The translations under genes were made by a program, and so were the position numbers. From an uncultured Roseibium sp. (GTDB taxonomy: Bacteria; Pseudomonadota; Alphaproteobacteria; Rhizobiales; Stappiaceae), in the NCBI RefSeq assembly GCF_947494555.1, contig NZ_CANLVF010000002.1:62001-126000 (forward strand): a stretch of DNA of 64,000 nt. The letters are read 5' to 3'. The notes beneath the pieces are model-generated. The model ran no database searches. It saw nothing but the letters and a program-made list of their open reading frames with translations, and was not told the DNA's origin. This document shows positions 1-64,000 of the stretch, one piece after another; within the stretch, counting starts at the first letter, position 1, and every line of letters begins with the position of its first letter.

Positions 1-1012
1 GACCTTCGATGACCCTGGCGAAGGAGAGCAATGGCCAGTGCCACAGATAAAGCGGATAGCTGATCAAACCAAACCAGATGGCAACCTTGTTTGCGAGGAT
101 TTTCCGGTTAATCCAGGCTCCGGGTCCTGCAACGATAATGAATACGGCACCAAGTACTGGCACGACAGCCCAAAACCCCGGAAAACTCAGATCCTTTGAT
201 ATCTTCCAGAACCCGAAGACCAAGAGAGCGCTACCAAGAAATGAAGTGGTGTTCGAAAGCGTCCGACCGTCAGGGACTGTTTCTTCCCTGTAGACAGCTT
301 TGGCCAACCAACCGTCTATCCTGGGTTTGATTTCAGAGAACGTGGTCCACTTGTAGCGGGTCAGCCATGCCAAAACACTTCCGCTCATCAACTCCCAAAA
401 CCTGGTTTGTGGCGAATAGAACGCGGCGACTGGATCTTGTCCGATGGCATCGAGATTGAGCAAAAAGGAGACAAGCGCCAGAACCACGGCAAGCGTGAGC
501 AGATTGAATCCCCGTTTCCAGGCAATCCACAAAAGCATCGGCCAAACTATGTAAAACTGCTCTTCGATGCCGAGGCTCCAAAGATGCAGGAGCGGTTTGG
601 TTTCGGCCGCATTGTCGAAGTAGCCCGCTTCACTCCAGAAAACAAAATTAGAAACAAATCCAGCGCCGGCGGCAATGTGCTTCCCCAACTGCATGTACTC
701 ATCAGCAAGAAGGGTGAACCAGCCAAAGGCGAAGCAAGCCACCAAAACAAGCAGCAAGGCGGGGAAAATCCGCTTGATACGGCGGGAATAAAATTCAACG
801 AAGCTGAAAGTTCCTCTGTCGAGATTTTCAAAAATGATCGTTGAAATGAGAAAACCCGAAATCACGAAGAATACATCAACACCGATAAACCCACCCGGCA
901 TCCAGGCAGGAAAGGCGTGAAACGCGACAACCGGAACCACAGCAAGCGCTCTCAGGCCGTCGATGTCGGCGCGGTACTTCGGATGCGACATGTGCGGTAA
1001 CTGTGTTGTCAT
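1..1012 (-). CDS. OafA/YrhL-type acyltransferase 3 family protein, N-terminal part (cut by window edge)
   Basis: Reading the minus strand from an ATG at 1012 gives an uninterrupted frame to the window edge, 337 codons without a stop. It starts MTTQLPHMSHPKYRADIDGL, and the family signatures follow in order: DGLRALAVV, GVDVFFVISGFLI, SRRIKRIFPAL and LWSLGIEEQFY, then several hydrophobic helices ending near YPLYLWHWPLL. Acyltransferase-3 proteins are multi-pass inner-membrane enzymes that move acetyl or other acyl groups onto exported glycans such as O-antigen, peptidoglycan or exopolysaccharide. Full OafA-like members of about 650 residues often carry a C-terminal SGNH domain, which would lie outside the window. 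The acceptor cannot be told from the sequence. The gene runs in the same direction as guaA, with a 180-bp gap in which I see no clear terminator. Confidence 0.85.
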   Translation of the reverse strand, partial: MTTQLPHMSHPKYRADIDGLRALAVVPVVAFHAFPAWMPGGFIGVDVFFVISGFLISTIIFENLDRGTFSFVEFYSRRIKRIFPALLLVLVACFAFGWFTLLADEYMQLGKHIAAGAGFVSNFVFWSEAGYFDNAAETKPLLHLWSLGIEEQFYIVWPMLLWIAWKRGFNLLTLAVVLALVSFLLNLDAIGQDPVAAFYSPQTRFWELMSGSVLAWLTRYKWTTFSEIKPRIDGWLAKAVYREETVPDGRTLSNTTSFLGSALLVFGFWKISKDLSFPGFWAVVPVLGAVFIIVAGPGAWINRKILANKVAIWFGLISYPLYLWHWPLLSFARVIEG

Positions 1013-1192
1013 CAGCCTAACTTCAGCGCCGCAAGGTGAGTTCACGGCCCGTCTTTGAAAACAGAGTCGGGGGTGTGTCTGAGGTTGGGCGCTGTTTTTT
1101 CATTGAAGAGCGTTTGTGACAGTTGACCATATCAACGATCTAGTTTGATTCCTGAAGAGCCGGTTGGTCTTGAAAATCATCATCTGGAGCTA

Positions 1193-2749
1193 TTACTCCC
1201 ACTCGATCGTGCCGGGAGGTTTGGAGGTGATGTCGTAGGTCACCCTGTTAATGCCTTGCACTTCGTTGATGATCCGCGTCGCCGTTTCCCCGAGAAACTC
1301 GTGGCTGAAAGGAAAATAGTCCGCTGTCATGCCGTCGACCGAGTTCACAGCTCTCAGGGCGCAGGCATAGTCATAGGTCCGGTAGTCGCCCATGACGCCA
1401 ACCGTGCGCACCGGCAGGATTGCAACGAATGCCTGCCAGATCTCGTCATAAAGGCCGTGCTTGCGGATCTGATCGATATAGACCGCATCCGCCTTGCGCA
1501 GGATATCCAGCTTGTCGCGCGTGATTTCCCCTGGGCAGCGGATTGCAAGACCGGGGCCAGGGAATGGATGGCGCCCGATGAAACTGTCGGGAAGACCAAG
1601 CTCCCTGCCAAGTGCCCTCACCTCGTCCTTGAAAAGCTCGCGCAAGGGCTCGACGAGCTTTAGGCCCATTTTTTCAGGCAAGCCACCAACGTTGTGGTGC
1701 GATTTGATGGTGACGGATGGTCCGCCGGAAAAACTGACGCTTTCAATGACATCCGGATAGAGCGTGCCCTGGGCCAGAAATTCCGCGCCCTCGATTGTGT
1801 TCGCATATTTCTGGAAAACGTCGATGAATAGTTTCCCGATCGTTTTACGCTTGGTTTCCGGATCTGAAACACCTTCCAATTCGTTCAGAAAGAGGTCAGC
1901 CTCGTCCGCGTGAATGAGTGGGATGTTATAGTTATCCCTGAACATGGAGACGACTTCATCGGCCTCGTTTTGCCGAAGCAAACCATGGTCGACAAAAACG
2001 CAGGTCAGCTGGTCTCCGATCGCCTCGTGGATGAGCACCGCTGCGACCGAGCTGTCAACGCCGCCGGACAGCCCGCAAATGACCTTCTTGTCGCCGACCT
2101 GTCCCCGGATCTTTGCGATGGCATCGTCCCGGTAAGCGCCCATTGTCCAATCGCCGGTAAACCCGGCCAAACGGACAAAGTTCTCATAGAGCTTCTTGCC
2201 GTTCGGTGTGTGGTGGACTTCGGGGTGAAATTGGACTGCAAAGAACTTCCGGCTGATGTCTGCCGTGATCGCGAAAGGGGCATTCGGCGATGTGCCATAG
2301 ACCTCAAAGCCCGGCGCGATTTCGCTGACGTGATCGCCATGGCTCATCCACACCTGCTCTTTGTCTTTTTCAAACCATCCATCCAGCAATGATAGCTTTG
2401 TGTCTTTCGGTGTCACGAATGCGCGGCCGAACTCGGCGGTGCCATGCCCCCTTTCGACCTTGCCGCCAAGGCAGTGCATCATTACCTGCTGGCCGTAGCA
2501 GATCCCAAGAATTGGCACCTTGAGATCAAATATCGAGGCCGGCGGCATCGGGGCCCCGTCGGCGAATACAGAGGACGGGCCGCCTGATAAAATGACCGCT
2601 TTAGGCTTGAATTCCTCCAGGAAAGCGTCGGACACGTTCTGGAAGGGATGGATTTCGCAGTACACATTCAATTCGCGCAGGCGGCGGGCGATCAGCTGCG
2701 TTACTTGCGAACCAAAATCGATGATGAGGAGGCGGTCGTGATGGGTCAT
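1193..2749 (-). CDS. guaA: GMP synthase (glutamine-hydrolysing)
   Basis: GuaA converts XMP to GMP using ATP and glutamine-derived ammonia in the cytoplasm. The 518-residue length is normal. The N-terminal class I glutamine amidotransferase domain has the nucleophile in GICYGQQ (Cys84) and the His-Glu pair in QFHPEVHHT near residue 175. The ATP-pyrophosphatase domain has the PP-loop GLSGGVDSS near residue 226, and the C-terminal dimerisation domain ends in KPPGTIEWE. The start [15 protein letters not shown] puts the amidotransferase strand at the very N-terminus, as expected. The gene is divergent from a TPR gene across a 264-bp spacer that contains a perfect 11-bp inverted repeat. guaB lies 2.8 kb upstream on the same strand, so both steps from IMP to GMP are encoded here, though not in one transcript. 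Confidence 0.97.
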
Positions 2750-2890
2750 GGCCAGCTTCTACCCGGTCTTTTTTGTAAATAGAACCCGGATTCTGCGCTG
2801 AAACAGGTGGCTCACAGGATTTTCTGATCGTCGACTGCGTGCTTGTGTCAGACAGATTGCCCGGCAAATGCGATCTGAATTGGCAGACAA

Positions 2891-2969
2891 GCTGTGTACG
2901 GTCCAATTTCCGTTTTGACCCCCGCCGATGCGGTCCTTTAAGGTTGGTGGATTGATATCCGTACACAGC
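2891..2969. repeat. Perfect 11-bp inverted repeat in the guaA/TPR divergent spacer
   Basis: GCTGTGTACGG at 2891-2901 is the exact reverse complement of CCGTACACAGC at 2959-2969, with 57 bases between the arms. The right arm ends 44 bases before the ATG of the plus-strand TPR gene, and the left arm lies about 140 bases upstream of the guaA start. The pairing does not extend beyond 11 bp on either side. It could be a pair of operator half-sites or a long stem-loop in a leader. I cannot decide between these. Confidence 0.5.
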
Positions 2970-3013
2970 CCAGGATCTGGCAGCGGCCGGATCTCCAAAA
3001 AGTCGGAAAACAT

Positions 3014-4225
3014 ATGACTGCAACCGCACGTAAAGCGTTTGAAGAAGCGATTGCACTCGAACAGTCCGGCGAACTCGACAAAGCGCTGGTCTCATACCTG
3101 CGCGCCCAGGAAATGTCGCCACAAGATACCGAGATCGCCCACAGAACAGCTACCGCTCTGCTTCAGGCCGGGTACCTGGAAGAAGCACAATCTCAATTGC
3201 GGCGCGTCGTCTTTTCCGAGCCTGAAAACCTGAATGCTCGCGCCAGCCTTGGAAATTGCCAGCTTCTGTTGGGCGATCTGGAAAACGCTGCGCAGAATTT
3301 TCGAGAAGTTCTCGAACTGAAGCCGGAAAACCGGAATGCCCTTTACGGCTACGCCAGCGTTTGCCTGAAACAGGACAATGCAAGAGAAGCCGCTGAGGTC
3401 GTCAATCGGCTGGTCGCGATTCTGCCGGACTCGCCAGCGGTCCTTTCCCTGTTTGCGTCAATACAGGCCAGAAACGGAAACAGCGCGCCGGCAATAGCGG
3501 CTTACCGCAAGGTGCTGAAGGCTGAACCGAACTCACTTGATGCGCTTCTGGGCCTGTCGGAAGTTCTTCTGAGGCGCAACCGATTTGACGAGGTCATTGA
3601 ACTGACCATCAGGGCGAACGAAATCGCGCCTGCAGAACCGCATGCCCTGGAGATCCTCTCTGATGCGCTGGTTGGAAAGAATGCATTACGGGATGCGTTC
3701 GAGGCCGCGGAAGCAGCGCTCAAGCTCCGTCCCGCCTCACTCACATGCCTGGTACGCCTGAGTATCCTCAGCCGAAAGCTTGACGATCATGTCGGTGCCC
3801 TGTCTTTTGCGCTCCGCGCTCACGACATCAATACACAGGCACAAGAGCCGCTAAATGCACTGGGAGCCGCGCTTGCCGCACTCAAATTCAGCGTACAAGC
3901 GCGCTCGGTTCTGACAGGACTGTCTTCTGGTCTTGGGCTTGATCCGGACGTCAGAAAGCTCGCTGAAGAGATCATTGCTTCTGCCGAAAAGCTAAATCAG
4001 CCCACAGGCAATCAAGAGGCGCGCACGCCGGCTCAGAGTGGAGCTCCCTCGGTCGGAAGTTCGTCGGGAACGAGGACTGGCTCTGCAAACAATTCGATCG
4101 ACACGGACAATCCTGCCACCCGTCAAAGCGCACCTGCAGACCTTCCCAACGACGCTGAGACCACGACAGGTTCCGCAACCCAGGCAACAAATGTTCTCGG
4201 ATTACAGCGTCGCGATCGCACGTGA
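3014..4225 (+). CDS. Tetratricopeptide repeat protein, cytoplasmic scaffold of unknown partner
   Basis: A 403-residue protein. Residues 1 to about 310 are consecutive 34-residue TPR units: the recurring patterns A..LL..G..EEA...LR and ALYGYASVCL, with Pro at the end of helices, are visible about eight times. The last 85 residues or so are rich in Ser, Thr, Asn and Gln and look disordered. There is no signal peptide or membrane helix, so it is probably cytoplasmic. TPR arrays mediate protein-protein contacts, and no enzymatic domain is visible. The ATG at 3014 is preceded by a modest GGA seven bases upstream. The gene converges with the RsmB-like gene 31 bp downstream and shares a spacer with guaA. 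I cannot assign a more specific role. Confidence 0.8.
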   Translation: MTATARKAFEEAIALEQSGELDKALVSYLRAQEMSPQDTEIAHRTATALLQAGYLEEAQSQLRRVVFSEPENLNARASLGNCQLLLGDLENAAQNFREVLELKPENRNALYGYASVCLKQDNAREAAEVVNRLVAILPDSPAVLSLFASIQARNGNSAPAIAAYRKVLKAEPNSLDALLGLSEVLLRRNRFDEVIELTIRANEIAPAEPHALEILSDALVGKNALRDAFEAAEAALKLRPASLTCLVRLSILSRKLDDHVGALSFALRAHDINTQAQEPLNALGAALAALKFSVQARSVLTGLSSGLGLDPDVRKLAEEIIASAEKLNQPTGNQEARTPAQSGAPSVGSSSGTRTGSANNSIDTDNPATRQSAPADLPNDAETTTGSATQATNVLGLQRRDRT

Positions 4226-4256
4226 CGGATATGATCGACTGATCCCGAAAGGGTGC

Positions 4257-5549
4257 CTAGGAACGTCTTTCAAACATTGAGACAAAAAAACCGTCGGTGT
4301 TGGAAGAAGCCGGTGTCAGCATGATTTCACCGCGCTCCGAAACATATTTTGGTTCCTTGCGGCCTTCCAGGGCGCTTTTCCAGATGTCGATGACGGACAA
4401 GGCTTGAAAACCCTTGTTTTCACCCAGGAACCATTCAGCCTGTTGCTGGTTCTCGCGCGGCAGGACCGAACAAGTCGCATAGACAAGCCGTCCGCCTGGC
4501 TTCACATATTTGCTTGCGGCCCGAAGAACATTGCGCTGGTCCTCAATGCGGTCAGCCAGGGCTTTTTCGGCAAGGCGCCATTTCGAATCCGGTCTGCGCC
4601 GCCAGACACCGGTTCCCGTACAAGGGGCATCGATGAACACGAGGTCCATTTGCTCTTCAAGGTCGCTCAGTGTGGAGCTGGCGGGATCGCGCACCTGGAT
4701 GTTGCGCACACCGGCTCGTTGCAGGCGCTCATGGATCGGTGCCAGCCTGAGCCGGTCCGCATCGTAAGCGTAAAGCTGTCCGGTGTTTTGCATGGCGGCT
4801 GCGAGGGCAAGCGTTTTTCCTCCTCCGCCTGCGCAAAAATCGAGGACTTGCTCGCCTGGTTTGGCCTGGGCCAGAAAGGCTGCTAGCTGACTGGCTTCAT
4901 CCTGAAGTTCGAACCAGCCTTTGCGATACCCCTCCTCCGCTTGGATGTGAGGCATGCGGGCAAGTCCGGGCTTGGCTTCAATGCGAACACCCTGCGGCGA
5001 CAGTCCGGTTGCGATGGCACCTGCATGAGCAAGTCGTTTCAGGATTTTATCCCGCTCGGATTTCAAGGTGTTTACACGCAAATCGACAGGGGCACGTTTG
5101 GCAAGTGCGATGCCTTCTGCCTCGGCCTCTTGACCGAATGCTTCCAGAAAATCCGGCCACAACCAGGCCGGCACATCCCCTTTTGCGGAGGCGGAAACGT
5201 CGGCTAATCCTGGAGAGGACAGTTTTTCCGTTTCGTCTGCAGAAAGGGCCTCCGGCGCATGCCTGTCCTGTTGCAGCACCTCATTCAGTGCTGCGACCCC
5301 TTTGTCCCAGGTAAGAACATACGTTGCCAGGACAATCGCCCGCGGCGCTTCGCTGTCCATATGCGCGGCCAGAGAAGCCTTGTTGCGCAGCGCGTCGAAA
5401 ACCAGATTGCCGATAACCGTGCGGTCCCCGGATCCGGCAAATCGGTGCGAATTTCCCCAGTCTTTCAGAGCAATCTGTACCGGCCGGTGACGGCTTTCCA
5501 TTTCTGTCAGGACTTCAATTGCAGCCGCCAGGCGTCCGCCGTCTTTCAT
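4257..5549 (-). CDS. RsmB/NOP family 16S rRNA m5C methyltransferase
   Basis: A 430-residue SAM-dependent RNA (cytosine-C5) methyltransferase. The N-terminal third is a NusB-like RNA-binding region. The Rossmann part shows motif I as VLDFCAGGGGKTLALA, motif IV DAPCTGTG with the releasing Cys, and motif VI YATCSVLP with the nucleophilic Cys. The C-terminal FFVSMFERRS is typical of the family. Family members methylate 16S rRNA, and the exact position is inferred only from similarity to RsmB. The ATG at 5549 has AAGGA five bases upstream. It lies 49 bp downstream of guaB on the same strand and is probably cotranscribed with it, a pairing I recall as common in alphaproteobacteria. Confidence 0.9.
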   Translation of the reverse strand: MKDGGRLAAAIEVLTEMESRHRPVQIALKDWGNSHRFAGSGDRTVIGNLVFDALRNKASLAAHMDSEAPRAIVLATYVLTWDKGVAALNEVLQQDRHAPEALSADETEKLSSPGLADVSASAKGDVPAWLWPDFLEAFGQEAEAEGIALAKRAPVDLRVNTLKSERDKILKRLAHAGAIATGLSPQGVRIEAKPGLARMPHIQAEEGYRKGWFELQDEASQLAAFLAQAKPGEQVLDFCAGGGGKTLALAAAMQNTGQLYAYDADRLRLAPIHERLQRAGVRNIQVRDPASSTLSDLEEQMDLVFIDAPCTGTGVWRRRPDSKWRLAEKALADRIEDQRNVLRAASKYVKPGGRLVYATCSVLPRENQQQAEWFLGENKGFQALSVIDIWKSALEGRKEPKYVSERGEIMLTPASSNTDGFFVSMFERRS

Positions 5550-5598
5550 ATTGATCCTTCGATGTGATCAGCGCAAAACAGCCGGATCACGAAACAGG

Positions 5599-7197
<1,599 letters not shown>

Positions 7198-7260
7198 TCA
7201 ATAACACGCAGGTGACAGAATGCAAAGGGAAATTAGAGCAACAATTTGTTTCTTGCGATG

Positions 7261-7602
7261 TCATCGCCTCAGGTGCCGGACGACCGCATCACGCAGATAA
7301 TTGTATTGACTGGCATTTGTGTCGCCAAAAGCCTCTTCCCGGTTAGACGGAATGTCGTCATAGACGATCTGCGCATCGAACTGGCTGTCGGTGAAGTCGT
7401 AGCGAAGGCCGTCGAGCCGGTTATAGAAATGCCAAAGGTCTCCGTATCTGGTTTTGAGCACTTCCGCGCCCAAAACGTCGTTGGCCACCAGTGCCGTCAC
7501 GCCGCATTGTCCGGCCGCCGGTGTGTTCTTTGTCCAGAGAGAACTCGATTCAAGGCTCCAGGAATTGAGCAATGCCGTCTCGAACTCAGAGATTGTGGTC
7601 AT
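7261..7602 (-). CDS. YunG-like small conserved protein
   Basis: A 113-residue cytoplasmic protein. The pattern CGVTALVANDVLGAEVLKT followed by HFYNRLDG and DFTDSQF matches what I recall of the YunG family, conserved single-domain proteins of unknown function. A Cys, a His and Asp residues in the conserved segments resemble a papain-like arrangement, but this is only a guess. An earlier in-frame ATG at 7608 lies only two bases after the Shine-Dalgarno-like GAGGAG. The ATG at 7602 has better spacing and is used here. It sits between guaB (divided by a 159-bp spacer) and rlmE, all on the minus strand. Confidence 0.65.
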   Translation of the reverse strand: MTTISEFETALLNSWSLESSSLWTKNTPAAGQCGVTALVANDVLGAEVLKTRYGDLWHFYNRLDGLRYDFTDSQFDAQIVYDDIPSNREEAFGDTNASQYNYLRDAVVRHLRR

Positions 7603-7643
7603 ACCCATCTCTCCTCATCAGCATTTCGTTTCAAGCAATTCGA

Positions 7644-8354
7644 TCAGCTGTCCGGATTAAGGTCGCTTCCGCGAAACCCCTTGGCGATCACATAAAGCTC
7701 CGGACTTTCCTTGCGGCTTGCGGGCGGTTTCAGGTGTGCCACGGATTTGAATTCACGCTTCAGATCCCGAAGGAGTTCATTCTCGGTTCCGCCCCTGAAA
7801 ACCTTGGCCAGAAAGGACCCGCCAGGAACAAGATTGCGCCGGGCAAAGTCAATGGCGATTTCAAACAGATGCGTTGTGCGAAGATGGTCGGTCTGCTTAT
7901 GACCCGTTGTCGGGGCGGCCATGTCCGACAGAACGACATCGGGTCTGTTCCCTCCGAGAGCTTCCATCAGTGCTGCCGGCGCATCGTCATCTAGAAAGTC
8001 CTTCTTCAGGAAAATCGCGCCGCGAACATGGTCCATCTCCAGATAGTCAATGCCGACGACCTTCGGAGCTTCGATGCTCGACTGAACCCGCTCGACGGCC
8101 ACCTGGCACCATCCGCCCGGGGCACATCCCAGATCGACGACCCGGTACCCCGGCTTGAGCAGCTTGTGCTTGTCATCAATCTCGATCAGTTTGTAGGCGG
8201 CGCGGGACCTGTAACCATCCGCCTTAGCGCGCCGGACATAGGGATCGTTCAACTGGCGCTCGAGCCACCGGGTCGACGATTCCCGTCTTCCGGCAGCCGT
8301 CTTGACCTTGACGTGAAGCCCCCGGTCACCGGATCCCTTCTTAGATCGGCTCAT
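7644..8354 (-). CDS. rlmE: 23S rRNA 2'-O-ribose methyltransferase (U2552)
   Basis: RlmE (FtsJ/RrmJ) methylates the 2'-OH of U2552 in the A-loop of 23S rRNA during late 50S assembly. The 236-residue protein has a basic N-terminus rich in Lys and Arg, the entry motif YRSRAAYKL with the first catalytic Lys, SAM motif [10 protein letters not shown], the catalytic Asp in [11 protein letters not shown], and Lys in FLAKVFRGG, so the K-D-K part of the K-D-K-E tetrad is visible. Its ATG overlaps the stop codon of the upstream ppx/gppA-like gene by four bases, so the two are translationally coupled. The gene ends near Asn-Pro-Asp-Ser at 7644. Confidence 0.95.
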
Positions 8355-10054
8355 GCTCTGTTCCTCTGGCGTCTTCTGTCCTGCCGTCTGCCTTGCCTTT
8401 TGTTTGCCCAGACACCGTCAGCCGCCATCAATTCGGTCAAAATACCCTCGCGCAATCCACGGTCCGCCACACGCAGCCGGGAACAGGTCCAGCGGCGGCG
8501 GATTGCCTCCAAAATCGCGCAGCCCGCCAGAACGAGATCCGCGCGGTCGGCCCCAATGCAAGGATTGTCCACGCGCGCCTCATAAGGCATGTCCCGCAGC
8601 TGATCAATCATCTTCGCCACGTCATGATCGTCAAGCCAGGTTCCATCTACCTTCCGTCGGTCGTAACGCCGCAGACCGAGATGAACGCCTGCGAGCGTGG
8701 TGACCGTGCCGGATGTTCCAAGCATGTGGACGCGCCCCGACGTGATGGCTTCGGACAGGGTATCCGAAAGGCCGAAGGACGAAAGATGCTCCGCCGCGTC
8801 CTCAACCATCGCCTCGAAGATATCTGGTGTCACGTGCACGCCGCCATGACGTTCGGCAAGATTGACCACACCGACCGGCAAAGAAATCCAGGACCTTATA
8901 AACCGGGTCAGGGCGTAACCGCGAGCCCCGCAGCGATTGCGCAGATCAAGCCAGACGATTTCGGAAGACCCTCCGCCAATATCGAACAGAATCACGCCGT
9001 CAGCTTCATGATCAACCAGCGACGCACACCCAGCTACGGCAAGGCGCGCTTCTGTCTCCCTGTCGACGATCTCCAGCGCCAGTCCCGTTTCTGCCCTGAC
9101 CCTATCTATAAATTCGGAGCCATTCTCTGCTGCCCTGCAGGCCTCGGTCGCGATCAGGCGGGACCTCAATACGCCGCGATCTGCAAGCTTCTTGTGACAG
9201 TTGGCCAGCGCGTCAATGGCGCGGTCCATGGCCGCTGAACTTAGGTTCTTGTTGGAGCCAACGCCCTCACCCAGCCTGACGATGCGCGAATAGGCGTCGA
9301 CGACCCGAAAGCCTCGGTCCTCCGGGCGGGCGATCAACAGACGGCAGTTGTTCGTTCCAAGATCCAGAGCCGCATAGAGCGGCGAATTGTGGTGACCGTT
9401 CTTAAAGCGCCTGCCACTCGGCACACGTCTTTTGAGATCTTTTTCAAGCCCAGGTCCCGTTTGCGGCAGCCGAATATCGGCATCTTCCTTCGCCCGACGC
9501 TCGCCGTCATGCCGGCCTACCGGTTCGGTCGATTGTTGTACATGCGTCCCGTCCCGGTGTGCGGCATCGTTTTCTGTTGAGTTTGCAGTCCCGTTCTTAG
9601 CGTTCTTTGAGGCCTGCCAGCGGCGGCGCCCTCTCCGATTGGCGGCTTTTTTCCCTTTGATGCTTGTGAAGGGCTCCGGGTTCGATGCAGCGCCGGATTG
9701 ATCCCCAGACATGGTGGCAGCGTGGTTCGCCGCAGCCGAACGGCCACGCCGCCTTTTTTTGCGCCTTTTTGCTGCGCTCGGGGAATCGCCAGTCGCTGCA
9801 GCAGGTTGTGCCTGCGTGCTGGCTGAAAAATTGACGTGTCCGCTTGCGTCTCGGGCCGGGATTTCTCCCGTTTGTTCTGACGGAGATACGCCACGGGGTC
9901 CATGCCCCGTCGTGCCGCCTTTTGAACCCTGTCCGGGACGCCGTTTCCGGCGCCGTCGGCTCTTTCCCCTGAACTCAGTTCGAGTCCCGCTCTCTTCGGA
10001 CGCGTCAGCGGCACGGCGCCCGGCTTCGGGCGGTTCCTGACCTGACTCAGTCAC
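8351..10054 (-). CDS. Ppx/GppA family phosphatase with long basic N-terminal extension
   Basis: The C-terminal 340 residues form an actin-like ASKHA fold phosphatase: phosphate-1 loop [14 protein letters not shown] near residue 230, [14 protein letters not shown], the phosphate-2 loop [14 protein letters not shown], and [13 protein letters not shown]. This family hydrolyses polyphosphate or pppGpp. The first 225 residues are low-complexity and very basic, with clusters such as [11 protein letters not shown] and [11 protein letters not shown] separated by Ser/Thr/Gly/Asn-rich stretches, and the C-terminus is again Arg/Gln rich. The whole frame of 567 codons starts at a GTG with AAAGG seven bases upstream. 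A later start cannot be excluded, but the extension uses normal codons. The gene overlaps rlmE by four bases. Confidence 0.85.
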
Positions 10055-10235
10055 GTTTTTACCTTTCAGGCCTGGATGCGCCTGCCCACTTGGCGGTGCA
10101 CTCTCTGGCCATATCTGTCGTTGGTAAAACTGTAACAGGTTGACCGCCGCTGGAAAAGCTTTTGCTCTCAGAAACTTGCAACGCCTTCAAACGGGCTTCA
10201 GGAGTGAAATTTCACAAAAAAGTCAAATACGGCAC

Positions 10236-10265
10236 TTGAAATTCCGGTTATGTTGGGGGTATATG
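10236..10265 (+). promoter_or_regulatory. Possible sigma-70-type promoter of tRNA-Gln
   Basis: TTGAAA at 10236-10241 and TATATG at 10260-10265 are separated by 18 bases and lie about 70 bases upstream of the tRNA. The -35 box matches the consensus well and the -10 box only partly. Confidence 0.3.
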
Positions 10266-10335
10266 CCGCTCACCAAACGGCGAGCCAAGTTGTTATTCAC
10301 GACTCTTTCCGCGCGCTCTGATAAAAGAGCCGAGT

Positions 10336-10409
10336 TGGGGAATAGGTTAACGGTAGACCCACGGACTCTGACTCCGTTAGTCCTGGTTCGAATCCAGGTT
10401 CCCCAGCCA
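10336..10409 (+). tRNA. tRNA-Gln (anticodon CUG)
   Basis: A 74-base cloverleaf including encoded CCA. The acceptor stem TGGGGAA pairs with TTCCCCA, and the discriminator base G precedes CCA at 10407-10409. The D-arm contains the usual GGTTAACGG. The anticodon stem ACGGA/TCCGT closes the seven-base loop CTCTGAC, which gives anticodon CTG reading CAG (Gln). The T-arm contains GGTTCGAATCC. It stands alone between the ppx/gppA-like gene (opposite strand) and the phosphatase gene downstream. Confidence 0.97.
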
Positions 10410-10580
10410 GTTTTCTAAATCCCAAGATTTTTCTAGAAACAAACCGTCGCTTCGGGTCTCCGGTCAGTGGAGTATTTCTATGATTGCCATTTCTTAATTT
10501 GTTTTTCGGCGTGCGGATCTCATCTCTGGTTTATCGGAATACACGTTCCAAACAACCGCTTTGAGTGGAGGTGAGAGAAG

Positions 10581-11261
10581 ATGATAGCAAGAACAGGCGT
10601 GCTTTCTGCAGCAGTTCTGATTTTCGCCTTTGCGACCGCGCCCGCACATGGCAAGCCAGTGTCCTTACTCCCGGAAAACTCGGTTGACGCTCACAGCATG
10701 ATCATGGAACCACCGGCCCTCGGAACACCGCGCTTTCATGAGGAAATGTCGACGGTGCTCTGGCTTCAGGAAACCAGAACACCGGAACAGATCGAGTTTG
10801 TTGAAACAACGCTCAATCTGGAGCGGTTCGCTCCTGTTGTCGGCGAGGCCATTTTCGAAGTGGATGGCCCTGCCCTGAAAGCCCTGATTGACACTGCAAT
10901 CGATGAAGTCCGCTCGGACTATGATGCGGTCAAGGGTGTTTACGACTACCCCCGTCCCTTCGAAATCAGCGCTGCGGTTGATCCGGTCGGTGACGCGCGT
11001 CCCGTTGCGTCCTATCCGAGCGGTCATGCCATTCGGGCCATCGTCTACGCCAGGCTTTTGTCCGAGGTTTTTCCGGAAAAATCAGATGACTTGATGGATC
11101 TTGCGAACCGTATCGGTCATGGGCGTGTTGTCGCCGGCGTTCACTATCCCATGGACGTTTCCCAAGGGCAGAAACTTGGAAACGCTTATGCCGATGCAAT
11201 AGTTGCAGGACCCGCTTTCCAGACGTCGATTGCCGATATCCGCTCACCTGAAGTGTTATGA
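10581..11261 (+). CDS. Secreted PAP2-type (class A-like) acid phosphatase
   Basis: A 226-residue protein with a typical Sec signal peptide: MIARTG, a hydrophobic core to about residue 20, and a likely cleavage after APAHG near residue 24. The three PAP2 phosphatase motifs are present: Lys118-x6-Arg125-Pro126, PSGH ending at His149 in SYPSGHA, and Arg182-x5-His188-x3-Asp192 in GRVVAGVHYPMD. The two catalytic histidines and the phosphate-binding Lys and Arg are therefore intact. Length and secretion fit the bacterial class A non-specific acid phosphatases (PhoN-like), which release phosphate from organic monoesters in the periplasm. A GGAGG-like Shine-Dalgarno (GTGGAGGTG) lies upstream of the ATG. 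It stands as a single gene after the tRNA. Confidence 0.88.
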   Translation: MIARTGVLSAAVLIFAFATAPAHGKPVSLLPENSVDAHSMIMEPPALGTPRFHEEMSTVLWLQETRTPEQIEFVETTLNLERFAPVVGEAIFEVDGPALKALIDTAIDEVRSDYDAVKGVYDYPRPFEISAAVDPVGDARPVASYPSGHAIRAIVYARLLSEVFPEKSDDLMDLANRIGHGRVVAGVHYPMDVSQGQKLGNAYADAIVAGPAFQTSIADIRSPEVL

Positions 11262-11375
11262 ACCCGAGCCGGTGTGCTTGTCCAACGCGCATCGGGGTGT
11301 GCAACCCGTCCATTTGTCTTTGCGGGTTTCGCCATTAAAGCGCGGGCAAACGCTTCACACAGGCCACAACCCGTT

Positions 11376-12296
11376 TCATGAATTGACAGGACATGTGTGG
11401 TTTTGCCGGAGAGCTTCAGTTTGCGCTAGCAGCCAATTGCGAAACTCCCGGACTTTGGTTGAACGCCTCCGCTTGTGTTGGGTGATGAGCCAATAACTCT
11501 TCCCGTCCTCCGCCAGAAGGTCAAAAGGCTGTAAAAGCGCGCCTGTTTCCAATTCACGCTCGAAAAAGGCCGGCGTCAGCAAGGCAACGCCGTGCCCTTC
11601 GATGGCTGCTCGTGCCTCGGCCATTTGTGTTCCGAAATGCCGGGAAGGCTCAGAACCGAAGCAAGACGTCTCGATACCGGCTGCTGCCAGCCAAAAATGC
11701 CACCGCGGGTCTCCTGGCGACACTGCGGGAAACTTCAGAAGGTCTTCGTATCTGGACACACCACCCACACTGACCAAAAGGCGCGGCGACACCATCGGGG
11801 CGAAAACCGCCGGAAACAGCCTGCAGCAGTCCTTGTCACCGAAATTGCCGGCACCAAGGCGAATGGCCATGTCGCAATCGACGGAATCCGGCTCGACACT
11901 GTTTTCACTGATCTCCAACCGCACGCTTATTTTTGGGTTTTGCTCCTGAAAGGACCACAGCGCGCCAGATAGAAAGTGGGTCGCGAAAGTCGGGACTGCG
12001 TTGATCGTAAGGGTCGTTTGTGTCGTTCCAATCGCATCCGCATAGGCTTCACATATCGTGTCCATTGCGGGAACAATCTGGTTCGCAAAGTCTTTCCCGA
12101 CGTTCGTAAGTGATACGCCCCGCGCATGCCGTTCAAACAGCGGGGCGCCGACCCGGTCTTCGAGAACCTTGATTTGGTAACTCACCGCCGCCTGTGTCAT
12201 CGACAGCTCTCCAGATGCTGAGGAAAAGTTTCCGTGTCGTGCGGCCGCATCAAATACGCGTATGGCAGACATAGGAGGAACGTCTCTTGTGAGCAT
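11376..12296 (-). CDS. LysR-family regulator, GcvA-like
   Basis: A 306-residue transcription factor. The N-terminal winged helix-turn-helix reads MSAIRVFDAAARHGNFSSAS and MTQAAVSYQIKVLEDR, the GcvA-subgroup style where the recognition helix contains QAAVSYQIK. The effector-binding domain begins near residue 95. A conserved DCDMAIRLGAGNF segment is the typical DxAIRxG motif of GcvA-like proteins. Position 12296 is the first ATG. An internal ATG at codon 9 (MSAIRV) is an alternative start. The next gene upstream on the same strand is a VOC protein. The target is unknown. LysR proteins often control a divergent neighbour, but none is divergent here, so autoregulation or a distant target is likely. 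Confidence 0.87.
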   Translation of the reverse strand: MLTRDVPPMSAIRVFDAAARHGNFSSASGELSMTQAAVSYQIKVLEDRVGAPLFERHARGVSLTNVGKDFANQIVPAMDTICEAYADAIGTTQTTLTINAVPTFATHFLSGALWSFQEQNPKISVRLEISENSVEPDSVDCDMAIRLGAGNFGDKDCCRLFPAVFAPMVSPRLLVSVGGVSRYEDLLKFPAVSPGDPRWHFWLAAAGIETSCFGSEPSRHFGTQMAEARAAIEGHGVALLTPAFFERELETGALLQPFDLLAEDGKSYWLITQHKRRRSTKVREFRNWLLAQTEALRQNHTCPVNS

Positions 12297-12382
12297 GGTT
12301 CTGTCTCGAAAGGATAACCTGATCTGTTGGTGAATACGCTGACTGAGAGCCGTTGTTCCCAGCGGGCATATTGGCGACTTTC

Positions 12383-12790
12383 CTATCCGTCTCGCCCTGG
12401 TTCGTTTGGGTCAGAAGAGAACAGCGCGACCTTGTTACCGTCAGGGTCGCGCAGGTAGGCGACAAAGAAATTCGGTCCGTAGGACTCGCGAAAACCCGGC
12501 GCGCCTTCGTCTGCACCTCCAGCGGTAACCGCGGCGGCGTGCAGATCACGAACCTGTTTCTGACTGCCGGCCTGAAACGCGATCATTGTCCCGTTGCCGG
12601 CCGTTGCCGGCTGACCATTGACGGGTGACTTGACGTAGAACTCTGGCAATGCTGGAGATTGAACAGGTTGCGCGTAACTCAGTTCCCCGTTTATCACCTC
12701 CAGTTCATAGCCGAGGTCCAGCAGAAAAGAAGAGTAGAAACACTCAGCGCGGGTCATGTCGTTCACGCCGACAGTGACATAGGCAATCAT
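12383..12790 (-). CDS. VOC (glyoxalase/bleomycin resistance/dioxygenase) superfamily protein
   Basis: 135 residues, the usual length for a single-chain VOC protein made of two beta-alpha-beta-beta-beta units. It starts MIAYVTVGVNDMTRAECFYSS, where VGVNDM.RA..FY is the typical first strand and helix, and ends with FVAYLRDPDGNKVALFS, the typical last strand. This subgroup, related to lactoylglutathione-lyase-like proteins, is metal-dependent or metal-free, and the substrate cannot be read from sequence. The frame extends upstream to 12877, but the ATG at 12790 has AAGGA nine bases before it and fits the domain start. It is divergent from the LysR gene at 12904 and codirectional with the LysR gene at 12296. 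Confidence 0.8.
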   Translation of the reverse strand: MIAYVTVGVNDMTRAECFYSSFLLDLGYELEVINGELSYAQPVQSPALPEFYVKSPVNGQPATAGNGTMIAFQAGSQKQVRDLHAAAVTAGGADEGAPGFRESYGPNFFVAYLRDPDGNKVALFSSDPNEPGRDG

Positions 12791-12903
12791 GAAAGTTGGT
12801 CCTTCCAGAAAACGTGGTGCCGATGGCGAACGCCAATGATGGATTTCGATATCTCTTGCATCGTATTTTGCATTCAAGTGTTTGATGATCTTCCCGAGTT
12901 TAG

Positions 12904-13839
12904 ATGATAAGTTCCGTTATTGCGAACCAACAAAAAACACCAAACAATACACAGAGTATCATTTTGGATATTGACTGGAAGGTTCTCCCCTCGCTCACGT
13001 CGCTACGTGCCTTCGAACTGACAGCGCGCAGCGGGAGCTTCGCGTCGGCGGCGCGCGAACTCAACGTCACGCATGCAGCCATCGCCCAACGTGTCCGGTC
13101 CCTGGAAACCCATCTGGGAGCACAACTGGCTCGACGATCGGGGCGGACAGTCGTCCTGACCGAGGCGGGGAAAAAACTGGCGCAGTGCCTGAACGACGGC
13201 TTCGGAACGATTGCCGCCGGCATCAGGGAGTTGCAGGCAGAGCAAACCCAAGCACCTCTTCAGGTCGAGGCCACAGTGCATTTCTCGCAAGCGGTAATTC
13301 TTCCCAAGCTCCACGAGTTCTGGGAAGACTGTCCTGACGTTCAGGTGTCAGTCATGCCGTCTCAGGATATCGAAGACATTGTTTCACTTGGGCTGGATCT
13401 GGCGATCCGCACTGCGCCGACCACGCCAAGCTGGCCCGGTCTGAAGGCCGAGCCCCTCGTTGAGAGCGAACTCATCGTCATTGGCGCACCTTCGATCGTG
13501 AAGGACGACATGGGGCCTCTCGACGAATTGCCCTGGATTTGGTCTACCGGCGTCAAACACGAAGAGGAAGGAATGAGGGCTTTTGGTCTCGATACCCGAT
13601 CAATCAAGAACAATGACGTCGGCGTTCCATTTCTGCAATTCTCTTTGGTTCGGCAAGGCCTTGGCTTGGCTATCGCGCCAGAAATCCTTGTACGAGACGA
13701 GCTCAGGTCAGGACAACTTTACCAAGTTCCCGTCGCGTCGCCGCTGTCGGTAACCTACTATGCCGTGACACCGCTCGGAACCGTCCCGCCTCGCGTCAGG
13801 GCCTTCATCTCCTGGCTGCGAAAAGCCATGGAAAAGTAG
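12904..13839 (+). CDS. LysR-family regulator, GcvA-like
   Basis: A 311-residue protein. After an unusual 25-residue Asn/Gln-rich leader the DNA-binding domain begins with LPSLTSLRAFELTARSGSFA and the recognition helix VTHAAIAQRVRSLETHL. The effector domain carries DLAIRTAPTTPSWPG, the GcvA-like DxAIR motif. A later start is possible because the first 25 residues are not part of the fold. It is divergent from the VOC gene with a 113-bp spacer, which would be the natural site for control of that gene. It is only moderately similar to the LysR protein at 11376-12296, so it is not a recent duplicate. Confidence 0.86.
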   Translation: MISSVIANQQKTPNNTQSIILDIDWKVLPSLTSLRAFELTARSGSFASAARELNVTHAAIAQRVRSLETHLGAQLARRSGRTVVLTEAGKKLAQCLNDGFGTIAAGIRELQAEQTQAPLQVEATVHFSQAVILPKLHEFWEDCPDVQVSVMPSQDIEDIVSLGLDLAIRTAPTTPSWPGLKAEPLVESELIVIGAPSIVKDDMGPLDELPWIWSTGVKHEEEGMRAFGLDTRSIKNNDVGVPFLQFSLVRQGLGLAIAPEILVRDELRSGQLYQVPVASPLSVTYYAVTPLGTVPPRVRAFISWLRKAMEK

Positions 13840-13999
13840 AAACAGGACATTTCAACGTTCTCTTGGATCGACATTCCATCGCGTTTTGTACAGGGGAGAG
13901 ACAGCCCCCGATGTGCGTATGTGGAGACAACTGGTGCAGAACATGCTTTCAAGGCACCTATTGCCCTCACCTGTTCTTCAGAAGTTCTGCGAGCATCAA

Positions 14000-16216
14000 T
14001 CAACTTGCCTTGGCAGTTTGGCCCATCAGGACCGGGATCACCTGTTCCGGTGGTCCCATCATGGCGATCTGACCCGATTTGAAAACGACCACACGATCGG
14101 CCATCTTCATATGGCTCGGTCGTTGCGTGTTGATCATAACGGTCGCTGAACCGTGAAGTTCGCTGACCATGTCCATGAAGCGACGGTCACCTTCAAAATC
14201 AAGATGTGTCCCCGGATTGTCGAACAGATAGAGCGGAACGCGTTTGACCAGTGCACGCGCCAGAACAATCCGCTGCTTCATGTTATCGGGTATCTGCTTC
14301 AGGACTTCTCCGTTGAGGCGGGTTTCCAACCCCTCGAAGTTATCTTCCAGATACTGCAGCAAGCCGAGTTTATGCGCGGTTTCGAACAGTCGATCGTCGC
14401 TTGCCCCCGGCTCGGAAAGCAGAAGGTTCTGCTTGACGGTACCGTAAAAGAAGTCGAGATCGTCCGGCGCATACCCTATCTTCGACCGCCATTCACCGGC
14501 ATCAAGCTGCCGGACGTCCAGACCGTCGAAGAGTATTGACCCGACCTGTGGCTGGAAAAGTCCGGTAATGGCCTGGAAGAGCGTTGATTTTCCTGAGCCG
14601 CTCGGGCCCGTCAATGCAATCATCTCACCCTGCTTGGCCGTCAGCTCAACCCCTTTCAAAGACGCTTCCGTCGCACCGGGGTATCGCAGAACAAGAGACG
14701 TGATTTTCAGATCTCCTTGAATGTCTCGGGTGATCTTGGGCAGATACCCGGGCTCACGTTCCAGCGGTACTTTCATGAGATTGTTGATCTGATCGAGAAC
14801 CGTTCTGCTTTGCGCCAGCTGCGTTATGCTCAAGAACGCTTGGTTCATGGGGTTGAGAACACGCCAGGACAGCGCCATCGTCGCAATCAGAGCGCCCAGG
14901 CTCATGTCGTCAATCATGACCTGCAAAGCGCCGATGCCGAGAACAAATACACCGCATATTGTCATCAGCGTCTGAGAAACAGTCTGGAGCAGGTGCGTCA
15001 GGTTTCGCGCATGGACATTGAGCCTGTTGAACTCTGTCGACAAGGTTGAAAACCGTTCGAGCCAGGTGTCTTCAACCGACAGATCCCTGAGGGTTCTTTG
15101 ATTGCGGAATGTTTCGATCATGAAACTGTTCAGCTTCGATTTCTGTTCGCCAACCGCTGCGACTTCGCGCTGTACCTTGGGAAGGACATAAAGGGCGATC
15201 AGCGCGTAGATCACAAGCAGAGCGAGCGGCGGAAAGGCGACGGGCCCGCCGATCAAAAAGATCGCGGTAATGAATATCAATGTGAATGGAATATCGACGA
15301 TGGCGTTGAACAGGGAGCTTTGGAAAATATCCCGGACGCTGTCAAAATACCGCAAGCGCATGACCTGCGTGCCGATCGGCGCTTCCGACAGCATCGCATA
15401 GGGCAGATGCAGAATCCGTTCGAAGGTCTTGTTTCCCACGATCGCGTCGACGCGACCGCCGAGATAGGACTGAAGAACGTTTTTGGTTTTCCGCAGCGCA
15501 ATTTCGCTGACAAGAATAATTGCGATTCCAACGGCCATCGTGATCAGAACATCGATGGATTTCGCGCCCATGGCCTTGTCATAGATTGCCATGATAAAGA
15601 GCGGCGGGCCGAGCGCGAGGACATTCAAGATGAAGCCGATTGCCAGTATCGATACGATGCTGGACCGAAACTGTTTCGACGCCATGGAGGACCAGCTTCG
15701 ACTGCTCTTGACCTGGCTGGTTTCCTCGGCTTCCTCTTTGACGAGATAGACGTCGGCCCGTGCGATGTCTTTTTCAGACAAGGTCTCCGCCTGAGCCGTT
15801 TTGCCGGAATAGGCGCGAAATCCGCCGCTCGGGGTTTTACTCGCCAGCACCTGGATGTCGTCGTCGGTGACGCGCAGACACGGCAGGTGCGCTTCTGTCA
15901 GCTCGACCGGACTGCCGCGAAAAGGAGCAGAGGACACGTTGATACGATTGAGGACCGTGCGAAGATCCTGAATTGTTTCTATTCTGTCGAAGTGAGGAAG
16001 CGCCTCAAAAAGCAGACGATCATTGCCTTGCCAGTTCATTTCGCGCAACAGGGGAACGAGACATTTTTCCGCCGGTGTCGTGCCTTCGCCCAGTTTACTG
16101 AACGCCGTTTCGTCCCCGCGCTCACTGGTCAACTCTTCCGACAGCGCGTTCCACTGCCGGTGTACGGGGTTCGTTCCCGAATTCAGATCTTCCAGGTCAA
16201 ATAGCGCACGGGTCAC
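14000..16216 (-). CDS. Type I secretion ABC transporter subunit with C39-like N-terminal domain and degenerate ATPase
   Basis: 738 residues. Residues 1-150 look like the non-catalytic C39-like domain of LapB/HlyB-type exporters (for example KCLVPLLREMNWQGNDRLLF and LPCLRVTDDDIQVL), which docks substrate; no Cys-His protease dyad is evident. Six membrane helices follow at about 185-450 and then the nucleotide-binding domain. Walker A is intact (GPSGSGKST, Lys543). Walker B reads YLFDNPG, so the catalytic Glu is Asn667. The H-loop His is Gln698 (NTQRPS). The LSGGQ signature is replaced by KQIPDNMKQR. Such an NBD should bind ATP but hydrolyse it poorly. The ATG overlaps the stop of the upstream ABC gene by four bases, so the two are probably made together as a heterodimer. 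Confidence 0.88.
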   Translation of the reverse strand: MTRALFDLEDLNSGTNPVHRQWNALSEELTSERGDETAFSKLGEGTTPAEKCLVPLLREMNWQGNDRLLFEALPHFDRIETIQDLRTVLNRINVSSAPFRGSPVELTEAHLPCLRVTDDDIQVLASKTPSGGFRAYSGKTAQAETLSEKDIARADVYLVKEEAEETSQVKSSRSWSSMASKQFRSSIVSILAIGFILNVLALGPPLFIMAIYDKAMGAKSIDVLITMAVGIAIILVSEIALRKTKNVLQSYLGGRVDAIVGNKTFERILHLPYAMLSEAPIGTQVMRLRYFDSVRDIFQSSLFNAIVDIPFTLIFITAIFLIGGPVAFPPLALLVIYALIALYVLPKVQREVAAVGEQKSKLNSFMIETFRNQRTLRDLSVEDTWLERFSTLSTEFNRLNVHARNLTHLLQTVSQTLMTICGVFVLGIGALQVMIDDMSLGALIATMALSWRVLNPMNQAFLSITQLAQSRTVLDQINNLMKVPLEREPGYLPKITRDIQGDLKITSLVLRYPGATEASLKGVELTAKQGEMIALTGPSGSGKSTLFQAITGLFQPQVGSILFDGLDVRQLDAGEWRSKIGYAPDDLDFFYGTVKQNLLLSEPGASDDRLFETAHKLGLLQYLEDNFEGLETRLNGEVLKQIPDNMKQRIVLARALVKRVPLYLFDNPGTHLDFEGDRRFMDMVSELHGSATVMINTQRPSHMKMADRVVVFKSGQIAMMGPPEQVIPVLMGQTAKAS

Positions 16217-17943
16217 GCTGACAGGCCTACTGTTGCCGAAGGGGTGTGGTCAGCGTTACCGAGTTCGAGAAGCTTTCCGTCGCCGAGTTGAAATTGTCGA
16301 TCCGCGACTGCGAGCATCGATGGGCGGTGGCTCACGATTATGACGGTGAGATATCCCTTAAGCCGTTCAAGGGCCGCCACCAGCCCTTTCTCAGCCTGCT
16401 GATCCAATTGGGCATTCGCTTCATCAAGGATGAGAATGTTCGGCTCACCGGCAAGCGCCCTGGCGATGCAAATACGTTGAATTGTCGAGGCAGGCACCTT
16501 TCCGCCCAGGTCGGCACCAAGCTGTGTGTCGTATCCCTTGGGAAGCAGGTGAATTTCCTTCTCCAGCCCGATAAGTTTTGCCGCCATGCGGGCATGATTA
16601 ATGTCGGAAACCGCACCAAACATGGTTATGTTTTCCAGAATTGTCCCATTGAAAACTGCGGACTTGCTGTCGACATAGGCGATCGTCTTGCGCAACGCAT
16701 GTTTGTGGGGACCTGAAAAATCGTAACCGCCAATGAGGATCTTGCCCTCATCCGGCGACACTTCGCCGGCCAGCAACTTCATGAGGGTTGTCATACCGCT
16801 GCCATCGGTACCACGAAACCCGATAAATTCGCCGGCATTTACATTCAGGTTCATGTTCGTAAAGACTTGCCGCCGCCCATTTTGGAGATGCATTTCGACA
16901 CCACGGAATTGAATGGATCCGTCGGCTTTCACGTCGGGCGCGTCGCTCATCTCCACTTCGGGAAGATCGAAAAGCACTTCCACCTGGCTATAGTCGTGTT
17001 TCAAGCGCTGCATGTCGGTGAGATGGTTTATTGCGCGCAGGAAGGGCTGGACAAATTGACCCGCGAGCAATGTGCTTGCCGCAACACCTCCGATGCTGAA
17101 GCCGTCATTGATCACCATCACGGCACCGCAGAGCACTACAGCGGCAGTGGTCATTGTCGCAAAAAGGCCTGACGCATCCCTCGCCTGCCCGGCAAGCCGC
17201 ATGTATCTGGCGCTCAGCCGAGCTGTTTCTTTTTGCAGGCGTTCGAACCGGCGCATGATCAGCGATTCCATCGCCTGAGACTTCACCGTTTTCGCGCCGG
17301 AGAGCACCTCCAGAATAAAGTCGGATTTTCGATCGTCCTGTGTGGCCCGGTCGACCACGACCGTCTGCAGAGCCCTGTTTCGACTGAGCGCAAAGAGAAC
17401 GAAGACGCCAAGCAAAATGACCGGGACGAGAGCCAGCGGGCCAGCGATGAACACCAGCACGGCAAGAAAGATCCCGCCAGCGGGAAGATCGATGGCCAGC
17501 AACCGGCTTTGATCGCCGTAATGGTCCGCGATCGACTGAAGAGATCTCAGCCGATGGACCTGAACAGAAACCGGTGTCCGTGCAAAGTCCTGCGGTTTCG
17601 TGTCCAGTATGCGGCGAAACAGTTCCTTGTGGGCCTGGTGATTGAAACTCGCTCCAAGCCGCCCCACAATTGCCGCGCGCGCCACTTTGATCACGCCATC
17701 TGCGACAAGAACGCAGACCACTCCGAGCATGAGCACAAGCAGCGTATCGGTTGATGCATTCGGCAAGACCCGGTCGTAGACCTGCAAAATGGCAAGCGGC
17801 ATCGCCAAACCGAGCATATTTGCAAAGATTGATGCGATCACGACATCTCGTGGTAATCGCGGGGACGATATCCACTTGCTGCTCGGCGAATGCCGTATTC
17901 GCATCCGAGGCAGGAAAAAAGATGAAAATGCTGATTTCAACAT
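16213..17943 (-). CDS. Type I secretion ABC transporter subunit with Walker A Lys-to-Met substitution
   Basis: 576 residues, the size of PrtD/HasD-type exporters without an N-terminal peptidase-like domain. Six membrane helices are followed by an NBD. Walker A reads GTDGSGMTTL: the invariant Lys is Met384, encoded by ATG at 16794-16792. Walker B is intact (LILDEA, Asp507 and Glu508) and the H-loop is intact (VSHRPS, His539). The signature region reads GGKVPASTIQR instead of LSGGQ. The defects are complementary to those of the following, overlapping gene. It is divergent from the giant adhesin gene across 186 bp, the arrangement expected for a dedicated type I secretion system. No outer-membrane TolC-like gene is nearby. 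Confidence 0.88.
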   Translation of the reverse strand: MLKSAFSSFFLPRMRIRHSPSSKWISSPRLPRDVVIASIFANMLGLAMPLAILQVYDRVLPNASTDTLLVLMLGVVCVLVADGVIKVARAAIVGRLGASFNHQAHKELFRRILDTKPQDFARTPVSVQVHRLRSLQSIADHYGDQSRLLAIDLPAGGIFLAVLVFIAGPLALVPVILLGVFVLFALSRNRALQTVVVDRATQDDRKSDFILEVLSGAKTVKSQAMESLIMRRFERLQKETARLSARYMRLAGQARDASGLFATMTTAAVVLCGAVMVINDGFSIGGVAASTLLAGQFVQPFLRAINHLTDMQRLKHDYSQVEVLFDLPEVEMSDAPDVKADGSIQFRGVEMHLQNGRRQVFTNMNLNVNAGEFIGFRGTDGSGMTTLMKLLAGEVSPDEGKILIGGYDFSGPHKHALRKTIAYVDSKSAVFNGTILENITMFGAVSDINHARMAAKLIGLEKEIHLLPKGYDTQLGADLGGKVPASTIQRICIARALAGEPNILILDEANAQLDQQAEKGLVAALERLKGYLTVIIVSHRPSMLAVADRQFQLGDGKLLELGNADHTPSATVGLSA

Positions 17944-18129
17944 AAGTTAGCCAGAGTCGTGTGCATGCTTTAACAAAGTGTGTCGCTCCGGTTTAAAAAC
18001 AGTTTACCCTAAGCGGCATTTCTCAAAATTATTGCTGCAATACCAATAGTTTTTGTTCAAAATTTTTCGCTTTATTAAGGACGCCGTCGTTCAGTGGCAT
18101 GATCAAAAATTGTGCGGACAGGCGAGCGG

Positions 18130-21100
18130 ATGGCAAGCGACTCGGAAAATCGGGATCAACAGACCAACACGCGGTCGACTGAAGAAAACACCGAGACAAG
18201 ATCGACCCTTAGTTCAGATAGCCATCTTCATTCGGGACTGCTCGATTCAAATGACCAGCATCTCGACAAGGTCCATGACTACCACCTGCATCAGGACAAA
18301 GGTGTTTCCAGCGAGCAGGTGAATGCCAATCTCCATTTGGGCAGCCACAAGGCGGAGCCGATCAAGACCGACGAAGAGCAGTCAGCCAAACATTTGCTCG
18401 AACTCGAGAAAGAAGCATCCGCAGCTTCTGAACTTTCGACATTGCCCGATACCCCTTTAGGCGAAGATGCCGCGCAGACCACCGCTAACCTTTCTGGATT
18501 TGCCTTAACTCCGGGTGTTGAACAGCAACACGGTTCCAATGGCTCAGCATCGCAATCTCCCATCCTTGCCGAGCAGGCTTCTGGTGTCGCCACCGAGTTT
18601 GAACAACCGGAAGAGGACAGCACTCAGCAGACAGGGACTGGTTCTGCAATAAGCAGTTCAGCGTCCTCGCCGTCCGCGGAGCAGGTTTCGGTCCAAGAAG
18701 GAACGCCTGCTGAAGCGCAAGCCTCTGAATTATCATCCATTGTCGATACAGATGCAGGTCAAAATACCGTTGATGAAGATGCAGTCGTCGGAACGGCCAC
18801 GGGTATTTCCGCGAGAGCGGGTGTCTCTGAAGGGTCCAGTGTTACCTACAGCCTGCTTGATGATGCCAACGGCCTGTTTTCAATTGATCCCGCGACGGGC
18901 ATCGTCAGCGTTGCAGGGCAATTGGATGCGGAAACGGCGACACAGCATGACATCGTGGTACTCGCAACTTCATCCGACGGGCAAACGCAAACGGAAACCT
19001 TCACAATCGAGATTGGAGACGTTGACGAAGGCGACGTTGCAGCGATTACAGATGTAAATGCGGCGTCAGATGCAATCGCGGAAAACGCTGCCGCCGGATC
19101 AAGTGTCGGCATAACGGCAAAGGCCACCGACGAGGATGCTACTGCTAGCGTTTCTTATTCGGTCGATGATCCCAGGTTCGATATCGACGGCAACGGGATT
19201 GTGACAGTTGCAGCAGGTGCGACATTCGACGCCGAGACCGAAGCTACTGTGAGCCTGACGGTAATCGCGACTTCGAGTGACGGGTCGCAATCTACTCAGG
19301 TCTTCAATCTATCCGTTTCGGACATCGACGAATTTGCGGTTACGGATCTCTCAGATACGAATTCGGCGGCAAACGCGATCGCCGAAAACGCAGCAGCTGG
19401 CGACAATGTCGGAATATCGGCCTTTGCTGAAGATTCGGATCTCACAGACACTGTTACGTATTCCATCGATGACGATCGTTTTGACGTGGCTTCCGATGGC
19501 ACGATCCAGGTTGCTGCCGATGCCGACTTTGACGCGGAAACCGAAAGCTCTATCGATGTCATCGTTACAGCTCTATCCACGGATGGCTCAACGTCGCAGG
19601 AAACCTTCACAATCACCGTTTCCGATGCAAACGAATATGTTGTGAGCGCGGTATCTGATGCAGATTCTGCGGCCAATCAAATATCCGAAGATGCAACGGC
19701 CGGAACTGCAGTCGGGGTCACCGCCTCGGCGGCGGACGCAGATGTTTCGGACAGCGTAACTTACTCTGTCGATGACAACCGCTTTGAGGTTGATGCAGAC
19801 GGCATTGTCAGTGTCGCGAGCGGTGCGACCTTCGACGCGGAGACCGAGCAATCAATTGACGTCGAGGTGACGGCCCACTCTACGGATGGCTCAACCAGCA
19901 CGCAGACATTCACGATAAACGTTTCGGACGTCAACGAAACTGCCGTGAGTGCGGTGTCTGATGAGGATGCTGCGGCCAATCAGATATCCGAAGACGCAAC
20001 GGCTGGAACTGCAGTCGGGGTCACCGCCTCGGCGGCAGACGCAGATGTTTCGGACAGCGTAACCTACTCTGCCGATGACAACCGCTTTGAGGTTGATGCA
20101 GACGGCATTGTCACTGTTGCGAGCGGTGCGACCTTCGATGCGGAAACCGAGCAGTCAATTGACGTCGAGGTGACAGCACAGTCAACGGATGGCTCCATCA
20201 GCACTCAGACTTTTACGATCAACGTTTCGGACGTCAACGAAACTGCCGTGAGCGCGGTATCCGATACGGATTCTACGGCAAATCAGATATCCGAAGACGC
20301 AACGGCCGGAACTGCGGTCGGGATCACTGCTTCAGCAGCGGACGCGGACGTTTCCGATAGTGTCACCTACACCGTCGATGACAACCGCTTTGAAGTAGAT
20401 GCGGACGGCATTGTCACTGTTGCGAGCGGTGCGGTTTTTGATACGGAAACCGAACAGTCGATCGACGTCGAAGTGACGGCACAGTCGACAGACGGCTCCA
20501 CAAGTGCACAGACATTCACGGTGCAGGTAGGAAACGTCAACGACAATGCGCCAACCGGCATTCAGGTCACCGGTCAGACCGGTAATCTGATCCAGAACGG
20601 AAGCTTCGAGTCCTTCGATGTTACGACCGGAGATTATTCCCACGAATTGTCCGACCCTTCAGGGGCCTGGATGTCCAATGGTCCTATGGAAATCTGGGAT
20701 CACCACAATAGTGTTACCGCAACGGATGGCGACCAGCATCTTGAGCTCGATTCCAACAGCGGCGTAAATTCCATTTCCCAATCCGTGGAAACCAGCGCCG
20801 GACAGGTCTACGAGCTCACGCTAGATGCCGTTGCACGCACCAACTCTGCCACGAGCACTGTTGAAATCTATTGGAACGGAGAACTTGTCTCCAGTTTCGA
20901 CCCGGATGCAGGAAGCTGGTCCAGTTTTGACTTCCAGGTCGTTGGCACAGGCGGCACAGATACGCTTGAATTCCGGGAAACCGCAGAAGACGACGACCAG
21001 TATGGCGCTCTGATCGACAATGTTTCCCTGACTGAAGTGCCGCTGACAATTGCCGAAGGCGTGACGGGCGCGGTTGTCGGAACCGTGACCACCAGCGACG

Positions 21101-24100
21101 CTGACCTAAGCGACACGCATGCATATTCGGTCTCTGACAATCGATTTGAAGTCGTGGACAATGGCAGCAGCGGCATGGTGCTCAAACTCAAGGATACCGA
21201 AAGCCTTGATCGCGAGACTGAGCAAAGCGTCACTGTTACGGTCACCACTACGGACAGCGGCGGTCTCACACATTCTGAGGATGTCACGATTTCCATCGCC
21301 GACGTTTCGGAGTTCTCAGTGTCTGCGGTCGCAGACAGTGACGCCAACAGCAACACCGTTTCCGAAGCCGCTACTACCGGCGACACCGTCGGGGTCACAG
21401 CATCGGCGAGCGATGGAGACGCGACAGACACGGTTTCGTATTCCGTCGACGACAACCGGTTTGACATCGCAGACGATGGCGTTCTGACAGTTGCCAGCGG
21501 TGCAAGTTTCGACGCAGAGACGGAGAGCTCGGTCAATGTGACCGTGACGGTGCTCTCCTCAGACGGATCCACATCTCAGGAAACCTTTACGATCGGCGTT
21601 GCCGACGTCAATGAATACTCCGTTTCCAGTGTCGTGGACGCAAACGCTGGAACGAACACAATTGCGGAGGACGCAGCCGAGGGAACCAGTGTCGGCATAA
21701 CCGCCTCCGCATCCGACGGAGACCTGACCGACACTGTATCCTACACGGTCGACAACGCCCGATTTGATGTTGCCTCAGACGGAACGGTCACCGTTGCGTC
21801 CGGTGCTGAATTCGATTTTGAAAGCGAGCCGACGGTTTCGATTACCGTCACCGCGACCTCAACCGATGGATCCGTCACGCAGGAAACGTTTGACATAGAC
21901 GTCACCGACGTCGCTGAAACCTTCGAACTGGCTGCCGGGCAAACTGTCTTTGTGGACGAAGGAGTTGCCGAGCCGACGATAATCGGCACCGACAACGCGG
22001 AAACAATTACGGCGCACGACGACGGAAGTGCCATCTATAGCGGCGGCGGAGCCGACACCCTTCACGGCGGCGCCGGAGATGATCATCTCATTTATGGAAC
22101 CGGTGCCGATACCGTTACCGGCGGCGACGGCGACGATTTCATTGACGATGAAGTCGGAACGCGTATCAGCACGGAAGACAATCATCTCGACGGCGGCGCC
22201 GGAAACGACACGATCTATGGCGGCGGCGGAGACGACACGCTTGTCGGTGGTGACGGGAACGACGTCCTTTCAGGCGAAGAAGACGACGACACGCTTCAGG
22301 GTGGCGGCGGCAACGACCAGTTGTCCGGCGGTACTGGCAACGACACCGCAATCTACTCCGGAAACAGAGACGACTACACGATTGTGGAGAACCTGGACGG
22401 GTCCTTCACGATCACCGATACGCGCTCCGGCTCTCCAGACGGAACGGACACGGTCAGCGATGTGGAAACCTTCCAATTTGCCGATGGCGATGTTCTGGCC
22501 GGGGATCTGATACCCGAGGCCATCGGCGCGGTCTCGGACGCTGATGCGAGCGCAAACGAGGTTTCTGAAAATGCGGTTTCCGGTGACAGTGTTGGTGTCG
22601 CGGCCAATGCACTTGATGGCAATGTCTCCGACACCATTTCCTACACTGTCGACGATGCTCGTTTCAATGTGGCTGCAGACGGCACGGTTACGGTCGCAGA
22701 CAATGCTGTATTCAACTACGAAACCGAGTCCTCCGTCACGATCACGGTGACCGCGACGTCGTCCGACGGGACAAGTTCGCAGGAAACCTTCTCGATCGAT
22801 GTGGCGGATGTCGCCGAGACCATGCAACTCACTGACGACGGTGTCACAATGACCGACACCGGGGTTGCAGAGACGGCAATCTCCGGCGGAACCGGTGACG
22901 ATACGATCACGGCCCATGAAGATGGCGGCGTCATTGATGGCGGAGATGGTGTCGATACTGTCATGGGCGGGGCTGGAGACGACACACTCGACGGTGGCGC
23001 AGGTGTTGACAATGACACACTCCAGGGCGGCGAAGGCAGCGACACCTATCTTCTGCGCGGCGATGGGCGTGCCGACATCATTTCGGACACCGGAACAGCC
23101 GGCGTTGACCGGATCGTCCTGTCCGCCAATACCGGAACTGAATTCGAACTGGAAGATACGTTCAATGCCGCAACGCAGGGCATAGAAGAAATTGACGGTA
23201 GCGCGGTGTCGGGCGAGACCCTGCGCGCGCAGCGCAGCGATGCGCAAATCGATTGGGATTTCACGGGAGTCACCCTGAATAGCGTCGATCAGATCGAGGG
23301 CCGTGACCGGGACGACTCAATAACCGGCTCGTCGGGCGACGATAATATCCTCGGTGGCGGTGGCGACGATACGCTTGCCGGTAGCGAAGGTGACGACACG
23401 ATCGATGGCGGTTCAGGAACCGACACCGTTCGTTATTCCGGAAACCGCGCCGATTACACCGTGAGCGAAAATGCTGGCACAATCACGATTGTCGATATGC
23501 GCACCGGTTCACCTGATGGCACCGACACGCTGACGAATGTCGAGACCTTCGAGTTTGCCGACGGGACCTATTCGGCGGGAGATCTCGTTGACCTGGCTCC
23601 GACAGATATCTCCTTTGACGCCAACGAAAGCCTTTCGGTCACGCAATCGGGCGGTGGCGATGCCGTTGTCACGGGCGAAATCGTTTCAGACGGATCCGGC
23701 AACCTGTCTGTCGACCACTGGTCGCTAAGCCACGACGGTGGCGAACTGATTATCGACGTTCTCGCCGGCGGATACGAAAGTGGCAGCCTTGACAGCCAAA
23801 TCTACCTGTACAGGGACAATGGCGGCGGCGATTTCACTCTCGTGGCGGGCAATGACGATGGATCAGCCGGAAGCGATGGCAGCACGCAGTCTTATGATTC
23901 CTACCTTTCCCTGACCGGACTGGATGCCGGTGACTACGTTGTTGTCATTGGTGGCTGGCCGCTGAGCGGCAGTGAAGCCTTGAGCACGGCATCGGACTAT
24001 CCGGGCTCGGGGTCAAACACCGGCCCTTACCAGATAACGATCACCGGTGATGCTTCGGTGTCAGGTCTTGCTCAGAACCCTGTCGGCGGGGGCGATTGGG

Positions 24101-25515
24101 GTGACCCTGGCAACAATGGGGTGGTCATCTCCGACGGCGCCGTTATGTCGACTATCGCAGCCGGGACCGTCGTCGCCGGTATCGAAACCGTGGCAGACGC
24201 CAATACGGGCGACACCTTCCATTTCAGTTTTTCGGATGCAGGCAACGGCGCGCTGGAAATCGATACAAACAGCGGCGACATATCCCTCGCCGCTCAACAC
24301 GACGCCACAGCATCGCTCAGCGACACTGTCACGGTAGAAGTGACCGATTCAGCCAACAAGACCTATCAGGAAACAGTTGGCATCGAACTCGGTACGACGG
24401 GCGACGACACGATCACCGGCACCATGGCTAATGATGTTGTGTTCGGTTTTGGTGGAAACGACACGATCGACGGCGGTGATGGCACCGATATGGTCGTGCT
24501 TTCCGGCAATCAGGCTGACTACAACATTTACGACAATGGCGATGGCAGTCAGACCGTCATCGACATGCGTTCCGGATCGCCCGACGGCACGAACACGGTT
24601 TCCAATGTCGAGGCCTACAGTTTTGCCGACGGAAGCGTTCAGGTGGCCGATCTGACTTACAGCACCGAGCTGCTGCTCTCTGACGCGAACGGGTCGAGCA
24701 ACACGATCCACGAGGCAGCGGATTCCGGGACTGAGGTCGGAATTTCCGTTTCCGCGATCAACCCGGGTGGCGGCACGCTTACTTATGCACTTGATGACGA
24801 CAGGTTCACCATTGACGCGGACGGCATTGTTTCAATCGCAGAGCATGCCTTTTTCGACAGCCAGGTTGAAAGTTCAATCGACCTGACGGTTACAGCCACC
24901 TCGTCAGACGGCTCCCAGGCTACTGAAACCTTCTCGGTCTCCGTCAGCAACCACTACGACTACAACATGACCGGCGGCCTTGCGGACGGCAGCTTTACTG
25001 GGTCCTCGGCTCAGTCCTACTCGGTTGATGGTATCGGTGGAAACGATGTCATCGAGACCGGAGAGTTCAACGACCGCGTCGATGGCGGATCTGTGGCCGG
25101 CAACGACCAGATCACCGGAAATGGTGGACGGGACCTGTTGTTCGGTGAAGGTGGACAGGACACGATCTACGGCGGTTCCGGCGATGACATCATCGTTGGC
25201 GGCGCTGGCGACGATACACTTCATGGCGACGATGGTTCAGACCTGTTCATGCACGGACTTGGAGACGGCAACGACACCATCTATGGCGGCACCGGCAGCG
25301 CTTGGACCGATGTGATAGATCTTGGAGGCGGTCCGGGGGTAACCGCGGCGGGAGAATACGGCACCGATTGGACCGTTACCATCACAAACGGCAGTGTGCA
25401 GAATACGGATACCGAAAACGGCCGCCTTGAACTTTCGGAAGACGCTGAGGGAACGATTGATTTCTCAGACGGAACGAAAGTGGATTTCGCTCAGATCGAA
25501 GAGATCCGCTGGTAA
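18130..25515 (+). CDS. Giant cadherin-like/RTX repeat adhesin, type I secretion substrate
   Basis: 2,461 residues, highly acidic. Residues 1-205 are low-complexity with a His-rich stretch (8 His between 32 and 73). About ten or more cadherin-like repeats of roughly 101 residues follow, with the core D.RF.V..DG...VA.GA.FD.E.E. A globular insert at about 819-970 (from NLIQNGSFESFD) resembles carbohydrate-binding jelly-roll modules. RTX nonapeptide blocks (GGxGxDxxx, calcium-binding) lie at about 1286-1424, 1580-1640, 1735-1765, 2090-2120 and near the C-terminus. Another insert at about 1824-1977 resembles a PPC/DVUA0089-like domain. The last 80 residues, ending in FAQIEEIRW, form a typical uncleaved type I signal. 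I place the start at the ATG 18130, which follows AGGCGAG, rather than at the GTG 18112. Role inferred: surface attachment or biofilm. Confidence 0.88.
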   Translation: MASDSENRDQQTNTRSTEENTETRSTLSSDSHLHSGLLDSNDQHLDKVHDYHLHQDKGVSSEQVNANLHLGSHKAEPIKTDEEQSAKHLLELEKEASAASELSTLPDTPLGEDAAQTTANLSGFALTPGVEQQHGSNGSASQSPILAEQASGVATEFEQPEEDSTQQTGTGSAISSSASSPSAEQVSVQEGTPAEAQASELSSIVDTDAGQNTVDEDAVVGTATGISARAGVSEGSSVTYSLLDDANGLFSIDPATGIVSVAGQLDAETATQHDIVVLATSSDGQTQTETFTIEIGDVDEGDVAAITDVNAASDAIAENAAAGSSVGITAKATDEDATASVSYSVDDPRFDIDGNGIVTVAAGATFDAETEATVSLTVIATSSDGSQSTQVFNLSVSDIDEFAVTDLSDTNSAANAIAENAAAGDNVGISAFAEDSDLTDTVTYSIDDDRFDVASDGTIQVAADADFDAETESSIDVIVTALSTDGSTSQETFTITVSDANEYVVSAVSDADSAANQISEDATAGTAVGVTASAADADVSDSVTYSVDDNRFEVDADGIVSVASGATFDAETEQSIDVEVTAHSTDGSTSTQTFTINVSDVNETAVSAVSDEDAAANQISEDATAGTAVGVTASAADADVSDSVTYSADDNRFEVDADGIVTVASGATFDAETEQSIDVEVTAQSTDGSISTQTFTINVSDVNETAVSAVSDTDSTANQISEDATAGTAVGITASAADADVSDSVTYTVDDNRFEVDADGIVTVASGAVFDTETEQSIDVEVTAQSTDGSTSAQTFTVQVGNVNDNAPTGIQVTGQTGNLIQNGSFESFDVTTGDYSHELSDPSGAWMSNGPMEIWDHHNSVTATDGDQHLELDSNSGVNSISQSVETSAGQVYELTLDAVARTNSATSTVEIYWNGELVSSFDPDAGSWSSFDFQVVGTGGTDTLEFRETAEDDDQYGALIDNVSLTEVPLTIAEGVTGAVVGTVTTSDADLSDTHAYSVSDNRFEVVDNGSSGMVLKLKDTESLDRETEQSVTVTVTTTDSGGLTHSEDVTISIADVSEFSVSAVADSDANSNTVSEAATTGDTVGVTASASDGDATDTVSYSVDDNRFDIADDGVLTVASGASFDAETESSVNVTVTVLSSDGSTSQETFTIGVADVNEYSVSSVVDANAGTNTIAEDAAEGTSVGITASASDGDLTDTVSYTVDNARFDVASDGTVTVASGAEFDFESEPTVSITVTATSTDGSVTQETFDIDVTDVAETFELAAGQTVFVDEGVAEPTIIGTDNAETITAHDDGSAIYSGGGADTLHGGAGDDHLIYGTGADTVTGGDGDDFIDDEVGTRISTEDNHLDGGAGNDTIYGGGGDDTLVGGDGNDVLSGEEDDDTLQGGGGNDQLSGGTGNDTAIYSGNRDDYTIVENLDGSFTITDTRSGSPDGTDTVSDVETFQFADGDVLAGDLIPEAIGAVSDADASANEVSENAVSGDSVGVAANALDGNVSDTISYTVDDARFNVAADGTVTVADNAVFNYETESSVTITVTATSSDGTSSQETFSIDVADVAETMQLTDDGVTMTDTGVAETAISGGTGDDTITAHEDGGVIDGGDGVDTVMGGAGDDTLDGGAGVDNDTLQGGEGSDTYLLRGDGRADIISDTGTAGVDRIVLSANTGTEFELEDTFNAATQGIEEIDGSAVSGETLRAQRSDAQIDWDFTGVTLNSVDQIEGRDRDDSITGSSGDDNILGGGGDDTLAGSEGDDTIDGGSGTDTVRYSGNRADYTVSENAGTITIVDMRTGSPDGTDTLTNVETFEFADGTYSAGDLVDLAPTDISFDANESLSVTQSGGGDAVVTGEIVSDGSGNLSVDHWSLSHDGGELIIDVLAGGYESGSLDSQIYLYRDNGGGDFTLVAGNDDGSAGSDGSTQSYDSYLSLTGLDAGDYVVVIGGWPLSGSEALSTASDYPGSGSNTGPYQITITGDASVSGLAQNPVGGGDWGDPGNNGVVISDGAVMSTIAAGTVVAGIETVADANTGDTFHFSFSDAGNGALEIDTNSGDISLAAQHDATASLSDTVTVEVTDSANKTYQETVGIELGTTGDDTITGTMANDVVFGFGGNDTIDGGDGTDMVVLSGNQADYNIYDNGDGSQTVIDMRSGSPDGTNTVSNVEAYSFADGSVQVADLTYSTELLLSDANGSSNTIHEAADSGTEVGISVSAINPGGGTLTYALDDDRFTIDADGIVSIAEHAFFDSQVESSIDLTVTATSSDGSQATETFSVSVSNHYDYNMTGGLADGSFTGSSAQSYSVDGIGGNDVIETGEFNDRVDGGSVAGNDQITGNGGRDLLFGEGGQDTIYGGSGDDIIVGGAGDDTLHGDDGSDLFMHGLGDGNDTIYGGTGSAWTDVIDLGGGPGVTAAGEYGTDWTVTITNGSVQNTDTENGRLELSEDAEGTIDFSDGTKVDFAQIEEIRW
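19654..20562 (+). repeat. Three near-identical 303-bp tandem repeats inside the adhesin gene
   Basis: The units begin at 19654, 19957 and 20260, exactly 303 bp (101 codons) apart, each starting at a Ser-Asp codon pair after a Val. The encoded repeats differ by only a few residues (for example YSVDD, YSADD, YTVDD), and long DNA stretches are identical, while the neighbouring cadherin-like repeats are much more diverged. This marks a recent in-register duplication, or conversion, of one domain. Confidence 0.85.
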
Positions 25516-25816
25516 TCGCTCCAGTATTGGAGAGATTACCACGAATTCCTCACAGACTTTATCGACCTAGGGCAATTCTCGTGATCGCTGGATCACGTGA
25601 AATGCCCCAAGTCATTGTTCTGGCGCGTACCCTTGTCGTGCAGGCGATTCGATCTTCGCGGGATACGCTCTAGGTCCAATGGCCGGACCGCTTGGCAGCA
25701 AGCAGAACAATTGCCTTGTAACAAAGAAAAAACGGCTCGGAAGATGGCGCGGAGACCGATGTCCTCAAAGGAGCGGTCAAGGTCGTATTGAAAACTGAGA
25801 GGTCTGTTCGGCCGGA
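25516..25816. other. Gap between the converging adhesin and HlyD genes
   Basis: 301 bases with no supported gene. Just after the adhesin stop, CTCCA/TGGAG (25521-25534) can form a short hairpin without a T-run. At 25580-25597 CGTGATC and GATCACG form a perfect 7-bp stem with a 4-base loop, also without a T-run. Either could help end transcription, but neither is a classical intrinsic terminator. Confidence 0.35.
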
Positions 25817-27136
25817 CTATCGCTCGCTAAGCGGATCGCCAATCGCCCGCGTCACCGGTTTCAGCAGATATTGCATGACCGATTTGGATCCGGTGACAAT
25901 CTTGGCATCGACGACCATTCCTGGAGAAATTGTTTCGGCCTGTGCTCCAGCTCCGATCATGTTGGAGGACAAGGGTATCGTCGCCTTGAAGTAATAGTGT
26001 CCGTATTCGTCCCGGAAGCTGGACGCCGAAACAACTGACACCTCACCTGTCAGCGTGCCCTGGATGTTGGGGTCGAATGTCGTGACCGCAATTTCGGCTT
26101 TGTCGCCAACCTCAACATGTCCGATATCGCGGGGGGATACGCGCACTTCCGCGACCAGATCGCTGTTGCTCGGAACAATCTCTGCAACGACGTCGCCGGG
26201 CGCAAGAACACTGCCCGGCCCCTTGAGGTTGAGGGCCTTGATATGACCGCTCGCCGGGGCTCTGACATAAAGCCGGTCAAAACGGTCCCGCTGTTTTTCA
26301 GCTTCGAATGCGAGCTCGTTCCTCTCTTGAACAACTCTGCTCCGTTCCTCGGCAAGTTCTTCTTCCGATGCAGCGGCTGAACGCGCAAGTCCTGCTTTGG
26401 CTTCCGCCAGCTGCGCTTGTGCGCGCCCCTTCCGGCCGACCAGCTCGCTTAGCTCGCTTTGTGCGAGTTGGAGTGCGGATTTTGCATCCAGAAAGCGCCG
26501 CTTCGACGTGTAGCCCTGGTCGAACAGAGATTCCTGGATCGAGAATTTTTCCTGTTCGATTTCGACCTGCGTTTTCTGGAAGGCAATCCGTTCGACCACC
26601 GTAGATAGCTCGGCTTCCTTCTCGTTGATGCGTGCCTTAAGCGCCTGCTGTTCCTGTTCGAGAGCTTTTTGCTGCGCTTCCAGCGCTGCCTTTTGTGCTT
26701 CGCTGAATTCAAAGTTGTCCGTTAGCCTCAATGCTCCGCCCAAGGTGTCCAGGGGATAAACAGTCAGCCGCTGCTCTTCGCGGGCCAGAAACTGAAGACG
26801 GGTTCTGACACGTTCAAGGTCGCTGGAGGTTGCCGTTTCCTGAAGTCGGACGAGCGGTGTTCCTTGCTCAACCAGTTGTCCTTCCTGAACCAGGACTTCG
26901 GCGACAATTCCACCTTCAAGATGCCCGACTGTCTGCACTTTTCCGGCAGGTACGATCTCGCCGGAGGCTTTGGCGACTTCCCTCACCTGTCCGATAACGG
27001 ACCAGCCCAGGAAGGCCGCTGCACCAATAGACAGCACCTGAAGGATGCGCCGATACGCAACGGGCGGCGGCCCCTCCTCAAGCTCGAGGGGCATGTCCAG
27101 AGAGTAATCTTCTTTGATGGCTTTGCGGCGAAACAT
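25817..27136 (-). CDS. HlyD-family type I secretion periplasmic adaptor (membrane fusion protein)
   Basis: About 440 residues. A short cytoplasmic N-terminus is followed by one membrane helix (ILQVLSIGAAAFLGWSVIG, about residues 30-50). Next comes the lipoyl half GHLEGGIVAEVLVQEGQLVEQ, a long coiled-coil rich in Glu, Gln, Lys and Ala (about 100-285), the second lipoyl half VRAPASGHIKAL, and the C-terminal beta region. It would bridge the two ABC subunits and an outer-membrane channel during export of the adhesin. The frame opens with TTG at 27151. The ATG at 27136 (MFRRKAIKEDYS) is preferred. It lies downstream of, and convergent with, the adhesin, separated by 301 bp, and is therefore not in the ABC operon. 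Confidence 0.9.
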   Translation of the reverse strand: MFRRKAIKEDYSLDMPLELEEGPPPVAYRRILQVLSIGAAAFLGWSVIGQVREVAKASGEIVPAGKVQTVGHLEGGIVAEVLVQEGQLVEQGTPLVRLQETATSSDLERVRTRLQFLAREEQRLTVYPLDTLGGALRLTDNFEFSEAQKAALEAQQKALEQEQQALKARINEKEAELSTVVERIAFQKTQVEIEQEKFSIQESLFDQGYTSKRRFLDAKSALQLAQSELSELVGRKGRAQAQLAEAKAGLARSAAASEEELAEERSRVVQERNELAFEAEKQRDRFDRLYVRAPASGHIKALNLKGPGSVLAPGDVVAEIVPSNSDLVAEVRVSPRDIGHVEVGDKAEIAVTTFDPNIQGTLTGEVSVVSASSFRDEYGHYYFKATIPLSSNMIGAGAQAETISPGMVVDAKIVTGSKSVMQYLLKPVTRAIGDPLSER

Positions 27137-27234
27137 ATCAGCTTTACGCAACTCGGAACGATAGGTCCCCGACAGTGCGTGATTAAAGTAAATATCTACT
27201 GAATCAATCGGTTAAAAGGCGTGGTCGTCGGCGC

Positions 27235-27717
27235 TCAGGCAGCCGGTTCGGCGCAGCGTTGTTCTTTCCAAAGTCCGGACGTTCTTGCGTAATCCCAGCC
27301 GAACGCGTCTTTTGTTGCTCCCTGTCTGTTAAGCAGATCTAGCCGCTCCAGAGCTTCATCCAGACTCGGTTCGTGCCCGATGGGAACCGGCCACATGACA
27401 AAGTGCATTTTGTCCATGACCTCAAACCATTCGGCCCGGCGAGCGTAAATTCGCTTATGAACAGTCTGAAACACAAACTGCTCAAGTGACACAACGTCTC
27501 TCCAGACCGAAAGATTTGGAATAATCATCGGATCGTTCAAAACAAGGGGTGTCTGATTTTGACTGACATCCGCCTTCAGCCGCCAGATATACCCTTCGCT
27601 GCGCTCGGCCGCTGCATTGACGCGATTGAGGTTGTTGACGAAATCGGCGATCCGCGGATCATTGATGTCATGCTTCAGTCTGGCGATGTTCAATTCCGCA
27701 ATGTGTTGATCAGACAT
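27235..27717 (-). CDS. DUF3291 domain protein
   Basis: 160 residues. The N-terminus HIAELNIARLKHDINDPRIA followed by FVNNLNRVNAAAERSEGYIW is the typical start of DUF3291, a dimeric alpha/beta-barrel-like fold related to antibiotic biosynthesis monooxygenases and of unknown function. The central WRDVVSLEQFVFQTVH and WFEVMDKMHFVMWPVP are also recognisable. No signal peptide is seen. It precedes the HlyD gene on the same strand by 98 bp, but there is no reason to link it to secretion. Confidence 0.8.
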   Translation of the reverse strand: MSDQHIAELNIARLKHDINDPRIADFVNNLNRVNAAAERSEGYIWRLKADVSQNQTPLVLNDPMIIPNLSVWRDVVSLEQFVFQTVHKRIYARRAEWFEVMDKMHFVMWPVPIGHEPSLDEALERLDLLNRQGATKDAFGWDYARTSGLWKEQRCAEPAA

Positions 27718-27912
27718 TGAGACCTGCGCAGTTTTGTTAAGAGACGCGAGTTCGCGACTTTCCTTTTGATCCTATTCGCGAGTGACCTCCAGTGTCACGC
27801 ATCAGATTTCCGTTCGCAAATCAAAGCTGCTTCTCACATCCGCCCTAGGCAACCGGGGAGCATTTCATGTGCATAGAGTTGACGTTCTTACCAAGGCCAT
27901 TCAGGTCATCCG

Positions 27913-27948
27913 CAAAAACCAAAAACGCCGGACATCCGCCCGGCGCTT
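27913..27948 (-). terminator. Intrinsic terminator of the L,D-transpeptidase gene
   Basis: On the minus strand CGCCGG (27945-27940) pairs with CCGGCG (27931-27926) around an 8-base loop and is followed by TTTTTGGTTTTT. It starts 25 bases beyond the transpeptidase stop codon. Confidence 0.85.
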
Positions 27949-27969
27949 TCGTTTCTCTGATTGTTTTGC

Positions 27970-29970
27970 TCAGCCCGCGTTTCTGGCTTTCGCCCGAGCG
28001 GCCTCGGTTTTTTCGATTGCCTTCAAGAGATAGCGGTCACGGTCATAGATATCCGAATAGAACTCAACGCCGTTGCCATCCTGCTCCGGCCATGCCGTAA
28101 AATATGCCACATAAACCGGAATATCGCCGGTGACCTTTTCCTGCTCATTTTGGCCGGCCGCGATTCGAGACGTCACGTAGTCCTTGGACTTTCCGAGCAC
28201 TGCTGCCGCCATGCCCTTCGGGTCGTGCAGCCGGATGCATCCGTGGCTATAGGCTCGAACGTCCTTGTTGAACAGGTTCTTTGCGGGCGTGTCGTGCATG
28301 TAGATGTGGTGCCGGTTCGGAAAAAGAATCTTAACTTCACCAAGTGCATTGGACCGGCCCGGGTATTGCCGGACGTTGATAGACTGCTGTCTTGCCGCGA
28401 CCGCATACCAGTTCACCGATGCAGACGAAACCTTGCGCCCGCCAGGTGTTGTGACCTCATAGCCGGCTCGGTCGAGATAAGACGGGTCCCGCGCGAGTTT
28501 TGGAACCATTTCGTTGACGATAATCGAATAGGGAACGCCCCAATACGGATTGTATTCAACGATTTCAATCTTGTCATAGAAGAAATTGGTCTGGTTGGAT
28601 TTCTTGCCGACAACAACGCGCATGGACAGCGGATCTTCGCCCGGCGCCGTATATGTTGCCGTGAAAGCCGCCTGATTGATGAACACCTTGCGGGTGCCGA
28701 GATTTTCCGGGATCCACCTGCTCCGCTCCATCGCAAGTTCAACCTTGGCAATCTTGGCGGCATTTGTCTCGCCGACGAGCGCCTTGATCGTGTTCTTGCC
28801 GATTATTCCGTCAGGCGTGAGGCCCGCTTCCTTTTGAAAAGCCTTCACAAGCGCAACAAGTTCGGGTCCATAGACCTCAGCGCCTTCATATGCTGCGAGC
28901 GTCTCGTTGTGTGTCTGTTTCAATTCATCCGAGCCGTTCATTGTAATGGCGGCAACGATGTGTTTCAGCTCCGGGCTCGACTTTCCCGCTTTCAGGAAGG
29001 TGCCTGGGGCGATGACGATCTGCTCGGAGCTATCGTCTTCCTCTTTCAGCCGTTCCAACTCCACAGTCAGTTTACGGAAGTGTTCGTTTTGCGGCTGGTG
29101 ACCCCGAAGTTCGTCCGAAACGCTTGATGTGGACGAAAGCACTTCCAGTGCGGCAACAAGGTCAACCTCGTGCCGGGGGAGATCGTGATATTGCGAAATC
29201 CTGTTGGGATCGATTCGCCCGCGTGTCGCATCGAGAACATATGTCAGGGCGGCAGCACTCATTTCCATCTCAAAACGCATCATTGCTGCAATGCGTTCGG
29301 CTTCATCAAGACCTGAGACAGCGGGGAGCGGAACGAAGTAATCCGATGGAACGAGACCGAATTTGTCACTTGATGCCAATGATTTGCGAAGCTGCGCCGC
29401 TTTGAGCGTGACACCATTGCCCTCGACCCAGACAAAATCCGGATGCTCGCGGTAGTAGGCGATGAGAGCTTCGCCGACTTCAGGCAGAACCCTCAAGTCC
29501 AGATCCTTCAGTGCCGGACGGCCCTTGTCGAATGCGGTCAGCACGGCCGGAGAAGCAGGTACCAAATCGGTTTCAACGGCCGCGGTGTTCTCGCTCTCTC
29601 CGTCCGTGGTCGTTGGCTGGATTTCAGCCGTCTTCTTTTCCGAGAGCGGCGACAGCGAAACTTTTTTCAAAGCATCAGGCGAGTAGTTCAGGTAACGCGG
29701 TGCAGCGACTTTTACGGAAACAGCCTTCTTGCGCAGCTGTTCCTGGCGTTTGCGTTCTTGTTGCCTGCGATGATTTTCCGGATTGAACAGGCGCTGGAAG
29801 AGGCCTTGCGCCTCAGCTGTTGCCGGAGCTGCCATACTGAAACCGGACGCTAGCACCGTTGCCATAAGGCACGCCTTCAATGACGCGACAGACACGGCGC
29901 GAATTCCGATTGTGCGTCCATATTTGCGACGGGTTGGTTCCATATCGTTTATCATTTGGCTCGCCTGCAT
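27970..29970 (-). CDS. YcbB-like L,D-transpeptidase with peptidoglycan-binding domain
   Basis: 666 residues. A signal peptide or anchor lies at about residues 30-52 (ACLMATVLASGFSMAAPATA). A Lys/Arg/Gln-rich region follows, then a long helical scaffold domain as in YcbB/LdtD. A PG_binding_1 domain lies near 365-400 (ALVKAFQKEAGLTPDGIIGK). The YkuD catalytic domain has the motif YSHGCIRLHDP with the Cys near residue 578, and MHDTPAKNLF just before it. These periplasmic enzymes form 3-3 cross-links between diaminopimelate residues of peptidoglycan, or attach proteins to it. Several in-frame ATGs (29970, 29955, 29943) are possible starts; AGGCGAG eight bases upstream favours 29955. A strong terminator follows. 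Confidence 0.92.
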   Translation of the reverse strand: MQASQMINDMEPTRRKYGRTIGIRAVSVASLKACLMATVLASGFSMAAPATAEAQGLFQRLFNPENHRRQQERKRQEQLRKKAVSVKVAAPRYLNYSPDALKKVSLSPLSEKKTAEIQPTTTDGESENTAAVETDLVPASPAVLTAFDKGRPALKDLDLRVLPEVGEALIAYYREHPDFVWVEGNGVTLKAAQLRKSLASSDKFGLVPSDYFVPLPAVSGLDEAERIAAMMRFEMEMSAAALTYVLDATRGRIDPNRISQYHDLPRHEVDLVAALEVLSSTSSVSDELRGHQPQNEHFRKLTVELERLKEEDDSSEQIVIAPGTFLKAGKSSPELKHIVAAITMNGSDELKQTHNETLAAYEGAEVYGPELVALVKAFQKEAGLTPDGIIGKNTIKALVGETNAAKIAKVELAMERSRWIPENLGTRKVFINQAAFTATYTAPGEDPLSMRVVVGKKSNQTNFFYDKIEIVEYNPYWGVPYSIIVNEMVPKLARDPSYLDRAGYEVTTPGGRKVSSASVNWYAVAARQQSINVRQYPGRSNALGEVKILFPNRHHIYMHDTPAKNLFNKDVRAYSHGCIRLHDPKGMAAAVLGKSKDYVTSRIAAGQNEQEKVTGDIPVYVAYFTAWPEQDGNGVEFYSDIYDRDRYLLKAIEKTEAARAKARNAG

Positions 29971-30109
29971 TGCCTAGATCCATAAATTCATAAACCGGCC
30001 CGCATTCCTGTTGTGAAACGCGAGGCCGCACGGCCTATATCGCCGCCATTAATTTTCTGCCCGAAAGTTCCCCCTCCCGCGCAGCGCCTCCTCGCGAAAC
30101 CTTCAGGGT

Positions 30110-30208
30110 CTATTCGGCAGCAATCAGCCGAATACCCTCACGGATTGCAAGCAGCAAACTGGTTAATACTATAACAGGCTTCATCAGATGGTTAAGGGCA
30201 AGCTTCAT
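30110..30208 (-). CDS. Candidate 32-residue membrane peptide
   Basis: A short frame reading MKLALNHLMKPVIVLTSLLL and then AIREGIRLIAAE. The ATG has AAAAGG five bases upstream, a good Shine-Dalgarno, and the first 20 residues form a single hydrophobic helix with two basic residues before it. It lies alone in the 437-bp gap upstream of the L,D-transpeptidase gene on the same strand. I do not recognise a family. It is too short to be certain, but the ribosome-binding site and composition are better than chance frames in this gap. No other gene is supported between 29971 and 30407. Confidence 0.4.
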   Translation of the reverse strand: MKLALNHLMKPVIVLTSLLLAIREGIRLIAAE

Positions 30209-30327
30209 ACACACCTTTTGAAATCAAATCAGTGTGACGATTTTGCCTCTCCGAACGCTCCACCTGTTCCTTGGTTTCCGATTTTGTAAACCGATCAAGT
30301 GACTTAGAGCACTGGAAATGACATCCG

Positions 30328-30343
30328 CGTGATACGCATCACG
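30328..30343. promoter_or_regulatory. Inverted repeat CGTGAT-N4-ATCACG
   Basis: Perfect 6-bp arms around ACGC, centred about 72 bases upstream of the ATG at 30408. The size and position fit a repressor or activator site for that gene. No regulator is identified. Confidence 0.35.
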
Positions 30344-30407
30344 GTGCGATGCTCACAAAATCAATAGGTATCTTCTCACGACGACCTGGATCATTCGGAG
30401 CGAAGAT

Positions 30408-30923
30408 ATGCCGTTTCAACTAAACATAGGGGACCATGTGTCACCTCACGCCGGGTTCACGAACTTCAACTTGGCTCAATACCGCCAATTGAAATGGTCC
30501 CGGGAAAAACTCTTTGAAATTGTGAGAAACAATCCGGACTGCGATTCTTATTTCCGGTCGCTGCCGAAAGGCAGGTCTCTTACGGACCTGATCAACGACG
30601 ACAGCATCTGGGTCAATTTCGGCTCTTCGATCGAAGCGCCACGCTATGGCAAGACTTGTATTGCAAACAGTGAAATCGGCATCTCAGAACGCGCCTTCAT
30701 TTTGGGGCGCTGGACCGTGCTTGCGACACTCATACACGAACTTGCATATTTGAATGGCGCTTCGCTCCACGGCGGCGACACGTGTGCGGAAGAAGCTGTT
30801 TATTATTGCGGTCTTGTAACTTCAGAAAACTACGACGGCCTCGCGGAGGAGCCGAACTTGCCTTTTTTCGGTAACTCGGCAACTGGGTTTGCCTCTGTTT
30901 CCCAGAGCCCTCATTTCAGCTGA
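30408..30923 (+). CDS. Uncharacterised protein with a near-zincin motif lacking the second His
   Basis: 171 residues, no signal peptide. I do not recognise the family by name. The segment TLIHELAYLNGASLHGG (His110, Glu111, Tyr114, Gly117, His121) looks like the metzincin-type zinc motif HExxHxxGxxH, except that the second His is Tyr (codon TAT, one base from CAT) and the last His is shifted by one. Glu128 and Glu129 follow. Upstream, GKTCIANSEIGISERAFILG and a Cys-containing C-terminal half (TCAEEAVYYCG) complete the domain. It may be a degenerate peptidase or a fold relative without zinc. The ATG at 30408 follows GGAGCGAAGAT. Its stop codon lies within a 9-bp hairpin shared with the converging ssb gene. 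Confidence 0.6.
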   Translation: MPFQLNIGDHVSPHAGFTNFNLAQYRQLKWSREKLFEIVRNNPDCDSYFRSLPKGRSLTDLINDDSIWVNFGSSIEAPRYGKTCIANSEIGISERAFILGRWTVLATLIHELAYLNGASLHGGDTCAEEAVYYCGLVTSENYDGLAEEPNLPFFGNSATGFASVSQSPHFS

Positions 30924-30929
30924 GGGCTC
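30905..30929. terminator. 9-bp hairpin between converging genes, overlapping a stop codon
   Basis: GAGCCCTCA (30905-30913) and TGAGGGCTC (30921-30929) pair perfectly around a 7-base loop. The TGA stop of the plus-strand gene is the first three bases of the right arm. There is no T-run on either side, so it may act as a transcript-end stabiliser rather than a strong intrinsic terminator. Confidence 0.45.
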
Positions 30930-30944
30930 CACCAAAACAAAAGA

Positions 30945-31481
30945 CTAGAACGGTATCTCGTCGTCCATCGGTCCGGAACCACCGCCAGGCCCTCCAAAGC
31001 CGCCTCCTGAGGACGATCCGCCTGAGCCGCCTCCGTATCCGCTGCCACCGCCGCCGCCACCGCCAAAGCCGCCGCCACCCTGGGAGTCATTGCCATAGTC
31101 CGGCAACCCGCCGGATTGCCCGCCTTCGCCCCGGCCATCGAGCATGGTCAGGTTCGAATTGAAGCCCTGCAACACGACCTCGGTTGAATACCGGTCCTGA
31201 CCCGACTGGTCCTGCCATTTCCTGGTCTGGAGTTGGCCTTCCAGATAGATCTTCGAGCCTTTGCGCAGATACTGTTCGGCAACTTTGCAGAGACCTTCGT
31301 TGAAAATCACCACCCGGTGCCATTCGGTCTTTTCCCGGCGCTCACCAGAGTTTCGGTCACGCCAGGACTCCGACGTGGCAATCCTTAGATTGGCAATCGG
31401 TCTGCCGTCTTGCGTCCGGCGGATTTCCGGATCGGCACCAAGATTACCGACCAAAATGACTTTGTTGACGCTTCCCGCCAT
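30945..31481 (-). CDS. ssb: Single-stranded DNA-binding protein
   Basis: SSB coats single-stranded DNA in replication, repair and recombination and recruits partners through its tail. 178 residues. The OB-fold covers residues 1-115: [20 protein letters not shown], then [22 protein letters not shown] long Gly/Ser-rich linker follows, and the C-terminus is the acidic tip PMDDEIPF that binds partner proteins. It is divergent from uvrA across about 450 bp, an adjacency common in proteobacteria. Confidence 0.97.
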
Positions 31482-31938
31482 CCTGCACTCCTGTTCTTTC
31501 TTTTGGCTTTACCGGATCCATATATCCTTCTGGCACATTCTCTGTCGAACCCGGTCTACCTGCCATGCAGTTAGAAAGCAGAACCGTAGCGACACTCCAA
31601 CCGCTTCGCCCATGTTTTCAGACCACCGCACCCATTTTCCACAAGGCAAAACATAAGATAAGCGGCCAAGGGAGCGGAAATGTGCCACTGAAGATGCGGA
31701 CCTGTGTCTCGCTACCCTGTAAATGTACTTGTTTTGTTCTTATCACTTCTGTAATAAAGATTCAATCGAGCAGGCAAAATCGGCGCGCGTTTTTCAATTG
31801 GTTCAATCGCCTCTCTGGATGTTGCGCACATAGCTGCTATATCGGGACATGATGACCAGGTTGAGTTTCTTCTGACCTGGTTGCGGGCAACCTGCATCGG
31901 GTCAGGACTCGTTGCGATTTATGGCGGGAATTTTCAGA
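31482..31938. other. ssb/uvrA divergent control region
   Basis: 457 bases with no supported gene. It contains a possible SOS box and promoter (31725-31757) and, near the uvrA start, a two-tier hairpin: CTGACC (31872-31877) with GGTCAG (31900-31905) enclosing GGTTG-CGGG-CAACC (31879-31892). The uvrA leader would be about 170 bases long. Confidence 0.5.
31725..31757 (+). promoter_or_regulatory. Possible LexA (SOS) box overlapping a promoter for uvrA
   Basis: GTAC-N7-GTTC at 31725-31739 differs by one base from the alphaproteobacterial SOS box GTTC-N7-GTTC. It overlaps a possible -35 box TTGTTT (31729-31734), which is followed after 17 bases by TAATAA (31752-31757), only a partial match to a -10 box. 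Overlap of operator and -35 is what a repressor site would need. Confidence 0.4.
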
Positions 31939-34869
31939 ATGTCGAAGTCCGACAGCACTCGGAGGGATGAAAGCTGGAAAAACGACCCAACACGGGTCAT
32001 CAGCGTCCGTGGTGCGCGTGAGCATAACCTTAAAGGTGTGGATCTAGACCTGCCACGCGACCGGCTGATCGTCATGACGGGACTGTCCGGATCCGGCAAG
32101 TCTTCGCTCGCCTTTGACACCATCTATGCCGAGGGACAGCGGCGCTATGTCGAAAGCCTGTCTGCCTATGCGCGCCAGTTTCTGGAAATGATGCAAAAGC
32201 CGGACGTCGACCAGATCGACGGTCTTTCTCCGGCTATTTCCATTGAGCAGAAGACCACGTCGCGCAATCCGCGTTCAACAGTGGGAACTGTCACCGAAAT
32301 CTACGACTATATGCGGCTTTTGTTCGCTCGGGTCGGTATTCCCTACTCTCCTGCCACCGGATTGCCCATCGAAAGCCAGACGGTCAGTCAGATGGTCGAC
32401 CGTGTCATGGAGCTGGAGGAAGGATCGCGGCTCTATCTGCTCGCCCCCATGGTGCGCGGCCGCAAGGGCGAATACCGCAAGGAACTGGCAGAGCTCATGA
32501 AAAAGGGCTTCCAGCGCGTCAAGATCGACGGAACGTTTCACGAGATTGCAGAAGCCCCTGCTCTCGACAAGAAATACAAGCACGACATCGATGTTGTCGT
32601 GGACCGTCTTGTCGTGCGCGATGATATCGCGGGCCGGCTTGCGGATTCCCTTGAGACTGCACTGAAACTCGCTGACGGAATCGCTGTCGCCGAATATGCG
32701 GACAAGACAGACGAAAAAGGAGATCCACAGCGGCAGATCTTCTCGGAAAAGTTCGCCTGCCCTGTTTCCGGGTTCACCATTCCGGAGATCGAACCGAGGT
32801 TGTTTTCCTTCAACAACCCATTCGGTGCGTGTCCAACCTGTGACGGCCTTGGAACAACGCTGGCTTTCGAGGAAGATCTGGTTGTTCCAGATCACTCCCT
32901 GTCGTTGCGCGAAGGGGCCGTGCTGCCCTGGGCCAAGACCGGATCAACGTCACCTTACTATGCGCAAACGCTTGAAGCGCTCTGCAGTCATTTCAAGGTG
33001 ACGATGTCGACACCCTGGAAAGACCTGCCGGATGAAGTTCAGGATGCGATCCTTCACGGGACCGGAAAAACAGCGGTTGAATTTGTTTATGACGATGGCG
33101 TGCGCAGCTACCGGACGGAAAAGACGTTTGAAGGCGTGATCGGGAATATCGAGCGCCGCTGGCGCGAGACGGAATCCTCCTGGGTCCGGGAAGAGCTTGC
33201 ACGGTTCCAGTCGGACCACGCCTGCCCTGCCTGTAGCGGATTTCGGCTGAAACCCGAGGCTCTCGCGGTCAAGATCGCAGGCAAGCACATTGGAGAGATT
33301 ACTGAATATTCGATCCGCGAAGCCCGTGACTGGTTCGATACGCTGCCGGAAAAGCTGAATGACAAACAATCGGAAATTGCCGGACGGATCTTGAAGGAAA
33401 TCAGGGAACGCCTGAAATTCCTGAACGATGTGGGTCTGGAATACCTGACGCTTTCCAGATCCTCCGGCACCCTTTCCGGCGGTGAGAGCCAACGCATCCG
33501 GCTTGCATCACAGATCGGGTCCGGTCTCACGGGTGTTCTTTATGTTCTCGACGAACCGTCGATCGGTCTCCATCAACGCGACAATGCCCGATTGCTGGAG
33601 ACGCTGAAACATCTCAGAAACCTTGGAAACACGGTTATCGTCGTGGAACACGACGAGGATGCGGTCCTGACGGCCGACTATGTCGTGGATGTCGGTCCTG
33701 GCGCGGGCGTGCACGGCGGACAGGTTGTGGCCCGAGGAACCCCCTCTGAGATCATGGCCAATCCCAAGTCGCTGACAGGTGAATATCTATCCGGCAAGCG
33801 AATGATCGAGCGGCCCGACGGTCGCCGAAAGATCAGCAAGAAACGGAAAATTTCTGTTCGCGGCGCACGCGGCAACAATCTGAAGGACGTCGATGTCGAC
33901 ATCCCTCTCAGCACATTTACGTGCGTGACCGGCGTGTCTGGCGGTGGAAAATCCACCTTTCTCATAGACACACTTTATAAGTCTGCAGCGCGCCGGCTGA
34001 ACGGAGCCCGGGACAACCCCGCCCCGCATGACCGCATCGAGGGGCTGGAAGTTCTGGACAAGGTGATTGACATCGACCAGTCACCTATCGGGCGTACACC
34101 GCGCTCTAACCCGGCCACCTATACCGGTGCTTTCACGCCGATCCGGGAGTGGTTTGCCGGAATGCCCGAGGCAAAGGCGCGGGGCTATCAGCCAGGACGG
34201 TTCTCTTTCAATGTGAAAGGGGGACGCTGTGAGGCCTGTCAGGGAGACGGTGTCATCAAGATCGAGATGCACTTCCTGCCCGATGTTTACGTGACCTGCG
34301 ATGTTTGCAAGGGAAAGCGCTACAACAGGGAAACCCTGGAAGTGGAGTTCAAGGGCAAGTCGATTGCGGACGTTCTCGACATGACCGTTGAAGAGGCCGC
34401 CGAGTTCTTTTCAGCCGTGCCGGCTGTACGCGACAAGATGAAGACCCTTGCCCGCGTCGGACTGGGCTACATAAAGGTCGGCCAGCAGGCAACGACACTC
34501 TCAGGCGGTGAAGCACAACGCGTGAAACTCGCCAAGGAATTGTCGAAAAGGTCCACGGGGAGAACGCTTTATATTCTCGACGAGCCGACCACGGGACTTC
34601 ATTTCCACGATGTCGCCAAGTTGCTCGATGTCCTTCATGAACTGGTGGATCAGGGAAACACGGTTCTGGTGATTGAGCACAATCTGGAAGTGATCAAGAC
34701 TGCGGACTGGATAATTGATCTTGGCCCGGAAGGCGGCGATGGCGGCGGCACGGTGGTGGCAACCGGTCGTCCGGAAGAAGTCGCTGAGGTGGACGCAAGT
34801 TACACCGGTCAGTTTTTGCGCGAACTGCTGCAGCGGCGTCCGCAAAGAGCGCATGACGCGGCGGAATAG
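31939..34869 (+). CDS. uvrA: Excinuclease ABC subunit A
   Basis: UvrA recognises helix-distorting DNA lesions and loads UvrB in nucleotide excision repair. About 976 residues with two ABC ATPase modules: Walker [10 protein letters not shown] near residue 50 and GVSGGGKST near 665, signatures [10 protein letters not shown] and [10 protein letters not shown], Walker [13 protein letters not shown] and [12 protein letters not shown]. The C-terminal zinc finger CEAC...CDVC is complete. In the N-terminal finger CPVSG...CPTC the second Cys is Ser, a substitution I recall from other alphaproteobacterial UvrA proteins. Three starts are possible (TTG 31912, ATG 31921, ATG 31939). I choose 31939, which has GCGGGAA upstream. 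A possible SOS box lies about 200 bases before it. Confidence 0.97.
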
Positions 34870-34989
34870 CGCAGCTTCAAGACCCTTGAAATTGTGTGCA
34901 TCGCACATATCTTGCTATCGTGCTACTTTTGTTGGTTTTTCGAAGTCCGGCACAAGGACGCAAACCTGATATTTTTGCATTGCACAAAT

Positions 34990-35006
34990 TGCATGTCTGT
35001 CATGCA
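34990..35006. promoter_or_regulatory. Inverted repeat TGCATG-N5-CATGCA upstream of the first DUF1127 gene
   Basis: Perfect 6-bp arms at 34990-34995 and 35001-35006, about 95 bases before the ATG at 35101. Further TGCA-containing words surround it (34976-35010), giving the look of an operator region. No regulator is assigned. Confidence 0.35.
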
Positions 35007-35100
35007 CATGTGGCACTTCTTTTATTTCAGTTGGTGAATTATATATGAGTTCAACAACGGGACAGAGCCCGTCAGGCCCTGTCGGATAAGGAAAAAGAAG

Positions 35101-35253
35101 ATGTTTGACACTGTGCGCAAGAAGTACAGCAACTGGGTTAGCTACCGTCGTGCGGTTGACGAATTGTCCCGTCTGTCGGCTAGAGAGCTACAGGATCTCG
35201 GCATAAGCCGAAGCGACATCAGTTTTGTCGCACGCCGTGGAACAAACGGCTGA
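35101..35253 (+). CDS. DUF1127 small basic protein, first copy
   Basis: 50 residues: MFDTVRKKYSNWVSYRRAVD, then ELSRLSARELQDLGISRSDI, then SFVARRGTNG. The core RELxDLGISRxDI is the DUF1127 (YjiS-like) signature, an Arg-rich helical peptide. The Shine-Dalgarno AAGGA lies just upstream in GGATAAGGAAAAAGAAG. In Rhodobacter the DUF1127 protein CcaF1 is cotranscribed with CCUCCUCCC-motif small RNAs and binds RNA. Here the same RNA type follows immediately, so one transcript giving protein plus sRNA is likely. A second DUF1127-sRNA unit lies 400 bp downstream. The gene is too short for ordinary ORF cut-offs. Confidence 0.88.
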   Translation: MFDTVRKKYSNWVSYRRAVDELSRLSARELQDLGISRSDISFVARRGTNG

Positions 35254-35264
35254 TAATTTGAGAT

Positions 35265-35385
35265 CGCGTCCGTAGGCATCCTCCTCCCAGCCGAAAGACG
35301 TGTGACACGCAGGGCATCCTCCTCCCAGCCCTGCCAGTCGAAACGACGCCCGCCAGTACCTCCTCCCACTGGCGGGCGTTCGTTT
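35265..35385 (+). ncRNA. CcsR/cuckoo-type sRNA with three CCTCCTCCC motifs
   Basis: CCTCCTCCC occurs at 35280-35288, 35318-35326 and 35359-35367. The second lies in the loop of a perfect 7-bp hairpin (GCAGGGC 35309-35315 with GCCCTGC 35328-35334). The third lies in the loop of the 12-bp terminator hairpin. The first has only a 3-bp flanking stem (GGC/GCC). Loops with this anti-Shine-Dalgarno motif, placed directly after a DUF1127 gene, define the CcsR or cuckoo sRNA family of alphaproteobacteria, which is processed from the DUF1127 mRNA and acts in stress responses. The 5' end given is an estimate. Confidence 0.8.
35346..35385 (+). terminator. Intrinsic terminator with CCTCCTCCC loop
   Basis: ACGCCCGCCAGT (35346-35357) pairs perfectly with ACTGGCGGGCGT (35368-35379), 12 bp, around the 10-base loop ACCTCCTCCC, followed by a T-rich stretch. 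The terminator stem itself presents the regulatory motif. Confidence 0.9.
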
Positions 35386-35435
35386 GTTCAGCTTTTGAAG
35401 CCTCAATTCACTCCGCACAATCACAATTATTGAAT

Positions 35436-35453
35436 TCTTCGCAAGTGCGAAGA
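35436..35453. promoter_or_regulatory. 18-bp inverted repeat upstream of the second DUF1127 gene
   Basis: TCTTCGCA-AG-TGCGAAGA has perfect 8-bp arms with a 2-base spacer, so it is more likely a dimeric protein-binding site than an RNA hairpin. It lies about 210 bases before the ATG at 35662. I see no gene in 35386-35661. Confidence 0.4.
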
Positions 35454-35661
35454 TGCCCTCCTTGTTTTGCGAGCTCGGTATATGCGAGTTGCGCATTCCT
35501 TCGCGTTAACTATCTGTTGTGTTGCAGTTTTTGCATAACAGCATCGCGTTAAACCCACTACCTCGCAGTGCACAATATTTCTATATAGCGTTTGTAAGAG
35601 ACGAACGGGCCAGACGCCGATCCGCGGTGCCATGGCCAAGAGATAGCGAAAGGCCTAAATC

Positions 35662-35811
35662 ATGATCGACACAGTCGTCAAAAAATTCAACACCTGGAAA
35701 CGCTTCCGTCAGACCTATGACGAGCTGTCCAACCTGTCCAACCGCGAACTCGACGATCTCGGCATCTCCCGTGCCGACATCAGCCGCTACGCGCGTCAGG
35801 CTGTAAAATAA
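35662..35811 (+). CDS. DUF1127 small basic protein, second copy
   Basis: 49 residues: MIDTVVKKFNTWKRFRQTYD, then ELSNLSNRELDDLGISRADI, then SRYARQAVK. It is about 55 per cent identical by eye to the copy at 35101, with the RELxDLGISRxDI core fully kept. AAAGG lies nine bases before the ATG. It is followed 24 bases later by the first motif of a second CCTCCTCCC sRNA. The two units share layout and orientation and look like an old tandem duplication with separate promoters. The probable role is a small RNA-binding protein in stress adaptation, inferred from the Rhodobacter CcaF1 case. Confidence 0.9.
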   Translation: MIDTVVKKFNTWKRFRQTYDELSNLSNRELDDLGISRADISRYARQAVK

Positions 35812-35820
35812 TCAAGAATT

Positions 35821-35936
35821 GCTGCCAGGAGACATCCTCCTCCCAGTCTTCAGGCTGCATACGATCTGCGGGTCAATTCGCAGATTAAACAAAAAAACGC
35901 TCGCCGGATCCTCCTCCCATCGGCGGGCGTTTTTTC
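35821..35936 (+). ncRNA. CcsR/cuckoo-type sRNA with two CCTCCTCCC motifs
   Basis: CCTCCTCCC at 35836-35844 lies in the loop of a long imperfect stem (arm from GCTGCCAGGAGAC to GTCTTCAGGCTGC, two mismatches and one G-U). The second copy at 35910-35918 lies in the loop of the terminator hairpin. Two hairpins, each showing the motif, is the standard CcsR/cuckoo architecture. It follows the second DUF1127 gene directly. Confidence 0.85.
35896..35936 (+). terminator. Intrinsic terminator with CCTCCTCCC loop
   Basis: AACGCTCGCCGGAT pairs with ATCGGCGGGCGTT, with one G-U pair and one bulged G, around the loop CCTCCTCCC, followed by six T. Confidence 0.9.
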
Positions 35937-36301
35937 ATTCGTTAGTGTCATTTGCCTGAAACCGCTGCTGCAATGCATTGAAGCACTGATATTTGTCGGA
36001 GCGCTTCTGCGTTTTTCGTGTTCCATGACGACTGGCTGTAAATTCGAAATTTCTCTCATAAAAAGCCACAATAGTGTCAATCAACCTGTTCAGCTCGGCC
36101 AGGCAGACTTGGCCATTTCGGAATAATTAAATGTTCAGCCGGCAACGTTGCTCCGTGTTGCATTCAACGAGCTGCAGCGAAAGAATTTGAAAACGTTGCG
36201 GTCAGGGGTCAATCGCTGTAATCAGAACGAAAAGTTGGTTTCCGGACAGTTCGACACAAGTGACATAACCAGTCGACCGGTATTGATCCCAAGGACAAAA
36301 G
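35937..36301. other. Gap upstream of trmFO
   Basis: 365 bases without a supported gene. It is AT-richer than the coding regions and should hold the trmFO promoter. I see no convincing -35/-10 pair, repeat or RNA element in it. Confidence 0.4.
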
Positions 36302-37720
36302 ATGTCTCCCATCCACGTAATCGGTGGCGGCCTGGCCGGTTCGGAAGCAGCCTGGCAGATCGCGCAAGCGGGCCTGGACGTCGTTATCCATGAAATGCGT
36401 CCCGTTCGCAGGACCGATGCGCATCAAACGGACGGCTTGGCCGAACTCGTTTGTTCGAACTCCTTCCGTTCCGACGATTCAGAGCAGAATGCGGTCGGAT
36501 TGATCCATCACGAACTGAGGCAGCTTGGGTCCCTGATCATGTCGTCCGCCGACGCGCATCAAGTCCCCGCCGGAAGTGCGCTAGCCGTGGACCGTGATGG
36601 TTTTTCGCAAGCTGTTACCAATGCACTCGAAGAGCATCCACGCATCGCGATCGCACGCGAGGAAATCGCCGGCTTGCCCCCCGCAGACTGGAATAGCGTG
36701 ATTGTTGCGACAGGCCCGCTGACCTCTCCGGCGCTGTCAAAAGCTGTCCTGGAAAAGTCGGGCGAGGACTCCCTCGCCTTCTTTGATGCGATCGCACCGA
36801 TCGTTCACTTCGACTCTGTCGACCTTTCGAAAGCCTGGTTCCAGTCCAGATACGACAAGGTCGGTCCGGGCGGCACGGGAAAAGATTATTTGAACTGTCC
36901 GATGGACAGGGACCAGTACGAAGCCTTCATTGACGCGTTACTTGCCGGTGAATCCGCAGATTTCAAGGAGTGGGAAGCGAACACGCCCTATTTTGACGGT
37001 TGTCTTCCAATCGAGGTCATGGCGTCAAGGGGCCGCGAAACGCTCCGCCACGGGCCCATGAAACCAATGGGTTTGACCAATGCGCACAATCCGGACGTGA
37101 AGGCTTATGCGGTGGTTCAACTGCGTCAGGACAATGCACTTGGCACGCTCTACAACATGGTCGGCTTTCAAACGAAGCTGAAATACGGCGTTCAGGCCGA
37201 CGTCTTCCGGATGATACCCGGGCTCGAAAACGCACAGTTCGCACGCCTCGGCGGTCTGCACCGTAATACGTTCTTGAACTCGCCGAAGGTGCTGGACGGG
37301 TCGCTGAAACTAAAGGCCGATCCCCGCATACGTTTTGCCGGACAGATCACTGGCTGCGAGGGATACGTGGAATCTGCAAGCGTCGGGTGCCTTGCTGGCC
37401 TCTTTACGGTCATGGAAGCGCGTGGGTCCGCGGTCGAAGCACCGCCAGAGACGACGGCCATGGGTGCTCTGCTGGGCCACATTACGGAAGGCCACATCTC
37501 CAGAGAAGACGGAGGTGGCAAGCCGCGGTCCTTCCAGCCCATGAATGTCAATTTTGGCCTGTTTCCGCCCGTCGAAGCTCCAACCAAAGGGGACGACGGC
37601 AAGCGCTTGAAAGGCAAGGAAAAGGCAAAAGCAAAGAAACGCGCAATGACCGATCGGGCGAAAGCCGACTTTTCGGACTGGCTCGCCCGTATCGGCCTGA
37701 ACAGGCTTGCCGCCGAATAA
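36302..37720 (+). CDS. trmFO: tRNA (uracil-54-C5)-methyltransferase, folate/FAD-dependent
   Basis: TrmFO (Gid) makes ribothymidine at position 54 of tRNA using methylenetetrahydrofolate and FADH2. 472 residues. The N-terminal FAD-binding motif is [16 protein letters not shown], followed by VIHEMRP and the family signature [31 protein letters not shown] and [13 protein letters not shown] are also typical. The C-terminus carries a Lys-rich tail ([12 protein letters not shown]). It converges with the squalene-synthase-like gene 28 bp further on. Confidence 0.96.
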
Positions 37721-37748
37721 ACTGATCACTGCAGGGAACTGACTGGCA

Positions 37749-38600
37749 TCAGATCCGCTTGAGGGGTTCCGCTGACGCCCGCCAAAGCAACCATTGCCGT
37801 TTGAGCTGGGAAATTTCTGCTGACCCCTGCAACGGATCAAAGTCGTTCCGTTCCATCTTTTTCAAGAACGGTTCGACAAGCACAAGCGGCAGCAGGGCAT
37901 TGCTGCATTTTTCAGGAACGGTGGCGGCAGCCTCGCGAACGCGGTTCAAGTGATGGCGGACATGTTCACGCATTTCAGCAAGGGCGGCCTTCAGAGGCTG
38001 CGTCGTCTCTCCGCGGAAAACGGTCTCGACATCAACGCCGTGCCTGTCGATCAGATCTTTTGGGAGAAACATTTGCCGGCGTGAGGCGTGCCATGGCAGC
38101 GCGCGCATCAGCCCTGTCATTCCATAGGCAACACCGGCATGTCCGGCGGCAGTCGCCGTTCCGGGATCATCGCCATTGTTCAGGATCAGACAAGCCAGCT
38201 GCATAAGACCGGACACGGTCTCCCCTGTATATCCTTCAAGGTCGTTGAGGTTGGGCATCGGGTCGTCATAGAGATCGAACACCCTTGCCTCGGTCATGGC
38301 GATGAGGCCGTTCCTGGGCAGATTGTATCTCGCGATCGTTTGAAGAAGCGCGTTTGCGACCGGATTTGACGCCACCGCGCCGTGTTCCGTTCCTTCCAGA
38401 AGGTCTCGCCACCACTGCAGGCGCATTTCACCCGGCAAGGGCTCTGAGACAATCTCACGCACACGCGAAATTTCTGCGCCAAACGCATAAACGGCCATCA
38501 GGTCAGCCCTATGCTGTTCAGGCGCCAGCAAGGCACTTAGATATCGGTCCTTGTCGTAAAGGCGCACAATATCGGCGGCATGATCGAAATCAGTAGTCAT
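37749..38600 (-). CDS. Squalene/phytoene synthase-like protein, NDUFAF6-like, without Asp-rich motifs
   Basis: 283 residues with the isoprenoid-synthase helical fold. Where true phytoene or squalene synthases have an Asp-rich DxxxD after YAFC, this protein reads VYAFGAEISRVREIVSEP, and the second motif is replaced by ALPWHASRRQMFLPKDL. Both diphosphate-Mg binding motifs are therefore missing and prenyl-transfer activity is unlikely. The second segment closely resembles human NDUFAF6 (LRATPYHGSRRKVFLP, from memory), a mitochondrial complex I assembly factor. The next gene is a homologue of NDUFAF3, another complex I assembly factor. A role in respiratory complex I assembly is inferred from these two points. 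Confidence 0.85.
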   Translation of the reverse strand: MTTDFDHAADIVRLYDKDRYLSALLAPEQHRADLMAVYAFGAEISRVREIVSEPLPGEMRLQWWRDLLEGTEHGAVASNPVANALLQTIARYNLPRNGLIAMTEARVFDLYDDPMPNLNDLEGYTGETVSGLMQLACLILNNGDDPGTATAAGHAGVAYGMTGLMRALPWHASRRQMFLPKDLIDRHGVDVETVFRGETTQPLKAALAEMREHVRHHLNRVREAAATVPEKCSNALLPLVLVEPFLKKMERNDFDPLQGSAEISQLKRQWLLWRASAEPLKRI

Positions 38601-38627
38601 AGTCGCCCATATGGCACAGGATCGAAA

Positions 38628-39005
38628 CTAGTCCACCGCCAGCAAAGCCGCCGCAACGGCCCGGTCTTCCGATAGAAGAACATTGAACGTGCGCACTGCT
38701 GCGCCGGTCGACATCGGGTCTGTAAGAATTCCGGCTTCCCGGAACAGGTCTTTCATCGCGGGTCGAAGCGGCAAAAGATCCCGCCCGGTTCCCACAAGCA
38801 GAACCTCAATATCCGACCGTTCCTCAAAAACACGCTGAAATGCGTCTTCATTGAAGTCCGCAGCATCACTGATATTCCATCCGTAAATGCCGCTCGGGAC
38901 ACATAGTATGGACCCATGGTGGGACATTTTCGCGAACCGGAAGCCGCCATTGCCATAAGCATCAAGCGGCGCCCGGCCCGGAAAATGGGCATTCCGGATT
39001 TCCAT
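38628..39005 (-). CDS. Mth938-like domain protein (NDUFAF3-like)
   Basis: 125 residues, single domain. GGFRFAKMSHHGSILCVPSG and GTGRDLLPLRPAMKDLFRE, then AVRTFNVLLSEDRAVAAALL, are typical of the Mth938 (DUF498) family, whose human member NDUFAF3 is a complex I assembly factor. I recall that its bacterial gene is commonly found beside secDF and yajC, as here. It starts 13 bases after secF ends, at a GTG-free ATG at 39005, and precedes the NDUFAF6-like gene by 27 bp, so all five genes yajC to 37749 may be one transcript. Confidence 0.88.
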   Translation of the reverse strand: MEIRNAHFPGRAPLDAYGNGGFRFAKMSHHGSILCVPSGIYGWNISDAADFNEDAFQRVFEERSDIEVLLVGTGRDLLPLRPAMKDLFREAGILTDPMSTGAAVRTFNVLLSEDRAVAAALLAVD

Positions 39006-39017
39006 CAGGTTTGGTCC

Positions 39018-39968
39018 TCAGACGGTTGCCTTTTCCTTGGCTTCCTTTTTGCCGTCCTCGTCATTGCGAGACAAGGCGTCCGGGCGCAGGTTCAACAGAA
39101 TGAGGAAAGGCGCAGCCAGGAAAATCGAGGAATAGGTGCCGATCACGATGCCGAAAATCATGGCCAGCGTGAAGGACTGAATGACCTCGCCTCCGAAAAC
39201 GTAGAGCGCAATCAACGCAAGAAGGGTCGTGACAGAGGTCATCGTCGTCCGCGACAGCGTCTCGTTGATAGACTGATCCAGAATGTCCGTCAGCGGACGT
39301 TTCTTGTACTTGCGCAGATTCTCACGGATACGGTCATAGACAACCACGGTATCGTTGAGCGAGTAACCGATTATTGTCAGAACCGCCGCGATACTGGACA
39401 GCGAGAAGTCCAGCTGGAGCAGCACGAACAGTCCTATCGTGACAACAACGTCGTTGGCTGTCGTCAGGATCGCACCGACGGCAAAGTGCCATTCGAAACG
39501 GAACCAGATATAGATCATGATCGCCAAGAGCGCCGCCGCGACGGCGATCGCGCCGGCTTGCGCCAGCTCCCCGGAAACGCGGGGGCCGACGACCTCGACA
39601 CGCCGGAAATCGACATTGTCATCAGCGAAAATCGTGCGGACACGTTCGACGACCGACTGCTGGGCGAGTTCACCGCCCGGCTGCTCCTCAACACGGATCA
39701 GGATGTCGTCAGAGGCACCAAATTCCTGAACCTGGACATCCCCCAAATTGAGCGTGGAAAGCTCAGAGCGAATGGCGCCGATATCTGCAGGACCATCGGT
39801 CTTGATCTCGATGAGTGTCCCGCCCTTGAAGTCAATACCGTAGTTCATGCCGACGGTGAAAAAACCAGCAAGCGAAGCGATTACAAGAACCACGGACAAC
39901 GGAAAGCTGAACTTCCGAAGCCACATGAACTTGATATGCGTGTTGTCCGGAACAAGTCTTAGCAACAT
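39018..39968 (-). CDS. secF: Protein translocase subunit SecF
   Basis: Inner-membrane RND-type accessory subunit that uses the proton gradient to pull secreted proteins forward from SecYEG. 316 residues with six membrane helices. After the first helix MNYGIDFKGGTLIEI is the SecF signature. The periplasmic domain lies at about 45-135, and the conserved GYSLNDTVVVYDRIRENLR lies in the fourth/fifth helix region. The C-terminus is Lys/Glu rich. It follows secD by 18 bases in the order yajC-secD-secF. Confidence 0.97.
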   Translation of the reverse strand: MLLRLVPDNTHIKFMWLRKFSFPLSVVLVIASLAGFFTVGMNYGIDFKGGTLIEIKTDGPADIGAIRSELSTLNLGDVQVQEFGASDDILIRVEEQPGGELAQQSVVERVRTIFADDNVDFRRVEVVGPRVSGELAQAGAIAVAAALLAIMIYIWFRFEWHFAVGAILTTANDVVVTIGLFVLLQLDFSLSSIAAVLTIIGYSLNDTVVVYDRIRENLRKYKKRPLTDILDQSINETLSRTTMTSVTTLLALIALYVFGGEVIQSFTLAMIFGIVIGTYSSIFLAAPFLILLNLRPDALSRNDEDGKKEAKEKATV

Positions 39969-39986
39969 TTTCTTTTTTCTCCCGGA

Positions 39987-41597
39987 TCAGATCGGCAGCA
40001 CAGACGGGCGGCGACGGCGTATCCACAACGCCACCAAGAGCCGGCTGAACGTGAAGGCCGAGAACACGGTTGTGAAAATTCCGATCGCGAGCGTAACGGC
40101 AAAGCCCCGCACCGGTCCCGATCCGAGCTGGAACAAGATCACGGCGGCGATCAATGTGGTGATGTTGGCATCAAGGATCGTCCCGAGTGCCCTGCTGTAA
40201 CCCGCGTCGATAGCGGATATCACCGACCTGCCAGCTCGAGATTCTTCCCGTATTCGCTCGAAGATGAGAACGTTGGCATCCACTGCCATCCCGATCGTCA
40301 GTACGATACCGGCGATACCGGGAAGTGTCAGCGTTGCCTGCAATATCGTTAGAGCGCCAAAAATCAGGAAGATATTGGTCATCAGCGCCAAATCGGCAAT
40401 CACACCAAAGCGGCCATAGGCAAGGATCATGAACACGATGACAGCTGCACCGGCGATGATCGACGCAAGTTTACCGGCTTCGATTGAATCGGCCCCAAGA
40501 CCTGGTCCAATGGACCTTTCTTCAATGACGGTCAATTGTGCGGGCAGTGCACCCGCGCGTAGTAGGATCGCAAGGTCTTGGGCAGCCTCAATCGTGAAGT
40601 CACCGGAGATCTGTCCGGAGCCGCCAACAATCGGTTCGCGGATCACCGGTGCGGAAATGACCTCACCGTCAAGAACAATCGCGAAGGGAAAATTCACGTT
40701 TTCCGTCGTGACCCTGGCAAATTCTCGTGCTCCGGACTGGTTGAAACGGAATGTCACGACCGGTTCATTTGAATATTGGCCAAAGGCGACCTGAGCATCG
40801 ACAAGGTCTTCGCCGCCCAACAAGGGATTGGTTTCCAGTAGGTACGGAATCGGTGGATCGTCCACGGACATGAAGACAGAAGTACCTGCCGGCGGTCGGC
40901 TTTGCAGAGCCTGTTCGCCAGTCATGTTCCGATCGACAAGGTGAAAGCTCAGCAGCGCGGTTTCACCGATCAGATCCTTAAGGCGTTCCGGATCCCCTTC
41001 TCCTGGGGCTTCAACAAGAATGCGATCTTGACCCTGCCGCTGAATATTCGGCTCTGTCGTACCAAGTTCATCGACACGTTTTCGGATAACCTCAATCGAT
41101 TGTTGAACAATCGACTGAAGTCTGTTGTCGAGACCTTCTTCAGAATAAGCGAAACGAACCAATCCGTTATCGTCGACGGACAAATCAAATTCGTCAACGG
41201 GCTGGCCACTGAAGAGATTGGAGACAAGCGGATTTACCAGTGGTGCCAGTCGCTCTCTTGCCTCGTCAAGCCGCGTCAAATCTCGAATTCGTACTTGAAG
41301 CGAGTCATTCGACGCAGCCAGGCCCGTGTACCCGATTCTCGGGTTTTGACGGAGCGTATCGCGAACGTCACTTTCTAGCGCCTCGAACCGTTTCTTGATG
41401 TAATCTTCCTGGTCTACTTCATAAAGAAGATATGCGCCGCCTTGCAGGTCGAGACCCAGAACCATCTGGTTTTTCGGCAGGAAATCGGGCCAGGCCTTAA
41501 GTTGTTGGGCGGAAAAGAAATTCGGCAGCGTTGTGATGAAGCCAGCAGCAACCACAATCATGATCAGCACGATTTTCCAGCGGGCAAAATGGAGCAT
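39987..41597 (-). CDS. secD: Protein translocase subunit SecD
   Basis: 536 residues. One N-terminal helix (WKIVLIMIVVAAGFITT) is followed by LGLDLQGGAYLLYEVD, the periplasmic P1 region, and the C-terminal five helices with GMAVDANVLIFERIREE, the functional motif shared with SecF. The length is close to that of other alphaproteobacterial SecD proteins and lacks the extra segment of the E. coli protein. It forms a complex with SecF and YajC. It lies 73 bases downstream of yajC. Confidence 0.97.
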   Translation of the reverse strand: MLHFARWKIVLIMIVVAAGFITTLPNFFSAQQLKAWPDFLPKNQMVLGLDLQGGAYLLYEVDQEDYIKKRFEALESDVRDTLRQNPRIGYTGLAASNDSLQVRIRDLTRLDEARERLAPLVNPLVSNLFSGQPVDEFDLSVDDNGLVRFAYSEEGLDNRLQSIVQQSIEVIRKRVDELGTTEPNIQRQGQDRILVEAPGEGDPERLKDLIGETALLSFHLVDRNMTGEQALQSRPPAGTSVFMSVDDPPIPYLLETNPLLGGEDLVDAQVAFGQYSNEPVVTFRFNQSGAREFARVTTENVNFPFAIVLDGEVISAPVIREPIVGGSGQISGDFTIEAAQDLAILLRAGALPAQLTVIEERSIGPGLGADSIEAGKLASIIAGAAVIVFMILAYGRFGVIADLALMTNIFLIFGALTILQATLTLPGIAGIVLTIGMAVDANVLIFERIREESRAGRSVISAIDAGYSRALGTILDANITTLIAAVILFQLGSGPVRGFAVTLAIGIFTTVFSAFTFSRLLVALWIRRRRPSVLPI

Positions 41598-41670
41598 GAT
41601 AGAGCCTTAAAAGCAGCCAAGCCGGTAAAGAACCGGCGTGGCAATTAGATCGATGCGATGCAGGCGCGTC

Positions 41671-42003
41671 TTACGAATTTTCCTTGGCTGGCTCGGTCTT
41701 GGATCTGACTTCCTGTACCATTGAGCGAACCACGCGCACCTTTACGCCTTCCGACAGTTCCACTTGCAATTCGCCATCGTCTACCACCTTCGACACTTTG
41801 CCGATAAGTCCCCCGGTGGTCACAATGGTGTCACCACGGCGCAGATTTGCCACCATTTCCTGATGCTTTTTCATCCGCTGGCGCTGTGGCCGGATGATCA
41901 GGAAATACATGATCGCAAAGATCGCCACGAACGGCAGGATCTGGATCAGAAAACTCGGACCTACGGCTCCGGCTGATTGCGCATACGCTGGGGTGATCAA
42001 CAT
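41671..42003 (-). CDS. yajC: Preprotein translocase subunit YajC
   Basis: 110 residues. A single membrane helix (FLIQILPFVAIFAIMYFLI) followed by RPQRQRMKKHQEMVANLRRG, then DTIVTTGGLIGKV, the YajC signature. It is the first gene of the minus-strand sec operon. The spacer to the divergent DUF815 gene is 237 bp and must hold both promoters. YajC binds SecDF and is not essential in other bacteria. Confidence 0.95.
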   Translation of the reverse strand: MLITPAYAQSAGAVGPSFLIQILPFVAIFAIMYFLIIRPQRQRMKKHQEMVANLRRGDTIVTTGGLIGKVSKVVDDGELQVELSEGVKVRVVRSMVQEVRSKTEPAKENS

Positions 42004-42240
42004 TCATCTCTCCTAAGGGGCGTTTTTGTATGTGCTGTACCTTGTCAGCACCTTCAAACGCTCTGAATTCTGGTGGCGCGGACTATAACGGTGGCGCGCC
42101 TCATTTCAAGCTTTGCAAGCCGATTCCGGCGTACCGGTATGGGAATAATTGGCGTTTTCGCCTTACCTGCCTCATGCTACTGCTCGCGCAACATGTTTCA
42201 GGGCCACAGATGGGCCTTTTTGACTGGGGTTGCAAGAATT

Positions 42241-43113
42241 ATGAGCGCGCAAATCGACCTTGCCTCATTGAACGCCAAACTCGATTCTCTGCTGGAGCTG
42301 ATCGGGCGCGCCGTCCCGGCAGCTCCACGCCCGGCGGATTGGTCCAGTGCCGACGCGTTCGTGTGGATACCCGAACCCGGCGAACTCCAACCGGTTGAGA
42401 AGGTCAATCGCGTCGACATATCGTTGCTGTGTGCTGTCTCGCATGTACGCGATCTGCTTCTCGACAACACCAGACGGTTCGCAAACGGCCTGCCCGCAAA
42501 CAACGCGCTATTGTGGGGCGCACGAGGCATGGGGAAATCATCTCTGGTCAAGGCGGCGCATGCGGCTGTCAATCAAGAAGCGGGATCAAGCAATCTGAAA
42601 CTGGTTGAAATTCACCGCGAGGACATTGAAACGCTTCCAAAACTGATGTCTCAGATCCGGCAGGTCTCTCATCGCTTCATCATCTTTTGCGACGACCTGA
42701 GTTTCGACAACGACGATACGTCCTACAAATCCTTGAAAGCCGTTCTGGAAGGCGGCATTGAAGGCCGACCGGAAAACGTCATCTTCTACGCAACCTCAAA
42801 CCGGCGCCACCTGCTCCCGCGCGATATGATCGAAAATGAACGCTCAACGGCAATCAATCCGGCAGAAGCGGTTGAGGAAAAGGTCTCTTTATCGGACCGC
42901 TTTGGCCTGTGGCTCGGTTTTCACAAATGCAGCCAGGATGACTATCTGGAGATGGTGCGCGGCTATGCAGACCATTTCGACCTTGAGATTGTGGAAGACG
43001 AGATGCGGGCTCAGGCACTTGAATGGGCCACAACGCGAGGCAGCCGATCCGGTCGCGTCGCGTTTCAATTCATACAGGACCTGGCAGGTCGCCAAGGCAA
43101 GACGCTTTCGTGA
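42241..43113 (+). CDS. DUF815 AAA-type ATPase
   Basis: 290 residues from the ATG at 42241 (MSAQIDLASLNAKLDSLLEL). The open frame extends back to 42073, but the extra residues are not domain-like. Walker A GARGMGKSS near residue 115, Walker B FIIFCDDLSFD near 160, and YATSNRRHLLPRDM, a sensor-1-like segment, identify the DUF815 family of small AAA+ relatives with unknown target. It is divergent from yajC, a neighbourhood seen in many alphaproteobacteria. Confidence 0.88.
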   Translation: MSAQIDLASLNAKLDSLLELIGRAVPAAPRPADWSSADAFVWIPEPGELQPVEKVNRVDISLLCAVSHVRDLLLDNTRRFANGLPANNALLWGARGMGKSSLVKAAHAAVNQEAGSSNLKLVEIHREDIETLPKLMSQIRQVSHRFIIFCDDLSFDNDDTSYKSLKAVLEGGIEGRPENVIFYATSNRRHLLPRDMIENERSTAINPAEAVEEKVSLSDRFGLWLGFHKCSQDDYLEMVRGYADHFDLEIVEDEMRAQALEWATTRGSRSGRVAFQFIQDLAGRQGKTLS

Positions 43114-43313
43114 CCAGGACGTCCTGAGACATTCAGACAATCCAAGCACACCTTAGCTATCGTCTTCAGTGAGCGGAACGGGCTGACCTGGCGGAAAAGG
43201 GAAGATCTTGCGTGTGTGCAACCGGCTCCAAGATCCAAGAACCGAATTTCAACCCGACTGCTACAGCGGAATGCGGCCGGGCGCATCGGCCCTCGCCGCC
43301 CATTCCACTTTGT

Positions 43314-44705
43314 TTAGCGCCGGGGCAGATGCTGGAGCGGATCCACCGGTTTGTTGCCCTTGCGAAGTTCGAAATGAACCTGCGGTTGGCTGACAGAACC
43401 TGTGGCACCGGCAAGGCCGACCACATCTCCACGACGTATCTTGTCGCCGCGCTTTACTTTCAGCTCGCTGTTGTGTGCGTAGGCGGAAACCCAGCCTTCG
43501 CTATGGCGCACGAGGACGAGATTGCCGTATCCCTTAAGTTCGTTACCTGAGTAGATCACCGTACCGGCATCAGCGGCTTTCACGGGAGTTCCCTCTGGAA
43601 CGGCAAGGTTTACGCCTTCATTCTTGCTGCCGCCAGGTTTCGTCCCGAAGTCGGAAATAATCCGGCCGCGAACTGGCCAACGGAATTTGGCGGTGGTCGC
43701 CTTCTCTTCCTGAAGACTTGCAACGGACGGCGTCTTGATCGGTTCGGTCGGACGAGCCTCTTGCGTCAATGCAGGCGCTGGCAGCGATGCTTTTTGAACC
43801 GGCGAAGACTGTGTTGCGACAGCGGGTGTCACCTGAACGCTCGTCGTATCGGTCGAGATGGACGCCGTCGTGATCTCGGTCTCTGCCACTGCAGGTTTGC
43901 GCTTCGGCGACGCACTGACGCGAACGACACCCACCTCTTCAACAACCGACTCAGTCGTGCTGATCTGCGTAAATGTCGGTTGCTTGAAAGGCTTGCGCGC
44001 CGGGCGCGGCGCCGACCCGGAGGTTGTCGACACAGAACTCGTGACAATCGTCTCGTTCGCGCTAACGGTTGGCAGTTTCACCTTGCCGGTTTCGCCTGCG
44101 GTCGTGCTGCTAGAGCCATTGCGTTCAGCATAGACATAGGTGGGAATAATCACGCTCTGTCCGGTCTGAACGCTGTTGGCGTCGCTGATACCGTTCACAG
44201 AAGCGAGCGCCTGCACGGGAACACCGTAGCGCCTTGCGATCGAATTGAGGTTGTCACCCTGCCGCGCGGTCACTTTCGTGCCGCCTGCAGATGTCCAGCC
44301 TTTCCAGCTTTTACCCGGAGCGGCACTTACCGTTTCCGGCGCAGGCAATGTTGAAACCGGCGATGGCGCTTTCGCGGTCTGTGTCGGTGCGGGCAACGGT
44401 CTGGATTGTATGTCAGCACGCTGGCTGGATACTGAACCGGTCGTCACGGGCGCGGATCCGGCCGGCGGCAGGCCAGCGGCTGTTCCACCGGGCCCGTTAG
44501 CAATATCCTGGTAGGATGGCTGTGGAGCTCCATTCAAAATCTCACGCTGGTTCAGCGTGTTTCCCGTGTAATATGGAGGTTCTCCGAAGCGCTCAACTGC
44601 ACTGGAACAACCTGCGAGGAAGACTGCGACCATGGATACCGTCGCTGCTTTACTCAGAAGATCCCCGCGGAGGGTGCGCATCCGCTTTTTCATCGCCTTA
44701 CTCAT
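43314..44705 (-). CDS. nlpD: NlpD-like lipoprotein: LysM plus degenerate LytM (M23) domain
   Basis: 463 residues. A lipoprotein signal peptide ends with the lipobox FLAGCSS (Cys near 33). LysM lies near residue 150-190 (VTARQGDNLNSIARRYGVPV). A long Ser/Thr/Ala/Pro linker follows. The LytM domain occupies the last 125 residues. The zinc ligands of active M23 peptidases are missing: KNEGVNLAV replaces HxGxD and QPQVHF replaces HxH. This matches E. coli NlpD, which activates amidases at the septum instead of cutting peptidoglycan. The gene order surE-pcm-nlpD, also found in E. coli, supports the assignment. Confidence 0.88.
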   Translation of the reverse strand: MSKAMKKRMRTLRGDLLSKAATVSMVAVFLAGCSSAVERFGEPPYYTGNTLNQREILNGAPQPSYQDIANGPGGTAAGLPPAGSAPVTTGSVSSQRADIQSRPLPAPTQTAKAPSPVSTLPAPETVSAAPGKSWKGWTSAGGTKVTARQGDNLNSIARRYGVPVQALASVNGISDANSVQTGQSVIIPTYVYAERNGSSSTTAGETGKVKLPTVSANETIVTSSVSTTSGSAPRPARKPFKQPTFTQISTTESVVEEVGVVRVSASPKRKPAVAETEITTASISTDTTSVQVTPAVATQSSPVQKASLPAPALTQEARPTEPIKTPSVASLQEEKATTAKFRWPVRGRIISDFGTKPGGSKNEGVNLAVPEGTPVKAADAGTVIYSGNELKGYGNLVLVRHSEGWVSAYAHNSELKVKRGDKIRRGDVVGLAGATGSVSQPQVHFELRKGNKPVDPLQHLPRR

Positions 44706-44913
44706 ACCGCTAACAATGGCTGCTATGGTTAAGAGTAGACGCCAGTAAGGTTTATAAAGGCTAAAGATGGTGCGCGATTACACGCAAAACGGCAGTTTTC
44801 TCAGTCTTTTCTATCCGGGCAAATGTTCACTTGGGCCCATTATAGTAAATTACGGCAGTATTTTCCGTTCAGGGATTCGCTTACAATACCGCGTGCGAGG
44901 CGTATTTTCGGCT

Positions 44914-45606
44914 TCAGAGTTTTAGTGCCAGTCCGGGTTGCAACATCACGGTTCTGATCGGCATAAGCGTTTCAGCCGTCATAACGCTTTCTGACTTCAC
45001 AAACCGAATCAGGGACTGCGGTTGTTTGGGCTGACCCACTGGCGCCACGAGAACGCCGCCTGGTTTGAGCTGTTGCACCCAGTTGTCCGGAATGGCGGTT
45101 ATCGCAGCCGTCACGATGATCCGATCAAAAGGCCCTTTCTGTTTGAGGCCATCAAATCCATCCGCCTGCCGAGCCTTCACGTTTTCAAGCTTCAGAGCCG
45201 CAAATCGCCGATTCGCAAGGTCAGCCAATGTTGCAAAACGGTCTATGGTTTCCACCTGGCCAGCCAGGTGCGCCATGACTGCCGACTGATATCCGGAACC
45301 CGTCCCGATTTCGAGTATGGATTGACCGTCTTTGATGTCCAGCGCCTGGACGGTAAACGCAACAATCGACGGCGAAGTAGCGGTTTGACCGCATTCTATC
45401 GGAAGGGTCGCGTCCTCATATGCCAAACTATGATGTCTTGCCGGGAGAAACAGACGCCTGGGCAATCGCTCTATTGCCGCAAGAACATTTCGCGCGCCGA
45501 CGCCACGCCGCCTGAGCGCAAGCACAAGTGACGCCCGTGCTTCTGTTTCATCAGGAAGCGCTGTCGATTGCATTGTTCCGTTGTCGCCGGAAAGGAAGCC
45601 GGCCAT
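44914..45606 (-). CDS. pcm: Protein-L-isoaspartate O-methyltransferase
   Basis: 230 residues. It uses SAM to methylate L-isoaspartyl residues and start their repair. SAM motif I is ILEIGTGSGYQSAVMA, the family helix RHHSLAYEDATLPIECGQTA stands for the usual GQTIS-containing segment, and FDRIIVTAAITAIP and LKPGGVLVAPVG follow. A Shine-Dalgarno AGGGG lies eight bases upstream of the ATG at 45606. It lies 21 bases downstream of surE and is probably cotranscribed with it. Confidence 0.93.
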   Translation of the reverse strand: MAGFLSGDNGTMQSTALPDETEARASLVLALRRRGVGARNVLAAIERLPRRLFLPARHHSLAYEDATLPIECGQTATSPSIVAFTVQALDIKDGQSILEIGTGSGYQSAVMAHLAGQVETIDRFATLADLANRRFAALKLENVKARQADGFDGLKQKGPFDRIIVTAAITAIPDNWVQQLKPGGVLVAPVGQPKQPQSLIRFVKSESVMTAETLMPIRTVMLQPGLALKL

Positions 45607-45627
45607 ACGTAACGCCCCTTTTCGGGT

Positions 45628-46386
45628 CTATTTCAACGCCCCTGTCAGATGACTGACCAGGTCGTGTGCTGTCAGATCTATGCGTAAAGGTGAAACGGAC
45701 ACATATCCATCTGAAATTGCTTGGAGATCGGAATTATCAAGAACCGATTTGCCGCGTTCGCGGAACTTTAGCCAGTAATATGGGTAACCGCGGCCGTCCA
45801 CGCGTTCGTCGATAGACAATCCGCTTTGCTCATGATGTCCCTGCACAGTGACCTTGATACCTTTGACCTCGTCGGGTGCGCAGGCCGGGAAATTCACATT
45901 CAGAAGACTGTAGGGCGGCAGCTGAAAATTTATCAGTTTGGCAAAGAGTTCCGGTGCGTGCGTTTCCGCGATCGAAAAATTGGGCTCCGACTTTACGTCC
46001 CAGTCATAGGCCTGGGAAACGGCAATCGACCTTATTCCGAGGATTGCTCCTTCCATCGCGCCCGCCACTGTCCCGGAATATGTAACGTCTTCGGCAAGAT
46101 TCTGTCCCCGATTGATTCCGGACAGAACCAGATCAGGGCGCTCTTTCAATATTTTGTGGACCCCCATGATAACGCAGTCGGTCGGCGTGCCTTTAACCGC
46201 GAAATGGCGATCGTCAAGAGCTCTCAAACGCAGTGGATCACTCAAGGTCAGCGAGTGTGCGACACCGCTTTGGTCGGTTTCCGGCGCGACCACCCAGACA
46301 TCGTCCGAAAGCGTACGTGCGATACGTTCCAGAGCATCCAGGCCGGGCGAATGAATACCGTCATCATTGGTGATCAGGATGCGCAT
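45628..46386 (-). CDS. surE: 5'/3'-nucleotidase SurE
   Basis: 252 residues. Metal-dependent nucleoside monophosphate phosphatase. The N-terminal [14 protein letters not shown] carries the metal-binding Asp pair. SGVAHSLTL, the Asn in [13 protein letters not shown], and [15 protein letters not shown] complete the active site. It is followed by pcm and nlpD and preceded by serS, with a strong terminator between serS and surE. It therefore probably has its own promoter in the remaining 65 bases, or depends on read-through. Confidence 0.96.
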
Positions 46387-46451
46387 TCAGAACTCTCTTC
46401 CATCAGGACGGATAAATTTTCAACGCTACTCAGCGGCTCAACGGTCTCATC

Positions 46452-46482
46452 GGAAAAAGCGACGGAGCTTGTGCCCCGTCGC
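46452..46482 (-). terminator. Intrinsic terminator after serS
   Basis: On the minus strand GCGACGG (46482-46476) pairs with CCGTCGC (46465-46459) around a 10-base loop and is followed by TTTTTCC. It lies 20 bases beyond the serS stop. Confidence 0.88.
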
Positions 46483-46502
46483 GCTGTGTTTAGGACGCGC
46501 TG

Positions 46503-47786
46503 CTACGCGCCTATCTTTTCAAGACCGCCCATGTAAGGACGCAGGGCCTCCGGAACCGTCACTGTGCCGTCGCCGTTCTGGTAGTTTTCCAAAACAGCAA
46601 TCAGTGCGCGTCCGACGGCAATCCCCGAACCGTTCAGCGTATGAACATGAACAGGCTGCTTGCTATCCGACGGTCTGTAGCGGGCGTTCATGCGCCGTGC
46701 CTGAAAGTCGCCGCAAACCGAGCAAGAGGATATCTCGCGGTAGGTATCCTGACCTGGCAGCCAGACTTCGATGTCATACGTCTTGCGCGCGCCGAAACCC
46801 ATATCGCCGGTGCACAGGGTCATGACGCGGTAATGCAGCCCGAGCAACTGCAGAACCATTTCCGCGCACCCGAGCATACGCTCCAGCTCATCAAGCGAAT
46901 CTTCCGGCTTGGTTACAGAGACCAGTTCACACTTCTGGAACTGATGCTGTCTCAGCATCCCGCGCGTGTCGCGCCCGGCGGAACCGGCCTCTGAGCGGAA
47001 ACAATAAGTCAACGCCGTGACGCGCAGCGGCAACGCTTCTTCGGAGACAATCTCGCCCGCGACCAAATTTGTGAGCGGCACTTCCGCTGTTGGAATCAGA
47101 AATTGATCCGTTGTCGTCTTGAAGAGATCTTCTTCAAATTTCGGCAACTGACCCGTCCCGTAGAGCGACGTATCATTCACAAGGAGTGGTGGCGAGACTT
47201 CCGTGTATCCGTTTTGCTGCGTGTGCAGATCAATCATGAATTGACCGAGAGCCCGTTCAAGACGCGCAATCTGACCTTTCAACACAACAAAGCGCGACCC
47301 GGAGAGTTTCGCTGCTGTCGAAAAGTCCATGTCACCCAACGCTTCACCCAGCTCGAAGTGCTCTTTCGGCATCTCGTTAAAGGTGAATACCGGTTTTTCG
47401 CCGTGGCTTCTCAACAGGACATTGTCGCCTTCGTCCGCGCCCTCCGGCACATCTTCGTGCGGAAGGTTCGGAATGACAGCCATTGCCGCTTCCAGGTTCG
47501 AATTGAGTCTGCGTTCTTCTTCTTCACCCGATTGAATGAAGGTCTTGATCTGCGCAACCTCGTTGATCAACTCCTGCGCACGCGCTTCGTCGCCGGAGCC
47601 CTTTGCCTTGCCGATTTCTTTCGACGCAGAATTCCGCCGCTCCTGGGCTTCCTGAAGCTTGGTGATATGGGAACGACGGGAATCATCCAACGCGATCAGT
47701 TTGGCGGCGGAGGCTTCATAGCCCCGTTTGGCCAGAGCACGATCAAAGGCGTCTGCGTTTTCCCGAATCCACTTGATATCAAACAT
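46503..47786 (-). CDS. serS: Seryl-tRNA synthetase
   Basis: 427 residues. Class II synthetase that charges tRNA-Ser and tRNA-Sec. It has an N-terminal long coiled-coil arm (about residues 30-105), motif 2 [17 protein letters not shown] followed by [10 protein letters not shown], and motif 3 ending in [10 protein letters not shown]. The frame extends to 47819, but [10 protein letters not shown] at 47786 is the family's N-terminus and has GGGAAG six bases upstream. It lies 71 bases downstream of tatC, same strand. Confidence 0.97.
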
Positions 47787-47857
47787 CTTCACTTCCCGAA
47801 CGACGGTCGTTTTCAACACATTCCGTCCGGGAGGAAGTCAAGACATGGAACAACCGA

Positions 47858-48658
47858 TCAGGCCGTCGCGTCTTCCGCTTCGCGTTCAGCTTCCCGCTGC
47901 GCGCGTTGCCGCTCTATGAGCCTCACGGACAGAATGGAGACTTCGTAGAGAAGCAGGGTGGGAAGCGCAAGACCGATCTGTGATATCGGATCAGGCGGCG
48001 TGAGAATCGCCGCAGCAGCAAACGCCCCAACGATCGCATATTTGCGCTTTTTCTTAAGATCTTCGGAGCTTACAAGGCCCGCACGCCCCATGAGCGTGAG
48101 AACAACCGGCAGCTGGAACACAAGCCCGAACGCGAAGATCAGGACCATGATCAGGCCGAGATATTCACTGACCTTGGCCAGATGCTGAATGGCAACCTGG
48201 CCTTCACCCGGCAGCTGTTCCTGCGAGAGGAAGAAACCCATCGCCATCGGCATGACGAGGAAATAAACCAGGCAGGCACCGATCAGAAAGAGGATCGGCG
48301 TTGCGATCAAAAACGGCAGGAATGCCCCGCGCTCGTGTTTATAGAGCCCGGGCGCCACAAACATGTAGATCTGACTGGCAATGACCGGAAAGGCCAGAAA
48401 CAGGGCTCCGAACAACGCGAGTTTTAGCTGCGTGAAAAACCACTCCTGCGGAGCGGTGAAGATCATCTCCACCGGGTGGTCTCCACCAACTGCCCGCAGA
48501 TAAGGCACGGTCAGAATGTTGTAAATGTCCGTCGCAAAATAGAAGCAGATGATGAACATCACCAGGATCGCACCTATCGACCACATCAGCCGTTGGCGCA
48601 ATTCAATCAAATGTTCGATCAAGGGCGCCTTGGAGGCGTCGATATCATCCTGGCTCAT
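47858..48658 (-). CDS. tatC: Sec-independent protein translocase TatC
   Basis: 266 residues with six membrane helices. [17 protein letters not shown] at the N-terminus and [24 protein letters not shown] contain the conserved Arg and Glu that bind twin-arginine signal peptides. The C-terminal tail is charged. The ATG overlaps the tatB stop by four bases. With tatA and tatB it forms the complete twin-arginine system that exports folded proteins. Confidence 0.97.
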
Positions 48659-49107
48659 GCCTTTACGTCTTCCGTCACCGGTTTCTTGGCCGGACTGCTC
48701 GCGGTTTCCGCCTGGGCGACCGCTGGTGGCGCCTCGGCGCTGCTTCCGTCGGTCTCGGCCGGGTCTGGTTTTTCTGGTGCCTTTTCGGCACTCGCCGATG
48801 CCGGCTTCGTCGTCATTGGGCGCGACGCCTTCTGGGCGGCATCCTCTTCGATCGATTTCTTGAGGTCGCCCAACGGATTGAAGTTCGCTGCGTCTTCAAC
48901 CTGCTTTTTCATGTCGGCAATATCGGCCTGTTGCTCGGCTTCACGCAAAGCATCGTTGAACGTCGACTGGAATTCGCGCGACATGCGCCGCATTTTTCCC
49001 AGTGTCTGTCCAAGTGTGCGCAGCATGCGCGGCAGGTCTTTTGGCCCTACAACAATGATTGCCACGCAGGCAATCACCATGAGTTCGGTCCAGCCGATAT
49101 CGAACAT
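48655..49107 (-). CDS. tatB: Sec-independent protein translocase TatB
   Basis: 150 residues. It begins [20 protein letters not shown], the single membrane helix with the hinge GPKDLPRM, then a long amphipathic helix [19 protein letters not shown], and a Pro/Ala/Glu-rich tail. TatB passes substrates from TatC to TatA. It lies 41 bases downstream of tatA and overlaps tatC by four bases. Confidence 0.96.
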
Positions 49108-49148
49108 GAGAACTATCGTCCCTTAAGGAGACGCGATGCAGATTAAGA

Positions 49149-49373
49149 TCAGCTCGCCTTGGTCTGATCTTCAGCTTTCGCTGACGGAGCTGCCTCGCCG
49201 GCCTGATGATCGATGGTCTTCGGGGCGTCGGCAGTGTCGTCTTCGGCCATGCCTTTTTTGAAGCTCTTAATTCCCTTAGCAACATCGCCCATAAGTTCGG
49301 AAATCTTTCCACGTCCGAACAGCAGAACCACCACCACTGCGATGATCAAGATCTGCCAAATACTAATGCCCAT
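49149..49373 (-). CDS. tatA: Sec-independent protein translocase TatA
   Basis: 74 residues. [20 protein letters not shown] is the membrane helix with the family's FGRGKI hinge, followed by the amphipathic helix [18 protein letters not shown] and a short acidic tail. TatA forms the pore-like assembly of the Tat system. It is the first tat gene, with a 133-bp gap to the orphan ABC ATPase upstream. Confidence 0.96.
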
Positions 49374-49506
49374 ACGCCAAACTCCTGATAAACGGCTTTA
49401 AAGCCCTGCCGCCCTTTTACAAAAACGGCTCTCACCCTGCAACATACACCTGAAGTTCATTTTGCGCTCTTAGACAGAATGATGACATTCAGGGCAGATT
49501 ATTCAC

Positions 49507-50646
49507 CTAGACTTGGGACTCCCGGCGCGAAAAAACAAGCACGTCTTTCGGATCAGTGTCCACTGCGACATCCATTCCTGCTTCCCAAGAGCTGCCTGCA
49601 CGGACCCTGGCCTGCAACGGATGGTCGAGACCGTCCACAACAATGGACAGAAGATCAACCTCCCCGACGAATCGTTTTGACAAGATGCGCCCGGGAACAC
49701 CGCACAAACCTGCATTCGCAAGGCATATTCCCTGGGGCCTGATGCAGACATCGACCTTCTCGCCTTCCGAACCGGTCTTCACCCCAAGCAAGCCGAGCGG
49801 TGTTTCGACACCTGTCGCGGTAACACGGCCCTCAATCTGGTTCAGTTCAGAGAAGAACCTGGCTGCAAACAGATCGACGGGATCGTTGTAAAGCTCCGCT
49901 GCAGTACCGTGCTGAACCACACGCCCTTTGCGCATGAGTGCGATCTTGTCACCCATCCGCATTGCTTCTTCAGGATCGTGGGTCACGATGATACAAGTTG
50001 CCCGCGTTTCCCGAATGACCGCAAGGGTCTGGTCTCTGACGCTATCGCGCAAGCGTTTGTCGAGCCCGGAAAACGGCTCGTCCATGAGCAGGATCCCGGG
50101 CCGCGGCACCAGCGCACGTGCTAGTGCCACCCTTTGTTGCTCACCGCCGGACAAGGCATGAGGATAGTCAGCCGCATAGTCGGCGAGCCCGACGCGGCCA
50201 AGCGCTGCAAACGCGGCGGCCTGTGCGTTTTTCTTGGAAAGCCCTGTCAGACCGAACATCACGTTGGACAGTATGGTCATATGCGGAAAAAGCGCATAAT
50301 CCTGGAACATCAAACCGACGCCGCGCTTCTCGGGCGGAAGGAAGGATTCATCTCCGGCGATCTCGCGGCCATTTATGAGGACTTTGCCGAGGCTTTGTCT
50401 CTCGACACCGGCTGCAATCCGCATAAGGGTGGTCTTGCCACAGCCGGAATGTCCAAGCAGGCAGAGGATTTCTCCTGGCGCGATCGACAGACTGAGTTCT
50501 CGGACCGATGCGACACCGTCGTAGTCATGCGACACATTCTCAAAGACGAGCCCTGCCGCAATGGTCGCGCCAGCCGTTCCCGGCGCGCCCCAGCTTGGCT
50601 GGTGCCCGTTTCCCTTTGCAGATTGCGGCCTGTTTTCCTGTGGCAT
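49507..50646 (-). CDS. Orphan ABC transporter ATPase, FbpC-like, coupled to scpB
   Basis: 379 residues. Complete ABC ATPase: Walker A GHSGCGKTTL, Q-loop FQDYALFP, signature LSGGEQQRVALARAL, Walker B LLMDEPFSGLD, H-loop IIVTHDPEEAMRMGD. A TOBE-like C-terminal domain follows (GRVTATGVETPLG, VCIRPQGICL). The best fit is the Fe3+/spermidine/2-aminoethylphosphonate importer class. No permease or binding protein gene is nearby. The scpB stop and this ATG overlap in TGATG at 50648-50644, so translation is coupled. A TTG one codon earlier also opens the frame. Confidence 0.88.
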   Translation of the reverse strand: MPQENRPQSAKGNGHQPSWGAPGTAGATIAAGLVFENVSHDYDGVASVRELSLSIAPGEILCLLGHSGCGKTTLMRIAAGVERQSLGKVLINGREIAGDESFLPPEKRGVGLMFQDYALFPHMTILSNVMFGLTGLSKKNAQAAAFAALGRVGLADYAADYPHALSGGEQQRVALARALVPRPGILLMDEPFSGLDKRLRDSVRDQTLAVIRETRATCIIVTHDPEEAMRMGDKIALMRKGRVVQHGTAAELYNDPVDLFAARFFSELNQIEGRVTATGVETPLGLLGVKTGSEGEKVDVCIRPQGICLANAGLCGVPGRILSKRFVGEVDLLSIVVDGLDHPLQARVRAGSSWEAGMDVAVDTDPKDVLVFSRRESQV

Positions 50647-51353
50647 CAAGCTCCGGCGGTCTCTTCGGCATCGTCATCAAAGAACGACCCGTCTTCTAAA
50701 GGATCTTCGTCCTCGGTCAATGCCACTTCGTCGTTGGGGATTGGAACGACAAAGGTAGCCGGCACCGCGCTGTCAAGCAGACCGGCCCCTTTCAATTCTT
50801 CCAGACCGGGCAAATCCTTTACGTTTTCGAGACCAAAGTGGACCAGAAACTGTTCTGTGGTTCCATATGTTACAGGCCGACCGGGTGTCCGCCGGCGACC
50901 GCGCATGCGGATCCAGGTTGTTTCGAGCAATACGTCCAAGGTGCCTTTCGAGGTCGACACACCGCGTATCTCTTCTATTTCAGCGCGTGTAACTGGCTGG
51001 TGGTAGGCAATGATGGCAAGTGTTTCCAGGGCGGCGCGAGACAGTTTGCGCTGTTCCTCGACATTGCGATGCATCAGGTAAGCCAGATCTTCGGCCGTAC
51101 GGAAACACCACTTTCCTGCCAGCTTGACCAGATTGACGCCGCGCGGAGCATAATGCCGCTCGAGGTCCTCCAGCAGTTGCAGAACATCTGTGCCATCAGG
51201 CACGCGGAGCGTCAGTTCCTCAAGCGACAACGGCTCCGGAGAGGCAAATAGCAGCGCTTCAACCATGCGCTGGCCCGCCAGATCTCCTCCGTTGGGCCTC
51301 TCGCCTGCCGCTCCGCCGTCGGCCTGGTTCGGCTCTACGTCCTCAGATGTCAT
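50646..51353 (-). CDS. scpB: Segregation and condensation protein B
   Basis: 235 residues. ScpB dimers bind ScpA in the SMC condensin complex. The two winged helices are seen: MVEALLFASPEPLSLEEL at about 30-45 and ALETLAIIAYHQPVTRAEIE, then RGRRRTPGRPVTYGTTEQFL. The C-terminus is an acidic tail. It overlaps scpA by 11 bases and the orphan ABC ATPase gene by one base. Confidence 0.95.
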   Translation of the reverse strand: MTSEDVEPNQADGGAAGERPNGGDLAGQRMVEALLFASPEPLSLEELTLRVPDGTDVLQLLEDLERHYAPRGVNLVKLAGKWCFRTAEDLAYLMHRNVEEQRKLSRAALETLAIIAYHQPVTRAEIEEIRGVSTSKGTLDVLLETTWIRMRGRRRTPGRPVTYGTTEQFLVHFGLENVKDLPGLEELKGAGLLDSAVPATFVVPIPNDEVALTEDEDPLEDGSFFDDDAEETAGA

Positions 51354-52182
51354 GATCCTCGTCCTTCACGATGGATCGAATGTAAACCGGAGAAAACGCT
51401 TCGCCCTGGCGGATTTCAACCTGCCCTTCGCGCACCATTTCAAGGCTGGCAGAAAATGTGCTGGCAACGACGGTAGCCCAATCCTTGTTATCATAGAGAT
51501 AGTCCCGCAAATAGGCGTTCAAGGGAGCCCATTCGCTCACGCGGCCAACCAGTTTGACAAGCAGTTCCCTCGCCTCTTGCAAGGACCAGACCTTTCGCTT
51601 CAGCACCCGAACCGATGTAACCGATTGACGCTGCCGCTGGGTCGCGTAAGCAGACAGCAGATCGTAGACCGATGCATCCCAGATGCTCTTTTGCTGTACG
51701 GACATGGTTTCAGGGTCGCCGCGATGGAAGACATCGCGCCCTTGCCGGCTCCTGTCCATCAGCTTTGCGGCGACATCCCGCATCGCCTCCAGCCGTCTCA
51801 GTCTGAAGGCAAGAGCAGCGGCAAGTTCTTCGCCGGTGGGCTCATCTTCGTCTTTCTGTTCGGGCAGCAGCAGTTTCGATTTCAAAAACGCAAGCCACGC
51901 CGCCATCACGAGATAATCAGCAGCAAGTTCGAGGCGCATCCGCCGGGCTTCCGCAACGAACTCCAGATATTGCTCGACAAGTTCGAGAATCGAAATTCGG
52001 GCGAGATCCACTTTCTGCGTACGGGCCAACCCGAGCAGCAAATCGAGCGGGCCTTCAAATCCTTCCACATCGACAACAAGTTGGGGATCGGACGTCGCGC
52101 GCTGCTCGACCGTTTCAACATTGCTGAGCAAATCAAAGGAGCCGTCGCCGGCAACCTGCCTATGAGTTTCCAGTTCCGCCAT
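51343..52182 (-). CDS. scpA: Segregation and condensation protein A
   Basis: 279 residues. Kleisin subunit of the SMC condensin complex that bridges the Smc heads. The N-terminal signature EGFEGPLDLLLGLARTQKVD and YLVMAAWLAFLKSKLLLPE are typical. The C-terminal winged helix (WATVVASTFSASLEMVREGQ) binds an Smc head. It is 22 bp downstream of nagZ. smc itself is not in the window. Confidence 0.96.
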   Translation of the reverse strand: MAELETHRQVAGDGSFDLLSNVETVEQRATSDPQLVVDVEGFEGPLDLLLGLARTQKVDLARISILELVEQYLEFVAEARRMRLELAADYLVMAAWLAFLKSKLLLPEQKDEDEPTGEELAAALAFRLRRLEAMRDVAAKLMDRSRQGRDVFHRGDPETMSVQQKSIWDASVYDLLSAYATQRQRQSVTSVRVLKRKVWSLQEARELLVKLVGRVSEWAPLNAYLRDYLYDNKDWATVVASTFSASLEMVREGQVEIRQGEAFSPVYIRSIVKDEDHDI

Positions 52183-52204
52183 TCAAGCTCCGGTCAGGCA
52201 CCCG

Positions 52205-53212
52205 TCAGCCGGTCAATGCCTGAAACTCTTCCAAACCGGCCTTTTTGTCGAAGCCGGCTTCCGGTTCCCTCCAGCCTTCGAGCGCGGCTGCACACCTGCG
52301 TTCAGCCTCTCCACCTAGGGTCGGAACCGCTTCGGCAACGGCTTTCATTTCGTCCATATCGCCATTGCAATGCAGGACGATGTCACAGCCTGCCTCCACA
52401 ATCTTACGCGAACGTTCGACAAAATCCCCGCCGAGCGCGTTCATCGAGATGTCATCGCTCATCAGGCAGCCGTCAAACCCAATTTCAGAGCGAATAATCT
52501 CCCTGATAACCGGCGCACTTTGCGTCCCCGCCGTTTCCGGGTCTATCGCCTCATAAACAATATGGGCTGTCATCCCCAAAGACACCTGGGAAAGTGCCTT
52601 GAAGGGTTGGAAATCCACGCTTTTCAGCTCTGAAAGGTCAGCGGAGACACGTGGCAGCTCCAGATGGCTGTCAACTTGCGCCCTGCCATGCCCGGGAATG
52701 TGCTTGATGACCGGAAGAACACCGCCTGCAAGCGCACCTTCCACCATCGCCTGACCGAGGGCGGTTACGATTTTGGGGTCGCCGGACATGGCTCGATCAC
52801 CAATCGCGTCCACGGTTTCCTTGAAATGCACGTCAAGACAAGGAAGACAATCGATCGTTATGCCGACATCGAAGAGGTCCAAGGCAATCAATTGTGCGCC
52901 AAGCCTTGCTGCACGCAATCCGCGTTCAGGGCTATCTCCGAACAGGTCGCCATAAAGCCTGGGCGCGGGATATTTCGGCCAGTGCGGAGGCTTCAGCCGC
53001 TGGACGCGGCCACCTTCCTGGTCCACCAGGACTGGCGCATTCTGTCTGCCGACAGCATGCCGGAAATCAGAAGTCAGCTTTTTCAGTTGCTCCGGACTTT
53101 CGACGTTGCGCGCAAAAAGGATCAATCCCCACGGATCAGCCTCCTTGAAAAAGGCAGTTTCATCCTGAGAAAGGTTCGGTCCGGCACAGCCGGAAACAAA
53201 GGCCTTGGTCAT
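52205..53212 (-). CDS. nagZ: Beta-N-acetylhexosaminidase (GH3)
   Basis: 335 residues, start at the ATG 53212 (MTKAFVSGCAGPNLSQDE); the longer frame to 53314 adds residues not seen in the family. NagZ removes GlcNAc from anhydromuropeptides in cytoplasmic peptidoglycan recycling. Signatures are LFARNVESPEQL, VDQEGGRVQRL and the catalytic loop KHIPGHGRAQVDSH with the His of the His-Asp dyad. The nucleophile lies in LMSDDISMNALGG. Its order before scpA and scpB is a known alphaproteobacterial block. Confidence 0.95.
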   Translation of the reverse strand: MTKAFVSGCAGPNLSQDETAFFKEADPWGLILFARNVESPEQLKKLTSDFRHAVGRQNAPVLVDQEGGRVQRLKPPHWPKYPAPRLYGDLFGDSPERGLRAARLGAQLIALDLFDVGITIDCLPCLDVHFKETVDAIGDRAMSGDPKIVTALGQAMVEGALAGGVLPVIKHIPGHGRAQVDSHLELPRVSADLSELKSVDFQPFKALSQVSLGMTAHIVYEAIDPETAGTQSAPVIREIIRSEIGFDGCLMSDDISMNALGGDFVERSRKIVEAGCDIVLHCNGDMDEMKAVAEAVPTLGGEAERRCAAALEGWREPEAGFDKKAGLEEFQALTG

Positions 53213-53331
53213 AGGTTCCGGATTACCCGGCAGCGCGAGACCCGTCAAGAAACGTGGCACATCCTCTTGCGTCCATCCCCTGAACTTGCAATTTAGGGAG
53301 TGGTGAACACGCAAGGGTGGAGCGCTCAGCG

Positions 53332-53481
53332 ATGAAATGCGCTAAGCAAACTTTCGTTGTGATCTGCGTCTTTCTTTTGGTTTTTGTGTGGTTGGGACCG
53401 GAATCAAAAGAGGTGTTCATTTTGCTCGGGATTCTGGAGAGCATGGCTCAAAGGCAACATTTGCCGCCGGGCTTCCTCTAA
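53332..53481 (+). CDS. Candidate 49-residue membrane peptide
   Basis: A short frame starting MKCAKQTFVVICVFLLVFVW and ending with LPPGFL. GGTGGAG lies nine bases before the ATG. Residues 7-22 are a strong single hydrophobic helix and the rest is soluble. It lies in the 312-bp gap between nagZ and the hydrolase gene, on the hydrolase strand. No family is recognised. Composition and ribosome-binding site argue for a real gene but do not prove it. I see nothing else in this gap. Confidence 0.4.
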   Translation: MKCAKQTFVVICVFLLVFVWLGPESKEVFILLGILESMAQRQHLPPGFL

Positions 53482-53524
53482 GGACTTCCTACTGTACCAA
53501 TCCACGCGTACCTGGGAGAAAAAC

Positions 53525-54541
53525 ATGCGCGCACGTCTCGACATTCCGGCAGGTACGCTTCACCGGATCTCACACCGGTCCGAGATTCTCGGCCGGAACA
53601 GGTTGGGAGACACTGCCACGCGCGAAATTGTTGTCTATACCCCCAACGGACACGACGGCAGCGGCCTGCCTCTCCTGGTCGATATTGTCGGCTTTACCGC
53701 CGGCGGCCCAGCACATGCAAACTGGAAAAACTTTGGCGAGAATGTCCCCGAGCGCCTCGACCGGCTCATTCATGACGGCGACATGCCTCCGGTCGCGGTC
53801 GCCTTTCCCGACTGTTTCACCCGGCTCGGCGGCAACCAGTATATCGACAGCCAGGCCATCGGTCCCTGGGCAACCTGGCTGACGACCGAGATGCTTGAAG
53901 ATGTCGAAGGACGGTTCAAGTGCGGCGGTCAGGGTATGCGCGCAATATTCGGCAAGTCATCGGGCGGTTACGGGTCTATCGTTCATGCGATGCTGCATTC
54001 CGACGTGTGGTCGGCAGCAGCCTGCCACTCTGGCGACATGGCCTTTGAGCTCTGTTATCTGCCTGAAATGCCAAGTGCGCTAAGGGCGATCGCCAAGGCG
54101 GGTTCAATAGAAGCCTTTGTAAAAGACTTTGAAAAGGGTCCCAAATTCCCCGGCAATTCACTGCACGACCTTATGACCTTTGCAATGGCGGCCACCTATG
54201 ATCCCGATCCGGATCCGGACGTCTTCTGCGGGATCAGACTGCCCGTGGACCCGGAAACCTGCGAACTTATCGAAGAGCGTTGGAACGCATGGCTGTCCTG
54301 GGATCCGGTGGAGATGGTCGTGGACAGTGTTGACGCCTTGAAATCCTTAAAAGGTCTTTGGGTCGATTGCGGTTATGTCGACCAGTATAACCTGGTTTAC
54401 GGAGCAAGGCGTCTGCATCGCAAACTTGAGGCTGCCGGTGTCGACCATGTCTATCAGGAGTTCAACGACAACCACTCCTCCATCGACTACCGGCTCGATG
54501 AAAGCCTCCCTTTTCTGGCCAAAAAGCTTCTCGGCAGCTAA
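53525..54541 (+). CDS. Alpha/beta-hydrolase-fold esterase (EstD/Fes-like)
   Basis: 338 residues, start at the ATG 53525 preceded by GGGAG; the frame extends back to 53384 without domain-like sequence. The nucleophile elbow is GKSSGG (Ser145), with Asp286 in VDCGYVDQYN and His317 in FNDNHSSIDYR as the rest of the triad. The N-terminal half shows a strand-rich segment REIVVYTPNGHDGSGLPLL as in esterase-D/enterochelin-esterase-like proteins. No signal peptide is seen. The substrate is unknown. It converges with the DMT transporter gene 18 bp away. Confidence 0.82.
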   Translation: MRARLDIPAGTLHRISHRSEILGRNRLGDTATREIVVYTPNGHDGSGLPLLVDIVGFTAGGPAHANWKNFGENVPERLDRLIHDGDMPPVAVAFPDCFTRLGGNQYIDSQAIGPWATWLTTEMLEDVEGRFKCGGQGMRAIFGKSSGGYGSIVHAMLHSDVWSAAACHSGDMAFELCYLPEMPSALRAIAKAGSIEAFVKDFEKGPKFPGNSLHDLMTFAMAATYDPDPDPDVFCGIRLPVDPETCELIEERWNAWLSWDPVEMVVDSVDALKSLKGLWVDCGYVDQYNLVYGARRLHRKLEAAGVDHVYQEFNDNHSSIDYRLDESLPFLAKKLLGS

Positions 54542-54559
54542 CCGGGCGGCGCGGGCCTT

Positions 54560-55483
54560 TTAGTTGACTTTGGTCGTTTCTCTTTTTTGCAGCGGTATTG
54601 ATAGGATCACGCCGCCCAGAATGATGAGACATGCGCCAACAACTGCAAGCGGTGTCGGTATCTCGCCCCAAACGATATACGCGAACACGGCTGCCAAAAT
54701 CACGCTGCCATAATATATCGGCGCAAGTGTCGCCGCTCCAGCACGTCTGTATGCTGAAATGTTCAAGGACTGACCCACGATAGCAAGAGGGCCTAGCCAG
54801 GCAAAAGCCAGGAGGCTCTGCAATGAGATGCCTTGCGTGCTTATCAGCCACATGACCGGACCTGCCAGCAGGAGGGTTGCGAACACGTTCACATAGGCAA
54901 GAATCGTGACCGTGTCTTCACGTTGCGCAATGTAGCGCATGATCAAAGCTTCGCATGCCATGAAGACCGCGGCTAACAACGCCGCGGCAACACCATCGAA
55001 CGCCAGTGATCCCTGTGTTCCTGTTTCACTGGCAGCCCTCACGACACAATAAGCCCCAATGGCACAAAGAAGCCCGGCAACCCAGTGCCGACCGGTCACC
55101 ATTTCCTTCAGAATCAGGCCGGCAAGTGCAATCGCGATAATACCCTTGGTCAGGCCGATTGCAGTTGCATCCGCAAGCGGCAAAATTGTTGCTGCGTAAA
55201 TTGAACATGCCAGACCGCCAACACCACAGAAAGCGCGCAACAGGTGAAGTTTCCAAAGCGGGCTTAGCCTGGAAAAGACCGGTACCCGCTTAGCGACACC
55301 GACGCTGACGATTGTGACAGCTCCCCCCAGAAAGCGCAGCCAGACCAGGACTGCGACGGGAAGCAATCCGTCGGAAATCTTGCCGGCTGCAAAAACCGGC
55401 GTAAACGCCGCCATTCCGGCAAATGCAAGCACAAATGCAAAAGCCGTGTTCTCCCGGCGAACGTAGATCGAGTTTGGCGGCAT
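54560..55483 (-). CDS. DMT-superfamily transporter with two EamA domains
   Basis: 307 residues with ten predicted membrane helices in two EamA halves (ALAGLILKEMVTGRHWVAGL at the end of the first; AYIVWGEIPTPLAVVGACLI in the second). These proteins export amino acids, metabolites or drugs. The start is the ATG 55483 with AGGAG five bases upstream; the frame itself opens at 55519. It is divergent from the LysR gene at 55615 with a 131-bp spacer, the classical regulator-exporter pairing. Confidence 0.88.
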   Translation of the reverse strand: MPPNSIYVRRENTAFAFVLAFAGMAAFTPVFAAGKISDGLLPVAVLVWLRFLGGAVTIVSVGVAKRVPVFSRLSPLWKLHLLRAFCGVGGLACSIYAATILPLADATAIGLTKGIIAIALAGLILKEMVTGRHWVAGLLCAIGAYCVVRAASETGTQGSLAFDGVAAALLAAVFMACEALIMRYIAQREDTVTILAYVNVFATLLLAGPVMWLISTQGISLQSLLAFAWLGPLAIVGQSLNISAYRRAGAATLAPIYYGSVILAAVFAYIVWGEIPTPLAVVGACLIILGGVILSIPLQKRETTKVN

Positions 55484-55614
55484 GGAAACTCCTGACATCA
55501 ATCTTCTTCTATCTAACAATCAAGGAGCGTTTCGTTCAGATACCAATTGCCAATGCCGGATATGCATATTTGCATCGCGTTGCCACTTTGCGCTTAATTT
55601 TGTATATCACCAAA

Positions 55615-56532
55615 ATGAACTGGGATGATTTGAAACTGATCGATGCAGCCGCACGAATGCGTTCGCTTTCAGGCGCCGCCCGTGCGCTGAACCTCAGTCA
55701 ACCGCAGCTGAGCCGACGGCTGAAGAGTTTCGAAGATCGTGTTGGAGCACGTCTGTTCGACCGAACGCCGACAGGACTGAAACCGACCGAAGCGGGTCTG
55801 CGCTTGATTCCGCTTGCTGCGGACATGCGCAAGAACGCGGATGCGGCCAGCCGCGTCCTGCCGGATCTTTCCGGATCGGCGCTGAAAGTCGTCCGTGTCG
55901 CAGTCGATGAAGTCCGTGCGAGGATCCTGACGGACAAATTTGCGGATCTGAATGCCCTGTTGGAAGGCGTGGAATTGGAGATCATTTCCAGTCATCTTCA
56001 TGCCAATCACCAGACACGTGGAATAGAACTGCAGATCCGAAATTGCCTGCCAGAAACGGACACGCTCGTTTTCCGTAAAGTCGGCGATGTTGCCTATGGT
56101 GTTTACGCGTCAAAAAACTACGTTTCCGGACATCCCGCGGCATTGCGCGAGCAGCGATACAAAGAGTGCGCCTGGCTCGGTTTTGCACCAGACGATCTTT
56201 GGTACCCCGCCCAGGTCCGCTGGATGGAAGATAAGCACATTGTTCGCCCGAAAATGCGGACGAATACGATGACGACGCTCATGAATATGACTGCAGCAGG
56301 ATCGGGCCTGGCCCTGCTTCCGGTCTTCATGGGGAATGCTCACCCGGATCTTGTCGCCCTCACCGGCGCACTGCCTGAACTTACAAATCCGGAACACATC
56401 ATTGTTCACAGAGACGTACGCCGGGAACCGGCCGTCAGAAAAGCGATTGATGCGATCGCACGCGTTTACAAGGATATGGCAGCAAGACTAACCGGCACGG
56501 ATGAACCGGTGAGCATCCAGGCCGCAGAATAA
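55615..56532 (+). CDS. LysR-family regulator divergent from the DMT transporter
   Basis: 305 residues, start at the ATG 55615 (MNWDDLKLIDAAARMRSLSG). The longer frame to 55423 overlaps the transporter start and is not used. The helix-turn-helix is AARALNLSQPQLSRRLKSFE. The effector domain follows from about 90. No good Shine-Dalgarno is visible before the ATG, and the region is A/T-rich, so a leaderless or weakly initiated mRNA is possible. Probable control of the exporter is inferred from the divergent layout. Confidence 0.87.
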   Translation: MNWDDLKLIDAAARMRSLSGAARALNLSQPQLSRRLKSFEDRVGARLFDRTPTGLKPTEAGLRLIPLAADMRKNADAASRVLPDLSGSALKVVRVAVDEVRARILTDKFADLNALLEGVELEIISSHLHANHQTRGIELQIRNCLPETDTLVFRKVGDVAYGVYASKNYVSGHPAALREQRYKECAWLGFAPDDLWYPAQVRWMEDKHIVRPKMRTNTMTTLMNMTAAGSGLALLPVFMGNAHPDLVALTGALPELTNPEHIIVHRDVRREPAVRKAIDAIARVYKDMAARLTGTDEPVSIQAAE

Positions 56533-56588
56533 AGGGCCGTTACTAGCACGGCCCTTTCCTGTTCAATCGACACTTGCCTGTGAAGTCT

Positions 56589-59225
56589 TCAGGGCTGGCG
56601 GCGTACGAAGCAGTCGCCCCCGGCACCCTTGAGGCTTTCACAGAGCGAAATTGCTTCCTGGCGCGAAGCGGTCGGAATACGAGCGCGATAGAAGACGCCG
56701 CGGTCTCCAAGATCAGCAGATACGATCACTGCATTGCGATTACCCAATACGGAGGGATACCGGCGTTGCAGACCCGCATAAGCGTCGCTTGCAGCTGCTG
56801 CAGACCGCTGCGACGTTACCTGAACGATGTTCGTTCCGGACGGGATGGAGCCACCGGTCGCGTTTCCTGATGTGGTCGTTGTCGCAGGTGCCGGAGAATT
56901 CGAGGCATTATTCAGGTTCAACGGTCCGTCGGCCTGCTGTGGCGCTGCCGGCGCTGTCTGTGCAGCGGGCGCAGGTGCGCGTGCAACTTGCACCGGTGCC
57001 GCCGGTTTTTTCCGGGGAATGACCGATATCGCGGGCACTGAACCCGCTGCCGCTTCAACCGGTGCTGGCTCTGTCTGCTCTGGCACTGCCGCGACGGCTG
57101 GAACCTCAGGCGCAGCCGGTTCAGGCGTTGCGGTCGTTGCCTGGGTGTCTACCTGGGGCTGAGCAGGCGTTGCTGATGGTTCGGGCGCAGATACCAAGGG
57201 CTCGGCAAGTTGGGTTGCCGTGTTTACCGGCGTCGTTTCAACTACACGCGGCGTTTCATTTGTTTCGGTCGGTGTCGACACGACCGGAACGGGCTGTTCT
57301 GCCGTCACGACAGCGGGTGTTTCCGGCTGCACAGTGCTCGCAGGTGCGCTCTGGCCTTCCGTTTCGAAAGTCCCGTCAGGCTTGACCCTGATCGTCGTGA
57401 CTTGCTTCGGCGTTCCGGGCGCAAGAACAGTTCCTCCATCAGTTCCCTCAGGTGCGGGCGGCAATTCGACCGGCTGCGGTGAGACCGGCAATTGCAAACT
57501 GTCCGGGGTAGCCTCCGTCGCCTGACCCAATCGATCCTGAAATGGCTTTGTCGAACTTTCGCCCGATTGAGCCTGACTTTCTTCCGGATAGATCTTCAGC
57601 GGCTCCTGCAGCCCGGCAACAACCGGCGGCGGACCGCTCGGCACCTGAACTGCATCCCCATCCATCAGGAAGAAACCGGCCCCTCCCAGGGCTGCAACAC
57701 CAACGATCCCGAGAGTGACATAAAGACCACGGCGTGACCGCTCCTTTGCGAGCGGTGCTGCTTGAGCTTCGGCGTCTGAATGGGGCGGAAGTATTCCTGC
57801 ACCATTCAGGCTCGGATCGCTTTCCTGCATCGCGCGCGCGACAGCATCAAGATCATATCCCTCAACGGGAGGGGGGGTCTCATCTTCCTCGATCTTCGGC
57901 ACCGCGCTGGCTGCGGCCGGCCATGCCAAATCGTCAATATCGTCCGCTGAGGCTTCCGGTTCCTCCTGTGGGTCAGGCTCCAGCAGGTCTTCGTCAGCTG
58001 CGACAGGTGCCCTCGCCTCGCGTTCGGGAAAATCCAGGTCCGCAAAAAGTGCGTCGATTCCCGCAGGACTTTCTTTTTCGCCATTGCGTTGACGGGGCGC
58101 TGCGGTCGCGTCCGCCGGCTCCGGGTTAAGGGCAGCGAACAGGTCGTTTTCGTCGATGGCGGGGCGCTTTCCCACCTCTGTCAACGTACGATCGGAGTCC
58201 TGGACCTGGTTGCGCTCAGCAATGTATGCGTGAGATTGTCCTGCCGGATACACAGGTGATGGTTCGCGCGATTCTTCCACACGGTCTCTCGCGACGAGAC
58301 CGGGTGTCCGGACGTGAGTAGGCGCCTCTTCCCGGCTGCGCAGGATATCCATCGGAGTGCGCACGAAAGAGTTGAGAGGTTCCTGTGGCGGGGCCGGAAG
58401 ATCTTTCTCAGGCGCGTCTGCAGCCACCTTGGTTTCCGTAATGTCTTCGAAGGGATCCGGATGAACAGGTGCAATGACCTCTTTTTCCGGCAAGGCCGCG
58501 GCATCATCGTCGACTGACTGTCGCAGCGCCCCAATGAGTTCGTCTTCCAGTTCGGCCGTCAGGTTCTGCTCAAGATCAAGCGCAACCGTCGGTGCAAGCA
58601 CCGGTCTCTCGTGCCCGAAATCCTGACGCGGCGGTGGCGCGACCGGACCTGGAACATCTATTGCCGGTGGTTCTTTGGCCGGATCTGGCTGCGCAACGTG
58701 AGCAGTGGGAATGAGGGGCTCCGGCTCGGACAGTGAGGGCGGTTTTGCCTCGGAAGCCGGCTCGCTCAGTCTCGGCCACAAGGGCGAAACATTTTCCGAC
58801 GCCTGTTCAGCAATTGGCGTTGGGGCTGCATGAGGAGCAGCCGGACCCTCGAATGTCGATTCGTCCTGACGCCGTGCAAAGAACTGGTTTCGGATTTCTC
58901 CGATTATGGGCGCTGTCGAATCCTCAGGCCGGATCGGGGATGGTTCTCTGTTAATCGGATTAGGCGGCGCCGGCGCGAATGTCGGTTCGACACGTGCCTC
59001 ATCGGCGTCCGGGGCATCGTCGCCATCTCCAGTAAAATCGTCCAGTCCAGCAAAATAGTCTGTTGTGCCAACCCGACCGCTGCTCACATTTGCACCCAAT
59101 TGTTTGTTTTTATGGACAATTCTTGCCAACTCAAGCAATGGATCTTCCAAAGCAGGCCGTTCTGCGTCCGCCTCACCGGCCGACGCATGCAAATCCGTAC
59201 TCTCATTTTCGTAGTCTTTTGCCAT
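56589..59225 (-). CDS. Very long SPOR-domain protein with one membrane helix
   Basis: 878 residues, start at the ATG 59225 (MAKDYENESTDLHASAGEAD); the frame opens at 59279. Residues 1-495 are acidic, Pro/Glu/Ala-rich and probably disordered in the cytoplasm. One membrane helix lies at about 497-520 (YVTLGIVGVAALGGAGFFLM). A 280-residue periplasmic Pro/Thr/Val/Ala linker follows. A SPOR domain forms the last 75 residues (VTSQRSAAAASDAYAGLQRR to GDCFVRRQP). SPOR domains bind denuded septal peptidoglycan, so a division role is likely. It is placed between argS and nagZ in related genomes, but here a four-gene insertion separates it from nagZ. Confidence 0.88.
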   Translation of the reverse strand: MAKDYENESTDLHASAGEADAERPALEDPLLELARIVHKNKQLGANVSSGRVGTTDYFAGLDDFTGDGDDAPDADEARVEPTFAPAPPNPINREPSPIRPEDSTAPIIGEIRNQFFARRQDESTFEGPAAPHAAPTPIAEQASENVSPLWPRLSEPASEAKPPSLSEPEPLIPTAHVAQPDPAKEPPAIDVPGPVAPPPRQDFGHERPVLAPTVALDLEQNLTAELEDELIGALRQSVDDDAAALPEKEVIAPVHPDPFEDITETKVAADAPEKDLPAPPQEPLNSFVRTPMDILRSREEAPTHVRTPGLVARDRVEESREPSPVYPAGQSHAYIAERNQVQDSDRTLTEVGKRPAIDENDLFAALNPEPADATAAPRQRNGEKESPAGIDALFADLDFPEREARAPVAADEDLLEPDPQEEPEASADDIDDLAWPAAASAVPKIEEDETPPPVEGYDLDAVARAMQESDPSLNGAGILPPHSDAEAQAAPLAKERSRRGLYVTLGIVGVAALGGAGFFLMDGDAVQVPSGPPPVVAGLQEPLKIYPEESQAQSGESSTKPFQDRLGQATEATPDSLQLPVSPQPVELPPAPEGTDGGTVLAPGTPKQVTTIRVKPDGTFETEGQSAPASTVQPETPAVVTAEQPVPVVSTPTETNETPRVVETTPVNTATQLAEPLVSAPEPSATPAQPQVDTQATTATPEPAAPEVPAVAAVPEQTEPAPVEAAAGSVPAISVIPRKKPAAPVQVARAPAPAAQTAPAAPQQADGPLNLNNASNSPAPATTTTSGNATGGSIPSGTNIVQVTSQRSAAAASDAYAGLQRRYPSVLGNRNAVIVSADLGDRGVFYRARIPTASRQEAISLCESLKGAGGDCFVRRQP

Positions 59226-59296
59226 GAGCTTTACGAAAACCGGTTCCGTTTTGCCTGTGCGTCTCCCATCGCGACACACCAGACTGCGATATTGAT

Positions 59297-61066
59297 CTAG
59301 CGCATTTCCTCAGGAGCGTTGACGCCGAGAATCGAAAGCCCTGAAGCAAGCACCAAAGATATTGCACGAACCAATGCAAGACGTGCCAGGGTTAATTTCG
59401 AGTTACCAGCGTCAATAAAACGTAAATGCGGCATTTCCTTGCCTCTATTCCAGTGGCCGTGAAAGGAACTTGCCAATTCGTGTAGATAAAACGCGATCCT
59501 ATGTGGCTCATGTGTGTCCGCAGCCGCATTCACCACTTTAGGCCACTCCGCCATTTTCGCTATCAACTCAAGCTCGCCCACATCCCCGAGCAGCGCGAAG
59601 TCCGTTTGTGCAAGGACAACATCATTCACGACCGGATCGGGTAGCTCTTCGACCGCCTGCCTGAGGACCGAACAGCAACGTGCATGCGCATATTGCACAT
59701 AAAAAACCGGATTGTCTTTCGATTGTTCCGTGACTTTCTTGAAGTCAAAATCAAGTGGCGCATCGTTCTTGCGGTAGAGCATCATGAAACGGACCGGATC
59801 GGGGCCGACCTCGTCGACAACCTCACGAAGCGTTATGAAATCGCCAGACCGCTTCGACATCTTTACCGGTTCGCCGTCACGCATCAGTTTCACGAGCTGG
59901 CAAAACCGGACGATGACATCTGTCTTTCCGCCCGAAACCGCCTTCCCAACAGCCTGCAACCGTTTTGCATAACCGCTGTGATCGGCGCCGAGAACGTATA
60001 TCGTTTCCTGGAAGCCACGTTCGAACTTGTCCTGAAAATAGGCCACGTCAGCTGCGAAGTAGGTGTAGGATCCGTCGGACTTCTTCAGGGCCCTGTCGGT
60101 ATCGTCTCCGAAATCGCTTGCCCGAAAGAGCGTCTGTTCGCGATCTTCCCAGTCTTCCGGCACCTGTCCTTTTGGCGGCGGCAAGGTTCCCTGATAGATG
60201 AGCCCCTTTTCCCTGAGCCCATCGAGCATATGGTCGATCTTCGAACCGTTCCCGCCGTTTCTTTCGTGAAGCGTTCTTTCGGAAAAGAAGATCTCGTGTT
60301 CAACACCAAGCGCAGACAAATCGGACCGTATCAGGTCCAGCATGGCGGCCATCGCAGCGTCCTTGACGATCGGCAACCATTCTACTTCCGGCATGTCTTT
60401 GAGCTTGTCGCCGTACTGGTCTTTGAGTATTGCGCCGACCGGCTTCAGATAATCCCCCGGGTAATATCCGGCAGGAATTTCGCCGATATCTTCGCCAAGT
60501 GCCTCGCGATAGCGCAGGAACGCGCTGCGCGCGAGCGTCTCGATCTGCGAGCCCGCATCGTTGATGTAGTATTCCTTCACGACGTCGCTGCCGGCAAACG
60601 TCAGAAGGTTGGCAAGTGCGTCACCGACGACGGCACCACGTATGTGTCCGACATGCATCGGTCCGGTAGGGTTCGCCGAAACGTATTCGACGTTGACCTT
60701 TGCAGGCGATTGCGGGACCACTGCACCAAATTGCTGACCCTGTTCCAGAATGCCTCCCAGAACGCGCTGCCAAACGGCCGGCTTAACCCGCAAATTGATG
60801 AAGCCAGGACCCGCGATGGTCGCTTCCGTAATGTCCGGGTCGCCCTTCAAACCTTCAACGAGACGTTCTGCCAGATCACGCGGTTTCATGCCCATGGGTT
60901 TTGCCAGCACCATGGCCGCATTCGTTGCAAAATCACCGTGATCGGGATCTCTGGGCGCTTCGACAACCACACGCGCAAGATCTGGTGAAACTCCACTTGC
61001 GTCTTTTAATTCAAGTTCTTCTACGACTTTTTTAACGCGTTGCGTGAAGTCCGCGAAAATGTTCAT
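59297..61066 (-). CDS. argS: Arginyl-tRNA synthetase
   Basis: 589 residues. Class I synthetase. The HIGH-like motif lies in [19 protein letters not shown], the KMSK loop is [10 protein letters not shown], and the C-terminal DALR anticodon-binding domain starts near residue 470. The N-terminus [20 protein letters not shown] matches the Add-1 domain. It lies 71 bp upstream of the SPOR gene on the same strand and 98 bp downstream of dgt. Confidence 0.97.
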
Positions 61067-61164
61067 TGAGCACCGGTCGGGTTTCGTCGTTCTTGCATAC
61101 CAGCCCTGCGCGCAGAAGCGGCAATCACCGCAATTGCGACAGGGTGAAAAAAGTGATCAAGCGC

Positions 61165-62403
61165 CTACCCTAATTCCGGGGTGTCGTCAAACAATCTGCG
61201 GTGCTCTTCAATGGCGAAGCGGTCTGTCATTCCCGCGATGTAGTCGCAAATGCGCCGCGCAATCTCATTGTTATTCAAAGTTGCCAGACCGACATTCCAA
61301 GGATGTGGCATCAGGTTAGGCTCCGATTGGAACCGGGCGAAGAGATCTCTGACGACTCTCGCGACAAGCTTTCGGACGGCCAGGACGTCATCGTGACGAT
61401 AGACTCGCGCGAACAAAAAGCGTTTCACCTCTTTTTCCGCCGTCACCATGTCATTTGAGAACGCGACCATACACTTGCCTGCGTTGCGGATATCCTGGAC
61501 GCTCTCAGGTGCAAGATCAGATAGATTCTCAATCGACTCCCGTATGACGTCTTCCACCATCCTGGTGATCGAGCGACGCACGATTTCATGGATTCGCCGC
61601 CCCTCTTCCAGTCCAGGGTACTTGCCGTCGACCTCGCTTAGAATGTCGGCCAGGAACGGTACTTCGCGCATATCCTCAATCGCAAAAAGACCCGCTCTCA
61701 AGCCGTCATCCAGATCATGGGCGTCATACGCGATGTCATCGGCAATTGCTGCGGCTTGTGCTTCCCCGCCCGGCCATGTGTCCAAAAGCAGGTCCTGTTT
61801 TTCGGCATAGGCGCGGATCGCGAACGGAAGCTGGCTGTTCCGGAATTTTCCAAGGGGGTTCCCGGCACCATCGAGCAGAGGCCCGTTATGCTTGACCAGT
61901 CCCTCCAGCGTTTCCCAGGAGAGGTTCAGTCCGTCGAATTCGGCATAACGTTGTTCAAGAAGTGTCACCACGCGCAAGGACTGTGCGTTGTGGTCGAAGC
62001 CTTCGAATGGCGCCATGCATTCGTGCATGACATCCTCTCCTTCATGACCGAACGGAGTGTGCCCAAGGTCATGAGCCAGGGCGAGACACTCGGCCAGATC
62101 CTCGTCGAACCGCAGGGCCCTGGCAAGCGACCGTGCTATCTGCGACACCTCGATCGTGTGGGTTAGACGCGTCCGGTAATGATCACCCTCGTGATAGACA
62201 AACACCTGGGTCTTGTGTTTCAGGCGCCTGAACGCTGACGAATGAATGATCCGATCGCGGTCCCGTTGAAACGGCGTTCGGGTCGGACTTTCCGTTTCCG
62301 GAAAGAGACGCCCCCTGCTTTGGAGCGGATTTTCGGCACATGCAGCGCGTGATTGCGCACCAAAGCCGAGATCTGATTTTACCTGGGACCAGTCACCGTT
62401 CAC
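61165..62403 (-). CDS. dgt: Deoxyguanosinetriphosphate triphosphohydrolase-like protein
   Basis: 412 residues. HD-domain dNTPase that releases tripolyphosphate from dGTP or other dNTPs. HD motif: RTRLTHTIEVSQIARSLARA with His, then ALAHDLGHTPFGHEGED with the His-Asp pair; the later Asp in DDIAYDAHDLDDGL completes the metal site. This is the shorter, type 2-like alphaproteobacterial form. It is divergent from erpA across 124 bp, a typical arrangement in this group. Confidence 0.93.
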   Translation of the reverse strand: MNGDWSQVKSDLGFGAQSRAACAENPLQSRGRLFPETESPTRTPFQRDRDRIIHSSAFRRLKHKTQVFVYHEGDHYRTRLTHTIEVSQIARSLARALRFDEDLAECLALAHDLGHTPFGHEGEDVMHECMAPFEGFDHNAQSLRVVTLLEQRYAEFDGLNLSWETLEGLVKHNGPLLDGAGNPLGKFRNSQLPFAIRAYAEKQDLLLDTWPGGEAQAAAIADDIAYDAHDLDDGLRAGLFAIEDMREVPFLADILSEVDGKYPGLEEGRRIHEIVRRSITRMVEDVIRESIENLSDLAPESVQDIRNAGKCMVAFSNDMVTAEKEVKRFLFARVYRHDDVLAVRKLVARVVRDLFARFQSEPNLMPHPWNVGLATLNNNEIARRICDYIAGMTDRFAIEEHRRLFDDTPELG

Positions 62404-62527
62404 AGCATCTTCACCCCATCTCGCCGAACTCCGCAGATTGACGCGGGCGACTTCAAAACTTACTTATCTGAATAAATCAGGTTTCCTGCTCTTTGCCACG
62501 AACAAGAGCACAGCGAGTCGGTGGAAA

Positions 62528-62869
62528 ATGACCGAAACACTTGAAAATCGAGTAACAGTCAGCGAACGCGCTGCCAAGCGTATCGCAAAAATATTGTCCA
62601 ATGAACCCTCCGGCAGCATGCTCCGTGTGAGCGTCGAAGGCGGCGGCTGTTCGGGATTGCAATACAAATATGACGTCGTCGACAGCACTGAAGATGACGA
62701 TCTGGTCATCGAAAAAACGGGCGCGACCGTTCTGATCGATTCGATCTCGCTTCAGTATATGGGTGGGTCGGAGATTGATTTCGTAGATGACCTCATCGGG
62801 CAGTCCTTTCAGATAAACAATCCGAATGCGGTGGCCGGTTGTGGTTGCGGCACAAGTTTTACAATCTGA
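62528..62869 (+). CDS. erpA: Iron-sulfur cluster insertion protein, A-type carrier
   Basis: 113 residues, start at the ATG 62528 (MTETLENRVTVSERAAKRIA); the frame opens at 62438. The three cluster-binding cysteines are Cys41 in GGGCSGLQY and Cys105 and Cys107 in GCGCGTSF, giving C-x63-C-x-C. A-type carriers deliver Fe-S clusters to apoproteins. The N-terminal pattern is closest to ErpA/IscA; I cannot separate these by eye. xthA follows 60 bp downstream on the same strand. Confidence 0.93.
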   Translation: MTETLENRVTVSERAAKRIAKILSNEPSGSMLRVSVEGGGCSGLQYKYDVVDSTEDDDLVIEKTGATVLIDSISLQYMGGSEIDFVDDLIGQSFQINNPNAVAGCGCGTSFTI

Positions 62870-62929
62870 ACGAAGACGCTTTCCCGGCCGCTTGTTCCGG
62901 CTGACACCGCACACAGGACATTCGGTCTG

Positions 62930-63712
62930 ATGAAAATCGCTACGTGGAACATAAATGGTGTCAAGGCACGTATTGACACGGTATTGGAGTGGCTTCGCGA
63001 AACGTCTCCCGACGTTGCCTGCCTGCAGGAAATCAAGTCCGTCGACGAAAACTTCCCGCGCCAGCCCTTTGAAGATCTCGGCTACAATGTCGAAACACAC
63101 GGCCAGAAGGGTTTCAACGGCGTTGCTCTGTTGTCCAAACAACCACTGGAGGATGTTCAACGGCGCCTTCCAGGTGATGACGCCGACGAGCAGGCCCGCT
63201 TTATCGATGCCGCCGTTTCCACCGAAAGAGGAGCGATCCGATTCGGCTGCCTTTATCTTCCAAACGGAAATCCGCTCGGCACCGAAAAGTACCCTTACAA
63301 ACTGGCGTGGATGGAACGCCTGATTGTGCATGCAGAAACCCGGCTGCGCGAAGAAGGCGCCTACATGCTGCTCGGCGACTACAACGTCATTCCGGAGCCC
63401 ATTGACGCGAAGAACCCTCAGAACTGGGGTGATGATGCCCTGTTCCAGCCCGAGAGCCGGCAACGCTTCCGGGCGCTTGAGTATCTTGGTTTCACGGAAG
63501 CGGTCAGATCGTGCACGGAAGCCGAAGAAACCTATACGTTCTGGGATTATCAGGCAGGTGCCTGGCAGAAGAACAACGGCATACGTATCGATCACATTCT
63601 GCTCTCACCGCAAGCAACGGATCTTTTGTCAGGTTGCGGGATCGACAAACATGTCCGCGGTTGGGAAAAGCCCTCTGATCACGTTCCCGTCTGGGTGCAG
63701 CTGGCGGCTTGA
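62930..63712 (+). CDS. xthA: Exodeoxyribonuclease III
   Basis: 260 residues. Base-excision-repair AP endonuclease and 3'-5' exonuclease. MKIATWNINGVKARIDTVLE at the N-terminus, CLQEIKSVDENFPRQPF with the metal-binding Glu, LLGDYNVIPEPIDAKN with Asp and Asn, and IDHILLSPQATDLL and SDHVPVWVQL at the C-terminus (catalytic Asp-His) are all present. It is downstream of erpA and may be cotranscribed with it. Confidence 0.96.
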   Translation: MKIATWNINGVKARIDTVLEWLRETSPDVACLQEIKSVDENFPRQPFEDLGYNVETHGQKGFNGVALLSKQPLEDVQRRLPGDDADEQARFIDAAVSTERGAIRFGCLYLPNGNPLGTEKYPYKLAWMERLIVHAETRLREEGAYMLLGDYNVIPEPIDAKNPQNWGDDALFQPESRQRFRALEYLGFTEAVRSCTEAEETYTFWDYQAGAWQKNNGIRIDHILLSPQATDLLSGCGIDKHVRGWEKPSDHVPVWVQLAA

Positions 63713-64000
63713 CGCCCGAATTCCAAGCAGCCAGTAAGGCAGAAATAGCCTTGGGAGCTCCCTGGACCTTCAGCTGCATTCCAGACGTCACACTTGCAGA
63801 ATGATGTTTGCATGCTACTCTTTTCGGTAATGGGATAACGGTTAGACATATTTCGCCCGCTCAGGCTCGCGGCGGGCATTTGCCAAATCCGGTGCATCAT
63901 CGCAGCTTCGGATCGTCATGCTTCATCAAGATTTCCCGACTTTCCTCGATTGCCGCAGCTATTTCATTTTTCGCACTGACGACTCTTGCGCATGCTCAGA
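63713..64000. other. Right-hand end of the window, no supported gene
   Basis: 288 bases after xthA. GCCCGC and GCGGGC near 63855-63880 can form a 6-bp stem without a T-run. Short frames on both strands touch the window edge, but none has a ribosome-binding site or recognisable family. Confidence 0.4.

What the first reader, a model, noticed from the sequence alone, without database searches (positions are those of the whole stretch)
14000..17943. Type I secretion ABC pair in which both composite ATP sites look defective, in complementary ways
Seen directly: in the 576-residue subunit the Walker A Lys is Met384 while Walker B Glu508 and H-loop His539 are intact. In the 738-residue subunit Walker A Lys543 is intact but the Walker B Glu is Asn667 and the H-loop His is Gln698. 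Both LSGGQ signatures are replaced (PASTIQR and PDNMKQR). Known: in ABC dimers each ATP site is built from Walker A, Walker B and H-loop of one chain and the signature of the other. Heterodimers often have one dead site. Here a heterodimer would have no complete site, and neither homodimer would. Yet the genes are intact, overlap by four bases and lie next to a full-length substrate and adaptor. Either the pair works by an unusual mechanism, another ATPase takes part, or the system is losing function.
Basis: partly seen in the sequence, partly recalled or inferred. Interest (0 to 1): 0.75.

Follow-up and report, generated by a model that had tools for sequence, protein, structure and literature searches.

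The report
Adhesin exporter lacking standard ATP motifs
A paired bacterial transporter that appears to export giant adhesion proteins belongs to a widespread, actively maintained family in which the usual ATP-splitting signature is missing from both halves, so it may export its cargo with little or no ATP hydrolysis.

Summary
The motif observation is correct, but its strongest element is private to this genome: Walker A Lys is present in 21 of 23 close orthologues (window Met, one relative Leu), whereas N667, Q698 and both altered signatures hold in 23 of 23.

The pair belongs to a broad family: a short ABC protein (A), a longer one (B) and HlyD, often divergent from a giant RTX gene. It occurs in 71 of 397 sampled genomes of the order and 39 of 385 of the class. 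The signature Gln is absent in 160 of 160 A and 156 of 156 readable B; canonical type I ATPases keep LS-x-G-Q/E in 27 of 27. Walker B Glu and H-loop His were lost repeatedly.

The genes are not decaying (dN/dS 0.02-0.17). A and B are fused in 11 loci. In six of 80 genomes it is the only type I system over PrtD, LssB, HlyB and HlyD cut-offs.

Best reading: a functional obligate heterodimeric exporter, probably ATP-gated rather than hydrolysis-driven. The family is well supported; the mechanism is inferred.

The parts
16213..17943 (-). Subunit A, 576 aa: short ABC exporter half (TMD + NBD, no N-terminal C39-like domain)
   Evidence: PF00664 and PF00005 over gathering score; best NCBIfam TIGR03375 364 bits (profile 149-686), under its cut-off of 693
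16792..16794 (-). Codon 384 (ATG, Met) in place of the Walker A Lys; private to this genome among 23 close orthologues
16474..16494 (-). Altered signature of A, residues 484-490 PASTIQR
16420..16422 (-). Codon 508, Walker B Glu of A, intact
16327..16329 (-). Codon 539, H-loop His of A, intact
14000..16216 (-). Subunit B, 738 aa: ABC exporter half with an N-terminal domain, overlapping A by 4 bases
   Evidence: TIGR03375 446 bits over residues 50-730, under its cut-off of 693
14588..14590 (-). Codon 543, Walker A Lys of B; Lys in 157 of 158 aligned B sequences
14270..14290 (-). Altered signature of B, residues 643-649 PDNMKQR
14216..14218 (-). Codon 667, Asn in place of the Walker B Glu; Asn in 23 of 23 close orthologues
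14123..14125 (-). Codon 698, Gln in place of the H-loop His; Gln in 23 of 23 close orthologues
18112..25515 (+). Divergent giant cadherin/RTX protein, 2467 aa, presumed substrate; C-terminus conserved among most orthologues read
25817..27151 (-). HlyD-type periplasmic adaptor, 444 aa
   Evidence: TIGR01843 305 bits, over its cut-off of 209

Best explanation
Subunits A and B are the two halves of an obligate heterodimeric type I secretion exporter that, with HlyD and a TolC-like channel, moves the neighbouring giant RTX adhesin out of the cell. The family gave up the canonical ABC signature in both halves before the lineages sampled here diverged. I propose that it no longer runs on repeated ATP hydrolysis. 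ATP bound to B's retained Walker A (absent in one Phaeobacter lineage) acts as a gate or structural ligand, and the one-way movement of the unfolded adhesin is driven mainly by other forces, such as the proton motive force and Ca2+-driven folding of RTX repeats outside. Shown by calls: conserved pairing, fusion into one chain in some genomes, purifying selection, motif loss, and sole type I system over cut-off in six genomes. Inferred from gene context: that the adhesin is the substrate and that A and B form one dimer. Inferred only: absence of hydrolysis, ATP gating, and the other driving forces.
For: Pairing and synteny: A and B lie together, usually with HlyD next to B and often divergent from an RTX gene. 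Of 129 loci kept after thinning the window's family, 129 have A/B-type ABC ORFs, 121 are in the HlyD group, 87 in the RTX group and 46 in a group whose example is a TolC-like OEP. Heterodimer: A and B are each one clade (SH-aLRT 100 and 99) and, by eye, branch in similar order. They are one reading frame in 11 loci and in Azospirillum sp. B510 WP_148219661.1. No canonical site: signature Gln in 0 of 160 A and 0 of 156 readable B. Of 155 complete pairs, 73 have no K/E/H triad in either chain, 33 no chain with both Walker A Lys and Walker B Glu, and 21 no Walker B Glu at all. Canonical type I ABC proteins keep LS[GSA]G[QE] in 27 of 27. Not decaying: dN/dS 0.02-0.17 over 20 pair comparisons; NBD 0.043 (A) and 0.034 (B) between window and sister. 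ATP binding: B keeps Walker A Lys in 157 of 158, A-loop Tyr in 147 of 158 and Walker B Asp in 155 of 156. Self-sufficient: in G037, G085, G132, G178, G254 and G256 no PrtD, LssB or HlyB model match is over cut-off and the only HlyD over cut-off is the one beside B. Four of these six pairs have no intact K/E/H triad.
Against: In the HlyA system the hydrolysis-deficient H-loop mutant of HlyB put no substrate on the cell surface, and the secretion rate did not depend on external Ca2+ (PMC5018854, passages). Both speak against export without hydrolysis and against a Ca2+ ratchet in that system. 82 of 155 pairs still have a K/E/H triad in at least one chain, so some members may hydrolyse with an altered signature. 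No export or ATPase assay exists here. In two Phaeobacter species even B's Walker A Lys is gone, so the ATP-gate step cannot be universal. The sole-system test depends on curated cut-offs and on the first look (at most the 15, 12 and 48 best candidates per genome scored for PrtD, LssB and HlyB). Other ABC exporters in those six genomes score higher on the HlyB model than A or B do (best 352-397 bits, cut-off 726) and were not examined further.
Confidence: 0.45

Rival explanations
1. A hydrolysing heterodimer with a non-standard signature: the LPxGxxQR-type loop still supports ATP hydrolysis at whichever chain keeps Lys, Glu and His, and only some lineages have become slow.
For: 15 of 155 pairs keep K/E/H in both chains and 67 in one. 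B keeps its ATP-binding residues in nearly all. The residues after the signature (QR..AR) stay alignable.
Against: The signature Gln is never kept, and Ser is Pro in 123 of 160 A and 88 of 157 B. 73 of 155 pairs have no intact triad, including the window, and 21 have no Walker B Glu at all.
Confidence: 0.27
2. A/B is an accessory or scaffold part of a mixed complex, and a canonical type I ATPase supplies the energy, by analogy with the HlyB/HlyD complex, which holds three HlyB dimers of which one is the channel.
For: The window genome has five PrtD-type and two LssB-type proteins over cut-off; 70 of the 80 A/B genomes tested have a PrtD- or LssB-type protein over cut-off. In the HlyB/HlyD complex only one of three dimers is transport competent (PMC9751043, passages).
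Against: In six of 80 genomes, one of them a single contig rated 100% complete, no type I ABC model match is over cut-off and the only HlyD over cut-off is beside B. A third ABC ORF was seen near the pair in only two fetched loci, L241 and L248 (flanks of about 7.5 kb at most).
Confidence: 0.13
3. The system is decaying and the motif losses are drift in a dying transporter.
For: Different residues are lost in different lineages; the window adds a private Met384; in L226 the A frame is split by a stop; the adhesin end is unlike the others in L092 and L094.
Against: dN/dS is low for both chains and, between window and sister, for their NBDs. Window and sister branches have similar numbers of assignable changes, 4 and 5 in A, 6 and 3 in B, with 18 and 25 unassigned. 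The family spans many families and genera with open frames.
Confidence: 0.06
4. The Met384 part alone is a sequencing error or a private neutral change; the window's pair otherwise equals that of its relatives. This is compatible with any of the other readings.
For: One-base difference (ATG against AAG in the sister); 21 of 23 orthologues have Lys.
Against: The same position is lost elsewhere too: Leu in L082, and Arg, Asp, Val, Cys and others in further lineages.
Confidence: 0.3

Closest known systems
MARTX type I secretion system with two ABC proteins, RtxB and RtxE (Vibrio and others)
   Same: Two ABC proteins plus HlyD and TolC serve one giant RTX protein encoded divergently; both ABC proteins appear necessary, and a heterodimer was suggested (PMC3034196 and PMC4316617, passages).
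   Different: In the MARTX operon HlyD lies between the ABC genes (rtxBDE); here the order is A-B-HlyD, or HlyD beyond the adhesin in the window's clade. Whether RtxB/RtxE have altered signatures, or are orthologous, was not tested; the primary papers were not held.
LssB-type type I secretion permease/ATPase (TIGR03375)
   Same: Best NCBIfam model for both chains; B matches it over nearly its full length.
   Different: Scores of 364 and 446 bits are far under the cut-off of 693; LssB-type proteins fetched from A/B genomes keep canonical motifs.
Heterodimeric ABC exporters with one degenerate site (TM287/288, TmrAB, BmrCD)
   Same: Two different half-transporters; fold searches list TM287/288, TmrAB and BmrCD below HlyB and PCAT1.
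   Different: A review of such exporters describes one degenerate and one active site (PMC7756269, passages); here neither site has a canonical signature.
HlyB-HlyD of E. coli (7sgr, 8dck)
   Same: Closest solved relative by profile for A and by fold for A and B.
   Different: HlyB is one ABC protein forming dimers with itself; with its hydrolysis-deficient mutant H662A no substrate was seen at the cell surface (PMC5018854, passages).

Membership tests
Type I secretion ABC exporter (T1SS) | ABC_membrane plus ABC_tran in one chain | tested here: met
   both chains over gathering scores
Type I secretion ABC exporter (T1SS) | Encoded with a HlyD-type adaptor and an RTX protein | tested here: met
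   window; relatives:
Type I secretion ABC exporter (T1SS) | Score over a curated T1SS ABC model (TIGR03375, TIGR01842, TIGR01846) | tested here: not met
   all three under cut-off for both chains, though these three rank first
Type I secretion ABC exporter (T1SS) | Exports the RTX protein, energised by ATP | not testable with these tools
   no assay possible
Canonical ABC ATPase site | LSGGQ-type signature facing an intact Walker A/B and H-loop | tested here: not met
   signature Gln in 0 of 160 A and 0 of 156 readable B
Heterodimeric ABC exporter with one degenerate site | One of the two composite sites is canonical | tested here: not met
Heterodimeric ABC exporter | Two different halves form one transporter | tested here: inconclusive
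   A-B fusions and similar trees support it; the complex was neither predicted nor solved
MARTX RtxB/RtxE two-ABC system | Two ABC genes and HlyD with a divergent giant RTX gene | tested here: met
   definition from PMC3034196, passages
MARTX RtxB/RtxE two-ABC system | HlyD gene between the two ABC genes | tested here: not met
MARTX RtxB/RtxE two-ABC system | Orthology of A/B with RtxE/RtxB | not tested
   no MARTX locus was fetched

The most novel reading that the evidence does not exclude
A widespread family of type I exporters moves proteins of thousands of residues across two membranes without a hydrolysing ABC site. ATP is at most a gate (in Phaeobacter even the Walker A Lys and Walker B Asp of both chains are gone), and translocation is powered by the membrane potential and by folding outside. 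It would be a natural hydrolysis-free type I secretion system.
Probability: 0.3. Interest if true: 0.92.

Novelty: new variant of a known kind. Interest (0 to 1): 0.72.

Why it matters
How type I systems use ATP is open: one paper sets continuous hydrolysis per stretch of substrate against ATP acting like the opener of a gated channel (PMC5018854, passages). This family is a natural experiment on that question. Evolution removed the signature from both ATP sites and, in different lineages, the Lys, Glu and His piece by piece, while keeping the exporter genes under selection. Natural A-B fusions give single-chain versions for biochemistry. It also warns against using LSGGQ or curated type I cut-offs to count type I systems: the three named members that I checked (Azospirillum sp. 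B510, Phaeobacter gallaeciensis, P. piscinae) are annotated only as 'ATP-binding cassette domain-containing protein' or 'ABC transporter transmembrane domain-containing protein'.

Tried and rejected
Considered and rejected: (1) decay of the locus, on dN/dS and spread. (2) A canonical signature hidden by misalignment, because the residues after it (QR..AR) align plainly in most rows. (3) M384 as a family trait. (4) A dedicated extra ATPase in the operon: among the 14 most frequent ORF groups the four group examples that I searched are OEP, a GGDEF regulator (29 loci), DUF2336 (9 loci) and an AAA_16/LuxR-type ORF (8 of 129 loci); the other small groups, several of them apparently antisense frames (for instance one in 106 loci and one in 37), were not searched. 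(5) B's Walker A Lys as absolutely essential, given the Phaeobacter pairs.

Led nowhere or limited: predicted models of A and B alone are of middling confidence (pLDDT 75.0 and 67.5, pTM 0.53 and 0.42), so the fold searches only confirm a HlyB-like fold, with TM-scores of about 0.4-0.5. The heterodimer was not predicted. Per-domain dN/dS against more distant relatives is partly saturated (dS infinite, printed as 0.000) and was not used. One search's A-loop column for A is misplaced and was not used. The TMD-only tree keeps A and B as clades but not the canonical set as one side, so A and B being sisters is not settled. Literature: searched open-licence PMC papers only and showed no paper on a type I pair with both signatures altered; that is no proof of absence elsewhere. 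A class search with the Phaeobacter B chain hit 20 of 289 genomes at 29-32% identity, 19 of them already, and no close chromosomal relative.

Rows dropped: of 141 loci then held, 4 lacked a usable A or B (L165, L168, L218, L226); 155 pairs remained after gaps. Of 70 out-of-family places, 60 were fetched at once and one more (G256). The sole-system test used 80 of 101 A/B genomes. L288 and L290 were read in the wrong frame and read again.
Full report
WHAT WAS CLAIMED AND CHECKED. The finding says that two neighbouring type I secretion ABC proteins have no complete ATP site between them. Every residue named is present: Met384, Glu508, His539 and PASTIQR in the 576-aa protein (A, 16213-17943 minus), and Lys543, Asn667, Gln698 and PDNMKQR in the 738-aa protein (B, 14000-16216 minus); the genes overlap by four bases. 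The RTX gene and the HlyD gene are where stated. The 14 close named relatives of A (70% identity or more) are titled Roseibium, Labrenzia or Stappia, so the window is probably Roseibium. Its genome has 7.0 Mb in 22 contigs.

CLOSE RELATIVES. In the family 35 of 87 genomes, the window's included, have an A relative at E 1e-100 or better. I fetched all 40 other places. Twenty-two are orthologues at about 70-95% identity (clade I, 23 with the window), 15 lie near 50% (clade II) and 3 near 45% (clade III). All 41 have both A and B, and 40 of 41 an RTX match beside them (not L084; in L063 only a short one). In clade I, Lys at position 384 is found in 21 of 23; the window has Met and L082 has Leu. 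Asn667 and Gln698 are in 23 of 23. The altered signatures are in all 41 for both chains. In clade II, A has Arg for the Walker A Lys, the Walker B Glu positions of A and B are Asp or Asn, and B has Tyr for the H-loop His. In clade III, A has Arg and Tyr at the Walker A and H-loop places and B has Asp for the Walker B Glu. The Met384 codon is ATG against AAG in the sister genome.

THE WIDER FAMILY. A profile of A found 71 of 397 sampled genomes in the order (30 of 141 genera), 39 of 385 in the class (32 of 277 genera) and 52 of 398 in the phylum at a looser limit; each count includes the window's genome. I fetched 61 of 70 out-of-family places, all 39 other places and 20 places. The operon A-B-HlyD, often divergent from an RTX gene, recurs. 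After thinning the window's family to a few members, 129 loci remained; 129 have A/B-type ABC ORFs, 121 are in the HlyD group, 87 in the RTX group and 46 in a group whose example is an outer membrane efflux protein of TolC type. Groups were made by single linkage of open frames, and some groups are apparently antisense frames. In 11 loci A and B are one open frame (L153, L236, L252-L260). A named case is Azospirillum sp. B510 WP_148219661.1, 1363 aa, beside HlyD and a giant Ig-like protein.

MOTIF TALLY. Over 160 A and 158 B sequences, many of them related: signature Gln 0 of 160 and 0 of 156; signature Ser 11 of 160 and 43 of 157, with Pro in 123 and 88; Walker A Lys 105 of 160 in A and 157 of 158 in B; Walker B Glu 119 of 160 and 86 of 156; H-loop His 66 of 160 and 71 of 156; D-loop Asp of A 160 of 160; A-loop Tyr of B 147 of 158. 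Of 155 complete pairs, 15 keep Lys, Glu and His in both chains, 67 in one and 73 in neither. Thirty-three have no chain with both Lys and Glu, and 21 have no Glu at all. As a control, type I ABC proteins of LssB, HlyB-like and PrtD kinds (20 fetched from A/B genomes and 7 of the window's own) keep LS[GSA]G[QE] in 27 of 27. The 25 aligned also all keep Walker A Lys, Q-loop Gln, Walker B Glu and H-loop His.

ORDER OF EVENTS. On a quick maximum-likelihood tree of 34 pairs and 27 canonical proteins, A and B are each one clade (SH-aLRT 100 and 99) and, by eye and untested, branch in similar order. A and B are also clades on the transmembrane part alone, but there the canonical set is not one side. 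The fewest changes needed are: A Lys 3, A Glu 4, A His 7, A Q-loop 9; B Lys 0, B Glu 3, B His 5, B Q-loop 4. Since the signature is altered in every member while some keep all else (L159, L221), the simplest order is signature first and the rest later and repeatedly. This is an inference from present-day states.

IS IT DECAYING? dN/dS by the Nei-Gojobori method over 20 pair comparisons (10 for A, 10 for B) lies between 0.02 and 0.17, 12 of 20 between 0.03 and 0.06; the two highest values for A and for B belong to L073/L074 (very low dS) and L098/L099. Between window and sister the NBD values are 0.043 (A) and 0.034 (B). dS is near or past saturation against the more distant relatives. The last residues of the adhesin, where read, are conserved in clade I (ending EEIRW, or EEIRWG in L068) and in related form in clades II and III; they are unlike this in L092 and L094.

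IS ANOTHER ATPASE RESPONSIBLE? Of 80 genomes with A/B, 66 have a PrtD-type and 26 an LssB-type protein over curated cut-offs. The window genome has five and two. Ten genomes have neither, nor HlyB over cut-off (HlyB was sought in these ten only). In six of the ten (G037, G085, G132, G178, G254, G256) the only type I HlyD over cut-off is the one beside B. G256 is one contig rated 100% complete; G132 and G178 are drafts in about 300 and 220 contigs. Of the other four, G202 also has one HlyD over cut-off but has further ABC proteins near a weak HlyD match, G237 has three HlyD over cut-off, and G118 and G294 are fragmented. Among the six pairs, L092 (G037), L099 (G085), L205 (G254) and L251 (G256) have no intact triad, L158 (G132) has one and L159 (G178) two. 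So in some genomes the altered pair is the only recognisable type I exporter. Limits: curated cut-offs may miss odd proteins; only the best candidates of a first look were scored; other ABC exporters in these genomes reach 352-397 bits on the HlyB model, above A and B but far under its cut-off of 726, and were not examined; the adhesin end in L092 is atypical; and in one of the six the neighbouring gene could not be read.

EXTREME CASE. In Phaeobacter gallaeciensis and P. piscinae plasmids the pair (92% and 91% identical between the two) has lost Walker A Lys, Walker B Asp and H-loop His in both chains, though Walker B Glu is kept, and has HlyD and a large PA14-domain gene alongside. Differences fall mostly at third codon positions (124 of 188 and 150 of 226). 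These pairs score lower against my profiles (329 and 384 bits), so they may be a side branch; 11 Phaeobacter plasmid records hold the A gene.

HOW IT MAY WORK. The anatomy says one exporter made of two halves. B keeps the residues that hold ATP; A keeps the D-loop; neither keeps the loop that closes the ATP sandwich in a normal ABC dimer (established knowledge of ABC proteins). I therefore favour ATP binding at B as a gate or structural ligand and little or no cycling, with the adhesin moved by membrane potential and by folding outside. In the HlyA system the H-loop mutant put no substrate on the surface and Ca2+ did not change the rate, whereas for CyaA a Ca2+-driven ratchet was reported, as that paper relates (PMC5018854, passages). 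The same paper offers an ATP-gated-channel model as an alternative to continuous hydrolysis. The mechanism here is inference; the family and its selection are shown.

WHAT IS KNOWN. The nearest precedent is the MARTX system with two ABC proteins, both apparently needed and suggested to form a heterodimer (PMC3034196 and PMC4316617, passages). A review on degenerate sites in type I exporters treats one degenerate and one active site (PMC7756269, passages). I found no report of a type I secretion ABC pair with both signatures altered in the open-licence library. The folds of A and B are closest to HlyB.

VERDICT. Observation confirmed; 'complementary defects' is private to this genome; the conserved feature is the loss of the signature in both halves across a large, maintained family. 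Interest 0.72.

Noticed in passing
L293 and L294 (Phaeobacter plasmids), A and B genes: Paired type I ABC genes with no Walker A Lys and no Walker B Asp in either chain, kept in two species at 91-92% identity beside HlyD and a PA14-domain gene.
   Followed up: partly
   Followed up: no
Window genome G000: Seven canonical type I ABC proteins over curated cut-offs (five PrtD-type, two LssB-type).
   Followed up: no
29 of 129 loci, example L181:1-1464 (-): An ORF group near the operon whose example is a response regulator with PAS and GGDEF domains, hinting at cyclic-di-GMP control (only the example was searched).
   Followed up: partly
window 11376-12296 (-) and 12904-13839 (+): Two genes that look like LysR regulators next to the exporter genes; judged by eye, not searched against a library.
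   Followed up: no
window 27970-29970 (-): L,D-transpeptidase of the YkuD/Scaffold kind beyond the HlyD gene.
   Followed up: no
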